Assembly (NCBI GenBank): GCA_001972305.1
Contig: BDDD01000549.1
Span: forward strand, 1-64,000
Length of the DNA: 64,000 nucleotides
From: Cephalotus follicularis
Taxonomy: Eukaryota > Streptophyta > Magnoliopsida > Oxalidales > Cephalotaceae
Reading direction: 5' to 3'
The first letter of the stretch is position 1. Each line of letters begins with the position of its first letter. Shown piece after piece: positions 1 through 64,000 of the stretch. The position numbers and the translations under genes are program-made. The notes below the pieces were generated by a model. It made no database searches. It was not told the DNA's origin and saw only the letters and a program-made list of their open reading frames with translations.

Positions 1-183
1 GTAAAGTAGGGGGTTAGCCTTTGTCCTCACTCGGCTAAGTCATAAAAGTAGTTCAGGATTAAATTTAAAGCATGTCATGATATGAATGCATGAATGATGT
101 TGTGCAGTAGAAATCCCAGTTTATATATGTATATATGAAGATATAAATATACGTTTAACAGTACAGTAAAGTATCAGTGGGGC

Positions 184-204
184 ATATATATATATATATA
201 TATA
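184..204. repeat. (TA)n microsatellite inside LTR
   Basis: Uninterrupted TA dinucleotides. The related LTR at 47923-50484 has its own TA run at the matching place (about 48447-48465), so the tract is a family feature that has changed length. Confidence 0.9.
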
Positions 205-928
205 AATGAAAATATATGCATGCGACAACAGTACGGTGGTAACCCGGCCAGGGCTACATCAACAAGCACAGTAATGTCCGAGAAGGAACAATAGGCAGTA
301 CAGGATGTCCACATAGGACCACAACAACAGGCAGTATGTGTAACGCCACCAGCTCCTGGCCCCACTCTACACTCCCACTCTGGTCCCTACTCCAGGCAAC
401 CGAGCGAGGCAACAGTACAGTGAGTTACCCAGCCATACTCCTGGCCCCTGGGTCAACCATACCACTAGCCGGCGCTGGCAGCCTCTGCCATGCAGCTAGT
501 GGCTCAAGCACAAACACATAACAATTCACAGAGCAAACAGTGAATTCAAGCAGTAACTGTACAGTAAACAGAACAGTAGTGATCGTTTAGATCCACAACA
601 GGCAGGTTGTTTCCAAAATGTTTCGAAAGTGACAACATTTGAAATATTGTATTTTCAGTAGAAAATACTTTGAAAAAGTTTCAGTAGTGGAAATCGCTTT
701 CCAAAGATGTATGAAAATACGATATCAATATTCATTTCATACTCAATATAGCAGTTTCAAATTACATATGCATTTATAAAGTAACAACACATTAGAAATC
801 ATAATCTGAGTACAAACAGTACGAACAGGTAGTAAACAGTACATATGCAATGCATTCAAATGCTCAAATGCATCCTAGTAGGAATCGGGATCGTTTCGCA
901 TCGTTTTAGGCAAATAGCAGTCCAACCA

Positions 929-1193
929 GTCGGTTGGAATCCTTACCAGTCGACTATTCTGGGTCGAACAGTACCAGTTAGTCGGCTGGTTGCATCTTCC
1001 AGTCGACTGTCCATTAGGCAGTCGGCTATTGTCTTTCAACAGTCGACTGTTACAGTACATCCATACGAGAGCATTACCCAGGTTACACTTCCCACCATTT
1101 TCTGGGCAGTATGAAGTATGAACAGTCGATTGCTTTCCATTGGCAGTCGACTGGTCTCATTGAGTTGTCGACTGTCTTCCTTCGACAGTCGGC
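929..1193. repeat. ~21-bp phased array of CAGTCGACTG words (downstream array)
   Basis: GTCGAC or one-base variants begin at about 929, 949, 963, 981, 1002, 1021, 1042, then 1125, 1146, 1167 and 1188. Steps are 20-21 bp within each block, and the gap between blocks is 83 bp, close to four steps. The best copies read CAGTCGACTG, a perfect 10-bp palindrome; others are CAGTCGGCTA-like. The spacers are unrelated to each other, so this is not an ordinary tandem repeat. It lies about 570-850 bp downstream (minus strand) of the presumed LTR TATA. Confidence 0.88.
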
Positions 1194-2009
1194 TACTCTG
1201 CGAACCAGTGGCATGCTAATCGATCTAACTACCCCAACGGATCATGGTAGCAGATAATTTAAGCTCAGGGGCAGGAATATAACCACAGATTATCATATCG
1301 TCCATATGACAACACGTCCAACATACATTTCATCATGCAAACCAATATCATGATAAGGTTCAACATGCATACACTTAATCACATTTGATTCTCAGTAGGT
1401 AGGCATAACAGTTGAAAACAGTAGCAACCACATTCTAAATTTAGTAGCTACAACTCACAAAACCAGGCATTTCGAATCATGGAACATGCAGTAAGTTTAA
1501 ACTCAAAATGCCATTACAACTTCCCCTACCTTTGATTCCAAGTTAGGAATCTGTAAGTCCACCTCTTTGTGTTCCAACAGAGACGTTCTGAGCTCCCCAG
1601 AAGCTCCAACTCCAAGCCCAGCAGCTCCAAGAACACCCCACAGCTCCAACCCGAGCTCCAAGCTTCAACAATAGTGGAACACTCTCCTTTCTCTTTTCTC
1701 TGTGTTTTCTCTATTATCTTCTCTGGTTCTCAACATTTTCAGTGCTAGGACGAAAGATATGAGTGAAGGCGTTTTTATGCATAGTCTTTTCTCCCTTCTC
1801 CCTTCTCATGGCACCAAAGCCACACTCCCTCATTCACATGCATGCACACACTCACAGGTCTGACTTTCTCTATCCCATGAGGTTTGCATGATTCCCAGGT
1901 GTCCCTTCCTTCCATTCTTTCGGATGCATGAGGCATAGATGGCATCCACCTCCATCTGTCAGCTGTGGCATGTGATTCTGCCACATGCAATAAAATAGAG
2001 CACGATCCA

Positions 2010-2156
2010 GTCGGCTGCCTACCCCCAACAGCGGGCTGCTCGCCTGGCAGACCGTTACCACGTGGCTCGACAGTTGGCCAGTCGCCTGGTTCATACCCCC
2101 AGTCGACTGCTCCCATATGCAGCCATCCAGTCGGCTGGTCTTCCGTGCCAGTCGAC
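2010..2156. repeat. Phased CAGTCGACTG word array (upstream array)
   Basis: Words begin at about 2010, 2073, 2081, 2102, 2130 and 2151. The last four steps are 21, 28 and 21 bp. The LTR at 39684-42459 has a second array in the matching place with steps 21, 28, 21, 27, 21 (42160-42283), so the two-array layout is shared by family members. Confidence 0.8.
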
Positions 2157-2485
2157 TGCCCCCAGTGTATTTACCAAGTAATCACACTTCTAAGTACATA
2201 ATTGATTCAAAATTAACATCATCATGGTTTGGGAAAACATCATCAAATTCGGAAAAATCGGTCACTTTATTAATTTCACAAATAAGGTACGTTTACATTG
2301 TGAAATTACAATACATGAAAATTACGGCGTTACACTATCAATCTATCATTTTGATCTTTGAAAACCATTGAAAACTGTGTTTTAAAATGCTTGAATACCT
2401 CAAGTGAGGTTCCGGTCAAGCGGCAATGTGAAAAGTATTGAAAAATCAGCTTTAACAGTTAAAAGCTCCACTCAGCCCGAAAGGC

Positions 2486-2829
2486 GTCGATGTCCTTGGC
2501 CAAAGACGTCGACGTGTATCAGGGCATGTCTTTAAAAACGGCAGAAAGACGTCGATGTCCTTCAAAGACATCGATGTCCTTCAAAGACATCGATGTCTTT
2601 CTCAATTGGGCCAAAGACGTCGATGTCCTTGGACAAAGACGTCGACGCGTTTCAATGAAAATGGCCTGGGAATGCGCATCGATGTCTCGCGTCGAGGCCT
2701 TCTCAGAGGAAAGGCATCTCAAGCAAAAGTCGTCGACGCCTTTCAAAGTCGTCGATGTCTTTGCTGCGAAATCAAGGAGGCTGCATCCCAAAGTGAAAGA
2801 CATCGATGTCCATGGGCAAAGGGATCGAT
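2486..2829. repeat. Array of GCGTCGATG / GACATCGATGTC palindromic words
   Basis: Words centred on GTCGAC, GTCGAT or ATCGAT begin at about 2486, 2508, 2551, 2570, 2589, 2619, 2641, 2678, 2691, 2732, 2751, 2802 and 2824. Steps of 19-22 bp recur, with longer gaps near 30, 41-43 and 51. The copy at 2583-2600 is an 18-bp perfect palindrome (AAAGACATCGATGTCTTT). Relative to the 5' LTR copy there is one extra 19-bp unit around 2570. It lies in the transcribed part of the LTR, downstream of the TATA box on the minus strand. Confidence 0.88.
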
Positions 2830-3364
2830 GTCTTTGCTGGGAATGGCCGATTTTTCTGCAGAAAACCAGCAATTTTCAAGCCAAAATCCAATCAAATCCA
2901 TTCTTTAAGAAACCAAGGGTTAAAAATCATTCTTTAAGGTTAGTAAAACTAGTTACAACCTTCAATTTAACATTTCAATCTTTCTATTAACAATTAGGTC
3001 AAGGATTTACTTAAAAACCCCAATTTCACTCACTACATTCAATTCAGTCATTCAATCAGTCATTCAATCATGCAATTCAATCAATCAATCAATAAAGCAG
3101 TAGGCAATTCAGTAAAGAAGTCCTACCTATCACTGACGCTTCAAAAGTTAAGCTCCCAATCAATCGATCGGTAAAAATCACCCAATAATCTGCTACTTTC
3201 TTGTTCAATCGGTAAGCTGCCACTTGTAATCGGTGTCCTTGTTGAAGGAGCTGCAAATCCGGATGCAAGAGAGGAATATGGAGGCTCCAGCTAGAGAGAG
3301 AGGGGGAGAAGGATAGAGAGAGGGAGAAGAATGTGTGAAATGAGAGAGTGAGAGTGAGAATTGA

Positions 3365-3374
3365 CTTATATAGT
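3365..3374 (-). promoter_or_regulatory. TATA box, outer copy, gypsy1 3' LTR
   Basis: Minus-strand ACTATATAAG, followed downstream on that strand by a CT-rich stretch (TCTCACTCTCACTCTCTC). Same context as 13124-13133 in the 5' LTR. Confidence 0.6.
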
Positions 3375-3927
3375 CGATTCGGTCAATTCTCCGAAGCTCA
3401 GCTCAAAATCCCGACTATACATGCATAAAACCAATACGATCTTAATAGGCATAAGAATACCTCAATTCAATACAGTTCAGTACGGTCCAATACGGTACAA
3501 TGTATGCATGAACAGTTACAACCTTCAATTTAACATTTCAATCTTTCTATTAACAATTAGGTCAAGGATTTACTTAAAAACCCCAATTTCACTCACTACA
3601 TTCAATTCAATCATTCAATCAGTCATTCAATCATGCAATTCAATCAATCAATCAATAAAGCAGTAGGCAATTCAGTAAAGAAGTCCTACCTATCACTGAA
3701 GCTTCAAAAGTTGAGCTCACAATCAATCGATCGGTAGAAATCACCCAATAATCCGCTACTTTCTTGTTCAATCGGTAAGCCGCCACTTGTAATCGGTGTC
3801 CTTGTTGAAGGAGCTGCAAATCCGGCTGTAAGAGAGGAAGATGGAGGCTCCAGCTAGAGAGAGAGGGGGAGAAGGATAAAGAGAGGGAGAAGAATGTGTG
3901 AAATGAGAGAGTGAGAGTGAGAATTCA

Positions 3928-3937
3928 CTTATATAAT
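3928..3937 (-). promoter_or_regulatory. TATA box, second (duplicated) copy, gypsy1 3' LTR
   Basis: Minus-strand ATTATATAAG, 563 bp from the other copy and in the same CT-rich context. It exists because of the 562-bp duplication. Confidence 0.6.
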
Positions 3938-4104
3938 CAATTCGGTCAACTCTCCGAAACTCATCTCAAAATCCCGACTATACATGCATAAAACCAATAC
4001 GATCTCAATAGGCATAAGAATACCTCAATTCAATACAGTTCAGTACGGTCCAATACGGTACAATGTATGCATGAACAGTACAAAAGGGAATTTGGGTCGT
4101 CACA

Positions 4105-4117
4105 TTCTCCCCTCCTT
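4105..4117 (-). other. Polypurine tract of gypsy1
   Basis: Minus-strand AAGGAGGGGAGAA lies immediately next to the LTR end at 4104, the expected place for the plus-strand DNA primer of an LTR retrotransposon. It confirms that the LTR at 2335-4104 is the 3' LTR of a minus-strand element. Confidence 0.9.
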
Positions 4118-4169
4118 AAAAGAATCTGGTCCCCAGATTCATCGGTCAAACAATCAATCAGTCAAAAGA

Positions 4170-5340
4170 AAAGGATATGTCTCTCTCATATCGTCCTCGC
4201 ACTCCCAGGTGCGCTCCATAGGACCATGACACTGCCATAGAACACTGACCAAAGGGATGGTCTTGTTCCTCAATACTCTGATCTGTCAGTCAACAATCTG
4301 TATAGGAGTCTTCTGTAAACGATACGTCAGGTTCCAGCTGAATCTGACCATACTCAATGATGTGTGAAGGATCTCGAACATATCTCCTCAACTGAGAAGC
4401 ATGGAACACATCATGCACTCCCGACAATGCTGGGGGCAAGGCAAGCCTGTAAGCAAGTCGGCAAATCCGATCCAATACCTCGAAAGGTCCAATAAAACGA
4501 GGAGAAAGCTTTTCTTTCTTCCCGAATCTCATGACTCCTTTAGTGGGCGACACTTTGAGGAAAACATGGTCACCAACACTAAACTCCGAGCCTTTGTGAT
4601 GAACATCAGCATAGCTTTTCTGTCTACTCTGTGCAACAATCAATCAGTCTCTAATCAGTTTCCCTTTCTCAGCGGTAATTTGTACAATCTCTGGCCCCAA
4701 AGTACTCTTTTCACCGACCTGATCCCAACAAACTGGCGATTGGCACTTCCTACCATATAGGGCTTCAGAGTGAGCCATCTGTATGCTCTCGTGATAACTA
4801 TTGTTATATGAGAACTCAATCAAATGCAAGTAGTCATCCCAACCACCTCCAAAGTCGAGAACGCATGCACGAAGCATTTCCTCCAAAGTCTGATTGGTCC
4901 TTTCGGACAAACCATCTGTTTGGGGATGAAAAGCAGTGCTGAAACTCAATTCTGTACGCATAGCTACCTGTAACTTCCTCCAAAACCCGGAAGTGAAGCG
5001 AGAGTCTCGATCTGAAACAATGCTAACAAGAGCTCCATGTGCTTTAACAATCTATTTCTTGAACAATCTGGACAACTTTTCTCTAGAATAAGTCATCCAA
5101 ATCGGTAGAAAGTGGGCCGACTTCGTGAGTCGATCGACCATAACCCATATACCAACATGTTCGTCACGAGTCAGAGGCAACCCAGACACGAAATCCATGG
5201 TAATTTGCTCCCATTTCCACTCAGGAATGAGCAAAGGCTGAAGCAAGCCCGCCAGTCTCTGGTGCTCTGCCTTAACTTGCTAACAAGTGAGGCATCTCGA
5301 TACAAATTAGGTGATTTCTCTCTTCATGCCAATCCACCAA
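4170..5340 (-). pseudogene. Gypsy1 integrase and chromodomain-like tail, broken
   Basis: Read on the minus strand from about 5340. Integrase joins element cDNA to host DNA. The core shows MDFVSGLP, then VSDRDSRF, then HPQTDGLSERTNQTLEEML, so the D, D and E of the catalytic triad are visible. Stops interrupt the frame after LFKK (about 5052), after KLIRD (4644) and after EDSYTDC (4290). The C-terminal part has the GPFEVLDRI...YRLALPPALSGVHDVFHASQLRRYV segment typical of gypsy integrases. Beyond a stop come RNKTIPLVSVLW and ERTWECEDDMRETYPFL, a chromodomain-like tail seen in Tekay/Del elements. The N-terminal zinc-binding region is poorly preserved. It has no function in this state. Confidence 0.85.
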
Positions 5341-5649
5341 TAGCTAAGTTTTTGGTCACGATACATCTTCGTACTCCCTGGATGAACAGAGAGACGAGAT
5401 TTATGAGCTTGAAAAAAAAGCTCTTCCTTCAACTCGCTATCGGCTGGAATGCAAATTCTGTCCTGTATCTCAATAACCCATCTGTAGATAAAGAGAAATC
5501 GGGTTTCAATCTTTCATCAATAGCAGTAGCCACTTTATGTAATCCAATATCCACTATCCAACCCAAGGATAGCGTTCTTCTGTGTCAAACTGGTCAATGC
5601 TGTAGCAATACGGAAAGAACTCTCAACAAACCGACGATAATACCCTGCT

Positions 5650-6377
5650 AAACCCAAGAAGCTGCGAACTTCGGAAGCATTCGTCGGTCATTTCCAATCT
5701 TTCACTGCCTCTACTTTCGATGGATCCACTGATAAGCCGTCACCAGAAACAATATGCCCTAGTAAAGCAACCTCCGATAACCAAAACTCGCACTTGTCGA
5801 ATTTGGCATACAGTCGATGATCCCTCAAGGTTTGCAAAACAATGTAGAGGTGCTGGGCATGCTCCTCATCGGTCTTGGAATAGACCAAGAGGTCGTCAAT
5901 GAACACTACAATGAACTGATCCAAATACTGTCTGAACACTCGGTTCATCAGGTCCATGAAAGCCGCAGGAGCATTAGTCATACCAAAAGGCATAACTAAG
6001 AACTCATAATGCCCATATCTCGATCTGAAAGCCATCTTCGGAATATCCTCCGGTCTGACTTTCAGCTTGTGGTAGCCCGATCTCAAGTCGAGCTTAGAAA
6101 ACACTGTTGCTCCTCTAAGCTGATCAAACAGCTCATCAATGTGCGGTAGAGGGTACTTATTCTTCACTGTAAGTTTATTGAGCTGTCGGTAGTCAATACA
6201 CATATGGAACGATCCATCTTTCTTCTTGACAAAAAGAACAGGTGCTCCCCAGGGTGAAGCACTAGGTCTTAAAAAACCTTTGTCGAGAAGATTCTGTAAC
6301 TGTATCTTTAACTCTTTCAATTCTATCGGTGCCATACGGTATGGTGCTTGAGAAATCGGTGCAGTTCCTGGTATCAA
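5650..6377 (-). pseudogene. Gypsy1 reverse transcriptase; RNase H mostly deleted
   Basis: The reverse transcriptase starts near [16 protein letters not shown] (6377) and runs open to about 5688. Clear motifs are [52 protein letters not shown] and [10 protein letters not shown], the last holding the catalytic aspartates (FIDD instead of YVDD). After VKDWK the frame breaks. The sequence that follows (LLGLAGYYRRF, about 5650) runs only a short way and then jumps to pre-integrase sequence, so nearly all of RNase H is absent. Normally RNase H follows RT for over 100 residues. Loss by internal deletion is inferred. Confidence 0.88.
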
Positions 6378-7221
6378 TCAATTACAAACTCAATCTCTCT
6401 GTTTTGCGGCAACAACATCAAATCCCGAGGAAAAACATCTCCGAACTCGCAAACCACTGGAATATCCTCCTGTTTCGGCCGCCATCTGTCAGTGTCGAGC
6501 ACATGTGCCAGAAACCCCTGGCATCCCTGTCGTAACAATCTGTCCGCATGCAAAGCCGAAATCATCGGAACTAACAATGGCTCTAAGGTGCCAAGAAACC
6601 GAAAAGGTGGTCGTCCCGGAGGACTGAAAACCACTACTTTCCGATGACAATCCACCTGAGCAAAGGTAGCAGACAACCAATCCATGCCAAGAATCTTATC
6701 TAGGCAATCCATCGGTAAAACACTAAGATCGGCTAATAAGCAACGATCATCAATCTCAACAATACAATCTCTACACACTCGATCGGTGGTCGCTGACTCA
6801 CCTAGAGGTGTGGATACCTCCATCACAACATCGGACCCTTTTGTAGCACTCGGTTCCATAGCAAACACTCTAGCCTGAACTGTTGGAGCAGAACACATAG
6901 GCTGTTTCCCCCTGGACTGCGAAGTCCCACGGGAAGAAGACGGTACAATAGCTGACGGTCCCTGTGGGGGCGGTGCCCGCTGTGTTTGATCAAATCCTCT
7001 AGGACGAGAACTCCGAGGACAATCTTTACCAATGTTGTCGGAACCACCACAAACCAAGCAATGCCCAGGAACCATCTACAATTCTTAGAAGTATGGTTGG
7101 TCTTTTGACAATGCACACAAGGAACCGTAGCACTCTGATTACCGCTCCCAGAAAGCCTGGAGGGTGTACCCTGACTAGGTGCTGAAGATCGGTCTCCTCG
7201 ACGTGCATTCCTCGATCTACC
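6378..7221 (-). pseudogene. Gypsy1 gag C-terminus and protease, active-site segment missing
   Basis: On the minus strand, directly below the solo LTR, are two zinc-knuckle-like motifs in different frames: CVHCQKTNHTSKNC and CLVCGGSDNIGKDC (the expected His is Asn in the second). They are followed by a low-complexity linker and then protease-like sequence: STPLGESATTDRVCRDC, LDKILGMDWLSATFAQVDCH and EFGDVFPRDL. The segment that should hold the D-S/T-G active site between VFAMEPSATKGSDVV and STPLGE is absent, so the protease lacks its catalytic aspartate. The frame is open through this gap (6374-7075), which points to a clean in-frame deletion. Confidence 0.82.
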
Positions 7222-8204
7222 TGTAACACCCCCGATTCGGCGGGAGTCATTACGGGTTCATAATCCGAGACTAAGCAATACCTATCTTATAACATGGCTC
7301 AATTTTATTCCTTTTTATCAGATTATTAACTCATCTTTTATTCAAATTTGTGTGATGGTCTAAAACTTAATATTCAAAATCTAAAACATTGTCTAAGACT
7401 TTATTCATAATATGAAAACTTAAACATAATCTGGAAAGTTAAACATAAACCAAAAGTTTAAACATAATTCTAAGTCATAAACTGAAAGACATAATATAGT
7501 GTTCAAATTGGGGTCATAACATGACAAGAAAGTAACTAAACATAACCAGTTCCATCTCCTAAGTGATCCTTATCGTAGGTGACATCTCGCTCATCACACA
7601 TTGCCCGGATACTGTCCCAGAATACCTGCCGCATGGAAACAAAAACGCGGCTGAGCAAACCTCAGTACGGATATAGAATCATAAAACATAAAACGATAAT
7701 TTTAAAAGATAGAAAATACCTGAATCTTCAAAATATCATATACTTTATTCATAAAATAAATTAACATTATTTTCAAAAGAATGAAGGTAAGTAGTCATAC
7801 AATCAATTTAAAACGAATATCTAATTTTCAAAGCGTTATTCAATTTTAAAAACATAAGCTAAGTTTAAAATCCCAAAACATATTCAAAACGAAAAACAAA
7901 CAAACAGAGACTTATCCGATTCCGATATCTCATTACCGAGATCCAAATCGCATACACATATGCGAAGTTGCAAGGGGTCTGCAAGGCCCACATGCCAAAC
8001 GGAAAGACGTGTACGGCACTACACAATCAATCCCCAAAATCCGAATCCTTAACATATCAGATACTAGAGTATACCCATACGCCTCTATCACAAAATCGGA
8101 TCCATAAATCCACCTCATGGGATTTATTCAAAACATAGAGAGATGCCGTAGTCGCATCACACTACTACGAAAGTGTCACGTCCCCGTGCCAGGCCCACGA
8201 CGTG

Positions 8205-8223
8205 CCTATGGTACCTCCATAGG
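8205..8223. other. Short perfect hairpin in conserved LTR block
   Basis: CCTATGGTACCTCCATAGG folds as a 7-bp stem with a 5-base loop. The same block recurs in family A LTRs at 15925-15943, 33191-33209, 45021-45039 (opposite strand) and, in altered but still paired form, at 51191-51208. Upstream of it all copies carry a conserved GTGTCA(T/C)GTC..CCGTGCC segment. Confidence 0.7.
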
Positions 8224-8559
8224 TAGGAAATATCTCTGTGTATATCTTTATTTCAAAAACATGGTTTTATTTTTAAAATCAATTTAAAAACGTAAACACG
8301 TTTTATAAACATTTTCTGGACATAGCAAAATCATAACATAGCATCAACTCATTTTTTTTCCACTGTAAAGAGATGATCATTTCATAATATATCGTAACGT
8401 ATCTTAGCATAAAAAATATAATTAGGAACATTTAATTTCATAAAATGTCAAAAACCAATTTATTTACGTGACATATCATAAAAGATAATCAAGTCTACAA
8501 AACGAGATCATAGAATAAAACTGATTTTAGTTTGATAAACAGATAGCCAAGGAACGATA

Positions 8560-8870
8560 GAATTCCGTACATTATTTATAAAGTAAAACAGGACAGTTTC
8601 AATAAAATCAGATAACCGAAGAACGATAGAATCTGTACGTTATCTATAAAGTAAAACTATCTTTTTACTATAAAAACAGTAGGAGGGTGTCAAGGAACGA
8701 AACATCCGTACGTTAGTCATAAAATATAAAACAGAACTTATTCAGATAAAACCGAAGGAGATATCGAAGAACGAAAAATCCGTATGTTATTCATAAAGTA
8801 AAACTAATATTTTTACTCTAATAAAATCAATAGGAGCGCCAAAGAAAGAATGATCCGTACCTTAAGCGAT
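8560..8870 (-). repeat. Degenerate ~72-bp tandem repeats with TACGGA core
   Basis: The core CCGTACG or CCGTATG recurs at about 8566, 8635, 8709, 8780 and 8855, steps 69-75 bp. Each unit has GAACGA before the core, AAAGTAAAAC after it and an AATAAAATC-like stretch. The same unit occurs in the LTRs at 15085 and 32351, and on the opposite strand at about 44060-44700. Confidence 0.8.
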
Positions 8871-9075
8871 CACAATATAACTTTACGAATTGACCAACAA
8901 TTTAAAAGTCCTTCGAAGCACAAAAATCTAAAAGGTGCAATATCATTCATATAAGCATTCAAATATCACTTCCAAACATCAGCAGTAACTTAATGGTGTT
9001 TAAAACAGACTCCAAATCATTAGACAAACAAACGGATTACAAAACTTAAAACCAGAAAATTCCTTGACAATTCCA

Positions 9076-9276
9076 GTCGACTGTATCAAAATCCAGTCGA
9101 CTACTCAAAGGTGGCAGTCGACTGTGTGGCATAGGCAGCCGACTACTCATACTGGGTTGAATCCAGTCGACTGTGACAAGGGGTCCAGTCGACTGTGCAA
9201 GGCAACCGGTCGACTATTTTACAAAGCAGTCGACTACTCAAGGTCTAACAGTCGACAGTTTAGATGGACAGTCGAC
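9076..9276. repeat. Ten-copy ~21-bp phased CAGTCGACTG array
   Basis: GTCGAC (one GCCGAC) begins at 9076, 9096, 9117, 9138, 9166, 9188, 9209, 9229, 9251 and 9271. Steps are 20, 21, 21, 28, 22, 21, 20, 22 and 20 bp. Most copies extend to CAGTCGACTG or CAGTCGACTA. The spacers do not resemble one another, so the word and the spacing are conserved but not the sequence between. It lies downstream of the inferred promoter on the minus strand. Confidence 0.93.
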
Positions 9277-10335
9277 TGTTCTGCTCGACAGAACAGCAAA
9301 ATACAGCAGTTTTAATTCCAATTTTTTTGTTCAAACCGTTTTACTACATTACCAGATGATTTTAAACACTTATATAGGTCTTATGTGACTTAAACGTGGC
9401 ATTTAAACACCCAGAATAAAAAAGTTCATGCAATGGGTGATCTTTATTTAAAGAGAAGCAATATTCTAACTCATAGCATGCATAACTATTAATCAATTTC
9501 TGTCATATACCAATTTCTAATTTCAAAATCTGTTTATAACCATTACTAGACACTTCAAGGCTTGCTAAGAATCTCAGAAACATTAACCAAACATACATGG
9601 CAAGAATCAAAACTAAAACTCACTAGCAACCACATGAAATAGAATTGGATAACATTAAACTAATTTTAATTGTTAAACCATAATAACAGAGGAAGAACAA
9701 ACCTGGTATGATGATCAAAGGAGAACAAAACGAATTCTAATCTTGTAGGTTCGGGTCTTAGGCACAATGACACAATGGAGGCATAAAAAATGAATAATAA
9801 CATACAGATACAATATGGGAAAGGTAATTTAGGTCATGGTAATGCAGAAAAGGAATCCAAATCTGATATAATGTGGAAATAGGGCATAATTTCGGGATTG
9901 AGGGTGATAAAGAAGGAAAGAAATCAGTTTTGTGAGAGGAAGAAGGAAGAAAAATGGGAGAGAGAGGTAAGAAATAAGGAAATAAAAATTATTTTGCCAA
10001 AATACAATATTTGTTCCCTTTTAAAATCCTTTTTACCTTGTTTGTATAAAAACTAATTTTAATCACTTTAAAATACCAACAACAATTATTACCTATCTAT
10101 AATTACATTTTATCAATTATCCAAAAGCAATATAACTGGTATTATAAAGCCCAAAATAAAAGGATTTGTTTTACAATTAAAACAATTTACCACGTTAATA
10201 ATAAAAACCGATTTAATATTTATATGAAAAATAATTCAATTAATTTTACCTATTAATATACATATGCCAACACAACCAATAAATCAAATTTAAAATCCAA
10301 AATATGCACGTGAACGAACGGGGTATTACACTACC

Positions 10336-11045
10336 TCTCCTCCGAGAACGGGACGGATTCCCGCTATCCTGATTGCTACCCTGAGAACCAGGTGAGGGGC
10401 TACTATCAGTCTTCTGTGATTTAGCACTGCCACTGTCACTACCACTCTGCCAAGAAGAAGGAGTAGGCCTGGTACGGGCTATATTTCTCATCTGTTTAGC
10501 CTCAGCTGCAATATCCTCAAGCTACATAGCTCGGGAAGAAAATATCCGATATGGAGGACAACCCAAAGGGTGGGTCAGTTGCCTCCTCAAACCCAATCTC
10601 AGTCCCTGAAGGAACTTCTTTGCTCTACGCTCTTGGCTTTCTACTAAGTACAGGGCGGATCGGGCTAGCTGCGTGAACCACGCCTCATACTCAGCAACTG
10701 TCATGCTCCCTTGTACCAAGTTAGTAAATTCAATCTCTCTTCTGTCTATCTCTACCTGAGGGTAGTACCTTGCATAGCATTCTCTTTTGAAGACATCCCA
10801 ACAGTGGACTGTACCATTCCTTGTCCAATCTGTGTTGACCATAGCCCACCAGTGCTTAACTTCTCCTTGGAGCAAATACACTGCCAATACCAATCTCTAT
10901 TCATCATCACATCCCATGACCTCAAAGGTATTCTCTAAATGGGTTAGCCAAGACTCAGCAAGGGTAGGATCAGGGAGTCCTACAAATGCTGGAGGCTGCA
11001 ACTTTAAGAAGCGGGTCAACAATGGGGATGATCAGATTCAATCAC
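10336..11045 (-). pseudogene. Gypsy1 gag (N-terminal and capsid part), broken
   Basis: Gag forms the virus-like particle. Read from about 11045 on the minus strand: LPDPTLAESWLTHLENTFEV, a stop at about 10905, then LAVYLLQGEVKHWW, WDVFKRECYARYYP, LVQGSMTVAEYEAWFTQLAR and KKFLQGLRLGLR, the classic retrotransposon gag capsid signature. A second stop follows after FSSRAM, and a Ser/Gln/Arg-rich linker (PTPSSWQSGSDSGSAKS) runs into the target site of the solo LTR at 10331. Gag resumes at 7221 with the zinc knuckles. It is inactive. Confidence 0.85.
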
Positions 11046-11173
11046 TTTCAATTCCAATATCAATATCTTTTCCAATAACAATAGCATGAATAAGCAAAAA
11101 CATATATCATGCAAATCCATTCAGTCAATCTCAATCAACGCATTAATATACTTAGCTAGCAGGCCGACCAATG

Positions 11174-11185
11174 TCTCTGATACCA
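11174..11185 (-). other. Primer-binding site of gypsy1 (initiator Met tRNA type)
   Basis: Minus-strand TGGTATCAGAGA follows the end of the 5' LTR after three bases. It matches the 3' end of plant initiator methionine tRNA, the usual primer for these elements, and fixes the strand of gypsy1. Confidence 0.92.
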
Positions 11186-12258
11186 TACTGTAACACCCCG
11201 CGCCCGCAGGGCGGACACGTGGCATTACTCTCAATCCAATATACAATACAATGGTCGGGACTAGCAATATAAAAATAAAACAGAGCATACAAATAGGATC
11301 TATAACAATCAATCAATGGTAGACACTCAATGGTGGTGTATGAAACACCCAATCAATCAATCAATATCCTATAGAGCATGCTACCGGGTCAATACAATGT
11401 CAATCGGTTAGCGGAGATCAATCCCACGGAAGGTAGTCCTTCAAAAAGGGTGTGAGATCTATCTACGGTTCTCAGATTGATCAGGTCTGGGACTCATAGA
11501 TCTTCCAGCCTATGGCTGTGTCAATACAGTCTCGATGAGCTACAACCGAGGGAGCTACTGATACCGTTAGGGAGCTACGGCCTCAAGGGAGCATCAATCG
11601 ACAATCAATCGGTACCGCTCGTCAGCGGGTCAATACAATACAATAAATGAAATGATCGGCGGAATAGGTGGACAGAGTCAAAGACCTAACATGCCGACAC
11701 GAATCATAAGGTCGCTCTATAGGATCCATACAATACAATCAATCAATCAATCGAGTCAATACAGTTTTGGGTAAAGTCAATAAGTGGTGGTGTCTAATGG
11801 AGAAATGGGAACGTGCGTCCATCGTACTGACTTAGGCTCGCAACAACACTCACGACTCAAGCAATCGATCATTGTATCAATACAAAGTCGAAGCAAAACC
11901 GATAAGTGGTGGTGCCTAATGGAGGGATGGGAACGTGCATCCATTTTACCGACTTAGACTCAAAGTAACACCTATGACCCAAGAAAACAATCAATCAGTA
12001 CAATCAGTAGCCGCTAGGCGGTGACAATCGAATCGACAGAATAGGAATGAACATCTATTTGGTCGATGAAAGTCACTGAGTCATCACCTATGGCTCAAGC
12101 TGTCACTCTATCAATCTATCATTTCGATCTTTGAAAACCATTGAAAACTGTGTTTTAAAACGCTTGAATACCTTAAGTGAGGTTCCAGTCAAGCGGCAAT
12201 GTGAAAAGGGTTGAAAAATCAGCTTTAACAGTTAAAAGCTCCACTCAGCCCGAAAGGC

Positions 12259-12583
12259 GTCGATGTCCTTGGCCAAAGACGTCGATGCGTATCAGGGCAT
12301 GTCTTTAAAAACGGTAGAAAGACGTCGATGTCCTTCAAAGACATCGATGTCTTTCTCAATTGGGCCGAAGACGTCGATGTCCTTAGACAAAGACGTCGAC
12401 GCGTTTCAATGAAAATGGCCTGGGAATGCGCATCGATGTCTCGCGTCGACGCCTTCTTAGAGGAAAGGCATCTCAAGCAAAAGACGTCGATGCCTTTCAA
12501 AGGCGTCGATGTCTTTGCTGCGAAATCAAGGAGGCTGTATCGCAAAGCGAAAGACATCGATGTCCATGGGCAAAGGGATCGAT
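12259..12583. repeat. Array of GCGTCGATG / GACATCGATGTC palindromic words
   Basis: Words begin at about 12259, 12281, 12324, 12343, 12373, 12395, 12432, 12445, 12486, 12505, 12556 and 12578. Steps include 22, 43, 19, 30, 22, 41, 19, 51 and 22. It is the 5' LTR partner of 2486-2829 and also has the 18-bp palindrome AAAGACATCGATGTCTTT (12337-12354). It lies about 540-870 bp downstream of the TATA box, in the region expected to be transcribed. Confidence 0.88.
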
Positions 12584-13123
12584 GTCTTTGCTGGGAATGG
12601 CCGATTTTTCTGCATAAAACCAGCAATTTTCAAGCCAAAATCCAATCAAAATCATTCTTTAAGAAACCAAGGGTTAAAAATCATTCTTTAAGGTTAGTAA
12701 AACTAGTGACAACCTTGAATTTAACATTTCAATCTTTCTATTAACAATTAGGTCAAGGATTTACTTAAAAACCCTAAAAACCCCAATTTCACTCACTACA
12801 TTCAATTCAATCATTCAATCAGTCATTCAATCATGCAATTCAATCAATCAATAAAGCAGTAGGCAATTCAGTAAAGAAGTCCTACCTATCACTGAAGCTT
12901 CAAAAGTTGAGCTCCCAATCAATCGATCGGTAGAAATCACCCAATAATCCGCTACTTTCTTGTTCAATCGGTAAGCCGCCACTTGTAATCGGTGTCCTTG
13001 TTGAAGGAGCTGCAAATCCGGCTGCAAGAGAGGAAGATGGAGGCTCCAACTAGAGAGAGAGGGGGAGAAGGATAGAGAGAGGGAGAAGAATGTGTGAAAT
13101 GAGAGAGTGAGAGTGAGAATTGA

Positions 13124-13133
13124 CTTATATAGT
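13124..13133 (-). promoter_or_regulatory. TATA box, gypsy1 5' LTR
   Basis: Minus-strand ACTATATAAG with a CT-rich stretch downstream. By position it drives the element transcript towards gag. Inferred from sequence only. Confidence 0.65.
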
Positions 13134-13375
13134 CGATTCGGTCAACTTTTCAAAACTCAGCTCAAAATCTCGACTATACATGCATAAAACCAATACGATC
13201 TCAATAGGCATAAGAATACCACAATTCAATACAGTTCAGTACGATCCAATACGGTACAATGTATGCATGAACAATACAAAAGGGAATTCGGGTCGTCACA
13301 GATCATCACCTAGTTGTGCGCCTGAGCTCTCTTTAGAGTGAGCATGCGTCCTGTTGCATGAGATCTAGTATAGTG

Positions 13376-13655
13376 CCGAGCTTCCAAACGCCTTGCACCG
13401 AGCATGCTAAGTGGATGACTGAGCATGGCACCCATGTGCCAACATGATGAGCTCTGCCTAGCGCATGCATCCAGGCATGTAGTGCCATGCATGTTGAGCT
13501 CCCCCCTGCCACGCCCGAGCTCCCCATAGCATGTGTTCCGAGCACCCATGTGTCAAGCTCCCCACTGTCCAGCATACACAGCGCCGAGCTCTCCACTGTC
13601 ATGTGTCCAGGCATTGCTATGCGCCCACGCAGGAAATGCTAGGTGCCCGAGCTCT
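13376..13655. repeat. Array of (CC)GAGCTC words, roughly 21-bp spacing
   Basis: GAGCTC, GAGCAT or GAGCAC words begin at about 13378, 13400, 13421, 13449, 13496, 13517, 13540, 13555, 13586 and 13649. Steps are 22, 21, 28, 47, 21, 23, 15, 31 and 63. Five are near 21 or a multiple, and a 28 step appears here as in two GTCGAC arrays. GAGCTC is a palindrome unrelated in sequence to GTCGAC. GCATGC and ATGCAT words are also frequent. Less regular than the GTCGAC arrays. Confidence 0.6.
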
Positions 13656-14017
13656 TCTCTTCACAAGCATGCCTATAAAGCATGTGCTATGCGCCGAATA
13701 GTGAGAATGCATGCATCCTAGTATGCTAAGATGGTGTCCTATGCATGCGTTATGCTCCGAGCAGCGCCCTACGTATGTTCCATGCATACCAGGAAATTTG
13801 GCTAAGTGCTCCAGGGTATGTGTATCATTATGTCTGACCCTATGTGTTAAAGATGGCGAGTAAGTGAGTGAATGAAATGTATACAGTGGGAAGGATTAAT
13901 GAATGTACTGTAGTGTAATGTATTGTAACTTAGTCAAATGAATGTAGTGTAATGTATTAAAGGCAGACCTCACAGTGAATAGTAATGTAGTGTTACTACA
14001 GTGTTAATGTACTGTTA

Positions 14018-14210
14018 AGGACTAGGTCACTAACTGAGATGAGCCCATTGAGGGTCACTGACCGAGATGACCAGTAAGGGCTATCCTTGAGATGAGCCAA
14101 TGGGTCACCAATTGAGCTGACCCAAGAGGGTCACCGAGATAGCCCAGTGGATAACCGACTGAGATGAGCCTATTGAGGGTCACCGACAGAGATGAGCCAC
14201 ACTGACTGAA
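14018..14210 (+). repeat. Imperfect GAGATGAGCC / GGGTCAC repeats
   Basis: Phrases such as CTGAGATGAGCC, GAGGGTCACTGACC and GGTCACCGAGAT recur about six times in 190 bp with irregular spacing. The unit is degenerate. No function can be assigned. Confidence 0.6.
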
Positions 14211-14972
14211 TGATTGTTACTGTATAGTGTGATTGCGTTTCTTATATTGTAAATATTTATGTTCCTCTCCTTTGCCTATAACGCCTAGAGCGCGTATATT
14301 GCTCTTCCTAAAGCTGAGGAACCCGAGGAACTGGTCTGCCTAAAAATGAAATGTTCCATCCCGGATCCTCTGCCTTCAACGTCAGGAGTGCGTCTGCAGC
14401 TCCTCCCTAAGTAGGGGATGCTGAGGAAGAATGTAAAGGATTGAAATTGGTACTATGAACAATTGTTAGTGGTACGGTAAATGGCTGTTACTAATACTGT
14501 TAATGACATGAATTTTTGCACTCTATGGATCAGTTATATATATATTGCATCTCTCATTGCTTACATGCTACATTGCACTCCACATATGCATGGGTAGCAG
14601 TTCCTACACGACAAGTGGTCGCTAACCCATTGAATTGAATGTAATGGGTCAGGTACAGGTGGAGTTTTGCAGCAAGCTGAGGATTGAAGCCCTGGGTCAG
14701 TCTCCTCCCTCTTATTGCAGTTCGACGATCCGAGAGTTAAAGATGGTTTTGTATATTGTTTCATGACCTTCCAGGTTGTGGCAGAGCATGATTGTGAATA
14801 GTATTGTATGAATGGGTTTTATCCATACATGTGATATTTTAATGGATTTTTCGCATGCATTATTGTGTTATATATTGTTTTAAATTATTTCCGTTGAATG
14901 TTATAAGGACCGAATGGTACTGTTGTAGCGCAACAGGCCTTGGGGTCCACCCTTGGGGTTTGGGGCGTTACA

Positions 14973-15084
14973 TATGATAAGTCACAAATATCTTATTAAT
15001 GAGTCATCAACAAAATATCTCATTTTAAGCTTCTTAGACAAGCTTTGATGACTCACAAAACTCTCTCATTTACATCTCATATGG
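14973..15084. other. Unclassified flank before gypsy2, with TSD TATGG
   Basis: About 110 bp of AT-rich sequence with no recognisable feature apart from the TATGG target duplication at 15080-15084. It is continuous, across gypsy2, with 60160-60170. It may be the oldest sequence in the window. Confidence 0.5.
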
Positions 15085-16580
15085 TGTAACACCCCTACAG
15101 GGATCGGGATGTTACACTAAACTAACTTACAAAAATCATATCAAACTGAACTTATTCTTTATTCAAAGCATCAAATCAATAATCCGAAACATCACCATAA
15201 ATTCAAATCCATAAATAACATTCAGATCAAAACTAAATCTCGAAGTCTCCAAATGACCAATAATCAACTGAAATAATAATGTTTAATTGCTAACTAATCC
15301 ATTGATATTCGGGTGGAACACTCATCACACTTGCCGTTCATGCCCCTGATAACCCGCCGCATAGAAAGAAAAACACGGCTGAGCAAACTTCGGTACGGAT
15401 ATGGAATAGTAAAACAATTTACGAACAAAAGTAATACGTACAATTTACGAAAGCGAAACAATTGATAAAACTGAAAAGCGGCACATTAAAAAAGGTTTTC
15501 AAAGTCAAATATATACATATAGGTTCACAAACCTTCATAAAATAGATATTAGTTTTCATTCATATCAAATTCTAAACTTTTCCAAACTAATGTTTCATAC
15601 TGAGATTCATACATATAACAAATCCCACGTACGTACCAAGCCATCGGGTAGTAACGTACCGGTACATACTAATATATACATATGCAAGGGATTCCCGGGG
15701 ATCCACATGCCTAATGGAATGATGTGTACGACACTACACAATCAATTCCCCAAACTTATCAAAACTTATATGCTAGGGCCGACCCATACGCCTCTATCAA
15801 ACAAATATCACACTCAGGTGATAATCAAAATCGGATCCAAATCCTCCACTGGATATCAAAGAGAGACATCGTAGACTAATCACACTGCCACGGATAGTGT
15901 CATGTCTCCGTGCCAGACGACATGCCTATGGTACCCCCATAGGTGGTTATATTCTCAGTATTTCAACAATTTCAAAAAATGATTTCGCAAAATCATTTCA
16001 AACACGTAGGGTTTCCAACATAAATCAAGTTTCTCAAATCTTAAAATCGTTATCAAACGATAATAATTTATCAATAGCATTTATATACTTCCTCAGAAAT
16101 CATACATACATACTGAATCTTGCAAAACAGTTAAGAGAGCTGACAATAAATAAAATTCATATTTTATTAATAAAAAGAAAAACTGAATTTATTCCCATAA
16201 AATCAGCAGAAGATAATCAAAGAATGAAGATATCCATACTTTATTCATAACAGTAAGATTGAATTTTTACTCTAATAAAATCACGAAGGATAGAATCAAG
16301 GATGAAAATATCCGTACTTTATTCATACAAAGGTAAAACTGAATTTATTCTAATAAAACCAAAGGAAGATAATCCAAAAACGAAGACATACATACCTTAT
16401 GCAATCACCGAAAGTGACCTCAAAAGCAGATCGATAAATCCCTATATCGCACCTCGGTTGTTATAATTATCTAAAAGAAACCATATGATCCTTATAATGA
16501 CTTAAAACGATCGGTGTCATCAAATCAAAAAATTAATGGCATTTAAAATCAGGTCCCGACTCATTAAAACAAGCCTGCTA

Positions 16581-16764
16581 GTTGGCTGGAACAGGGAACC
16601 AGTCGACTGTGCGCTGCATAACAGTTGACTGCCCAAGTTCTGGAATTACACACCTACTAGTCGACTGTGCACGGTATAGAAGCCGACTACTCAAAGTATA
16701 ACTACGATTTTAAAGGCTTTTTTTTTCCTTCAGTACAGTCGACTGTCTAAGGAAAGCAGCCGAC
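16581..16764. repeat. CAGTCGACTG word array in gypsy2 3' LTR
   Basis: GTCGAC or variants begin at about 16581 (GTTGGC), 16602, 16624 (GTTGAC), 16660, 16682 (GCCGAC), 16738 and 16759. Steps are 21, 22, 36, 22, 56 and 21. The partner LTR has the matching array at 59190-59316 with many TCGA to TCAA changes. Confidence 0.8.
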
Positions 16765-17044
16765 TGTCCTGCTCAAGCTCAACACTGGTGCCTAATGATG
16801 CCTATAGAATTTCAGTTTGGCATCAAGACATCTTAACCAATAAACAATAACCAAATTAAAATCATCCAGGTGTTGCCCGAAATTCTCTAGACATACTAAG
16901 AATCAAGAGATTATGCAGATTATTTAGACTTAAGGAAAGGGACGGAAATTGAACCTCTAACTATATAATCTGTTTAAATTCAAATTATCAACCACCAGAT
17001 ACTGAAACCAGATTAAACAACAGATACTTAAGCGACTAAGCAAA

Positions 17045-19528
17045 TGTCGGGTATGCGTGGCCCACGCGTAGTGGAAGACTTATCAATCCGGACATTAGGG
17101 ATTAGGGCTAATTAACTTTAATTTTTCACAAATTGATTAATCCCCAAGAAATGGGATGCCCTAATCTATTTTCGAATTGTCCAAATAAATTCCAAGGAAC
17201 TCTAATCAACATTAAATTAAACCAAAACAAAAAAACCAAACATAAGGAAATCGGGATTCCAATAGGGTTGTCGTAAATCCTAACAAATGGGCACACACAT
17301 AGACTCACAAGGCAGACACACAATACCCTAGCCTAATGCCCGAGAAACCCAATTCCACACATCCCTAACCCTAAAGGATATAAAGCAAGCACCAACAAAA
17401 CCCATGGAGGTTCGGCAAGTGTTTTACCAAAACTCTAACCAATACCCACTGCAATGGTGCCATAGACAGAGAAGAAGAAAAGGTTCTTACCAGAGGTGAA
17501 GACTCCTTCATTCAACATAAGCTCCCTCTCCACTTGAATCCAAGAACTCCAAGCTCCTCCAAGCCAATCCTGAAACCACGAAAGAGGAAGATGAATCCCA
17601 AGTGTTTAACCTAGACTAAATAACTCTAGGTAAAGATAAAGAGCAGTGTGCAAGTTATCTCCACCTATTATGAACTTTGAGTGGTGAAAGGAGGCTTGAA
17701 AATGGCTGTAATTCGCACCAGACGACGTAGGCGTCAAAGAGTTGGCGATAGGCATTGACGCGTATGCAAGCACGAAGAAGTGATAGCACGCCAGGGAAGA
17801 GAGAGAAAGAGGAAGTCTCAAGTGTGTTCAACAAGCTTCTCTCAAGCCTTATATAGTCTTGACTTCTCTTACCTACTGTAGTGCGCATCAACATGTTTAG
17901 GCATCAATGCCATGCGTCTCATATTATCTAGGCGTCAACACCACGGATAAGATGAAACGGGCACCGAGTCCATTTATCTTCGCGTTGACGCGTAAAACCC
18001 ATTGCATCAACGCGCATACCTACTGGTTTTTAAATCATCAATGCCATCCTCTCCATAGCGTTAACGCCCAGTGGCTTTCTCTAGTATGGCGTCAACGTGT
18101 AGCCCTAATGGCGTCAACGTGCAAAGCTACTGGTTTTTCCAGTGTTAACGCAATCCCTTCGCGTCAACACCCACTAACTTCAACTAGAGATGGCGTCAAC
18201 GCATACTTTCCATGACGTCGAAGCCCAAGACAAAAAGACAATCTCTTCTCATTTTCAAAAGCCTTCGCATGGAATATTTCATCATGGCATTGCATCGACC
18301 TAAATCCATCAAATGAAATACTCACTAGCCAAGCAACATCTTTCGATGTTGTCCTTTCACTAAATGATATGTGTACCGCCACATATCAACCTGTTCAAAG
18401 TCAGGCAGGACCCGAAAGCTTGTCGATCTTCGGTATGATGATAAATTCCCAGAACATCCCGATATCTGGTACGACCACTCTAATAGTACATCAACTATCA
18501 GAGCAGCCCCAGTGTGAGGGCCAGTCACCCCCCCTGATCCGTGTATTACCACGTCTATCAATCATGGTCTGAATATCCAGTCGCTCTATTCAGTCATCGG
18601 CAAATGTGTCATGATTCCCTCGTCATACTTGGCTCCGATCACAGCCTAGGGTTTAGATGAATGTCACCCATAGTATTGCTACGACAGCTATGAATCTATG
18701 ATCGCACTGAGATTATCGGTAGGCCTCCCATAGGAACCTCTCATTCCCAGTCCACCTATGCCTGATTAGAACTTTTAAGTCTGCAACGTACATAGATAAA
18801 TAGAGCCAGTCACCCTCAGCCCGGGTCTGATGATCCCCTATTGCGCACACACCCATATATCTCAATTTAGCTCCCACAAGACCCAAAGACAACCCTTTTG
18901 CCAGAACTTGGCTAGTGCTGGGGAAGGAAAAAATCAAAAACAAGCAGTCACCACACAATGCATGCCAGCCGCTCAGGTCAAAGGAGACAACGCAGGCTAT
19001 AGACCTACTGGTCAGCATAGACTACACACTACCGAGACCATAGGAATCCTATTGACATTGGGTAATTACTATCCAAATAGGTTTCCTATTGGTGGGTATG
19101 TTCAGTGTCAAGCACTCTAGAATACACGTCACATTTAGCGTTAGGGGTAAACCCAATTGGCTACGAGATAACCAATCTCCACAGCTAACCCGGGAACATG
19201 CTTAACATGACAAGTCTTCATGGTTCATCAATGGCCCAAAGAAAGTGAACCTATGACTTGGAACATTTGTCATAGGGAATAAGGATCTCATTCCCATAGC
19301 CCTCTCGACAAAAGATCCAACCCTTTGGTGTGACAGGGCACTATATGACGTATAGTTACTTACGTATAATTATTCTGTTCCTTTTGGATGGTTGGGATGA
19401 GCCATATAGCCTTGCCAATATATAAAGATGCGCATAGAATATAAAAGGAATTCATAATTGTATTAATCAAGAGTGTTTATATACAAATGACCCATATCGT
19501 GGCATACAGGGACACCCCTAACCTAATA
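17045..19528 (-). mobile_element. Copia1 3' LTR
   Basis: Minus-strand LTR that starts near TTAGGTTAGGGGTGTCC and ends CCCGACA. A short purine-rich stretch (GTCAGAGA) precedes it on the minus strand. TATA-like ACTATATAAGG on the minus strand lies at 17847-17857. A GGCGTCAACGCC-type word array spans about 17715-18215, on both sides of the TATA. Confidence 0.92.
17715..18215. repeat. GCGTCAACGC-type word array, copia1 3' LTR
   Basis: Many copies of GGCGTCAACGCC and variants (GGCATTGACGCG, GCGTTGACGCG, GCGTCAACGTG). Most have TCAA or TTGA where other arrays have TCGA, as expected from CpG deamination of GGCGTCGACGCC. The bulk lies directly upstream of the TATA on the minus strand, with a few copies downstream. 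Confidence 0.82.
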
Positions 19529-19586
19529 ATCTCTGACTTGGCCCTATAGCCACAACGACCGATAGCCTAAGCCCATAGCACTCTGA

Positions 19587-20195
19587 TGTCTCTATAGAAC
19601 AGTGCTGCTCTAGGCATTGGTCAGTGGGTCGGCTAAATTTTCCTCCGTGGCAACTCTCTCAAGGGTAATGTCTCCTCTATCGATGTTCTCTCTAATCAGG
19701 TGATTCCGTCGCTGTATGTGCTTGGAGTGATGATGAGACAGGGGTTCTTTGGCTTGTGCAGCAGCCCCATTGTTGTCACAGTATACCACAACTAGACGTG
19801 CAATGGTTGGAACCACATCAAGTTCAACAAGAAAATTTTGCATCCAAACAGCTTCCTTGGTGGCATCTGAGGTTGCAACATATTCCGCTTCCATTGTGGA
19901 GTCAGCAGCAGTCTCCTGCTCAGAACTCCTCTAGCTCACAGTACCTCCATTCATGATAAAAACATATCTTGAAATGGATTTGTGATCATCTGGATCACTA
20001 TTGAAACTAGAATATGTAAAGCCCTCTAATTTCAATTCACTATCTCGTATATAGACCAAGAAGGTATCTTGAGTCCTTCTCAGGTATTTGAGTTCCCCCT
20101 TGACTACCTCCCAATGTTTCTCACCAGGATCAGACTGAAATTGACTAGCCATACCCAGGCATAGGCAACATCAGGTCTAGTACACAGCATGGAAT
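19587..20195 (-). pseudogene. Copia1 RNase H region, broken
   Basis: RNase H degrades the RNA strand during reverse transcription. Minus-strand reading gives ASQFQSDPGEKHW, LKYLRRTQDTFLVY, FTYSSFNSDPDDHKS, then a stop after NGGTVS, then MEAEYVATSDATKEAVWM, VYCDNNGAAAQAKEP, KHIQRRNHLIRE and ENLADPLT. These are the standard copia RNase H blocks. At least three stops interrupt it. Confidence 0.88.
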
Positions 20196-20199
20196 ACAT

Positions 20200-21145
20200 G
20201 ATGGAACCAACAGCTAAAGCATATGGCTGCCTACTAGTGCAAATCCTCTCCTCATTTCTCTGTGGAGACATTGTCTTGGAGAGGTGAATTCCCTGGCAAT
20301 CAGAAGAAGGCCGCGCTTCGAATTCTCAAGGCCATAATGTTTCAGCACCTTGCTAATGTACTTGCTTTGGGAGAGTCCCAACAACCTATTAGATCTATCT
20401 CTATAGATCTTTATACCCAATATATAGGATGCCTCTCCCAAATCCTTCATGGAGAAGTTCTTGGATAACCATACTTTAACGGACTGCAACATACCCATAC
20501 CATTCCCTATGATTAGTATGTCATCCACGTATAGTACCATGAACGTGATATTCGCGCCATCCTGTTTCCACTAGACACAAGGCTCATCCACGTTTTTGAT
20601 AAAACCAAAAGTCTTAACGGTCTCGTCAATACGGATGTTCCAGCTACGGGATGCTTGCTTAAGGCTGTACATCTATCTTTGGAGCTTACACACTCTCCGT
20701 GGATGCTCCATGGATGTAAACCCCTCGGGTTGGGACATGTAAATATCGTCATCAAGAAAGCCATTCAGGAAGGCGGTCTTGACATCCATTTGCCATATCT
20801 CATAATCATAATGAGCGGCAATAGCAAGCAATATCCGAATGGACTTAAGCATAGCGACTGGTGAGAAAGTTTCGGTATAGTCGACTCCGTGTCTTTGCCT
20901 ATACCCTTTCGTGACCAATTGCGCTTTGTAAGTCTCTATCTTACCATCAACGCCAATCTTCCTCTTGAAGATCCATTTGCAACCAATAGGCTTAACACCC
21001 TCAGGTTCATCAACGAAGTTCCATACTTGGTTGGTGTCCATGGAGTCCATCTTGGATTTCATGGCCTCTAGCCATGCCCCGGATTCAGTGCTCTTCACTG
21101 CCTCCTCGTAGCTGACAAGCTCTTCATCATCGATGTCGTTGAGTT
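20200..21145 (-). pseudogene. Copia1 reverse transcriptase, broken
   Basis: Starts near YEEAVKSTESGAWLEAMKS and runs through VWNFVDEPEGVKPIGCKWIF, ETFSPVAMLKSIRILLAIAA, WQMDVKTAFLNGFL, YMSQPEGF and, after a stop at about 20673, LVLYVDDILIIGN-type sequence (MVLYVDDILIIGN). The YVDD catalytic motif is intact. Further stops follow DEPCV. A frame change occurs near LLIAREFTSPRQ. Residues are closest in my recollection to the Angela lineage of plant copia elements, which is an inference. Confidence 0.9.
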
Positions 21146-21149
21146 CCTC

Positions 21150-22300
21150 AGTGTCCTAATTGAGAAAGCCATATCTCTTAGGAGGTACTGGAACTCTGCA
21201 TGATCTCCTCGCTAGAGGAGCGCCTAACTGAGATCCACTCTCAGGTTGGGAACCTTCACCAACTATGTCTGTAGAGGGTTGAGCCTCTAATTCCTCCTCA
21301 TCTTGTGGGCTTTCACCAGGTGATAACTCTCTCTGTTCCACCTTGCTCCCATTGCTCCCTGTAAGCAGGTATTCCTTCTCTAGGAATTTGGCAGTAAGGG
21401 ATAAAAAAACCTTTTGATCGGTGGGATGGTAAAAGAAGTATCCTTTGTTCTCCTTAGAGTACCCCACAAATTGGCAACGATCTGCTCCCGCCTCCAGCTT
21501 TGAAGAATCCGCCCTTCTTACATAAGCTGGACAGCCCCAAACCCTCAAATAGTTTAGGCTGGGTTTCCTCCCTTTGTACACCTCATACGGAGTGGAGGGG
21601 ACAGATTTTGAAGGAATCCGGTTTAGGATGTACACCGCCGCGTGCAATGCATAACCCCAGAATGATATAGGAAGATCCGCGAAAGACATCATGGACCAGA
21701 CCATGTTCATCAAAGTCCGATTCCTCCGCTTGGACAGACCATTATGATGTGGTGTTCCTGGAGGTGTCCACTGAGAGAGAATTCTGTTATCCCTCAGATA
21801 ATCCAGGAATTCAGTAGATAGGTATTCGTCACCTTAATCCGACCGGAGGATCTTAATGGGTTTACCCATTTGCTTTTTTACTTCTAGTCTGAATTCTTTG
21901 AACCTCTCAAGGTCCTCAGACTTGTGTTTCATTAGAAACACATAACCATACAGTGACAAGTCATCGGTAAAGATGATGAAGTACGGAAAATCTCCACTAG
22001 CATTGACCGACATAGGTCCGCAAATGTCGGTGTGGACAAGAGCCAATATGTCCATAGCCCTTTCTCCTACGCCGGAGAAGGGAGATTTTATCATCTTGCC
22101 AATAAGACATGGCTCACACTTTGGAAATGACTCCACGTCCTGAATGTCTAAAAGACCATCTTTAACCAAGCGTGTTAGTCTACCCAGACTAAAATGACCT
22201 AATCTAAAATGCCATTTATATGAAGGGTTTACATCGTTTATCTCTCGTTGTCCTTTAGTGCTTGTTCCTGTTTGAATTGTTAAAGCCATTTATGCATTTA
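21150..22300 (-). pseudogene. Copia1 integrase, catalytic Glu replaced by Lys
   Basis: GAG-pre-integrase region WHFRLGHFSLGRLTRLVKDG and CEPCLIGKM, then VHTDICGPM, FTDDLSLYGYVFL, a stop directly after ILRSD (about 21834), then TPPGTPHHNGLSKRRNRT, MSFADLPISFWGYALH and RKPSLNYLRVWGCPAYV. The catalytic triad should be D, D, E. Here the third residue reads K (NGLSKRRN), while copia2 has NGVSERRN. The loss plus the stop makes it inactive. Confidence 0.88.
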
Positions 22301-22474
22301 TATTTAAAACATAAATCCAATTGTCAATGTGTCCATCACATAAAAGAACATTGTTTTGCATAAGTCTACAACCATATGTAGAAAAAATGAGCTCCAAGCC
22401 CATCTGATACAAATAAGAAACAGATACAACGTTTCTAACAAGGTTCTTACCAAAGTGGCAAGGATCAAGTTAAA

Positions 22475-22735
22475 TTACCTGGCCATTACAAAAGAAAATT
22501 CAAAAACGCCTATTATCGTGGTGTGAATCCTAGATCCATCACCTATACGCATGTCCAAAGCTTCAGCCTCTCTCAGCTCTTTAGCACCTCTTAGCCCCTG
22601 CAAAGAGTTCCAAATATTAGTTCCACAACCTAAATCAAAAACCCAAGTTGAACTAGTATTAGCAGCTAGAAAAAGCTCAATCATGAAAGTACCTGACCCT
22701 GAGACACCTCCTGACTTGGACATTTGGAACTCACT
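22475..22735 (-). pseudogene. Copia1 protease, active site altered
   Basis: Minus-strand reading MIELFLAANTSSTWVFDLGCGTNI. Copia proteases normally have D-T/S-G followed by C/A; here the motif is D-L-G. The frame ends shortly after FSFVMAR. Copia2 shows a different change at the same site (D-S-C), so the two copies lost the site independently. Confidence 0.82.
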
Positions 22736-23595
22736 ACACCGTGATCTCCAATGTTTGTGCTTCCCACAATAGAAGCAGCAGTCATCATCCTGCAGTTGTC
22801 AGATTGTATCTAGGACTGATCCCCCAACCACTGGCCCCGTCGGCGCAGCTAGTCTCTTCCCTTTCTTCTTCTTCCCTTTAGGTTTCATGGGCGCCTTGCC
22901 CTTGGACGTGGATCCTCTCGATCTGCTCCCTCTTGGAGCTTTCCGGGAAAAAGTAGATGGAATATACAACACATCATACTTGGACCTCCCATGGCCCATG
23001 TTGTCTTCAGCCCTACGAAGCATTTCCATAAGTTCAGGCAGATTAGTATCCACCTTGTTCATGTGGAAATTTGTGATGAACTGGGAGTATGACCTACGGA
23101 GGGATGAAAGAACCAGGTCAATGTTGAAATCGTTGTCCATGGTAAGATCTAACTGAGCCAGCTACTCAATAAGATCAATGATCTTTAATCCATGTGCGTG
23201 GACTGAAGATCCCTTGGCCATCTTCATGCAGAATAGCTAACGGGACAAGTTAAACCACTCGGTCCTCGACCGGGATCCATATAACTCCTGAAGACGAAGA
23301 AGTATAGCTCCTAGGGTATCAAGCTTCTCGTGCTGTCTTTGCAATTTCGGGACCATACCCGAAATCGCTAAGCAATGAGCTTCCTCGTCCTCATCTAACC
23401 ATTTGGCCCTCTTGGCCTTTTGCTCTTCTGACGGGTTGGCTCCCAGTTTGGGGGGGGGGGGGGTCTCTCAGTCATGACATGAGCAAGATTCATGCTCATG
23501 AGTGCCAAGCACAGGTTGCGCTGCCAATCCAAGAAATGTGGACCCAAGAGGTTGTTCGTTTCAAGAACGCACGATAGTGCTATGCCAACTGACAT
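22736..23595 (-). pseudogene. Copia1 gag with zinc knuckle, frameshifted at a poly-G run
   Basis: Gag begins at about 23595 with ALSCVLETNNLLGPHFLDW, the usual start of copia gag. A run of 12 or more G (about 23450-23462), coding Pro on the minus strand, is followed by a frame change, after which SEEQKAKRAKWLDEDEEAHC, a stop in SRLFCMKMA-type sequence and MDNDFNIDLVLSSLRRSYSQF, LPELMEMLRRAED can be read. A Lys-rich stretch precedes the zinc knuckle CFYCGKHKHWRSRC (CX2CX4HX4C) near 22745-22785. Confidence 0.85.
23449..23463 (+). repeat. Poly-G run in copia1 gag
   Basis: A run of about a dozen G. On the coding strand it is poly-C within a Pro-rich stretch (RPPPPPN). A slippage site, and the likely cause of the gag frame change here. 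Confidence 0.85.
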
Positions 23596-24933
23596 GGTTG
23601 CGAAATATGGTGAACTAGCAACCTATAAAAGAGGAAACATGAGAGAGATCATTAGCAAATTATTCCAATTATATTATTACCATAACACTTGGTCTTCTGT
23701 AATTATGGTTCCTCCCACTATTCTAATCGTATCCTACAACCCCATGTGGAATTCGGGAAGCCTCTCGCTTCATAGTGGGGATCGGAATCTATCTACAATA
23801 CTATAGTCCCGATTGTGGTTGTGCAAACCATAATATCTGAATAGGTAGGTATGAATACAAATTTACATCAGGACCTCTCGCCCATATGTAAGATCCGATA
23901 CTATATTCGGCCTCCAGGCCCTTATGGTCTCTGTTGTGGCATGACGGTAACCATAAGATCCTGGTATCAAAGAAATAGATCCGTTTTGACACCCACACGC
24001 TGTGGCCTGTCAGAGTATCAAAACATGATCATTTCCTTCCAGTGTACCTCACACTGAAATTGAATAGAAAATTGTTATATATGGGACCTTAGTTGTGGCT
24101 GGTGCCATCCCCAATATATCCACACCATTCAACGATGATTGTGGAAGGCCAACGATAGGGCAGCCATATGCCCCACCGCTTATGGACTTATTATTTGCAA
24201 GTTGGAGGGATTTTGTCTCATCAATTTTACAAATTACCAAAAGCCGTTTTAGATTAATTTTAATCTTCCAATCCATTTGGACAGCTTAAAATGCTTGGAC
24301 GTGTTTGGATTGTTACAGAAAAACATCCATCTCATGCATCTTAAAAGTGGCCTGACTTGGGACATAAGCTATAAGTGATCATGCAAGCCAACGTGACCAC
24401 TAGGTCTCCTAGGTGAACAAATTTAATGAACTCTATTACAATTGCTACCACGCATACATGGACTTCAACTGGTCTTGCAATCTTCTTGATCTTCTCTTCA
24501 AACTTCATTGATCTCATTTATTCAATTTACAGCCATATGTACAATTAAAAGAAAAGAAATACAATTGAGGGAGAAGAGAATTCTACTCTAAGGAAAAAGA
24601 ACAAAAAAAAGAAACACGACACACGCAGACAACCTTATTACAGACCGATTGAATTCCATTATTGTAACAAAGAAATTAAATCAAGCACACAGAGAAAACA
24701 CAAAGCTAGGTGCAGTCCTAAACCTTACAGCATGCATAAGAAATTCAAAAATATAACTGATATATAATTGAATACAGACGAAACAATCCGGCATTCCATG
24801 GTTCATCGATTTCATTAGTGCGACCAAAAAGCTACTCCCAATAAGTGTAGGGCTACACAACATCGGCCAAGACACATATGCAACCAACAATACACAAAAC
24901 ATCAAATTGAGGTCTAATTGTAGTTGATTAACA
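23596..24933 (-). other. Copia1 leader between PBS and gag, no gene
   Basis: About 1.3 kb of untranslated leader. Its first part matches copia2 at about 36140-37100 on the opposite strand (for example CAATTTCAGTGTGAGGTAC). I see no coding sequence in it; the short ORFs here overlap on both strands. Confidence 0.6.
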
Positions 24934-24946
24934 CTTTCTGATACCA
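24934..24946 (-). other. Copia1 primer-binding site
   Basis: Minus-strand TGGTATCAGAAAG, two bases from the LTR end. It matches the initiator Met tRNA type, and shows the LTR at 24949 is the 5' LTR. Confidence 0.88.
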
Positions 24947-25619
24947 CTTTTCGGGTATGCGTGGCCCACGCGCAGCGGAAGACTTATCAATCCAGACAGT
25001 AGGTATTAGGGCTGATTAACTTTAATTTTCCACAAATAGATTAATCCCCAAGCAATGGGATGCCCTAATCTATGTTGGAATTGTCCCAATAAATGCCAAG
25101 GAACTCTAATCAACATTCAATTAAACCGAAACAAAAAATCCAAGCATAAGGAAATCGAAATTCCAATAGGGTTGCTGTAAACCCTAACAAACAGGCACAC
25201 ACATAGACTCACAAGGCAAACACACAATACCCTAGCCTAATGCCCAAGAAACTGAATTCCACACATCCCTAACCCTAAAGGATATAAAGCAAGCACCAAC
25301 AAAACCATGGAGGTTCGGCAAGGGTTTTACAAAAACCCTAACCAAAACCCACTGCCATGGCGCCATAGAGGGAGAAGAAAAAAAGGTTCTTACCGAAAGT
25401 GAAGACTCCTTCCTTCAAGATAAGCTCCCTCTGCACTTGAATCCAAGAACTCCAAGATCCTCCAAGCAAATCCTCAAACCACGAATAAGGAAGATGAAGT
25501 CCAAGTGTTTAACCTAGTCTAAATCACTCTAGGTAAAGATAAAGAGCAGTGTGCAAGTTATCTCCACCTATTATGAACTTCGAGTGGTGAAATGAGGCTT
25601 GAAAATGGCTGCAATTCGC

Positions 25620-26130
25620 ACCAGGGGACGTAGGCGTCAACGTGTTGGCAATAGGCATCGACGCGTACCCAAGCAGGAAGAAGAGATAACATGCAAGGGA
25701 AGAGAGAGCAAGAGGAAGTCTCAAGTGTGTTCAACAAGATTCTCTCAAGCCTTATATAGTATTAAATTTCTCTCACCTACTGTAGCGCGCATCATCCCGT
25801 TTAGGCGTCAACGCCATGTGTCTCATATTATCTAGGCGTCAACGCCACGGATAAGATGAAACAGGCCCCAAGTCCATTTGTCTTCGCATCGATGCGTAAA
25901 ACCCATAGTGTCAATGAGCATACCTACTGGTTTTTAAATCATCAACGCCATGCTCTCCATAGCGTTAACGCCCAGCGGCTTTCTCTAGTTATGACGTGAA
26001 CGTGTAGCCCTCATGGCGTCGACGAGGAAAGCTACTAGTTTTTCCAGTGTTAACGGAATCCCTTCGCGTCAATGCCTAGTAACTTCAACTAGAGATGGCA
26101 TTGACGCATACTCTCCCTGGCATCGATGTC
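25620..26130. repeat. GCGTCAACGC-type word array, copia1 5' LTR
   Basis: Copies of GGCGTCAACGCC and variants at positions matching 17715-18215. Some words differ between the two LTRs at the CpG only (for example GGCGTCGACGAGG here, GGCGTCAACGTGC in the other LTR), showing decay after insertion. Confidence 0.8.
25750..25760 (-). promoter_or_regulatory. TATA box, copia1 5' LTR
   Basis: Minus-strand ACTATATAAGG followed by CTTGAGAGAA, the same context as CTATAAAAGGCTTGAGAGAA in copia2 (35324). Confidence 0.65.
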
Positions 26131-27784
26131 CAAGACAAAAAGACAATCTCTTCTCATTTTAAAAAGTCTTTGCATGGAATATTTCATCGTGGCATTGCAT
26201 GGACCTCAATCAATCAAATGAAATACTCACTAGCCAAGCAACATTTTTCCTGATGTTGTCCTTTCACTGAATGATATGTGTACCACCACATATCAACCTG
26301 TTCAGAGTCAGGCAGGACCCGAAAGCCTGTCGATCTCCGATATGATGATAAATTCCCAGAACATCCAGATTTTTGGTACGACCACTCTAACAGTACACCG
26401 ACTATCAGAGTAGCCCCGATGTGAGGGCCAATCACCCCTGTATCCATGTATTACCATGCCTATCAATCATGGTCCCAATAGCCAGTCACTCTATCCAGTC
26501 ATTGGCATATGTGTCATGATTCCCTTGTCATACTGGGCTCCGATCACAGCCTAGGGTTTAGATGAATGTCACCCCTAGTATTTTTGCGACAGCCATGAAT
26601 CTATGATCGCACTTAGACTATGGGTAGACCTCCCATAGGAACCTCTCGTTCCCAGTCCACCTATGCCTGATCAGGACTTTTAAGTCTACAACGTACATAG
26701 ATAAATAGAGCTGGTCACCCTCAGCCCGGGTGTGACGATCCCCTATTGCACACTCGCCCATACATCTCAATGTAGCTGCCACAAGTCCAAAAGACAACCA
26801 TTTTACCAACACCTGGCTAGTGCTGGGGAAGGCATAAATCAAAGTCAAGCAGTCATCGTACAATGCATGCCAGCCACTCAAGTCAAAGGAGACAACGCAG
26901 ACTATTGACTTACTAGTCACCATAGACTATACACTACCGAGACCATAGGAATCCTATTGACATTGGGTATTGACTATCCAAATAGGTTTCCTATTGGTGG
27001 GTCTGTTCATTGTCACGTACTCTAGCATACGCCTCACATTTAGCTTTAGGGGTAAACCCAATTAGCTACGAGGTAACCAATCTCCACTGCTAACCCGAGA
27101 GCAAGCTTAACATGACAAGTCTTCACGGTTCATCAATGTCCCACGAAAAGTTAACCTATGACTTAGAAAATTTGTCACAAGGAATAAGGATCTCATTCTC
27201 ATAGCCCTCTCGGCAAAAGATTCAACCCTTTGGGGTGATAGGGCAATATATGACATACAGTTAATTACGTTTAATTATTCTATTAGTTTTGGTTGGTTGG
27301 GATGAGCCATATAGCCTTTCCAATATATAAAGATGCACATAGAATATAAAAAGATTTCATAATTGTATTAATCAAGAGTGTTTATATACAAATGAGCCAT
27401 ATCGTGGCATACATGGACACCCCTAACCTAAGAGCAAATTGGAATGTGCATAGCAGGGCTCAAATAGAGAAACAAGGTCTCCCAATCTGCTATCTAGATG
27501 GTTTATAACTCAAAAATTGAATTCCTTAAGCCAAATCATAGAGGACAAACGTGATTGATCCCGAACGGTGGGAGGAAACACAAGAAATCCTGAGACTTGC
27601 AGGTTGGTTAGTTCCAGTCGTAAGAGAGAAAATGACATCGAGGTAAAAGGAGAAAGAAGAGAGGTAACTGGCGTGAGAGAAAGAGAGAGTGGGAGAGAAA
27701 AAAAAAAGTGAGAGGCGTCTGAAGAGAGAAATAACATAGAAAATAGGGTTTTGTACTTTTTGTTTTATTTAGGTAGAAATTCAG

Positions 27785-27796
27785 CTTTTATATAAG
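27785..27796 (-). promoter_or_regulatory. TATA box, gypsy2 3' LTR
   Basis: Minus-strand CTTATATAAAAG. The partner LTR has the similar stretch at 59941-59952. The downstream side on the minus strand has a CT-rich tract. Confidence 0.55.
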
Positions 27797-27999
27797 AAAA
27801 TAAATTTAAAAAGAGTTGTTTTATTTATAAATTTACACTTACAAACAAATATCCAACGGTCCAATGCTAAAAAAATCAAAATAGCCGAACCAAAACCAAT
27901 TCAAAAATGGGCAGTCCACATACCAAAATAAATAGGCATCCTGCATAAAATAGATTAAAAAGGTCCAAAATTTTATGCACGAAAAAATGAGGTATTACA

Positions 28000-28960
28000 T
28001 CTCTAGCCCATTAAAAGAAGATTTTGTCCCGAAATCGAAAACGCCTACTAACTTGAATCAAACAAATAAGAGTACTCCCTTCGGATATGCTCCTCTAGCT
28101 CCCAAGTAGCCTCGGCTCCTTCTTCACAAGACATATCCTCTCAAATCTTGTCTAAAGGATATTGAACTGCATGCAATGGATGGTACCGATAACCCCTTAA
28201 CATAGACACATGGAAAACATTATAAACATGAGCTTGCTGAGGAGGTAAGGCTAATCGATAAGCCACTGGACCAACTTTCTCAAGAACTTCAAAAGTAGCC
28301 ATCCAGACTGTACTCCAATGGTACCATCCTATATGGTGCCTTAGACATAGGTCCTACCCTAGGAATGAGTTCAATGGTAAACTCAACTTCCCACTACGGT
28401 GGCAACCCCGATAAGTCCTCCGGAAACACATCAGGAAATTCACTAATGAAAAGATAATCCTTAAGGCGAGGTTCATCCTTAGTGATATCCTTCACAACAG
28501 CCAAAAACCTTTCACCACCTTTGGACACCAACTTCCGAGCCTTCAAAACCGAAATGATCTTAACCGCCTTCTTTAAATATGAGCCCTAATATACAAACTC
28601 AAGTAGATTCACATCTCCAAACAGAACTCTTCTGGTATGACGGTCAATCAAAACCTGATGACGATCCAACCAACCCATCCCAAGAATCACATCGAAATCG
28701 TGCATCTCAATTGGAAAAAGATCCGCCACACGAATTTTATCATCAAATGCAATAGAACAATGAGTAAAATATTCAGACACAATAACAGAGGTCCCCATAG
28801 GGGTCGAAAGAGTCAAAACTAGATCAAGTGACTGAGAAGGTAGTCGAAGATACCAAACAAAAGACTTAGCTACCACAGAGTGAGTAGACCCAAAATCAAA
28901 TAAAACAAAAAGCCTTACGATTACTAATAAAAAGAAATCCTGAAACAGTGCCCGGAGCAT
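28000..28960 (-). pseudogene. Gypsy2 protease fused by deletion to integrase C-terminus
   Basis: From 28960 on the minus strand: protease with FDFGSTHSVVAKSF (D-F-G for D-S-G), LSTPMGTSVIVSEYF and DVILGMGWLDRHQVLID. A stop follows, then FISEFPDVFPEDLSGLPP, then the start of RT (IPRVGPMSKAPYRMVPLE). At about 28325 the sequence jumps to TFEVLEKVGPVAYRLALPPQ and NVFHVSMLRGYRYHPLH, the integrase C-terminus, followed by AEATWELEEHIRREYSYLF, a chromodomain-like tail. All of RT, RNase H and the integrase core is missing. The tail fits the Tekay/Del type (inference). Confidence 0.87.
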
Positions 28961-29921
28961 CTGCAGCCTGATGAGTCGTCGTAGAAAACACCTTGCCTCC
29001 TACATTTCGCTGACCAGCATCATCACCATTTCCTCTTCTAACATTAGCACGAGGGTCCTTGCATTCCTTAGCAAGGTGACCTACCTGACCGCACACGAAA
29101 CAAGCCCCAATAGCCCTATAGCACGGTTTGCAAGGATGATGCTTTCCACAAGTCTCACAACTGGCAACATGACTAAAATTGGGGTTACCCCCGTCTACCG
29201 GTTTGGAAACATGCAGCTGATCAAAACCTTGTTGTCACTGCTGACCTCCACCTCTATACTGATTATTACCTTGCTTTTGTTGTTGACCACCACGGCCCTT
29301 ATTCTGCTATTCGGAGCTTTGACTCTGATAGTCATCCCTTAACTGCTTTCTTCCACCTTCATGTTTAACCGCCTGAAAATCCAGCCTTTCCATCTCAATG
29401 TTTATAGCTGCATTGGCCACTTCTAACACATCTACAAGTTTTTCATTTATCAATTTCCCCCTGAGCCGATAATGAATCTTGTACTTGAATTTCTCTGCTT
29501 GTTCAGCTGTGGTCCCCACCGCATGTCCAGCAAAACCCGCCAATCTAGTAAACCGGGTTAGGAATTCTGTAACTGTTTCATCATCCTTCTGCCTGGTAGT
29601 CACAAACTCCCAAGCATAAGCCTCTTTATCAGAATTTGGGAAGTACTACTGATAAAAGACCTCACAAAACCAAGTCCACGATAGAGTAGTAATGAACTCT
29701 TCACCCTTTGTTATCCTTAGAGTTTTCCACCAACGTTGAGCATCGCCCTCTAATTTGTAGGCAGACAGTTTCACTTTTATATTATCACTAAACCTTAGTC
29801 CTTCAAAAATCTTCTCCATATGGACTATCCAATATTTAGCATCTACAGAGGTCGGTGCTAAACTGAATGGTTGAGGCATCTGTTTCTGAAACCTCTCGAA
29901 CCAGATGTATACTAAAATATC
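28961..29921 (-). pseudogene. Gypsy2 gag, capsid and zinc-knuckle part, broken
   Basis: From 29921: capsid sequence ANKYW-like (VDAKYWIVHMEKIFEGLRF), YKLEGDAQRWWKTLR, a stop near 29646, then DETVTEFLTRFTRLAGFAG, AEKFKYKIHYRLRGKL and INIEMERLDFQAV. Near 29100-29160 come CETCGKHHPCKPC and CFVCGQVGHLAKEC, the latter a standard CX2CX4HX4C knuckle. The linker is Gln-rich. The upstream part of gag lies beyond the solo LTR, at 31923-32178. Confidence 0.85.
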
Positions 29922-29926
29922 GAGCT

Positions 29927-31917
29927 TGTAATGACCCGAATTTTCATTAAAGATATTAATTATGGAAAGATGATTGCTATTGTGTAATTGACAAATATTG
30001 GACTGGAAATTCTTGCTTAAGCACCGACGGTTCCAGGTAAAGAGTAGACGCTTTGGTGGTAAACTGGTGATGCTTGGACCCCTTCTAATGGAGCTTTAAA
30101 CAAGTGCAACGGAAAATTGGACAAACCCCTCACACCGGCGACGCTTACGAGAAAGCATCAGAGCTTTGGAGGCAACCAACGACACTCTAAATGTAAACGT
30201 CGACATTTTGAAGTTAGGTGTGTCACTTGACTTGTACGAGACCCGTAAGCGGCGACGCTTGGAGAAAAGCGCTAACGCTTTGTTCTGCAGACTAGTTGCC
30301 CAAATCTGACTTTTGTCCTTTGGTGGGTTAATTTTTATTAATTATGGACACGTGGTAGGCCAAGGGAGAAAATGTTTAGATATTATCAGATGTTATTATA
30401 AGTGTCACCATTGGATTGGATTGAATTTAGGCACATGGGCTATTTTGGAGAGATGACTCACAAGAGAGAGAGAGAGAGAGAGAAAAGCTTACTCTCCAAG
30501 CCAACCAATTCAACCTATTTATAAGTGTAGTTTAGCTGACAAGAGAGTATTGGTTGCTAAGATTGAATAGGAGAATTCAGCTAGAGAAGAAAGAAAGGAA
30601 TTCTAAAGCAAAGTAAGGAAATTCTATACCCATTTTCTCCAAAGTATCCCCTGTTTTACTTCTAGTTATAGCAGATTGTTTTATTGATATCTTGCTCATT
30701 TCTTAATGAATTTACAAATGGCTTGATGTTTTGAAAACCTTAATATTTCTACTTTAACTTCTATGTTTTGTACAATTCGAAATTCTATCTAATTCTTGAT
30801 GAAAATCCCTGTGTCATTTTACTACTCCTGTATTATTATAACAGGCAACCAGCCTTGTTAAAAATTCATAACGGATTCAATTCTCAACCAATTTTTATGA
30901 TCTTGAGCTTTCTGAATTCGTGAAAATGTATACTTTAATGTTTACGTTATAAGTTTTCTCTGAAAATGCTTATTTCTATATGAATTATCAGTTTTAGCAA
31001 AGCTATGCAAGACTATTTTATGAATGCATTTGAGTTAATTACTCAAATGAAGAGAAAGGTTTATGAATTGTGTAAGAAATGTTATGAAATGATTTTTATG
31101 AATGCTTTGAGGTGATCACTCAAAGTATTGAGGAAATGTTTTGTGAAATGATGAATGAACCACCCTTGGATTGCGATCCAAGGGGAATGGAGCGAGATGC
31201 TCAATGTTAATGGAGCGTAAAGTGCTCACAGACATGCATGTGATGTAAGGATAGTAATCGGGGAGTGCACAATGCCCCGGTGAAGCGGTGTGAAAGGGTT
31301 CATTAAGGTTTTTATGACTTCTATGTTTATGAAATGTTCTAGTTACGAGTTTGTAATTAAAAAAGTGATATGTTTTAGGAAATGTTATGGTTAGATGTAT
31401 TGACTAGAAAAAGGTTACGATGAAATGTGTTTACAATAAAAACATCTTACTAAGCTATTTTTAGCTCATTCCTTTCAATGTTTGTTTTCAAATAAAATGT
31501 TTTCAGGAAATTATTGAATGGAGATTACGAGCATAAAGGGATCTCTTAAGAAGAAACTTTGCAAAGGAAATGTACTATACAATGATGGTTGGATAAATGT
31601 TTAGATATGTAATAAGACAACGTTTTCCGCTATATTTTATGATAAAGGACGATCCTATGTAAATGTATAACAATGATATGGTTATGACATCTTTATATGA
31701 GATGATTATGTTTAAGGTTTAAATTTAAGGTTATGAAAGATGTTGAATAGTATGACTTTGATCATGTGATTTGTCTATGGAGAAAAGCATGAGTAGATGA
31801 TGTATGTTAGCATGAGACAAGAATGATAAAGAATGTAACGTTGCACACCCAACGTAACGCAACCGATCCTCGAGGTTCACTTTGAGCTATTAGCGGGCTC
31901 AGCTCAGGGACGTTACA
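29927..31917 (+). mobile_element. Solo LTR (family E) in gypsy2 gag
   Basis: It starts TGTAATGACCCG and ends GGGACGTTACA, with flanking GAGCT (29922-29926) and GGGCT (31918-31922), one mismatch apart. Gag continues on both sides. The length is 1991 bp. Plus orientation is suggested by CTTACTAAGCTATTTTTAGC near 31445, a block usual near the 3' side of gypsy LTRs. It contains weak GGCGACGCTT and AACGTCGACATT words (30020-30290) and a GA microsatellite at about 30463. Confidence 0.85.
30020..30290. repeat. Weak (G)GCGACGCTT word array, family E LTR
   Basis: Words such as ACCGACGG, GTAGACGCTTTGG, CCGGCGACGCTT, AACGTCGACATTTTG, GCGGCGACGCTTGG and GCGCTAACGCTTTG. Only one keeps GTCGAC. Spacing is irregular; it is listed because it occupies the same kind of place. 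Confidence 0.5.
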
Positions 31918-31922
31918 GGGCT

Positions 31923-32178
31923 GATCCTCCGCTCCTTTATCAACCTTTACATTTGCTTGCACATTTTCCTCAACCACATTTCTTTGCCGCTCTTGACCCT
32001 GATTCTACGGCTGCATGGCTTGAACCACTTGGGTTACCACTTGAGGAAAGGCCTGTGCAATAGCCTACCTCACCAGGTCATCCAAAGTTGGCTCATTTTG
32101 TACACCCTCTTGTGCAGCAGTTGGTTGAACTTACTCTTTGTCATTCCTCGGTTGTCCTTGTCCACGTCCACGTGCCAT
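31923..32178 (-). pseudogene. Gypsy2 gag N-terminus, broken
   Basis: The start codon is at 32178 on the minus strand (MARGRGQGQPRNDKE, then a stop). Continuing, VQPTAAQEGVQNEPTLDDLV and AIAQAFPQVVTQVVQAMQP can be read with further stops. Gln-rich N-termini are usual for this gag. The start is about 160 bp from the PBS, a plausible leader. Confidence 0.75.
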
Positions 32179-32334
32179 CTACAAAACAAGAAATCAGGAC
32201 ATGATAAAACGAATAGAAACAGAGACTGAAACAAATGACCTACCGGAACGACTAATAAGAAATAGCCCTAACCCAATTTCTACACATCTCACAGGTCAAA
32301 CCTATATAGGTCTTCTAAGAAACGGAAACCTATT

Positions 32335-32345
32335 CTCTGATACCA
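32335..32345 (-). other. Gypsy2 primer-binding site
   Basis: Minus-strand TGGTATCAGAG, five bases from the 5' LTR end. Initiator Met tRNA type. Sets gypsy2 on the minus strand. Confidence 0.88.
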
Positions 32346-34935
32346 TAAACCATAACACCCCTACAAGGATCGGGATGTCACACTAAACTAACTTACAAAA
32401 ATCATATCAAACTGAACTTATTCTTTATTCAAAGCATCAAATCAATAATTTGAAACATCACCATAAATTCAAATCCATAAATAACATTCAGATCAAAACT
32501 AAATCTCAAAGTCACCATATGACCAATAATCAACTGAAATAATAATGTTTAATTACTAACTAATCCTTTGATATTCGGGTGGAACACTCATCACACTTGC
32601 CCTTGATGCCCCTGATAACCTACCGTATAGAAAGAAAAACACGGCTGAGCAAACCTCAGTCGGATATGGAATGGCAAAACAATTTATGAACAAAACAAAT
32701 ACGTACAATTTACGAAAGCGAAACAATTGATAAAACTGAATAGTAGCAAATTAAAAAGGGTTTTCAAAGTCAAACATATACATATAGGTTTACAAACCTT
32801 CATAAATAAGATATTAGTTTTCATTCATATCAAATTCTAAACTTTTTCCAAACTAATGTTTCATACTGAGATTCATACATATAACTAATCGCGCGTACGT
32901 ACCAAGCCATCAGGTAGTAACGTACCAGTACATACTATTATATACATATGCCAGGGATTCCCAGGGATCCCCATGGCTAATGGAATGACGTGTACGACAC
33001 TACACAATCAATGCCCCAAACTTATTAAAACTTATATGCTAAAGCTGACCCATATGACTTTATCAAACAAATATCACACTCAGGTGATAATCAAAATCGG
33101 ATCCAAATCCTCCACTGGATATCAAAGAGAGACATCGTAGACTAATCACACTGCCACTGATAGTGTCATGTCTCTGTGCCAGACGACATGCCTATGGTAC
33201 CCCCATAGGTGGTTATATACTCAGTATTTCAACAATTTCAAAATAATGATTTCACAAAATCAATTCAAACACATAGGGTTTCCAACATAAATCAAATTTC
33301 TCAAATCTTAAATTCATTATCAAACAATACTAATTTATCAATCACATTTATATACTTGCTCAGAAATCAAACATACTTACTTAATCTTGTAAAACAGTTA
33401 AGAGAGCTGACAATAAATAAAATTCACATTTTATTCATAAAAAGAAAATTTGAATTTATTCCCATAAAATTAGCAGAAGATAACCAAAGAAAGAAGATTT
33501 CAAAAAAGTAAGACTGAATTTTTACTCTAATAAAATCAAGAAGGGTAGAATGAAGGATGAAAATATCCGTACTTTATTCATACAAAGGTAAAACTGAATT
33601 TATTCTAATAAAACCAAAGGAAGATAATGTTAGGTTAGGGGTGTCCTTGTATGCCACGACATGGCTCACTGGTATATAAACACTATTGATTTAATACAAT
33701 TCTGAATTCCTTTTATATTGCATATGCATATTTATTTAATGGCAAGGCTATGTGGCTCATCCCAACCAACCGAAAGGAGCAGATGAATTATACATAATTG
33801 ACTGTATGCCACAATAGCGTCTTGTCACATACAAAGGGTTGGATCTCTTGCCGAGAGGGCTATGAGAAGGAGATCCTTATTCCCTGTGACAAATGTTCCA
33901 AGTCATAGGTTCACTTTCTTAAGGGCCATTGATGAACCGTGAAGACTTGTCATGTTAAGCTTCCTCCAGGGTTAGCAGTGGAGGTTGGTTATCTAGCCAA
34001 TTGGGTTTATCCATAAAGCTAAATGTGAGGTGTATGCTAGAGAGCAAGACACTGAACAGACCCACCAATAGGAAACCTATTTGGATAGTCAATACACAAT
34101 GTCAATAGGATTCCTATGGTCTCGGTAGTGTATAGTCTGTGGTGACTAGTAGGTCTATAGCCTGCGTTCTCTCCTTTGACCTGACCGGTTGGCATGCATT
34201 GTGTGGTGACTACTTCACTTTGATTTTTACCTTCCCTGGCACTAGCCAGGTGCTGGAAAAGGGGTTGTCTTTGGGGCTTGTGGGAGCTGCACTGAGATGT
34301 ATGGGCGAGTGCGCAATAGGGGATCATCACACCCGGGCTGAGGGTGACTGGCTCTGTTTATCTATGTACATTGCAGACTTAAAAGTCCTGATCAGGCATA
34401 GGTGGACTGGGAACGAGAGGTTACAATGGGAGGTCTACTGATAGTCTCAATGCGATCATAGATTGATAGCTATCATAGCACTACTATGGGTGACATTTAT
34501 CCAAACCCTAGGCTATGATCGGAGCCATGTATGACGAGGGAAACATGACACATATGCCGATGACTGGATAAAGTGAATAACTATTCAGACCATGATTGGT
34601 AGACATGGTAATACATGGATTCGGGGGTGACTAGCGCTCACACCGTGGGTGATCTGATAATCGGTGTACTATTAGAGTGCTCGTACCAGGTGATGGGGTG
34701 CACTGAGAATTTATCATCATACCAGAGAACGACATGCTTTTGGGTCCTGCCTGACTTTGAACAGGTTGATATGTGGCGGGACACATAACATTTGGTGAAA
34801 TGACAACATCAAGGAAGATGTTGTTTTGCTAGTGAGTATTTTATTTGTTGGATTTAGGAACATGCAATGGCACGATGAAATGTTCCAAGCAGAGCGAATG
34901 AAAATAGAAGAGCTTGTCATTGTTCTTTGTCTTGG

Positions 34936-35452
34936 GCATGACGCCTTGGTTGTGCATTGACACCAAATGTCTAGTTGGGTTGTTGGGCATTAACGCGAAG
35001 GGATTGCGTTGACACTGGAAAAACTAGTAGCTTTACACGTCGACGCCATGAGGGCATCACGTCGACGTCTAAACTAGAATGGCCGCTAGACGTTGACGCT
35101 ATGGAGTGCATGGCGTTGATGCTAGAAAAACTAGTAGCTTTAGGCATTGGCGCCATGGGGTTTAGGCATTGACGCAGAGACAAATGGATTGTGCGCCTGT
35201 TTCATATTATACACAGCATTGAGGCCTTTTCATAATGTGAGGCGTATACATGTCGACGCCTTGCATACACGTTGATGCTATGATAGCCTGATGCACGCTA
35301 CAGTAGGAGAGAGAAAGTCCACACTATAAAAGGCTTGAGAGAAGCTAGTGGAACACACTTCAGACTTTCTTCCCTCTCTGTCCTCCCTGCCGTGATATCT
35401 CTTCTACCTGCTCTTGTACGTGTCGGCGCCATCCCTACACGTCGACGCCCGT
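34936..35452. repeat. GCGTTGACGC / ACGTCGACGC word array, copia2 5' LTR
   Basis: Word starts at about 34938, 34956, 34989, 35008, 35039, 35061, 35092, 35114, 35146 and 35168. Steps alternate between 18-22 and 31-33 bp, i.e. near two and three helical turns. Two copies keep the perfect GTCGAC core (ACGTCGACGCC, ACGTCGACGTC). More copies occur at 35255-35275 and, beyond the TATA, at 35420-35448. Confidence 0.85.
35324..35333 (+). promoter_or_regulatory. TATA box, copia2 5' LTR
   Basis: CTATAAAAGG followed by CTTGAGAGAAG. The matching place in the 3' LTR (about 58184) reads CTCTACCAGG, so only the 5' LTR keeps a TATA. Confidence 0.75.
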
Positions 35453-36123
35453 GACGTTTGGTGCGATAAAGTAGGCATTTTAAAGCCTCCTTTCGCCACT
35501 CAAAGGTCATAATAGGTGGAGATACTTTGTACACTGCATCTTATCTACACCTAGAGTGATTTAGACTAGGTTAAACACTTAACCTTACTTTCTCCCATCC
35601 GTGGCTTATGGAGGAGCTTGGGGCTCTTGGAGTTTATGGGGATAAAGAGTATAGGGAGCTATCTTGAAGGAAGGAGTCTTCACCTCCGGTAAGAATCCAT
35701 TTCTTCCTTCTCCTCGTGGTGCCAATGTAGTGGGTTTTGGGGTTACGGTCTGTGTACCCTTGCCGAACCTCCATGGTTGTCTTGATGTTTTGTTTGTTGT
35801 CCCTTATGGTTAGGGATTATGTGGGTTAGGTTTGATTGGTCTATGTCTAGGGTTTTGTGTGTTCTTCCTTTATAGTCTTTTCTAGGGTTTATGGCAACCC
35901 TAAATATTCGACCCATTGTGCCCGATGCCTTGTTTTTGTTTCGGTTTAATTAAATGTTTATTAGAGTTCGTTGGGATATATTGGGACGATTCGGACATAT
36001 ATTAGGGCATCCCATTGCTTGGGGATTAATCTCTTTGTGAAAAATTAAAGTTAATTGGCCCTAACCCCTATGGTACGAATCGATTAGTCTTTCGCTGTGC
36101 CCGAGCCACCCATTCCCAAAAAG

Positions 36124-36135
36124 TGGTATCAGAGT
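36124..36135 (+). other. Copia2 primer-binding site
   Basis: TGGTATCAGAGT, two bases after the LTR end. Initiator Met tRNA type. Confidence 0.9.
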
Positions 36136-37134
36136 GTGCTAATCGACTACAATCATACCTCAATTTGATGTTTCGTGGATTGTTGATGACATATGTGTTT
36201 GACTGATTTGAGTAAATCCTACTTTCAGTGGGAGTTGCTTGTTGGTTAGGCTGATGAAATCGACGAACCATCGAATGCAAAATTGTTACGTGTTTATTCA
36301 ATTATATATCGGTATATTTTTGAATTTCTTATGCATGCTGGTACTCTTGGGACTGGACATAGCTTTGTGTTTTCTATTTGTGTTTGATTTAATTGCTCTG
36401 TTACTTTCATGGAATTCAATCGGTCTGTAACAAGGCTGCCTGCGTGTGCCATATTTATTTTCTTGTTCTTTTTCTTATAGTAGAATTCTCTTCTCCCTCT
36501 ATTGTATTTCGTTTTCATTTAATTGTACATATGGCTGTAAATTGAAGAACGGAGATCAATGAAGAAAAAAGAGAAGATCAAGAAGATTGCCAGACCTATT
36601 GAAGGCGATGTATTCATGTTAGCTATTATAATAGAGTTAATTAAATTAGTTCACCTAAGAAGACCTAGTGGTCACGTTGGCTCGCATGATCACTTCTAGC
36701 TTATGTCCCAAGTCGGGCCACTTTTAGGATGCATGAGATGGATGTTTTTCTTTAACAATCCAAACACGTCCAAGCATGTTAAGTCATTCAAATGGATTGG
36801 AAGATTAAAATTAATCTAAAACGGATTTTGGTAATTTGTAAAATTGATGAGACCTAAATCCCTCCAACTTGCAAATAATAAGTCCAAAAGCGGTGGGGCA
36901 TATGGCTGCTCTGTCGTTGGAATTCCACAATTATCGTTGAATGGTGTGGACATATTGGGGATGGAACTGTAAAATCAGAGGTCCCATGTATGACCATTTA
37001 TGTTCAATTTCAGTGTGAGGTACGCTGAAAGGAAATGGCTTTGTTTTGGCATCAGGACATCGATACGTGTGGGGTGCTTGAAAACAAGTTAATTTCTTTG
37101 AGGATTGCGCATTTGAATTATACCGGGATCATAT
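36136..37134 (+). other. Copia2 leader, gag lost
   Basis: Matches the copia1 leader (opposite strand) up to about ACCGGGATCATAT, corresponding to about 23955 of copia1. Copia1 gag starts 360 bp further on, so no gag remains here. No gene. Confidence 0.65.
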
Positions 37135-39300
37135 TGTCACACCCCGTTTTCCAAACGACAAAGAAGTGGTAGCAATTAACGTAAATAATCCGGCTTATCA
37201 AATTTTACGATAAGATTTAATCTTTTAAAAACATATATAACGGTTGCGGAAGCCTTCGAATATAAGCCGAACTAACACGTAACACGCATCCCATACTACG
37301 TGTTACAAAAGACAACATCATCATAGTTAATTGCTCATGAATGGAGCGTGATATAACCTTCATTTTAAACCATAAATAACTCTGATAGAGAAGTTCACAT
37401 TCATAATCAAACCCAAAACACTGTTCCAAACCCAGATACAAAAATTCCAAATTAATTAAGTACAAGTTATCACCCTCTCCACACGAGTAGGATTATCGCA
37501 ATACATAAATAGCTTAAACAACCTTCAAACAGCAGCTCCCAAAATAGCCTTAACCGCACTTGTCCGATTGTCTCCGTCAATCTGAAATAGGGGGGGTTAG
37601 CCATTGTCCTCACTCGGCTAAGTATAAATACATTTTGGGATCAAGTAATGAATGACATGAAATGAATGCATTCATGATACAGTACATAAGTAACACAGGA
37701 TATACATGAATATATACATATATCCACAAACAGGTGTCACCCGAGGGTCACAACAACACAAGCACAAAACTATCCCCGAAGGAGCTAGATACAACGATCA
37801 GGTCACTAAGGACCCATCAAGCCAGATCAAAGTTGCTGACACCCAGGCTCAACAACCGGTTACTTACACAATAGTGATTAGCAACCAAATGGGAGTCCCT
37901 AGCTGCTTGCCCAACAGAGCTCAGTAACCATTTCGTGGGAAACCCTAGCTACTTACTGAACAGAGCTTAGTGGCTACCTTATACGGAACTTCCAACTACT
38001 TTCCCAACAGAGCTCAGTAGTGGAATCCATGGCTACTTACCCAACAGAGTTTAGTAACCCAAACAAGCCATCACAAGTAATTAACACATGAGAAATACTT
38101 GCAAACAAAACATCCCAAATGGGCATCAGTCCTTTTAACACAGATTACAGTTTTCAGCTACTCACCCAACAAGGTTTAGTAGTTATCAAAAATTCAAAGT
38201 CCTTTTCAAGTAATTTGTAAGTATAAATTCTTGAAACATATGTATATGCAATACCCAAAATACAAGGGTCCCTTTTCAACCTTTTCAAGTAGTTTTAGTG
38301 AATCATAAAATACTTGAAACAATACATTAAAAATGTACTCCAATCTTTCGAAAATATTCATATCCGTATACAATAATTTTAATTATGTCAAACCATTTCG
38401 CAATCCTTTTTGGAAAATATATATTTCCATCACAGTCCATTTCCAAGTAATTTATTATGTATAAAATACTTGACAACATTACATTTGTTCAAAACGTATA
38501 ACCAGTCCCTTTGGTACAGTATTTAATTCTTCAAAAATACTTAATTCCAAACATTTGAAATCATTTTCACGGTCCTTTTTGGAAAATATATTTTTCCATA
38601 CAACATCATATACACATTTCTCAAATCAAAATCATTTAAGAAATCATGCCACATCATAACAAGTCAATTCACAGTGGTATGCAATGCAACCATATGCTCA
38701 AACATGCCTAGAGTCATTTCTAGAATCGTTTCGGAGCTAACGGGTCCAAATAGGGTCAAACAGTACAACCAGGAGAAAAGACGTCGATGTCTTTCCTCAA
38801 CGCGTCGATGTCCATTGCCCCAAAAGCGTCGAGGTTCACCTTCAAGGTCAGTGCTTGCAACAGTACCAATCGCGTCGACGTCTTTCTGTAGGCGTCGATG
38901 CTTATAGGTCAAAATCCTTTGGGCGTCGATGTTCATCACAGCGCGTCGACGTTTAAGGTAGGAACCTTAACACGTTCTCGCGTTATGAACCAGACTTAGT
39001 GCACAGCAACCAAAGACGTCGATGCCTTCCATAGACATCGATGTTTATGTGGTACCAGCAGGTATCAATTCGTCCAATCTCCATTTCCAAGGAAGAAACA
39101 TCCTCCATCCACACATGCAATTCCAGATACATTACTCACAGTGTAATATGCACAACAGTTTATCCACATATATAACCAGATCATTAACCCACCAGAAATC
39201 CATAAAGTCCAGACGATAACATTGCATTCTGCAAATGTTTGAAATAGACATCGACGCTTAAAAAAGGCGTCGACGTCTATTGCCTCCTCGCATAAGGACT
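37135..39300 (-). mobile_element. LTR (family B, copy G), right end unclear
   Basis: It starts TGTCACACCCCG at 37135, directly after ATAT. GGGGGTTAGCC and CCTCACTCGGCTAAG near 37590 are family B blocks. GCGTCGATG words occupy 38783-38950, 39017-39052 and 39250-39280. The expected end GGCGTTACA is not visible; the match fades near 39300. The strand is inferred from the family. Likely the 3' LTR of the gypsy remnant that follows. Confidence 0.75.
38783..38950. repeat. GCGTCGATG / GCGTCGACG word array, LTR G
   Basis: Words begin at about 38783, 38804, 38828, 38874, 38894, 38925 and 38945. Steps are 21, 24, 46, 20, 31 and 20. Further words lie at 39017-39052 (GACGTCGATGCC, GACATCGATGTT) and 39250-39280 (GACATCGACGC, GGCGTCGACGTC). 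Confidence 0.87.
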
Positions 39301-39639
39301 GTGACGATTAAGGGTACCAATCCTTAATCTTCTCTTCATGTTATTGGCATAAATTTCCTGTCGGCTTCGTGCCCCAAGTAACCCCTTCTCAACGATCTTG
39401 ACTTCTCTCGAAGTCTCATCTATGAGATTTTACCTGAGCGATGGTCGTTCATTCTCTCGATCGTTCGAACAACCGTTCGATCATTCATTAGACTGTTACG
39501 TCAGCGTTCATTTAACCTTGTACTTACTAGTTTAGCCTTCGAAGGTTCTAGCTTAACACTATAACGTTCGCTCAATCACAACTTTGATCATCCAATACAT
39601 CAAGAACAATTTCAATATATGATAACACAATGCATCCTA
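39301..39639. other. Unexplained segment between LTR G and gag remnant
   Basis: About 340 bp that matches nothing else I can see in the window. It has a cluster of GTTCGA/TCGATC words (CGATCGTTCGAAC, CCGTTCGATC) at 39440-39490. It may be the outer end of LTR G or the tail of another element. No gene. Confidence 0.4.
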
Positions 39640-40982
39640 GGTAGTAAAAAGTACCTCTCATGATGCCCTTGCCGGTATCTCTCTGTCACACCCCGTATTT
39701 CCAATTCACGTTAAGACAAGCATATGTGGTGATATCAGTAATTGAATATATTCTAGCATTCATTTAACAAAACATAAAACAATATGCGGAAGCATTCAAT
39801 AAGCCAGAATATAACATAAGTCTTCCGCACGCATCCCATACTACGTGCGGTTACAATTCAAATAAATTATCCTTACAAGCGGAAGTACAATATTAACGAG
39901 GTATGAACCGTTCAATACAATACATCATAAGGAAATAACAACCTTCGGCCGAAAGTAGAAGCTCTCCAAACTTCAGCCGCAAACTCCAAGTCTTCGCTTA
40001 ATCTAAAACTGTAGGAGGGTTAGCCGTTGTCCTCACTTGGCTAAGTAGGAAGATAATGCATGCTAAGGAATATATGAAAGCAACATGTATGACAGTTTAT
40101 ATCCAAATACATTTAATGAGCCAATATATAAGCAATCATGCCAAGTGGCCATAAACAATCCATATGCAGGAATACCGCACAAGGGTACAATCAATTCATA
40201 CATTTTGGGTGACACATGCCGCTAACTCCTAGTTCCGACTGTGCACTACCTAACTATCTCCTACGCTCCGAGGAGGATAGAACAGGTAACATTTACTATC
40301 GGCATTGGCGGGTAGTTTAACAAATAAGATCTGCAAGCAGATAAGTTTGGGGGATCGCTGGCCAACTCCTGGCACCCAGGATCCTACCGTAGTCGGTGAC
40401 CGCAACCATCACTCGACTACCGGCAATAATCATAGACAAACAATTCAAGCATTTCAATAATATTATTACATATATCAGCAATATGCAATATAAAAGTGGT
40501 TTCCTTAGAAAAGTATACCAAGTAATTTATCGTACATCTCATATGAGGGAAACGATCTCAATTCAATAATGGTCCTCGCTTTGGAGAACAAAACAGATAG
40601 TACCTCTCATAGGAGGAAAATCAATAGGTTTTCATTTGAAATGATAGTTTATATCATAATTTGGGTACATAGCCCATAGTTGGTTTCAATTATTTAAATA
40701 CGAGTAGCGGTGTTGAATAGCACCAAACAGTATATACTAATGTAAGCTAGCATATACAGAAACAATATCACAAATAAGCAGCAATGCAAGGGTTCACAAG
40801 AATAGCATTACATAGTCAATTCATATGCAACTCTCACAAGGAGTGCGTGCATTGTTTAGTTTTGGGATGTAATTGTATATGAGGCCAGGATTAACTGTTC
40901 TAGTCATCCGTATGGAGGCCAGGTTCATTATATTCAAAATTGAGGCCTTAACAGGACTTATACCAGTAAATTTCCCAGAACA

Positions 40983-41091
40983 GTCGGCTGCCTTCAAGAA
41001 TAGCCGGCTGCTTTGGTTGAGTAGTCGACTGCTTTGCCTTGGCAGTCGACTGGATAGGTTGAGTAGTCGACTGCCATGAGGAGTAGTCGAC
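40983..41091. repeat. Six-copy ~21-bp phased AGTCGACTG array
   Basis: Word starts are 40983 (GTCGGC), 41003 (GCCGGC), 41024, 41045, 41066 and 41086 (GTCGAC). Steps are 20, 21, 21, 21 and 20 bp. This is the most regular array in the window. It lies about 790-890 bp downstream of the LTR TATA on the minus strand. Confidence 0.93.
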
Positions 41092-42159
41092 TGCCTCTGC
41101 CCAGAAAATGCAGGCAGTAGCAAGTCATGCAATTCAAGTTCAATTTCCAATCAATTTCAACACATGTATACATGCAGAAAATAGACATACACAATATGCA
41201 TACTATATCTTCCATAACATATCATTACCCCTACCTCAAAAGCTTATCCCGAGATCAATTATAATTGACCTTTCTCTTTGTGTTCCAAGCCTTCTTTACC
41301 AACAATCTTTCGATCCTTTTAATTTCAGCAGGTTCAATCTACATCATGCATGTTTACAGACACATGCATCAGTACCAGTAGATTTCTAATTACCAGATAC
41401 GATTACTACTTCAACAGTAGTTTATTACCAAATCCATCAAGTCCTAAACTCCCATTTTACAACTTCCTTTGAACTCTATGTCAACTAGTATTCAAACTCG
41501 GATTCATTGATCTTAAGTGTGTTGACAGAAGATGCATATTTACATATAGGAAACCAGTAAGCATATCCTGACCTTAACATCAACTATAATCCAATCTAGA
41601 GGTTATAGTCATCATTTCCACTTGATCCATTTATAATTCCATTCAATTCTAGAATCTGTTATATTTAATTATGTTAACAGAGGTATTCCACATTCTCCTA
41701 GTTACATTATCATATCATAACAACAGAGAATTCGGATTGAGAACTTACCAAGAGGAACCAAAGCTTCAAAGTTCCTTCTTGAGCTCTCTAAATCCTCAAT
41801 GCAAGCTCCATTGATCTTTAGTACACTCTCACTTCACTCAGTGTTTTTCCAACACACAGATAGCTTATGGACAGATGATATAAAGGTTAGGAACCTTTGA
41901 ATTCGCCAGAGCATTTACTCAGCTCCTCTTATTCCTTCTCTCTCTCACATGCATTCTTCTTTCTCCCTTCTTTATATCTCTTTCTTACCTTTCTCTTCTT
42001 TCCATTCTGTTTTGCAGGTTGCAGGAGGATAGAAGACATGCAAGCATGCCTTTTTGCATGCTCTGGCATCTCTTGTCTCGGGGGACACATGCCCTCCATG
42101 CAATCCTCCTTTGGTTCAGTCTCACAGGCATGCACAGACACCTATTCTGTACCGATCCA

Positions 42160-42283
42160 GTCAACTGGATGCATTGGCCAGTCGACTGTCCACAACACGC
42201 ATCAGGCAGTCGACTACACCCCTGTGACAGTCAGCTGCCCCTTCATAAACCAGGCAGTCGACTTCCCCCTTGTGGTAGTCGGC
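42160..42283. repeat. CAGTCGACTG array, upstream position
   Basis: Word starts are about 42160 (GTCAAC), 42181, 42209, 42230 (GTCAGC), 42257 and 42278 (GTCGGC). Steps are 21, 28, 21, 27 and 21, the same pattern as 2081-2156 in the related LTR at the window start. Confidence 0.88.
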
Positions 42284-44059
42284 TGTCAAGGGCTGTTTTA
42301 GGGTTTCTTAAGTTGGATTTTCACCAAATTGCATCTCCATTCATCCCAAGCAATTACCAATCACAAATATTATTATAATTGGACATATAATTCAATTAAA
42401 ATGTATATTTATTTTAAACATGGAATCAATATACATTAATTGAATTTGCGGTTATTACACTCTCCGTTGTGAAGGTCCAGCTGTAGCAACACCATCACCT
42501 GCAGGTCCAGTGGGCACTGTCACTTGCTTCATCGGACAATCCCTCCTTAAATGGTCAGGTGCTCCACACTTCGTACATGCTCCAATTTTCCACCAGCAAT
42601 CCTCCGGTTGATGGCCATTGCGGTCACAATGGGGACAGACTCCCATCCTAGCATTACTCCCCTGACTAGGAGTGCCCTGATTAGCAGTTTGCTGAGATTC
42701 ATTCATTGTTGACTTTGTCGGAGAATCACTGTTTTGCCACTTAGATGAAGCCGGTCTAGATTGCTTAGAAGTTTGGTTGCTCTGTTGTATACGAGCCCAT
42801 ACTCCTATTTGATGGTAAATGTAATATCCCGTTTTTCCGTATAGAAATTTTGGACCTTTTCGATCTGTTTTGTTTGGGCTGTCGATTTTTTTTTTGTTTG
42901 TGGACTGCCCATTTTTCGGTTTGTTTTGCTTTTGGCTAGGCTAAGCGGGTTTTGGCCTTAGCCTAGTGGGTTTTGATATTAAGTCTATGAATAAATAAAA
43001 CAATTTTTGGCTTTTATTTACTAGTTAAAATTTTAGCATTTTTAAATAACAAAAACCCTATTTTATATTTATTTTCTCTCTTTCTCTCTCTCTCTCTCTC
43101 CCGACACCCTCTCTCCCATTCTCTCTCCCCACTCAGATGCTGTCACCGGCGTTGGTGCCGATATGACACCGGCGAAGGCACCGGTCGAACCCCCATGAGC
43201 TCCTGAGTCCACCGAACCCAACCCCTGGGCCGGGCAATGGCCCAATCGGCGTGCGCGACGTCTTCTCTCCTCGCCACTGTCGAACGCCATAGAACCATCT
43301 CTGGTGATCATCACGACAAGCCAAGGTCATATTTGGCATCCTGGCGATGAGATGAAGCGAACCCGACCAGCCCTGACCCTTGGCGACGCCAGAAAAGCAG
43401 ATCGGTGCAAAGTCAACCGTGGTCAAAAGCGTTCGTTCCGGCCAAATGCGGCGGCGTTGTGGCAAACGCGCCCTGGATATGTGATCCCCGGCCTCAAATG
43501 CTCCAGATCGGCCCTTTTCAGCGTCTGACCGGTGACGCGTGATAGACACGTGCCGGCCAGCGGCGGCGCGTGAGCCCAGACGCGGCAGTCTCCGGCGACA
43601 CATTTTTTGACAGTTTCCGACTCCGTTATCCGCATAGGTGTGATCCGTTCCGATTCCGCGGTGTAATTATGGCTCCGTTATCTGTTCCGTCTACTTTCGG
43701 TAAACTCTGAACCCTACTCCGTTAAATTCTATTTTCGGTTGAATTATGTATTTCTGTAATCGTTTTACGATATTATGAGCTGAACTAGTATTATGATTCG
43801 AAATTGGATGAATTGGACAACTTGGACTTACCTTAGTGAATTCGAAAATATATTTAGATGAGACTTCTGGGAATTGGATGTATGAAACCTATTATTATCT
43901 TATATGGTCATGATCAGTGTATAATGAACCATGAGTCGAGGTCTGATTTTATTTCAAGTCCTTATGAGAACGATTTTATTTCTGTTAGATATTTGCATCA
44001 ACCGATGAGCGGTCTAGAGAAGTCTCGATATATATTCTTAAGGTTGTTTTGGTGATCGC

Positions 44060-44700
44060 ATGAGGTACGGATCTTCATTTCTTGATACACTCTTACTGAT
44101 TTTATTAGAGTACAAATTCAGTTCTGTTTTGAGAATAAAATATGGATTCCTTGTTTTAGTTATCATTCGGTTTTATCTAAATCGAATCTGTTTGTTGAAA
44201 TGTACGGATTCTATCGTTCTTTGGCTATCTGGTTTAATTGAAACAATCGAGTTTCACTTTTATGATTAATGTACGGATTATTCTTTCGTTCTTGGATACT
44301 CCCTTCGATTTTATTGAATAAAGTCAATTTTAATGAATAATGATTATGTACGGATAACTCTTTCTTTGATATCCTCCTACTGGTTTGTTAAAGAATAAAT
44401 TTCAGCTTGATCTTTCGTTATTGTACGGATTATCTTTGCTTTGGATTTCTCTGTCGGTTTTATTGAAATAAAGTCGGTTATGTTTTCTTTTGTACGGATG
44501 TCCTTCTTCCTTGGCCACCCTTCTGATTTTATTTGAGATAATTTCAGATTCTGTATTTGGTATTTATTTCCTTTCCTTGGTTTCTCTATCAGTTTTATTA
44601 AAACGAATTCAGTTTTACTTTTGTGAATGGGGTACGAATATTCTGCTCTTTGATACTCTCTTCTATTTTAGCGAAATAAAATCAGTTTGGGACATCTGAA
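44060..44700 (+). repeat. Degenerate ~70-77-bp TACGGAT tandem repeats
   Basis: TACGGAT or TACGAAT recurs at about 44065, 44201, 44271, 44348, 44423, 44493 and 44632, each followed by a TTCTTTCTTTG-like stretch, CTCTC/CTCCC and a GATTTTATT..AATAAA stretch. This is the forward-strand version of the repeat at 8560-8870. Confidence 0.8.
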
Positions 44701-45020
44701 TTATTTGAAATAAATTCAGTTTTATGAACATGTTAAAGTATGTTTTCGTATGCTTCGAAATAAAGTCAGTTGATATTTTATGGAAATGAATATTTTTTGG
44801 CTACATGAATTCAGCTGTGTTATGTTTACGAAATGCTATGCAAATGTCTCTTTATTGTGAAAATAAAAGAGTTGCTTTTGATTATGAAAGTATACGTTAT
44901 GTGAAACTATATCGTTTGAGAACGATTTATGATTATGTTTGGGAAACCTTACTATGTATTTTAAATTGATTTGATGAAATCAAATTTTTGAAATGGTGAA
45001 ATACTGAGCTTTTGTAACCA

Positions 45021-45039
45021 CCTATGGGGGTACCATAGG
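45021..45039. other. Conserved hairpin, LTR H
   Basis: CCTATGGGGGTACCATAGG, a 7-bp stem with a 5-base loop, the reverse complement of the copies at 15925 and 33191. Confidence 0.7.
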
Positions 45040-46240
45040 CATGCTGTGGGTCTGGCACGGGGGCATGACACTTTCTGTAACGGTGTGATTAGTTTACGGC
45101 GTCTCTCTGGGATATCCTTGGATAGGATTTGTGATAGAGGCGTATGGATCGATCCTAGTTATATGATTTGGGATATGTTATGATATGGGAATTGTACGTG
45201 TAGTGCCGTACAGTGCAATTCTATTTGGCAATGTGGAATTAGCTACTCCCTTGCTATATGTGTTTCGATATGTGATATGTTATGTGGCTCAATATGGGAC
45301 TTATGTTTTCAAAGGTTTCGTGTATGTTTTGAAAGTTATGGATTTGGTTTTTATGAAAGTTCATATGTGACTTCAAAGAATATTTAAACTGATATATTGC
45401 TTAAGATTTCTGTTTGGAGTTAACTTTGAAATCTTACTGCTTTCAAATTATCGTTTATCGTTTAATGTTTTGTTTTGTTCTGAAATCTGTTTATTTTATA
45501 CTATTCAGAAACTGTTTTCTTTTGTTCCGTAAATTGTTCTATTATGTTTCGTAAATTGTTTCGTTTCGTAAAATGTTTTGTATCGTATCGTGTTTGTTTC
45601 AGATACTGTATTGAGCATGATATTGTTTTGTTTCGGATACTGTTTCGTTTTGGTAAACTGTTTTATTTCAGATACAGTTTTGTTTCGTTCTGTTATGATT
45701 CGCAACTGATCTGTTATGATTCGTAACTGTTCTGTTTTGTTTTGTAAACCGTTCTGTTTTGATTCGTATCTGTTTTGATTCGTATTTATGTTGTTTCGTA
45801 ACTGATTTGTTTCATAAACTGTTCGTAAACTGTTTTATGATTCTATATCCGTACTGAGGTTTGCTCAGCCGTGTTTTGTTTTCCATGCGGCAGGTTTTCA
45901 GGGACAGTATGGGCAAGTGTGATGAGAGAGTTACCCTATGTCAGAGGATCATCTAGGAGTTTGATCCGGTTATGTTCTTAGTAGTGTTATGGTCGTGTAT
46001 AGGCCAGTTATCTAAACAGTATTATGATTTTTAGATTATGACATTTTGGTTTATGATAAAGTTTTCAGATTATGTTTCAGATTCAGTTTATGTTCCATGA
46101 TTATACATGTTTTCATATTTTTAGAACCACCACGTATTGATGATGATTAAGATTAAGATCATTGATATGTTTTAGTTCAGTTTTGTGTGACACACCGATC
46201 CCGAATCGGGAGTGATCCCGGTTCCGAATCGGGGGTAACA

Positions 46241-47809
46241 GTAAAGACCCTAAGTCTGCAGGAAACACATCCAGAAATTCACTCCCAATCAAAATTTCTT
46301 CAATACTCATACCTTTCTCCTTTCTTTGATCAATCACGTAGGCCAAATATCTTTCGCAGCCCTTCTCTAGATACTTCAGTGCACGAATGAAGGATATAAT
46401 CGGTGTACAAAAACCCTTCTCTCCCTTGAACTGAAACGTTGTTCCATCGGGCAGACAAAAATCCACCGTCTTGTTATAGCAGTCCATGTGAGCACGATGG
46501 GCTGACAACCAATCCATTCCCATAATGACATCAAAGTCACGAATGGGTAAAACAATCAAATCTGCATACAGTGGAACATCCACCATAGACATCTCGAAAC
46601 CCCTATACACAGAATCTTTGCACCTGGAATCTCCAGCAGGTGTACTCACGTCAACCACATACGGCAAAAAGTCAGGTGTCACATCTAAGCATGATGCAAA
46701 ACGTGAGGCAATAAAAGAATGAGATGCTCCATGATCCATCAAGACCCCAGCAGACAAAACCACAAATGTACAAGGTACCTCCAACCACAGAAGTCGACTC
46801 CGGGACTTCTGCTTGAGTGAGAGTGAAAATTCTACCTTTTGCAATACCCTTGCCGGTATCCCTCCGCTGTGATGGCCCTACTGCCACACCGCCACTACTC
46901 CCAAGTCCCGTTGGTACTGTCATCGAACTTTTTGGGAAATCTTTCACGGAATGACCAGGCGCCCCATACCTCAAGCACCATCCATTGTAATTCCAGCAAT
47001 CTTTCTGTTGGTGGCCCACACGACCACAATGAAAACAACCTCCAGATCTAGCATTACTCCCCCAGATGGGAGAACCATGAGAAGCTGTCTGCTGAGATTT
47101 GCTCTTAGACAATTTTTTTGGAGAACCATCGTCTTGCTATTTCAATGATGTTGGCCTAGATTGCATAGGACTCTGTTTATTCTGCTGTGTGCAAGCCCTC
47201 TCCGCTCGGTCTTCACTGGATATGCTCTCAAGTAGTCTTGCTTTCTGAGCGACCTCCACAAAAGTCCCCAGCTCCATAGCCCTGATTCTTGACCGAAGAT
47301 CCGGCCATAGACCCCTCAAAAACCTATGTATCTTTTTCCCATCATCATCCACCAGATAGGGTGAATGTCTAGCTAGCAATGTCATGAGTGGCCTCACCCC
47401 ATAGACGATATACATCAAACTTCAGTTTTTGATCGTCCGTACAGTCCATCACTTCAAAGATTTTCTCTGAATCCTGCAGTCATCTCTCAGCAACGGTAGC
47501 ATCCAACTCACCTCTAAAACTGGGTGGATTCTGTCTCATAACCCTTTCCATATTTCTTCCAAATGAGTTCCCATCTTCACGCGAGCAATGATCAGGAGCC
47601 CCGTGTTATGGCTGAGCTTGCGCATAGTACTGGTGCATCTCCTCCGCATTGGCCACATTAAAGTCCATCTGCTATTGAAAGTAGTCCGCAATAGGGGTCA
47701 TCGGATCTCTCTCATCTTGGGGGACATTCACCCCTTGCGGAACATTCGCTTCCTCGGGGGCATTTGCTCCAGCAGCTCTAGCTCTAGCACATGTTCTCCT
47801 TCTGTCCAT
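46241..47809 (-). pseudogene. Gypsy element D gag and protease, broken
   Basis: Gag starts at 47809 on the minus strand (MDRRRTCARARAAGANAPEE). Stops follow at several places. Capsid traces include IFEVMDCTDDQKLKF, LWGEATHDIA, IHRFLRGLWPDLRSRI and ARLLESISSEDRAE. Zinc knuckle CFHCGRVGHQQKDC follows, then a second motif with changes (CLRYGAPGHSVKDF). The protease shows MDHGASHSFIASRF (D-H-G for D-S-G), VDVSTPAGDS, DVIMGMDWLSAHRAHMDC and SEFLDVFPADL. The RT start is cut by the solo LTR at 46240. Across it, LPSNR-like coding continues for about 20 bp to 42795 and then joins element C gag. Confidence 0.85.
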
Positions 47810-47907
47810 TTGTTCCTATATGGAAAATATGTCATCCGTAATCATCTCAAGGAACATTAGTCAATTGCCAAGGAACTTATGAAGGCTAAGCATATAAATG
47901 GATATAT

Positions 47908-47919
47908 GCTCTGATACCA
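47908..47919 (-). other. Element D primer-binding site
   Basis: Minus-strand TGGTATCAGAGC, a full match to the usual initiator Met tRNA complement, three bases from the LTR. Confidence 0.93.
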
Positions 47920-49214
47920 TGCTGTCACACCCCGTTTTTTTCTATAAACAAAATATAGCAAAGTCAATCAAACACGAATATTCAGCTTATGCAATTCACG
48001 GGAAAATTTAAAACCTTTTCCATTCACATTGTCATTAGCGGAAGCATTATAATACAAGCCGAATATAAAAATGTAACATGCATCCCATACTACGTGTCAC
48101 CAAATACTTAATCCAGAGAAAAAATCCAGGTTAGCTGCCCTCAAACGGAGGGTGATCGTAAAACATTGTCCATCAACGTAAAACGTAAAAACCAAAAGTA
48201 AGGTGTACAACCACCATTTAATACAGAACTGATTCAATACTATCCAAAAGAGTACAAATGCGATAAACAACGTTATTACAAATTGATCCTTGCCCATGCT
48301 GGTCCATATCGGTCCTCCGCATCAATCTATAAAGTAGGGGGTTAGCCTTTGTCCTCACTCGGCTAAGCATAAGAGTAACTTGGGATCAACATTAAAAGCA
48401 TGTCATGTAATGTATGCATAGATGATACAGTACATTAAGGTAATAGTATATATATATATATATATGTATGAAAATACATATGTATTAACAGTACAGTAGT
48501 AACCCGGCCAGGGCTACATCAAACCATCACAGTAGCATCCGAATAGGACTAGTAAACAGTACGTCCACAAAGGGACCAGCAAACAATCAGTCAGTAAGAA
48601 CAACGCCGCCAACCCCTAGCCCCACATCGTACTCTTACTTTGGTCCCGTCTCCGGACAACACGAAGCAATTCAACGGTATAGTACAGTGAGTTACCCAGC
48701 CAACTCCTGGCTCCTATGTCAACCCTACCCCTAGTCATCGCTGGCAATCTCCGCCACGCAACTAGTACGGCGCAATCACAGTCACAAACCAATCACCAAA
48801 CAGTCGCAGTAAACAGTCACAGTCGCAATACAGTAACAGTTTAAGCAATTTTATAAAATAGTCGCTTGAGCAAAATATCAGTTTATTTCAAGTCAATTGA
48901 AAGTCATAAATACTTGAAATCATGCATTTTCATTATATAGAAAATACCTTTAGAGAGTTCACAGTACGGAAATCGCTTTCCCAGTCGTTCAAAAATATGT
49001 ATTTGTCCAATATACATTTTTGTACTAAATAATGATTATTCCACTCATATATGTATTTCTAAAATAATAGACAATTTTAGAAATTAACTACAGTAACTCG
49101 CAGTCAGTTTAACAGTTCAAATGCAATCCATACAAAAGCTCTAATGCACCCTAACTGAAATCGGAAACCTCGCGCGTCATTTAAGCAAGCATTGCCAAAA
49201 CAGTGCCTTAAAGC

Positions 49215-49331
49215 GTCGACATTTACTACTTGGGCGTCGACGCTGTGGGTCCTCTAAGCGTCGAAGCTCAACAATTAGCGTCAACGCTTTCCAGTACCTT
49301 AGGCGTTGATGTTTACTCCTTAGGCGTCGAC
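49215..49331. repeat. Phased GCGTCGACG word array, element D LTR
   Basis: Words begin at 49215, 49236, 49260, 49280, 49305 and 49326. Steps are 21, 24, 20, 25 and 21. Forms include AAGCGTCGACATT, GGGCGTCGACGC and AGGCGTCGACGTT. Confidence 0.9.
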
Positions 49332-50195
49332 GTTATAATGTAAGCCATCGATTGTTTTCATGCGTTAAGTATGAATATCGTGATTTATGGTCCAAAGCGT
49401 CGACGATTTCATGTACAGGTCGTCTTCTTCCTCATGAGATTGCAACCCAGTAAAAATCGAACCCAGATACATGCAAAATGACATGCAATAAAACTAGGAA
49501 ACTGACATGCAATGACAGATTACACATCCAGTAAAACATGGCATCAATTCAGTGATAAAAAATAGTCTAAAGGCCACGCAATCAATGCGTAAACATCACT
49601 GATCAAACACCAAATATTGAACACAAAATACAATTATGGCTTCCCCTGCCTCTGGCTTCAAGTTAGAAACCGAAAGTCCACTACTTTTAGTACTCAATCC
49701 AGTCACTTCAAGCTCCCAGATTCGGTCTGGATGCTCCCAGGTTCGCTCCAACAGTTGCTGTCCAGGCATCAAGCTCTTCCTTGCTCAACAATGGAGTTTG
49801 AGCTTCTCTCTCTCTCTATCTTTTCCGATTTCTTTCACTCTCTGTGTCTCTATCAAAATCTCTAGTTTTCTCCTTCAGTGACAGACGAGAAGGAGGAGAG
49901 GAGCCAACTTTATGCAGTTTAATCTTTTGTCTTCTTTGCATGCACCCACTGTTTTCTTTTCCTCTCTCTCCCGCGCAAACTGGAGTAGCAGGTGTCAAAC
50001 TCTCCTTTCTCCCAGTTCATGCACGCACAGATGCCTCCTATTTTCAGTCCTTCCTTGTCCTCGCAAGTCAGGCGTCACATAGCATGTATTACACGTATCA
50101 AAACGCATGTGAAGGTGCCTGAAGAATGGCATGAACATGCCCCCATGCGACACATTTGCCTGCTGTTAGTGCGTGTCTGGAACACGACACAAAGC

Positions 50196-50289
50196 ATCGA
50201 CGCTCATATTTTGCATTGATGTTTAAGCGTTCACAATTAAACGCATGTTTCTAATGTCAAGGCGTCGATGCTTACATTAAGGCCTCGAC
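50196..50289. repeat. GCATCGACGC / GCGTCGATGC words, upstream array of element D LTR
   Basis: Words begin at about 50196, 50215, 50264 and 50284; steps 19, 49 and 20. The position matches the second array in the related LTRs (2010-2156 and 42160-42283). Confidence 0.8.
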
Positions 50290-51190
50290 GCTTTTGGCCT
50301 AATACAGCGCCGTTTTGTATCAATGCTAGCCTTGAACATTTGTTTAATATTCTTCTTTCAAAATTCAACCACTATAAAAGAGAAAACATCATCAAGGTCA
50401 GGAATTCCATTATTCTCATTAAATCCGGGATAAGATTACATCGGAAATTAAAATATTACATTGTGCGAAATCCTGGGCGTTACAATATCATAATCTGAAA
50501 TCATAGTCTGAAAAACTTTAACATAATTCGAATCTAAAAAAATAATCTGAAATCAAATACTGTTCAAAAAGCTGGCCCAAACATGACCATAACCCTACTG
50601 AAAAACACAAACGGACCAATCTCGTAGATGATCCTCAAACATAGGTGGACACCTCTCATCACACATTTCCCCGATGCTCCTGAAAAGCTACCGCATGGAA
50701 AACAAAATGCGGCTGAGCAAACCTCGGAACGGATAAGAAAAGAAAAACATTAAACGAACTTTTAACAAATATCTGAACTTTAATATCAGAAAATAGCATG
50801 ATTAAATATTCTTTATAATGTAAAGCATAATATTTAAATAAAACAATTATAAAATCTTCATAACTTTTCGAAAAGCATAGTATCATAATTTTTCGAAAAC
50901 ATAAATTCATAATTCATGACTTTATCCGATTTCATAATTCCATAACAGAGATTTGATGTACATATATATAAGTGCAAGGGGTTCGCAAGGCCTACATGCT
51001 CTGACGGAAAGACATGTATGGCACTACACAATCAATCCCAAAATCTGAATCTGAATATGATAATAACTATAGTCGACACATATGCCTCAAATGGATCCAT
51101 ATCCTACCCTCAGGATATATATAAAAAGAGACGCCATAGACCGATCACACCGCCACGGTAGGTGTCATGTCCTCCGTGCCAAAGAACATG

Positions 51191-51208
51191 CCTATGAGAC
51201 CTCATAGG
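51191..51208. other. Altered but still perfect hairpin, LTR A'
   Basis: CCTATGAGACCTCATAGG pairs over 8 bp (CCTATGAG with CTCATAGG). Other copies have CCTATGG with CCATAGG. Both arms differ from the other copies, yet pairing is kept. Confidence 0.65.
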
Positions 51209-51694
51209 TAAGTTTTTCTCTGTATGTTATTATGCTAAAACATTGTTTCATTCTAAAACAATTTAAAACATATCAGATTTTCTAAACTATCTCTGAACAT
51301 ATCTGAAATCATATTCATATATGCATCCGAAAGTTAACATTCTTTCGATGGTTAAAGCCATGTCCATTTAACATATTTTCGTTAGTGAAAATCATGCACA
51401 TATTAAGATAGGTGCCAACGCTTTACGTCAAAAACATGAAAAACAATTGTAGAAAATCAGCTGAAACAATGACTATAATCCCATTATCTTTATATTAATC
51501 TTAAAACAGTGGTATGTAGATTATAAAACATGGCTTTTAAGTTTGTAAACTTCCATATCAATGTATGAACATATGCAACATACAAGTTATATATATGAAT
51601 ATCAACTTTGAAGGTATAATTTTCTGATATCAAGTATCCAAATCTTGTACAAAACATGAAGCAGTGATAAATATATGTTCTACAACATGGTTTT

Positions 51695-52584
51695 TGATGG
51701 AGGAAAAATATACTTATAAAAGCAAGGACACGTGTCCACAGGAGACTTGACCAACTGTCCATGGGGGATTAGAGGCTTATCAGCAAGCCATGCCGAGGAC
51801 CACACTCATGGCAAAGAATGTCCATCTCGGACCAAGAGAAAATGTTCATTATTTATTGAGAACAACACAATGAGACCACAAGTCCGAGAACACTCCTCGG
51901 ACACAAGGCCAAAAGACCACTTTCACGGCGTGAGGGCCGAGGACTCCCTCGGCCCAAGGTATCTCACAGGTGGAGAACAGGAGATACGCTCTCCTGTATA
52001 CAGAAGTGGAGGATCTGATCCTCGGATGAACTTGCACCTGTTCCATCCTCGGAACCATAGCAGAGGTTCTTTTTCCTCTGGAGACACATCATACCCTATA
52101 ATGGAGGATCTAAACCTTATCTACGGGATAAGGGATAATCATTACCAGATTTGTTGGGATTTAAGCTTATCCAAATAAAGAGATAGAATCTCAATCAACA
52201 ACTATAACAAAGGAAAGAAGAGAAAAATCAGGCGGAGATAAGGGAATGTCCGAGATCCTAGGCACTTCCTAGGGGATAACGATCACATCCATTCACACGC
52301 TCATTCAGTTACCAAAAATCCGCTATAAATACAAGTTCAACACACTGAACAAAGGTCAGCAATTTTTACATTAAAGAGAGTACACTATTTCATCTGCACT
52401 GGACTAACTTGAGCGTCGGAGTGTCCCCGGGAGAACAACCTCCTGGGCCTTCACCATTATTGTTACCTTGTGCAGGTGTCCGAGATCAAGTTCTTCCTCC
52501 AGGCATCAGTGACAAGGCGTTTCTCTTAACAAATCAAAGTCCTCCACGTGGGATACTGCTGAGAGAAGGATTTATGTATCAACA
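51695..52584 (+). mobile_element. Solo LTR (family F), TSD GTTTT
   Basis: It starts TGATGGAGGA and ends GTATCAACA, flanked by GTTTT at 51690-51694 and 52585-52589. The length is 890 bp. TATA-like CTATAAATAC at 52323 and the ACTTGAGCGTCGGAGTGTCC block near 52405, a block I recognise from the 3' half of plant gypsy LTRs, read on the plus strand. It contains no coding sequence; the ORF over 51732-52178 lies in U3. Confidence 0.8.
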
Positions 52585-53055
52585 GTTTTCTTACTTCAAA
52601 ACATCATTATAACATGTTAAGCATATATTCCCATGGATAAATAGATTAGAATAATAGCAGAAATTTCTTTCAAATAGGGTTCTAAAATCATGATGAAAAA
52701 TGATTTCTAGCATGTTTTAGTTCAAAGATATGATTTATAACAAAAAAAAAATAATGAAAATTGCAATTTTTGTTCAGAAAGTACCTCAAAATGACACCAA
52801 AATGAAGAAGAACAAAGCTAACAAAGTTGTTGCTTCAGTGAAGAATAATGCAGATGGTTTTGAAAAATAATGCATACACCAGTGATTTTAAAGAGGTAAA
52901 ACGTGTATATTGAATGATGAAATCTGAAGATTAAAGCATTTCCATGAGTAAAAAGCGTCCAGCTAAAAAGGAAATCAGATAACCAACTTAGGGAAAGAAT
53001 CATTCTTTCCAAAAACAAAGCACCGTCCAAACAGATAAGGAAAACTGACTTAAGC

Positions 53056-53201
53056 ATCGATGGTAATGGCAAGGCGTTGCTGCTTAAACCTTTAAAAGCC
53101 AAACACATCGATGTCAATGTGTAGGCATCAACGTGTTTCATCGCAAAGGAACCATGACACCTTAGCGCTAAGGCGTCGACGTTTATGTAGAAGGCATCGA
53201 T
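53056..53201. repeat. GCATCGATG / GCGTCGACG word array, LTR A'
   Basis: Words begin at about 53056, 53075, 53107, 53127, 53175 and 53196; steps 19, 32, 20, 48 and 21. Relatives of this LTR (7222-10330, 15085, 59190) use CAGTCGACTG instead. Confidence 0.82.
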
Positions 53202-53330
53202 GCTTAACACCCAGAAAACAATAATAATGAATTTTTAAAATAAAATCAATCGGTCCAAAAATCATGGCATAAAACAGAAGACATACACATAAAAATAAAC
53301 ATGTAAGCATGGAAATGGGGTATTACATTC

Positions 53331-53723
53331 ATGATTGAGCTTTTTCTAGCTACTAATGTTAGTTCAACTTGGGTTTTGGATTCATGTTGTGGTACTAACA
53401 TTTGTGACTCTTTGCAGGGGCTAAGAGGAGCAAGACATGTAAGAGAGGCTGAAGCATTAGACTTGCGCCTAGGTGATGGATCGTGGATTCACAACCCGGC
53501 AATAGGCATTTTTGAATTTTCTTTTTGTAATGGCCATGTAATTAAACTTGATCCTTGTTACTTTGTAAAGAACCTTGTTAGAAACGTTGTTTCTATTTCT
53601 TATTTGTATAAGATGGGCATGGAGCTCACTTTTTCTACATATGGCTGTAGACTTATGCAGAACGATGTTCTTTTATGTGAGGGACACGTTGACAATGAGA
53701 TCTATGTTTTAAATACAAATTAA
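53331..53723 (+). pseudogene. Copia2 protease, active site altered
   Basis: Open for 130 codons: IELFLATNVSSTWVLDSCCG, then DSLQGLRGARHVREAEALDL, VISYLYKMG-type sequence (VVSISYLYKMGMELTF) and NEIYVLNTN. The expected D-T/S-G reads D-S-C. The first codon is only the first Met after the junction at 53327; the gag that should precede it was lost. Confidence 0.85.
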
Positions 53724-54726
53724 CAAATGGCTTTAACAATTCAAACTGGACAAGCACTAAAAGACAACGAGAGATAAGCGATGTAAACCCTTCATACATG
53801 TGGCATTGTAGATTAGGTAATCCTAGTCTGGGTAGACTAACACGCTTGGTTGAGGATGGTCTTTAGACATACAGGACATGGAGTCCTTTCCAGAGTGTAA
53901 GCCATGTCTTATTGGCAAGATGACCAAATCTCCCTTCTCCGGGGTAGGAGAAAGGGCTGTGGACATACTGGCTCTTGTCCACACCGACATATGCGGACCT
54001 ATGTTTGTCAATGCAATTGGGGGTTTTCCCTACTTCATTACCTTCACCGATGATTTGTCATGGTATTGGTACGTGTTTCTGATGAAACACAAGTCTGAGG
54101 CCTTTGAAAGGTTCAAAGAATTCAGGCTAGAAGTAGAAAAGCAAATGGGTAAACCCATTAAGATCCTCTGGTCGGATCGAGGTGGCGAATACCTTTTTGC
54201 TGAATTCCTAAGTTATCTAAGGGATAACGGAATTCTCTCTCAATGGACACCTCCAGGAACACCACATCATAATGGTGTGTCTGAGCGGAGGAATCAGACT
54301 TTGATGAACATGGTCTTATCCATGATGTCTTTCGCGGATCTTCCTATAACATTATAGGGTTATGCACTGCATGCGGCGGTGTACATCCTAAACCGGATTC
54401 TTTCAAAATCTATCCCCTCCACTCCGTGCGAGGTGTACATTGGGAGGAAACCCAGTGTAAATCATTTGACGGTTTGGGGCTATCTAGTTTATGTTAGAAG
54501 GGCGGAACCTTATACGCTGGAGGCAAGAGCGGATCGTTGTTGGTTTGTGGGATATCCTAAGGAGAGCATAGGATATTACTTTTCCGATCCTAGCGAACGA
54601 AAGACTTTCGTTTCGCGTACTGCCAAATTCCTAGAGAAGGAATACCTTCTTGCAGGGAGCAGTAGGAGCAAGGTGGAATTGAGAGAGTTATCACTTGGTG
54701 AGACCCATAGGATGAGGAGGAATTAG
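53724..54726 (+). pseudogene. Copia2 integrase, triad intact but frames broken
   Basis: The pre-integrase part (53740-53877) has several frame changes. From 53878: MESFPECKPCLIGKMTKSPF, VHTDICGP, FTDDLSWYWYVF, ILWSDRGGEY and GTPHHNGVSERRNQTLMNM, so the D, D, E residues are all present. A stop at 54357 (TAG where copia1 has TGG, Trp, in SFWGYA) separates it from MYILNRILSKSIPSTPCEVY, VWGYLVYVRRAEP and CWFVGYPKES. Ends at a frameshift near 54726. Confidence 0.88.
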
Positions 54727-55754
54727 AGGTTCAACCCTCTACAGACACAGTTGGGGAAGGTTCCCAACCTGAGAGTGGATCTCAGTTAGGCGCTCCTTTA
54801 ACGAGGAGATCAGGCAGAGTTCCAGTACCTCCTAAGAGATATGGCTTTCTCATTGAGGACACTGAGGAGCTCAACGACATCAATGATGACAACCCTGTCA
54901 GCTACGAGGAGGCAGTGAAGAGCATTGAATCCGGAGCATGGCTAAAGGCCATGAAATCAGAGATGGACTCCATGGAGGCTAACAAATTATGGAACTTGGT
55001 CAATGCACCTGAGGGTATTAACCCTATTTTTTGCAAATTGATCTTCGAGAGGAATATTGGCGCTTATGGTAAGATAGAGACTTATAATACGAGATTGGTC
55101 GTGAAAACGTATAGGCAAAGACACAGAGTCGACTATACTGATACTTTCTCACCAGTCGCTATGCTTAACTCCATCCAGATATTGCTTGCTATTGCCGCTC
55201 ATTACGATTATGAGCTATGGCAAATGGATGTCAAGACAGCATTCTTGAACGGCTTTCTTGAAGAGGACATTTATATGTCCCAACCCGAGGGGTTTGCATC
55301 CATGGAGCATCCACAGAGAGTGTGTAAGCTCCAAAGGTTGATCTACGGCCTTAAGAAAGCGTCCCATAGTTGGAACATCCGTTTTGACGAGACTGTTAAG
55401 ACTTTTGATTTCATCAAAAATGTGGATGAGCCTTGTGTCTACCAAAAACGGGATGGTGCGAACATCATGTTCTTGGTACTATACGTGGATGACATACTAA
55501 TCATAGGGAATGATGTGGCTATGTTACAGTCCGTTAAAGTATTGTTATCCAAGAACTTCTCCATGAAGGATTTGGGTGAGTCATCCTATATTTTGGGTAT
55601 AAAGATCTATAGAGATAGATCTAATAGGTTGCTGGGACTCTCCCAAAGCCAGTACTTCAGCAAGGTGCTGAAACGGTATGGCCTTGAGAATTCCAAGCGG
55701 AGCCTTCTTCCGATTGCCCAGGGAATTCACCTCTCTAAGAGGATGCCTCCATAG
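54727..55754 (+). pseudogene. Copia2 reverse transcriptase, long open frame
   Basis: After a linker, an open frame of 279 codons (54915-55754) covers nearly the whole RT: SGAWLKAMKSEMDSMEANKL, DTFSPVAMLNSIQILLAIAA, WQMDVKTAFLNGFLEEDIYM, LIYGLKKASHSWNIRFDE, VLYVDDILIIGNDVAM and LSKNFSMKDLGESSYILGIK. YVDD is intact. It stops at a TAG inside LSKRMPP. This is the best preserved coding segment in the window and is useful for placing the family (Angela-like, inferred). Confidence 0.92.
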
Positions 55755-56463
55755 ACAAATGAGGAAAGGATTCATATGAGTAGGTACCCATATGCTTCGA
55801 TAGTTGGCTCTATCATGTACGCCATGCTGTGTACTAGACCTGATGTCACCTATGCCTTGGGTATGGCTAGTCGATTTCAGTCTGATCCAGGTAAGAAACA
55901 TTGGGAGGCAGTCAAAGAGGTTCTCCAATACCTAAGAAGGACTCAAGATACCTTCTTGGTCTATGGAGGAGACAGTGAGTTGAAATTAGAGGGCTTTACA
56001 TACTCTAGTTTCAATAGTGATCCGGATGATCACAAATCTGTGTCAGGATATGTCTTTATCTTAAACGGAGGTGCTATGAGCTGGAGGAGTTCTAACCAAG
56101 AGACTACTGCTGACTCCATCACATAAGTGGAATATGTTGCAGCCTTAGATGTCGCTAAGGAAGTTGTTTGGATGCGAAAGTTCATTGCTGAACTTCATGT
56201 GGTTCCAACCATTGAACGTCCAGTTGTGGTATACTGTGACAACAATGGGGCAGTTAAACAAGCCAAAGAACCCCGGTCTCATCATCGCTCCAAGCACAAA
56301 TAGCGACGGTATCACCTGATTAGAGAAATCTTCAAAAAAGGAGACATTACCCTTGAGAGAGTTGCCACAGAGGCAAACTTAGCCGACCCACTGACCAAGG
56401 CCTTGAGCAGCACTGTTTTAGAGAGACATCGGAGTGCCATGGGCATAAGCTATTGGTCATCGT
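55755..56463 (+). pseudogene. Copia2 RNase H region
   Basis: Directly after the TAG: YASIVGSIMYAMLCTRPDV, ASRFQSDPGKKHWEAVKEVL, LEGFTYSSFNSDPDDHKSVS, a stop after TADSIT, then VEYVAALDVAKEVVWM, VVVYCDNNGAVKQAKEP, a stop after RSKHK, and ANLADPLTKALSS. The end is about 20 bp before the 3' LTR, where GTAGGAGA is a possible PPT. Confidence 0.9.
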
Positions 56464-56486
56464 AGCTATAGCGCCATGTAGGAGAT

Positions 56487-58977
56487 TGTTAGGTTAGTAG
56501 TGTCCCTGTATGCCACGACACGGCTCGTTTGTATATAAACACTCTTGATTTAATACAATTATGAATTCCTTTTATATTGCATGTGCATATTTATTTAATG
56601 GCAAGGCTATGTGGCTCATCCAAACAAACCAAAAGGAACAGACTAATTATACGTAATTAATGGTATGCCACAATAGCGTCCTATCACATACAAAGGGTTG
56701 GATCTCTTGCCGAGACGGCTATGAGAAAGAGATCCTTATTCCCTGTGACAAATGTTCCAAGTCATAGGTTCACTTTCCTAAGGGCCATTGATGAACCGTG
56801 AAGACTTGTCACGTTAAGCTTGCTCCCAGCTTAGCAGTAGAGGTTAGTTATCTCGTAGCCAATTGGGTTTATCCCTAAAGCTAAATGCGGGGTGTCTGCT
56901 AGAGAGTAGGACACTGAACAGACCCACCAATAGGAAACCTATTTGGATAGTCAATACCCAATGTCAATAGGATTCCTACAGTCTAGGTAGTGTATAGTCT
57001 ATGGTTACTAGTAGGTCTATAGCCTGCGTTGTCTCATTTGACCTGAGCAGCTGGCATGCATTGTGTGGTGACTGCTTGACTTTGATTTATGCTTTCCCCA
57101 GCACTAGCCAGGTGCTGGCAAAAAGGTTGTCTTTTGGTCTTTGTGGGAGCTGCATTGAGATGTATGGGCGAGTGCGCAATAGGGGATCGTCACACCCAGG
57201 CTGAGGGTGACCGGCTCTATTTATCTATGTACGTTGTAGACTTAACAGTCCTGATAAGGCATAGGTGGACTGGGAATGAGAGGTTCTCGTGGGAGGTCTA
57301 CCGATAGTCTCAGTGCGATCATAGATTCATAGCTATCACAACACTACTAGGGGTGACATTCATCCAACCCTAGGCTGTGATAAGAGCCATGTACGACGAG
57401 GGAAACATGACACATATGCCGATGACTAGATAAAGCGAATGGCTATTCGAACCATGATTAATAGACATGGTAATACATGGATCCGGGTGATTGGCACTCA
57501 CATTGGGGGTGCTCTAATAATTTGTGTACTATTAGAGTGCTCGTACCAGATGACGGGTGCACTAGGAATTTATCATCATACTGAAGAACAACATGCTTTT
57601 GGGTCCTGCCTGACTTTGAACAGGTTGATATGTGGTAATACACATATCATTTAGTGAAAGGACAACATCAGGGAAGATGTTGTTTGGCTAGTGAGTATTT
57701 CATTTGATGGATTTAGGTCCATGCAATGCCACGATGAAATATTCAAAGCAGAGGGAATGAAAATAGAAGAGACTGTCATTGTTCTTTGTCTTGGGCGTCA
57801 ACGCCTTGGTTGTGCATTGACGCCAAATGTCTAGTTGGGTTGCTCGGCATTAACGCGAAGGAATTGCGTTGACACTGAAAAAACCAGTAGCTTTACACGT
57901 CGATGCCATGAGGGCATCACGTCAACGTCTAAACTGGAAAGGCCGCTCGACGTTGACGCTATGGAGTGCATGGCGTTGACGCTGGAAAAACCAGTAGCTT
58001 TACGCGTTGGTGCCATGGGGTTTAGGCATTTATGCGGAGACAAATGGACTATGCGCCTATTTCATATTATACACGGCGTTGATGCCTTTTCATAATGTGA
58101 GGCGCATACAGGTCAACGCCTTGCATACACATTGACGCTATGACAGCCTGATGCGCGCTACAGTAGGAGAGAGAAAGTCCACACTCTACCAGGCTTGAGA
58201 GAAGCTTGTGGAACACACTTCAGACTTTCTTCCTTCTCTCTCCTCCCTGCTGTGCCATCTCTTCTACCTGCTCTCGTACGCGTCTATGCCATCGCTGACG
58301 CCTGGTGCGATAAAGCAGTCATTTTCAAGCTTCCTTTCACCACCGAAAGCTCATAATAGGTGGAGATACTTTGTACATTGCATCTTATCTACACCTAGAG
58401 TGATTTAAACTAGGTTAAACACTTAGCCTTGCTTTCTCCCATCCATGGCTTGTGGAGGAGCTTGGAGCTCTTGGAGTTTTGGGGGATAAAGAGTAGAGGG
58501 AGCTATCTAGAAGGAAGGAGTCTTCAACTCCGGTAATAATCCATTTCTTCCTTCCCCTTATGGTGCCATGGAAGTGGGTTTTGGGGTTGGGGTTTGTGTA
58601 CCCTTGCCGAACCTCCATGGTTGTCATGATGTTTTGTTTGTTGTCCTTTATGTTTAGGGATGATGCGAGTTAGGGTTGATTGGTCTATGGCTAGGGTTTT
58701 GTGTGTTCTTCCTTGTGAGCCATTGTTAGAGTCTTTTCTAGGGTTTATGGTAACCCTAGCTATTCGACCCATTGTGCCCGATGCTTGGTTTTTGTTTTTG
58801 TTTAATTGAATGTTGATTAGAGTTCCTTGGCATTTATTGGGACGATTCGGACATAGAGTAGGGCATCCCATTGCTTGGGGATTAATGTAATTGTGAAAAA
58901 TTAAAGTTAATCGGCCCTAACCCCTATAGTAAGATTCGATTAGTCTTCCGCTATGCCCAAGCCATGCGTTCCCAAAA
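56487..58977 (+). mobile_element. Copia2 3' LTR
   Basis: It starts TGTTAGGTTAG and ends CCCAAAA. The length is 2491 bp, against 2494 for the 5' LTR. The word array spans 57795-58300. The TATA place reads CTCTACCAGG. Confidence 0.93.
57795..58300. repeat. GCGTCAACGCC-type word array, copia2 3' LTR
   Basis: Partner of 34936-35452. Several words differ between the LTRs at CpG places only, for example GGGCGTCAACGCC here and GGGCATGACGCC there, and CACGTCAACGTC here and CACGTCGACGTC there. Confidence 0.82.
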
Positions 58978-59189
58978 TATAATCCAAAAACGAAGACATC
59001 CGTACCTTATACAATCACCAAAAGTGACCTCAAGAGCAGATCGATAAATCCCTAGACCGTACCTCGGTTCTTATAATTATCTAAAAGAAACCATATAATC
59101 CTTATGAGGGCTTACAACTATTGGTGGCATTAAATCAGAAAATTAATGGCGTTTAAAATCAAGCCCCGCTCATTCAAACAAGCCTGCCA

Positions 59190-59316
59190 GTCGACTGGAC
59201 TAGGGCACCGGTCGATTATACACTGCATAATAGTCAACTAGTCAACTTGGCCATCCGACTGCCCAAGTTATGGAACTACACACCTACCAGTCAACTAGAA
59301 AAGGACACAAGTCGAT
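59190..59316. repeat. CAGTCGACTG word array, gypsy2 5' LTR
   Basis: Words begin at about 59190, 59211, 59233, 59241, 59290 and 59311; steps 21, 22, 8, 49 and 21. Many have TCAA or TCGATT changes compared with the 3' LTR copy. Confidence 0.75.
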
Positions 59317-59940
59317 TGTGCAAGGTGTAGCAGATGACTACTCAAAGTATAACTGCGACTTCAAAGGCTTTTTTTTCCTTCAGTACAATCGACTGTCTAA
59401 AGAAAGCAGCTGGCTGTCCTGCTCAAGCTCAACACTGGTGCCTAACAATTTCTGTAGAATTTCGGTTTGGCATCAAGACATCTTAACCAATAAACCATAA
59501 CCAAATTAAAATCATCCAGGTGGTTTATACTAGACACCCGAAATTGTTAAGGGACTAAGCAAATTGTACTTTGCATAGCAGGGCTCAAAGAGAGAACAAA
59601 GGTCTCATAATCTGCTATCTAGATGGTTTATAACTCAACAATTGAATTCCTTAAGCCAAATCATGGAGGACAAACCTGATTGATGTTGAACGGTGGGAGG
59701 AAACACATGAAATCCTAAGACTTGCAGGTCAGTTGGTTCCAGGCGCAAGAGAGAAAATGACAGTGAGGTAAAAGGAGAAAGAAGAAAGGTAACGGGCGTG
59801 AGAGAAAGAGAGTGCGGGAGAGAAAAAGAAATGGGAAGAGAGAGAGAGAGAGAGAGAAAAAAGTGAGAGGCAGCTGAAGAGAGAAATAACATAGAAAATA
59901 GGGTTTTGTACTTTTTGTATTATTTAGGAAGAAAATCAAA

Positions 59941-59952
59941 TTTTATATAAGG
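59941..59952 (-). promoter_or_regulatory. TATA-like stretch, gypsy2 5' LTR
   Basis: Minus-strand CTTATATAAAA. Matches 27785-27796 in the 3' LTR; a CT-rich tract lies downstream on the minus strand. Confidence 0.55.
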
Positions 59953-60170
59953 TAAGAAATTTAAAAGGAGTTGTTTTATTTATAAATTTCACTTATAAAC
60001 AAATATCCAACGGTCCAAGGCTTAAAAAAAATCAAAATAGCCTAACCAAAAACAATTCAAAACGGGCAGTCCACATACTAAAATAAATAGGCATCCCGCA
60101 CAAAATAGATTAAAAATGTCCGAAAATTTACGCACCGAAAAACAAGGTATTACATATGGCAGGTCACTTA

Positions 60171-60563
60171 TGTGACACCCCACTTAAGAGTGGGCAATAG
60201 GAAAAGGCTATTCATGAGATGAAGCCGCCATGGGAAAGGGCTATTCATTAGATGGAGCCTCCCTTGTGACAAGAATGAACCGGATCCATCGAAAAAGTGG
60301 AAAAGTATGGTTGTGCTATATAAGAAATGATCATTCAACCTAATTACATGACGTGCCTTTTGAAGGATTGGCTAAGGAGTTAGTGAAAACTCCAAGGTTA
60401 AGCGTACTACGCTTAGGGCAAAACCAGGATGGGTGACCTCCTGGGAAGTCTGACCAATCCATTAATTAGGAAAAAACCGTGATGGCAGATGTATGGGCGT
60501 TGTATGTTCTGCGTGGGACAAAAGCGGACAACTTCTCATGTGGTTAAGAATCAAGTCGTTACA
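60171..60563 (+). mobile_element. Cassandra 5' LTR
   Basis: 393 bp; ends TCGTTACA next to the PBS. Carries the 5S-like segment at 60388-60460. Confidence 0.92.
60388..60460 (+). promoter_or_regulatory. 5S rRNA-derived segment in Cassandra 5' LTR
   Basis: AACTCCAAGGTTAAGCG followed by CAGGATGGGTGACCTCCTGG and GAAGT match the 3' half of plant 5S rRNA, which includes the internal control region (box C area AGGATGGGTGACC). The 5' half of 5S rRNA is absent, so this is not a 5S gene. Confidence 0.92.
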
Positions 60564-60565
60564 AT

Positions 60566-60577
60566 TGGTATCAGAGA
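60566..60577 (+). other. Cassandra primer-binding site
   Basis: TGGTATCAGAGA, two bases after the LTR. Initiator Met tRNA type. Confidence 0.9.
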
Positions 60578-60633
60578 CGGACCCCCTCTAGTAGATGTGG
60601 TTCAGGGACGAACCAGAGGAAAGTTGGTGGGCC

Positions 60634-61042
60634 TGTGACACCCCACTTAAGAGTGGGCAAGAGGAAAAGACTATCCATGAGATGAAGCCACCATAAGGAA
60701 AGGGCTATCCATGAGATGGAGCTGCCCTTGTGACAGGAATGAGCCGGATCCATCAGAAATGGGGAAAACTTATGGTTATGCTATATAAGAAATGATCATT
60801 GAACCTAATTACATGAGGCTCCTTTTGATGGATTGACTAATGAGTTAGTGGAAACTCCAAGGTTAAGCGTGCTATGCTCAGGGCAAAACCAGGATGGGTG
60901 ACCTCCTGAGAAGTCTTACAAATCCATCAATCAGGACAAAATAGTGATGGCCCACGTGAAAACGCAGATGTATGGGCACTATATGTTCTGCGTGGGACAA
61001 AAGCGGACAATTTCTCATGTGGTTAAGAATCGGGTCATTGCA
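60634..61042 (+). mobile_element. Cassandra 3' LTR
   Basis: 409 bp; ends TCATTGCA. The 5S-like segment is at 60855-60921, with CTGAGAAG where the other LTR has CTGGGAAG. It is slightly longer than the 5' LTR owing to an insertion near 60948 (GGCCCACGTGAAAACGC). Confidence 0.9.
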
Positions 61043-61374
61043 ACATACATACAAAAAGCGTCGGGTGCATGCCCAAAGGCAAGAGATAATTCTCATAGTT
61101 GAATAGTCAACAACAGTAGCCTAAGTTTGCAATTTGGGGTAACCATTCTCTTGCAAATGTTAAGGCCCAATTTCAAGGCAATGCCCAAATTCGGCCCACT
61201 AAGGGAGGCAAGTCCCAAGCCCAATATGCTACAAAGCCCACTTTCTCTCTCAACAACTAAATGCCCAATGCACTTACAAGTTAAAAAAACAACCATTCGC
61301 ATGGAACATTCTATTATAGCGATGCTTGAACTCACTTCTAAAGAAATGATATTTGCTCAGTAAATAAAATGTTC
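61043..61374. other. Unclassified sequence between Cassandra and the last LTR
   Basis: About 330 bp with several AAGCCCA and GCCCAA words but no gene, LTR end or structure I can support. Confidence 0.4.
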
Positions 61375-62779
61375 TGTAACGCCCGAAATTTTATTAATAT
61401 TTATTTTAATATTGGCACAGTGTATGGCCGTATTGAGCCGATGCAGCCCGAATCGATAAAAAGCATCGCGTATTGGAGCCGCAAATCATAAGGCCCAAAA
61501 TGACTAATAAAGCCCATTTTTAATGCGCGACAATAAGGCCCTATGTTCGCATTTTTATTGCGATTATTTTGGTACCCGTTCGGATAATTAATATCATTGT
61601 TTGCGGATTAATCGGGACCCAAACCTTAGTATTTTGCCAGTAAATACAAAAGAGGAAGCAAATGAATAAAGGGAGAAGGAGAACACACGGGCGCATAAGG
61701 AACCCATGCAAAGAAAGAAGCTAGAGATGCGTTAGAGAGAGGGAGAGACCGCGGGAGAGAAAGGGAGAGAGGGCGCCGGAGACGACGTGGGAGCCAGCCA
61801 TCTGACCGGGAGAGCATGACGGTCAGCCCAAGACCTCTAGCCGGCGGTAACTTCTCCTTTCCTCTTCTCTTTTCCTTCTTTTTCTCTTCTCCTTCCCTGA
61901 TGTTTTCGCCTCTGCCGTGCGTTTCACCGCCGGTTAGTGTCACGGATGGTGCTGGTCTTCATCTAGAAGTCTAGCAATGCCCGTTTTGGCCACTGTTGAG
62001 GCGCCATTCGGCCGAAAACGGTCGGATTCGAACTAACGAGTTGACTCAGTGAAGCCAACTCACTGCCGCCATGGACCGTGCGTTTAGCACCGAGTCTCAG
62101 TGAGTTAAGGGCAAGGATGTGTAGAGTTGATGATTGTCATGCATTTTATGGTGGTAGCCGGAGTTGCGGACGACCGGTGAGTCAACTCAGTGAGTTGAAC
62201 TCACTGGCCGGCCGTGACAGCGCATTTCACGATGAGTCATGGTGAGCCTCCGATGGTTTTGAACATATTGTCCAATGTGGAACCTGTTTTTGGGTTTCGC
62301 CGGAGCTAAATGAGTTGGACGGAAATTGGCCCAAGCTCCGATGGCGGCTATGATTGGTTTCCATGCGTGGAGTGTAACGGAAATATGTTGTACATGCAGG
62401 ATAAAGGAAATGATCAAGGATAAAGGAAACGATCAAGGATAGAGGATTTTTGAGCTTTACAAGCTCAGTTCCTACGAGGTAGGTTAATCTATTGCTTGCA
62501 TTACATTCATGCATTCTAAATGATTATTTGGATTGATATGTGTATGAATTGTACATGTATGGATTCATGATTGTATATATATATACGAGTATACGGATGG
62601 ATATGTATATTGCATATGGCATGTGATATAAGGGTTCGATACTGAATTTAGAGGAGATGAGTTCTTGCCTTCTCTTAATTCATGGGCTATGGGATGAATC
62701 TTAAAGGGCTTTGAACTGTTTTGGACATAGTTCCATTGATTTACGAACTTTTTCACAAACTGCATTTTCTATCAAAACG

Positions 62780-63048
62780 GTCGACGCTTTATGCTTCCAA
62801 AACAAAACCCACCGACGCTTTTATGTCTTAAACTGAGTACTCGACATTTTATACTTATTCTTTCTAAAACTATCGATGCTTTTATATGTTAAACTTACAG
62901 TCGATGCTTTACGCTTTTAAACAAACCTGTCGAAACCTTGCACCTTACTGTTTTGACCAATGACGCTTTAACATTTAAGCGTCGACACTCAATACCAAAC
63001 TATCGACGCTTAAGTGCTGTGCGTTGACTCCCGGGGCTAAGCATCGAC
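62780..63048. repeat. TCGACGCTTTA-type word array
   Basis: Words begin at about 62780 (GTCGACGCTTT), 62812 (CCGACGCTTTT), 62839, 62872 (ATCGATGCTTTT), 62900 (GTCGATGCTTT), 62929, 62959, 62981 (GCGTCGACAC), 63002 (ATCGACGCTT), 63023 (GCGTTGACTC) and 63043. Early steps are 27-33 bp; the last four are 22, 21, 21 and 20. Confidence 0.83.
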
Positions 63049-63275
63049 ACTTAGTGCCCTGTTCAACCCAAACACACCGTTTTGCATGGTTTTCCATCAA
63101 AAATGGTTTTATCTTCAAATTAATTCAATAGAAAGCTTCCCTAAGGCGTTGTAACTTATGGAATCCTTCTGTATCACATTTGATTTCTAAATCGATGTTC
63201 AAGTGAAGTTTTGAGGAAAGTTCTCAATAAAAGAGCTTTACGCAAATGGTTTCTAAATGGTTTTCAAAATGGTCA

Positions 63276-63420
63276 GGATAGTTCCATTGTGATATCGAGA
63301 CGCGGATATCTTATTTGGACTTCCTCTCCATTGTTTTATGGATTTTAGAATGGTCAGGTACTTCCATTGGGACATCTGGGCACGGATACTCCCATTTGGA
63401 CTTCCTTTCCATTCATTCTA
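63276..63420 (+). repeat. Two-copy direct repeat, ~78 bp
   Basis: TGGTCAGG..A..TTCCATTG, then GACATC or GATATC, CACGGATA or CGCGGATA, and ATTTGGACTTCCT..CCATT, appear twice in succession. Degenerate. Confidence 0.65.
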
Positions 63421-63744
63421 ACTTCGATAGGGACCAACCAAATGATATATGAAAAATTCATTACAAAACATATTATGAACACGAAATGGCCATTGGATAT
63501 TAAAAATGAGTTACGACTATGAAATGATCTTTATATGATTTGATGGATGTGGATCCTATGAGATCCTTCATGAAATGTTCCCTATCCTTTAAATGAATAT
63601 ATTTTATGGGTTACGAGTATTACAAGGTACTACTATGATATATATTATTGTTTTGAGACCTATGAGATAACCCATTCATAATCTATGTTTCCGTCATGAG
63701 GATTATGGGTGTTCAATCACATCATCACTGGAGGTCACTGGCGC

Positions 63745-63895
63745 CTACGGGTTCTGACCGTTTTTACGGCTTTACCACTATACTATGAGTTCTGATCGTT
63801 TTTATGGCTTTACCACCATACTACGGGTTCTGACCGTTTTTATGGCTTTACCACTATACATACAGGCTCTGACCATTTTTACGGCTTAGCCATGA
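63745..63895 (+). repeat. 38-bp tandem repeat, four copies
   Basis: GGTTCTGACCGTTTTTA followed by CGGCTTTACCACTATAC recurs with cores at 63751, 63789, 63827 and 63866, period 38-39 bp. The last copy is diverged. Confidence 0.88.
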
Positions 63896-64000
63896 TGTGA
63901 TCGGTGTTATATCTTCCCCACTCGGCTATGACCTCAAAAGGGTAGGCAGTCAGTGGTAGTACTATCTCGGGCCGAAGGGGCAGAGTAGTACTCAGACCTA

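Follow-up and report, generated by a model that had tools for sequence, protein, structure and literature searches.

The ten palindromic words at positions 9074–9278 of the 64-kb window (the whole stretch of DNA that was analysed) lie in the long terminal repeat (LTR) of a retrotransposon and, judged from sequence, resemble the repeated sites for protein binding that were described earlier in another retrotransposon group. With moderate confidence, we read the array as a cis-regulatory cluster of dyad-symmetric sites, probably the Ty3/gypsy counterpart of the RM boxes of Sireviruses. This reading covers one window of one genome, and we infer the function of the words throughout.

The reported array and its relatives in the window

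The array is borne by a solo LTR of 3.1 kb, named Z, which lies on the minus strand at 7222–10330 (as read from the sequence, with sense ends TGTAATACC...GGTGTTACA), is flanked by the 5-bp target duplication CTACC and is inserted into a further element, W1. Its ten words of the CAGTCGACTG type (word A) start at 9074, 9094, 9115, 9136, 9164, 9186, 9207, 9227, 9249 and 9269, giving steps of 20, 21, 21, 28, 22, 21, 20, 22 and 20 bp, a pitch of 20–22 bp with one step of 28 bp. Five of the ten are exact copies of CAGTCGACTG, and the other five carry one or two mismatches. The initial annotation had claimed ten GTCGAC-cored words at 9073–9280, and its steps were borne out exactly.

Within the window, word A forms seven arrays, the reported one among them. 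LTR U1, which extends from upstream of the window start to 2333, carries a first array at 927–1195 and a second at 2008–2158, 176–326 bp from the LTR 5' end. Solo LTR V (39685–42459, target duplication CTCTC) has arrays at 40981–41093 and at 42158–42285, the latter 175–302 bp from its 5' end. The remaining arrays lie in element X, at 16579–16766 in the inferred 3' LTR Xi (15085–16872 plus 27433–28005) and, more decayed, at 59188–59416 in the inferred 5' LTR Xii (32345–33628 plus 58977–60155). The X LTRs (15085–28005 and 32345–60155) were taken as the two LTRs of one gypsy element; each contains an insertion of copia family Y, and the two insertions have opposite orientations. Diverged repeats adjoin arrays in related LTRs at 16158–16400 (period about 78 bp), 8537–8890 and 44034–44354, and the same repeats were found in LTR Q, where no palindromic word is significant.

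A second word, word B (approximately AAGGCGTCGACGCCTT), has the same GTCGAC core; its arrays occur in one Ty1/copia family and in further Ty3/gypsy LTRs. In W1, these lie at 2483–2832 in the 3' LTR (2329–4104), where the word is close to GACGTCGATGTC, and at 12256–12586 in the 5' LTR (11189–13300). LTR W2 has an array at 38780–39045 and a second word pair at 39247–39277, while LTR U2 (47924–50484) has one at 49212–49407, the site of word A in the homologous U1, and another at 50193–50292, 193–292 bp from the LTR 5' end. Copia element Yi bears word B at 25635–26132 (5' LTR) and, by word matches and a palindrome scan, at 17732–18225 (3' LTR); the same two approaches placed the arrays of copia element Yii at 35007–35450 (5' LTR) and 57796–58140 (3' LTR). 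A weak group in LTR T (53055–53206) was not significant in the unbiased scan. Per bearer, the counts are 10 words for Z, about 15 for U1, 12 for V and 11–12 for each W1 LTR.

On the minus strand of W1, Pfam matches follow the order Retrotrans_gag, RVP_2, RVT_1 and SH3_Tf2-1, and the pieces at 4293–7075 (protease RVP_2, RVT_1 and Tf2-1-type SH3) identify the superfamily that bears this word-B array. A primer binding site (PBS), TGGTATCAGAG (tRNA-Met), and a polypurine tract (PPT)-like AGGAGGGGAGAA are also present; the integrase core gave no Pfam match, and neither did the interval 4647–5051 between reverse transcriptase and SH3. Judged by these features, W1 is a Ty3/gypsy LTR retrotransposon.

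The position of the arrays relative to TATA boxes, which were judged from consensus alone, differs between the bearers. In copia Yi, most words lie upstream of the TATA box CTATATAAGG (near 25759 of the 5' LTR, minus strand), the nearest at about 45 bp, and two words of the 5' LTR (25635 and 25656) lie downstream of it. For W1 and X, the best candidates lie 169 and 206 bp into the LTR, counted from its 5' end (in Xii the right-hand piece was scanned, and it holds further candidates), with the arrays about 530–880 bp further on. Because they seem to be downstream of the likely TATA box, the W1 and X arrays probably lie in the transcribed leader. The second arrays of U1, U2 and V are at nearly equal distance from the LTR 5' end (175–326 bp) and may lie upstream of the TATA box or start site.

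The words exceed chance expectation

Dinucleotide frequencies predict 0.03 exact copies of CAGTCGACTG in the window, and 15 were counted; with up to two mismatches, word A occurs 54 times against 17 ± 4 in shuffles. Among the 94 perfect 10-bp palindromes (TA runs aside), 32 have a TCGA centre, and no other centre is found more than 8 times. When every one of the 256 palindromic 8-mers was scored without bias in each LTR, with 100 shuffles for comparison, AGTCGACT ranked top in all five word-A LTRs and CGTCGACG top in seven of the nine LTRs listed beforehand for word B. In Yi5, CGTCGACG came second, behind CGTTAACG; it was absent from the top ranks in LTR T, and the scan gave no word in LTR Q. 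Altogether, the word exceeded the best of 100 shuffles in 13 LTRs (five with word A and eight with word B), and one of five non-LTR controls was likewise above its shuffles, namely the X internal region with four copies of CGTCGACG (z 6.9 versus 6.0). Further palindromes above their own shuffles in some LTRs comprise TA runs, word variants, AGCCGGCT (U1), AAGTACTT (W2) and TGCATGCA (W1a).

The spacing is also far from random: 26 of the 39 word-A steps in the seven arrays (up to two mismatches) measure 19–22 bp, whereas an equal number of words placed randomly within the same spans gives 4.5 ± 1.9 such steps and at most 12 in 5000 draws. On the excess of words, of pitch and of TCGA centres and on the palindrome scan, a chance origin of the arrays is rejected.

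Outside the LTRs, word-B-like sites (AACGTCGACATT and GCGGCGACGCTT-like) were observed at 30136–30260 in the X internal region.

Words and spacers along the arrays and between copies

Comparison at fixed columns revealed that word-A columns are 62–95% identical and flank columns 24–38% (44 words from six arrays, a pool that leaves out the decayed Xii array, with a word identity of 0.68, and includes a chance overlap at 1179 in U1). Pooled word-B sites showed a raised stretch about 16 bp wide with flanks near background. The initial annotation was thus right that the word is kept rather than the spacer. Its description of the spacers as unrelated holds at fixed columns, where they are near background, but not under gapped alignment: gapped spacer alignments beat letter-shuffled spacers in all five arrays covered by this test, with U1b and Xii outside it (3, 0, 7, 1 and 4 of 300 shuffles reached the observed value). 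The weakest case is Z, whose spacers score −2.50 within the array, no better than against the related Xi array (−2.09). Because gapped alignments score above shuffles, the spacers look like much-diverged copies, and the arrays look like old tandem repeats in which the spacers have drifted and the words have not.

In dead copies, the words are without protection between the LTRs of one element. Words and spacers of same-element LTR pairs differed at 16/70 versus 13/117 in X, 6/132 versus 7/177 in W1, 30/156 versus 37/417 in Yi and 17/137 versus 33/365 in Yii. A possible exception in detail, on small numbers, is the CG sites of W1, which differed at 4/27 in words versus 3/5 in spacers and 3/7 outside. 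Between the two copia insertions, differences that were fixed before the insertions took place are rarer in words (fixed:within 13:41) than in spacers (46:53; P = 0.009), while words and the rest of the LTR (148:339) did not differ significantly (P = 0.43) and spacers changed faster than the rest of the LTR (P = 0.003). Raw divergence between these insertions counts against selection on the words, which at 19–24% are no lower than the rest of the LTR (17–18%; spacers 24–25%). We regard the fixed:within contrast as modest evidence for selection on the words, with a bias toward low divergence because the word columns were picked by similarity; the contrast along each array is stronger.

Outside the words, the observed/expected ratio of CpG is 0.94 in Z, 0.83 in X and 0.47–0.49 in U1, V and Yi3. 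As CpG is hardly depleted in Z and X, the argument that CG-bearing words should decay fast is weak there. On the plus strand, word B carries T for C in its right half more commonly than A for G in its left half. The data indicate that selection acts on the words; they do not indicate that it acts on their distance.

Origin of the 21-bp pitch

The initial annotation had suggested selection on a word grid or a mechanism using one, with sites on one helix face as one option. Phasing at 10.5 bp was absent from the 25 steps of 24–60 bp taken from both words (R = 0.17, P = 0.57). Outside the arrays, LTR pairs yielded 21 gaps and 584 substitutions, an indel/substitution ratio of 0.036, and a simulation of neutral drift, in which the word is protected and an 11-bp spacer drifts at this measured ratio, placed 27.7–29.5 of 33 steps in 20–22 bp against 28 observed, at spacer identities of 0.29–0.37 (observed flank identity per array 0.29–0.39). 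The simulation takes the units as equally related, its step set excludes steps above 31 bp and the 27–28 bp class lies outside the model; with one more 21-bp step of U1, 29 of 34 steps fall in 20–22 bp. Assumed higher indel rates produced more spread than seen and would favour selection on distance, but they are superseded by the measured rate. For phasing, co-variation (see below) and drift, the inputs were one LTR per family, with Xii, W1a, three of the four Y LTRs and the chance cores at 1179 (U1) and 38795 (W2) left out. With phasing absent and the tight pitch explicable without selection, a helix-face grid is rejected. A proposed link to 21-nt small RNAs finds no support either, since steps of 19–22, 28 and 36 bp would lose register, and a coding heptad was rejected because the steps are not multiples of 3.

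Within 1495 bp of array sequence, the indels of at least 4 bp between LTRs of the same element measured 21, 21, 19 and 16 bp, and all but one of them match the pitch; outside the arrays, eight such indels were found in 7048 bp, three of them at alignment ends. As the array indels are mostly pitch-sized, gain or loss of whole units can set the pitch. The spacing of about 21 bp looks inherited from an old tandem repeat and not separately selected. Regular motif spacing in decayed tandem repeats need not imply selection on spacing.

Different words at homologous positions

In the homologous LTRs U1 and U2, the arrays occupy matching positions, two in each, yet consist of different words. Positions 187–909 of U1 match U2 at 69.5% (E = 1e-61), and further blocks at 79% and 75% are present, with homology reaching near the array edge; a global alignment of the two is no evidence of identity, as shuffled sequence scored the same way gives 73–74%. 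In both LTRs, the main array begins or lies at a distance of 1.1–1.4 kb, measured from the LTR 5' end, and the second arrays lie at the distances given above. Word A (up to two mismatches) is found in U1 with none in U2, and word B in U2 with none in U1.

Word B is in turn common to gypsy W1 (RVT_1, Tf2-1-type SH3), to U2 (RVP_2 adjoining) and to copia Y (RVT_2). This sharing is most simply read as the mark of a common host factor, though LTRs may also have exchanged the word.

Comparison with known systems

According to the initial annotation, no LTR system like this had been described. Sirevirus RM boxes are, however, arrays of palindromic words in LTRs: Bousios et al. (2010) reported them as palindromes with at least eight copies per element in LTRs from 13 Sireviruses, where their flanks diverge and they make up CpG islands with a TATA box downstream, and termed them Sirevirus-specific within that study's Ty1/copia set (PMC2829016). 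The RM palindrome varies by family, being CGGTCGACCG in Vitis and ACAATCGATTGT in Tnd-1, the latter likewise without the CGG-CCG core (PMC2829016).

As described in that study, RM boxes resemble the arrays found here in that many CG-bearing palindromes are clustered in LTRs with divergent flanks, and the combination of a dyad palindrome, at least eight copies per element and location in an LTR is found here as well, for example in Z with 10 words (PMC2829016). The Vitis palindrome CGGTCGACCG equals word A with two transitions, and, by TATA consensus, most words of copia Y seem to lie shortly upstream of the TATA box, the place reported for RM boxes, with two words downstream of it, whereas the main arrays of gypsy W1 and X are seemingly downstream (PMC2829016). 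Unlike RM boxes, the present arrays are borne by Ty3/gypsy LTRs and by a copia family without the Sirevirus PPT octamer, and in place of CGG-CCG they have a GTCGAC core with CA/TG or GC/GC flanks (PMC2829016). The pitch and the word swap at homologous positions seen here are absent from passages on RM boxes in that paper (PMC2829016).

In Sireviruses, the PPT AGGGGGAG precedes the 3' LTR by 10 bp and recurs in the linker, and the 5' LTR/PBS junction reads CA/ATTGG (or AGTGG)/TATCAGAGC (PMC2829016). The exact octamer AGGGGGAG was found neither in the 5424 bp of Yi internal sequence nor in the 4156 bp of joined Yii pieces, both from degenerate elements. The Y junction, approximately A/AGTGG/TATCAGA, is compatible with the AGTGG variant of Sireviruses. 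Junctions of the AGTGG type are present in other copia lineages as well. Because they occur in gypsy LTRs, have no CGG-CCG core and, in Y, are without the PPT octamer, the arrays are not strict members of the RM class; on sequence grounds we read them as RM-like in anatomy, that is, as LTR arrays of putative dyad binding sites whose words are specific to each family.

In maize, clusters of palindromes in Sirevirus LTRs attract small RNAs (Bousios et al. 2016, as cited in PMC10760457). Like these cis-regions, the arrays studied here are LTR palindrome clusters with strong predicted secondary structure; the small-RNA hotspot is a feature of maize Sireviruses drawn from small-RNA data, whereas our arrays are known from sequence alone (PMC10760457). 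The targets of VANC proteins in Arabidopsis VANDAL transposons are also tandem arrays of short motifs in non-coding parts that differ between related elements (PMC5735166, PMC10398659), and such an array and the protein that binds it can differ in concert (PMC5735166). They share with the present arrays the tandem arrangement of short motifs in non-coding transposon DNA and the family specificity, but belong to DNA transposons, are bound by a transposon-encoded protein and have the non-palindromic motifs YAGTATTAY and AGTTGTCC (PMC5735166, PMC10398659). Short interrupted repeat cassettes of Arabidopsis likewise consist of short direct repeats with diverse DNA between them; they differ in that the abstract of that paper links them to MITEs and not to LTR regulation, and mentions no palindromic word (PMC10342631). 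In the open-access literature searched, which is far from complete, the titles and abstract beginnings listed contained no description of arrays of this kind in gypsy LTRs, and the matches listed for the exact words bore titles from unrelated fields.

Proposed function and alternative explanations

The initial annotation had offered sites for a dimeric DNA-binding protein on one helix face as one explanation, of which the helix face is not supported, given the lack of phasing, and a sequence-specific dyad-binding factor is the best reading. A sequence-specific, probably dimeric DNA-binding protein may bind the words, and it would most likely be a host factor because gypsy and copia elements share word B. 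Once bound, the protein could drive or de-repress LTR transcription, and LTR families would retain the words because a copy whose words are intact would transpose more. Slippage or exchange between adjacent words may generate new units and in this way produce the pitch of about 21 bp, and the switch between words A and B might follow a changed binding partner or a changed specificity of the partner. A tentative and rather doubtful extension is that one family of dimeric plant DNA-binding proteins reads the GTCGAC core with member-specific flanks, and that LTR retrotransposons of both superfamilies within a single genome have each built arrays and swap the whole word class together with the partner, a shared, switchable transposon 'address'.

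Alternatively, the arrays could act mainly as RNA, with transcribed palindromes forming hairpins that feed small-RNA silencing and host recognition, as proposed for the maize Sirevirus palindromes. The Z array does fold strongly (z −7.5 sense, −5.2 antisense), but a palindrome array is expected to do so whatever its role. No symmetric pair of word positions showed a significant excess of complementary combinations over shuffled columns at the 45 word-A and 47 word-B sites (lowest P = 0.139; near-invariant pairs are uninformative in this test), and departures within the words leave 70 A.C against 42 G.U combinations in sense RNA, the reverse of what pairing of the sense RNA would favour; the bias is opposite for the antisense strand. 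Lack of co-variation between the word halves and the A.C/G.U counts weaken RNA pairing as a selected property, and with it the earlier suggestion of repeated RNA self-pairing sites. Status as a silencing target alone, moreover, would not conserve the word, and we consider a primarily RNA-based role unlikely. That the palindromes serve dimerisation or packaging of genomic RNA appears highly improbable: the W1 and X arrays are seemingly located in the transcribed leader by TATA consensus, but the second arrays of U1, U2 and V possibly lie upstream of the start, and compensatory change within the words is absent.

Binding by a transposon-encoded anti-silencing protein of the VANC type, with the switch reflecting co-evolution of protein and target, would give the U1/U2 difference the same form as that of VANC motif arrays between related elements (PMC5735166), and active sunflower Tekay elements encode an additional ORF (PMC12844716). 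This is nevertheless quite unlikely, as word B is common to gypsy and copia elements and no extra long frame was noticed in W1, whose Pfam-matched frames are ordinary gag and pol pieces; the latter result is weak, coming from an unsystematic look in a window where Z and V are solo LTRs and X and Y are degenerate. A plain decayed minisatellite with a repeat of 19–22 bp, of which the words are a chance remainder, would account for the residual similarity of the spacers, the pitch-sized indels and a spread of pitch that fits neutral drift. It would not lead one to expect the contrast between word and spacer columns, the recurrence of a GTCGAC-centred word in LTRs of two superfamilies or the predominance of TCGA among the perfect palindromes, and we judge it decidedly unlikely.

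If the preferred reading of a cis-regulatory cluster of dyad-symmetric sites is true genome-wide, palindromic arrays would be a recurrent design of plant LTRs in both superfamilies and no peculiarity of Sireviruses. With two word classes at homologous places, one could then readily ask whether the transposon sites co-evolve with a factor of the host or of the transposon, and would have a direct path to that factor.

Among contigs of a viral collection, 29 loci have two word-A cores, and a tblastx comparison with the window yielded no match at E 1e-6. One of them, L006:300–900 (IMG/VR contig IMGVR_UViG_3300021560_000070), contains many GTAGTCGACTAC-like words at steps of, for example, 18, 28, 37, 19 and 29 bp and is an unrelated array of a similar palindrome. 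Within the window, the W1a LTR contains a tandem duplication of about 570 bp (2951–4083, 96.7% identical) that W1b is without, and a 38-bp tandem repeat with 3.7 copies and 86% matches lies at 63745–63887.
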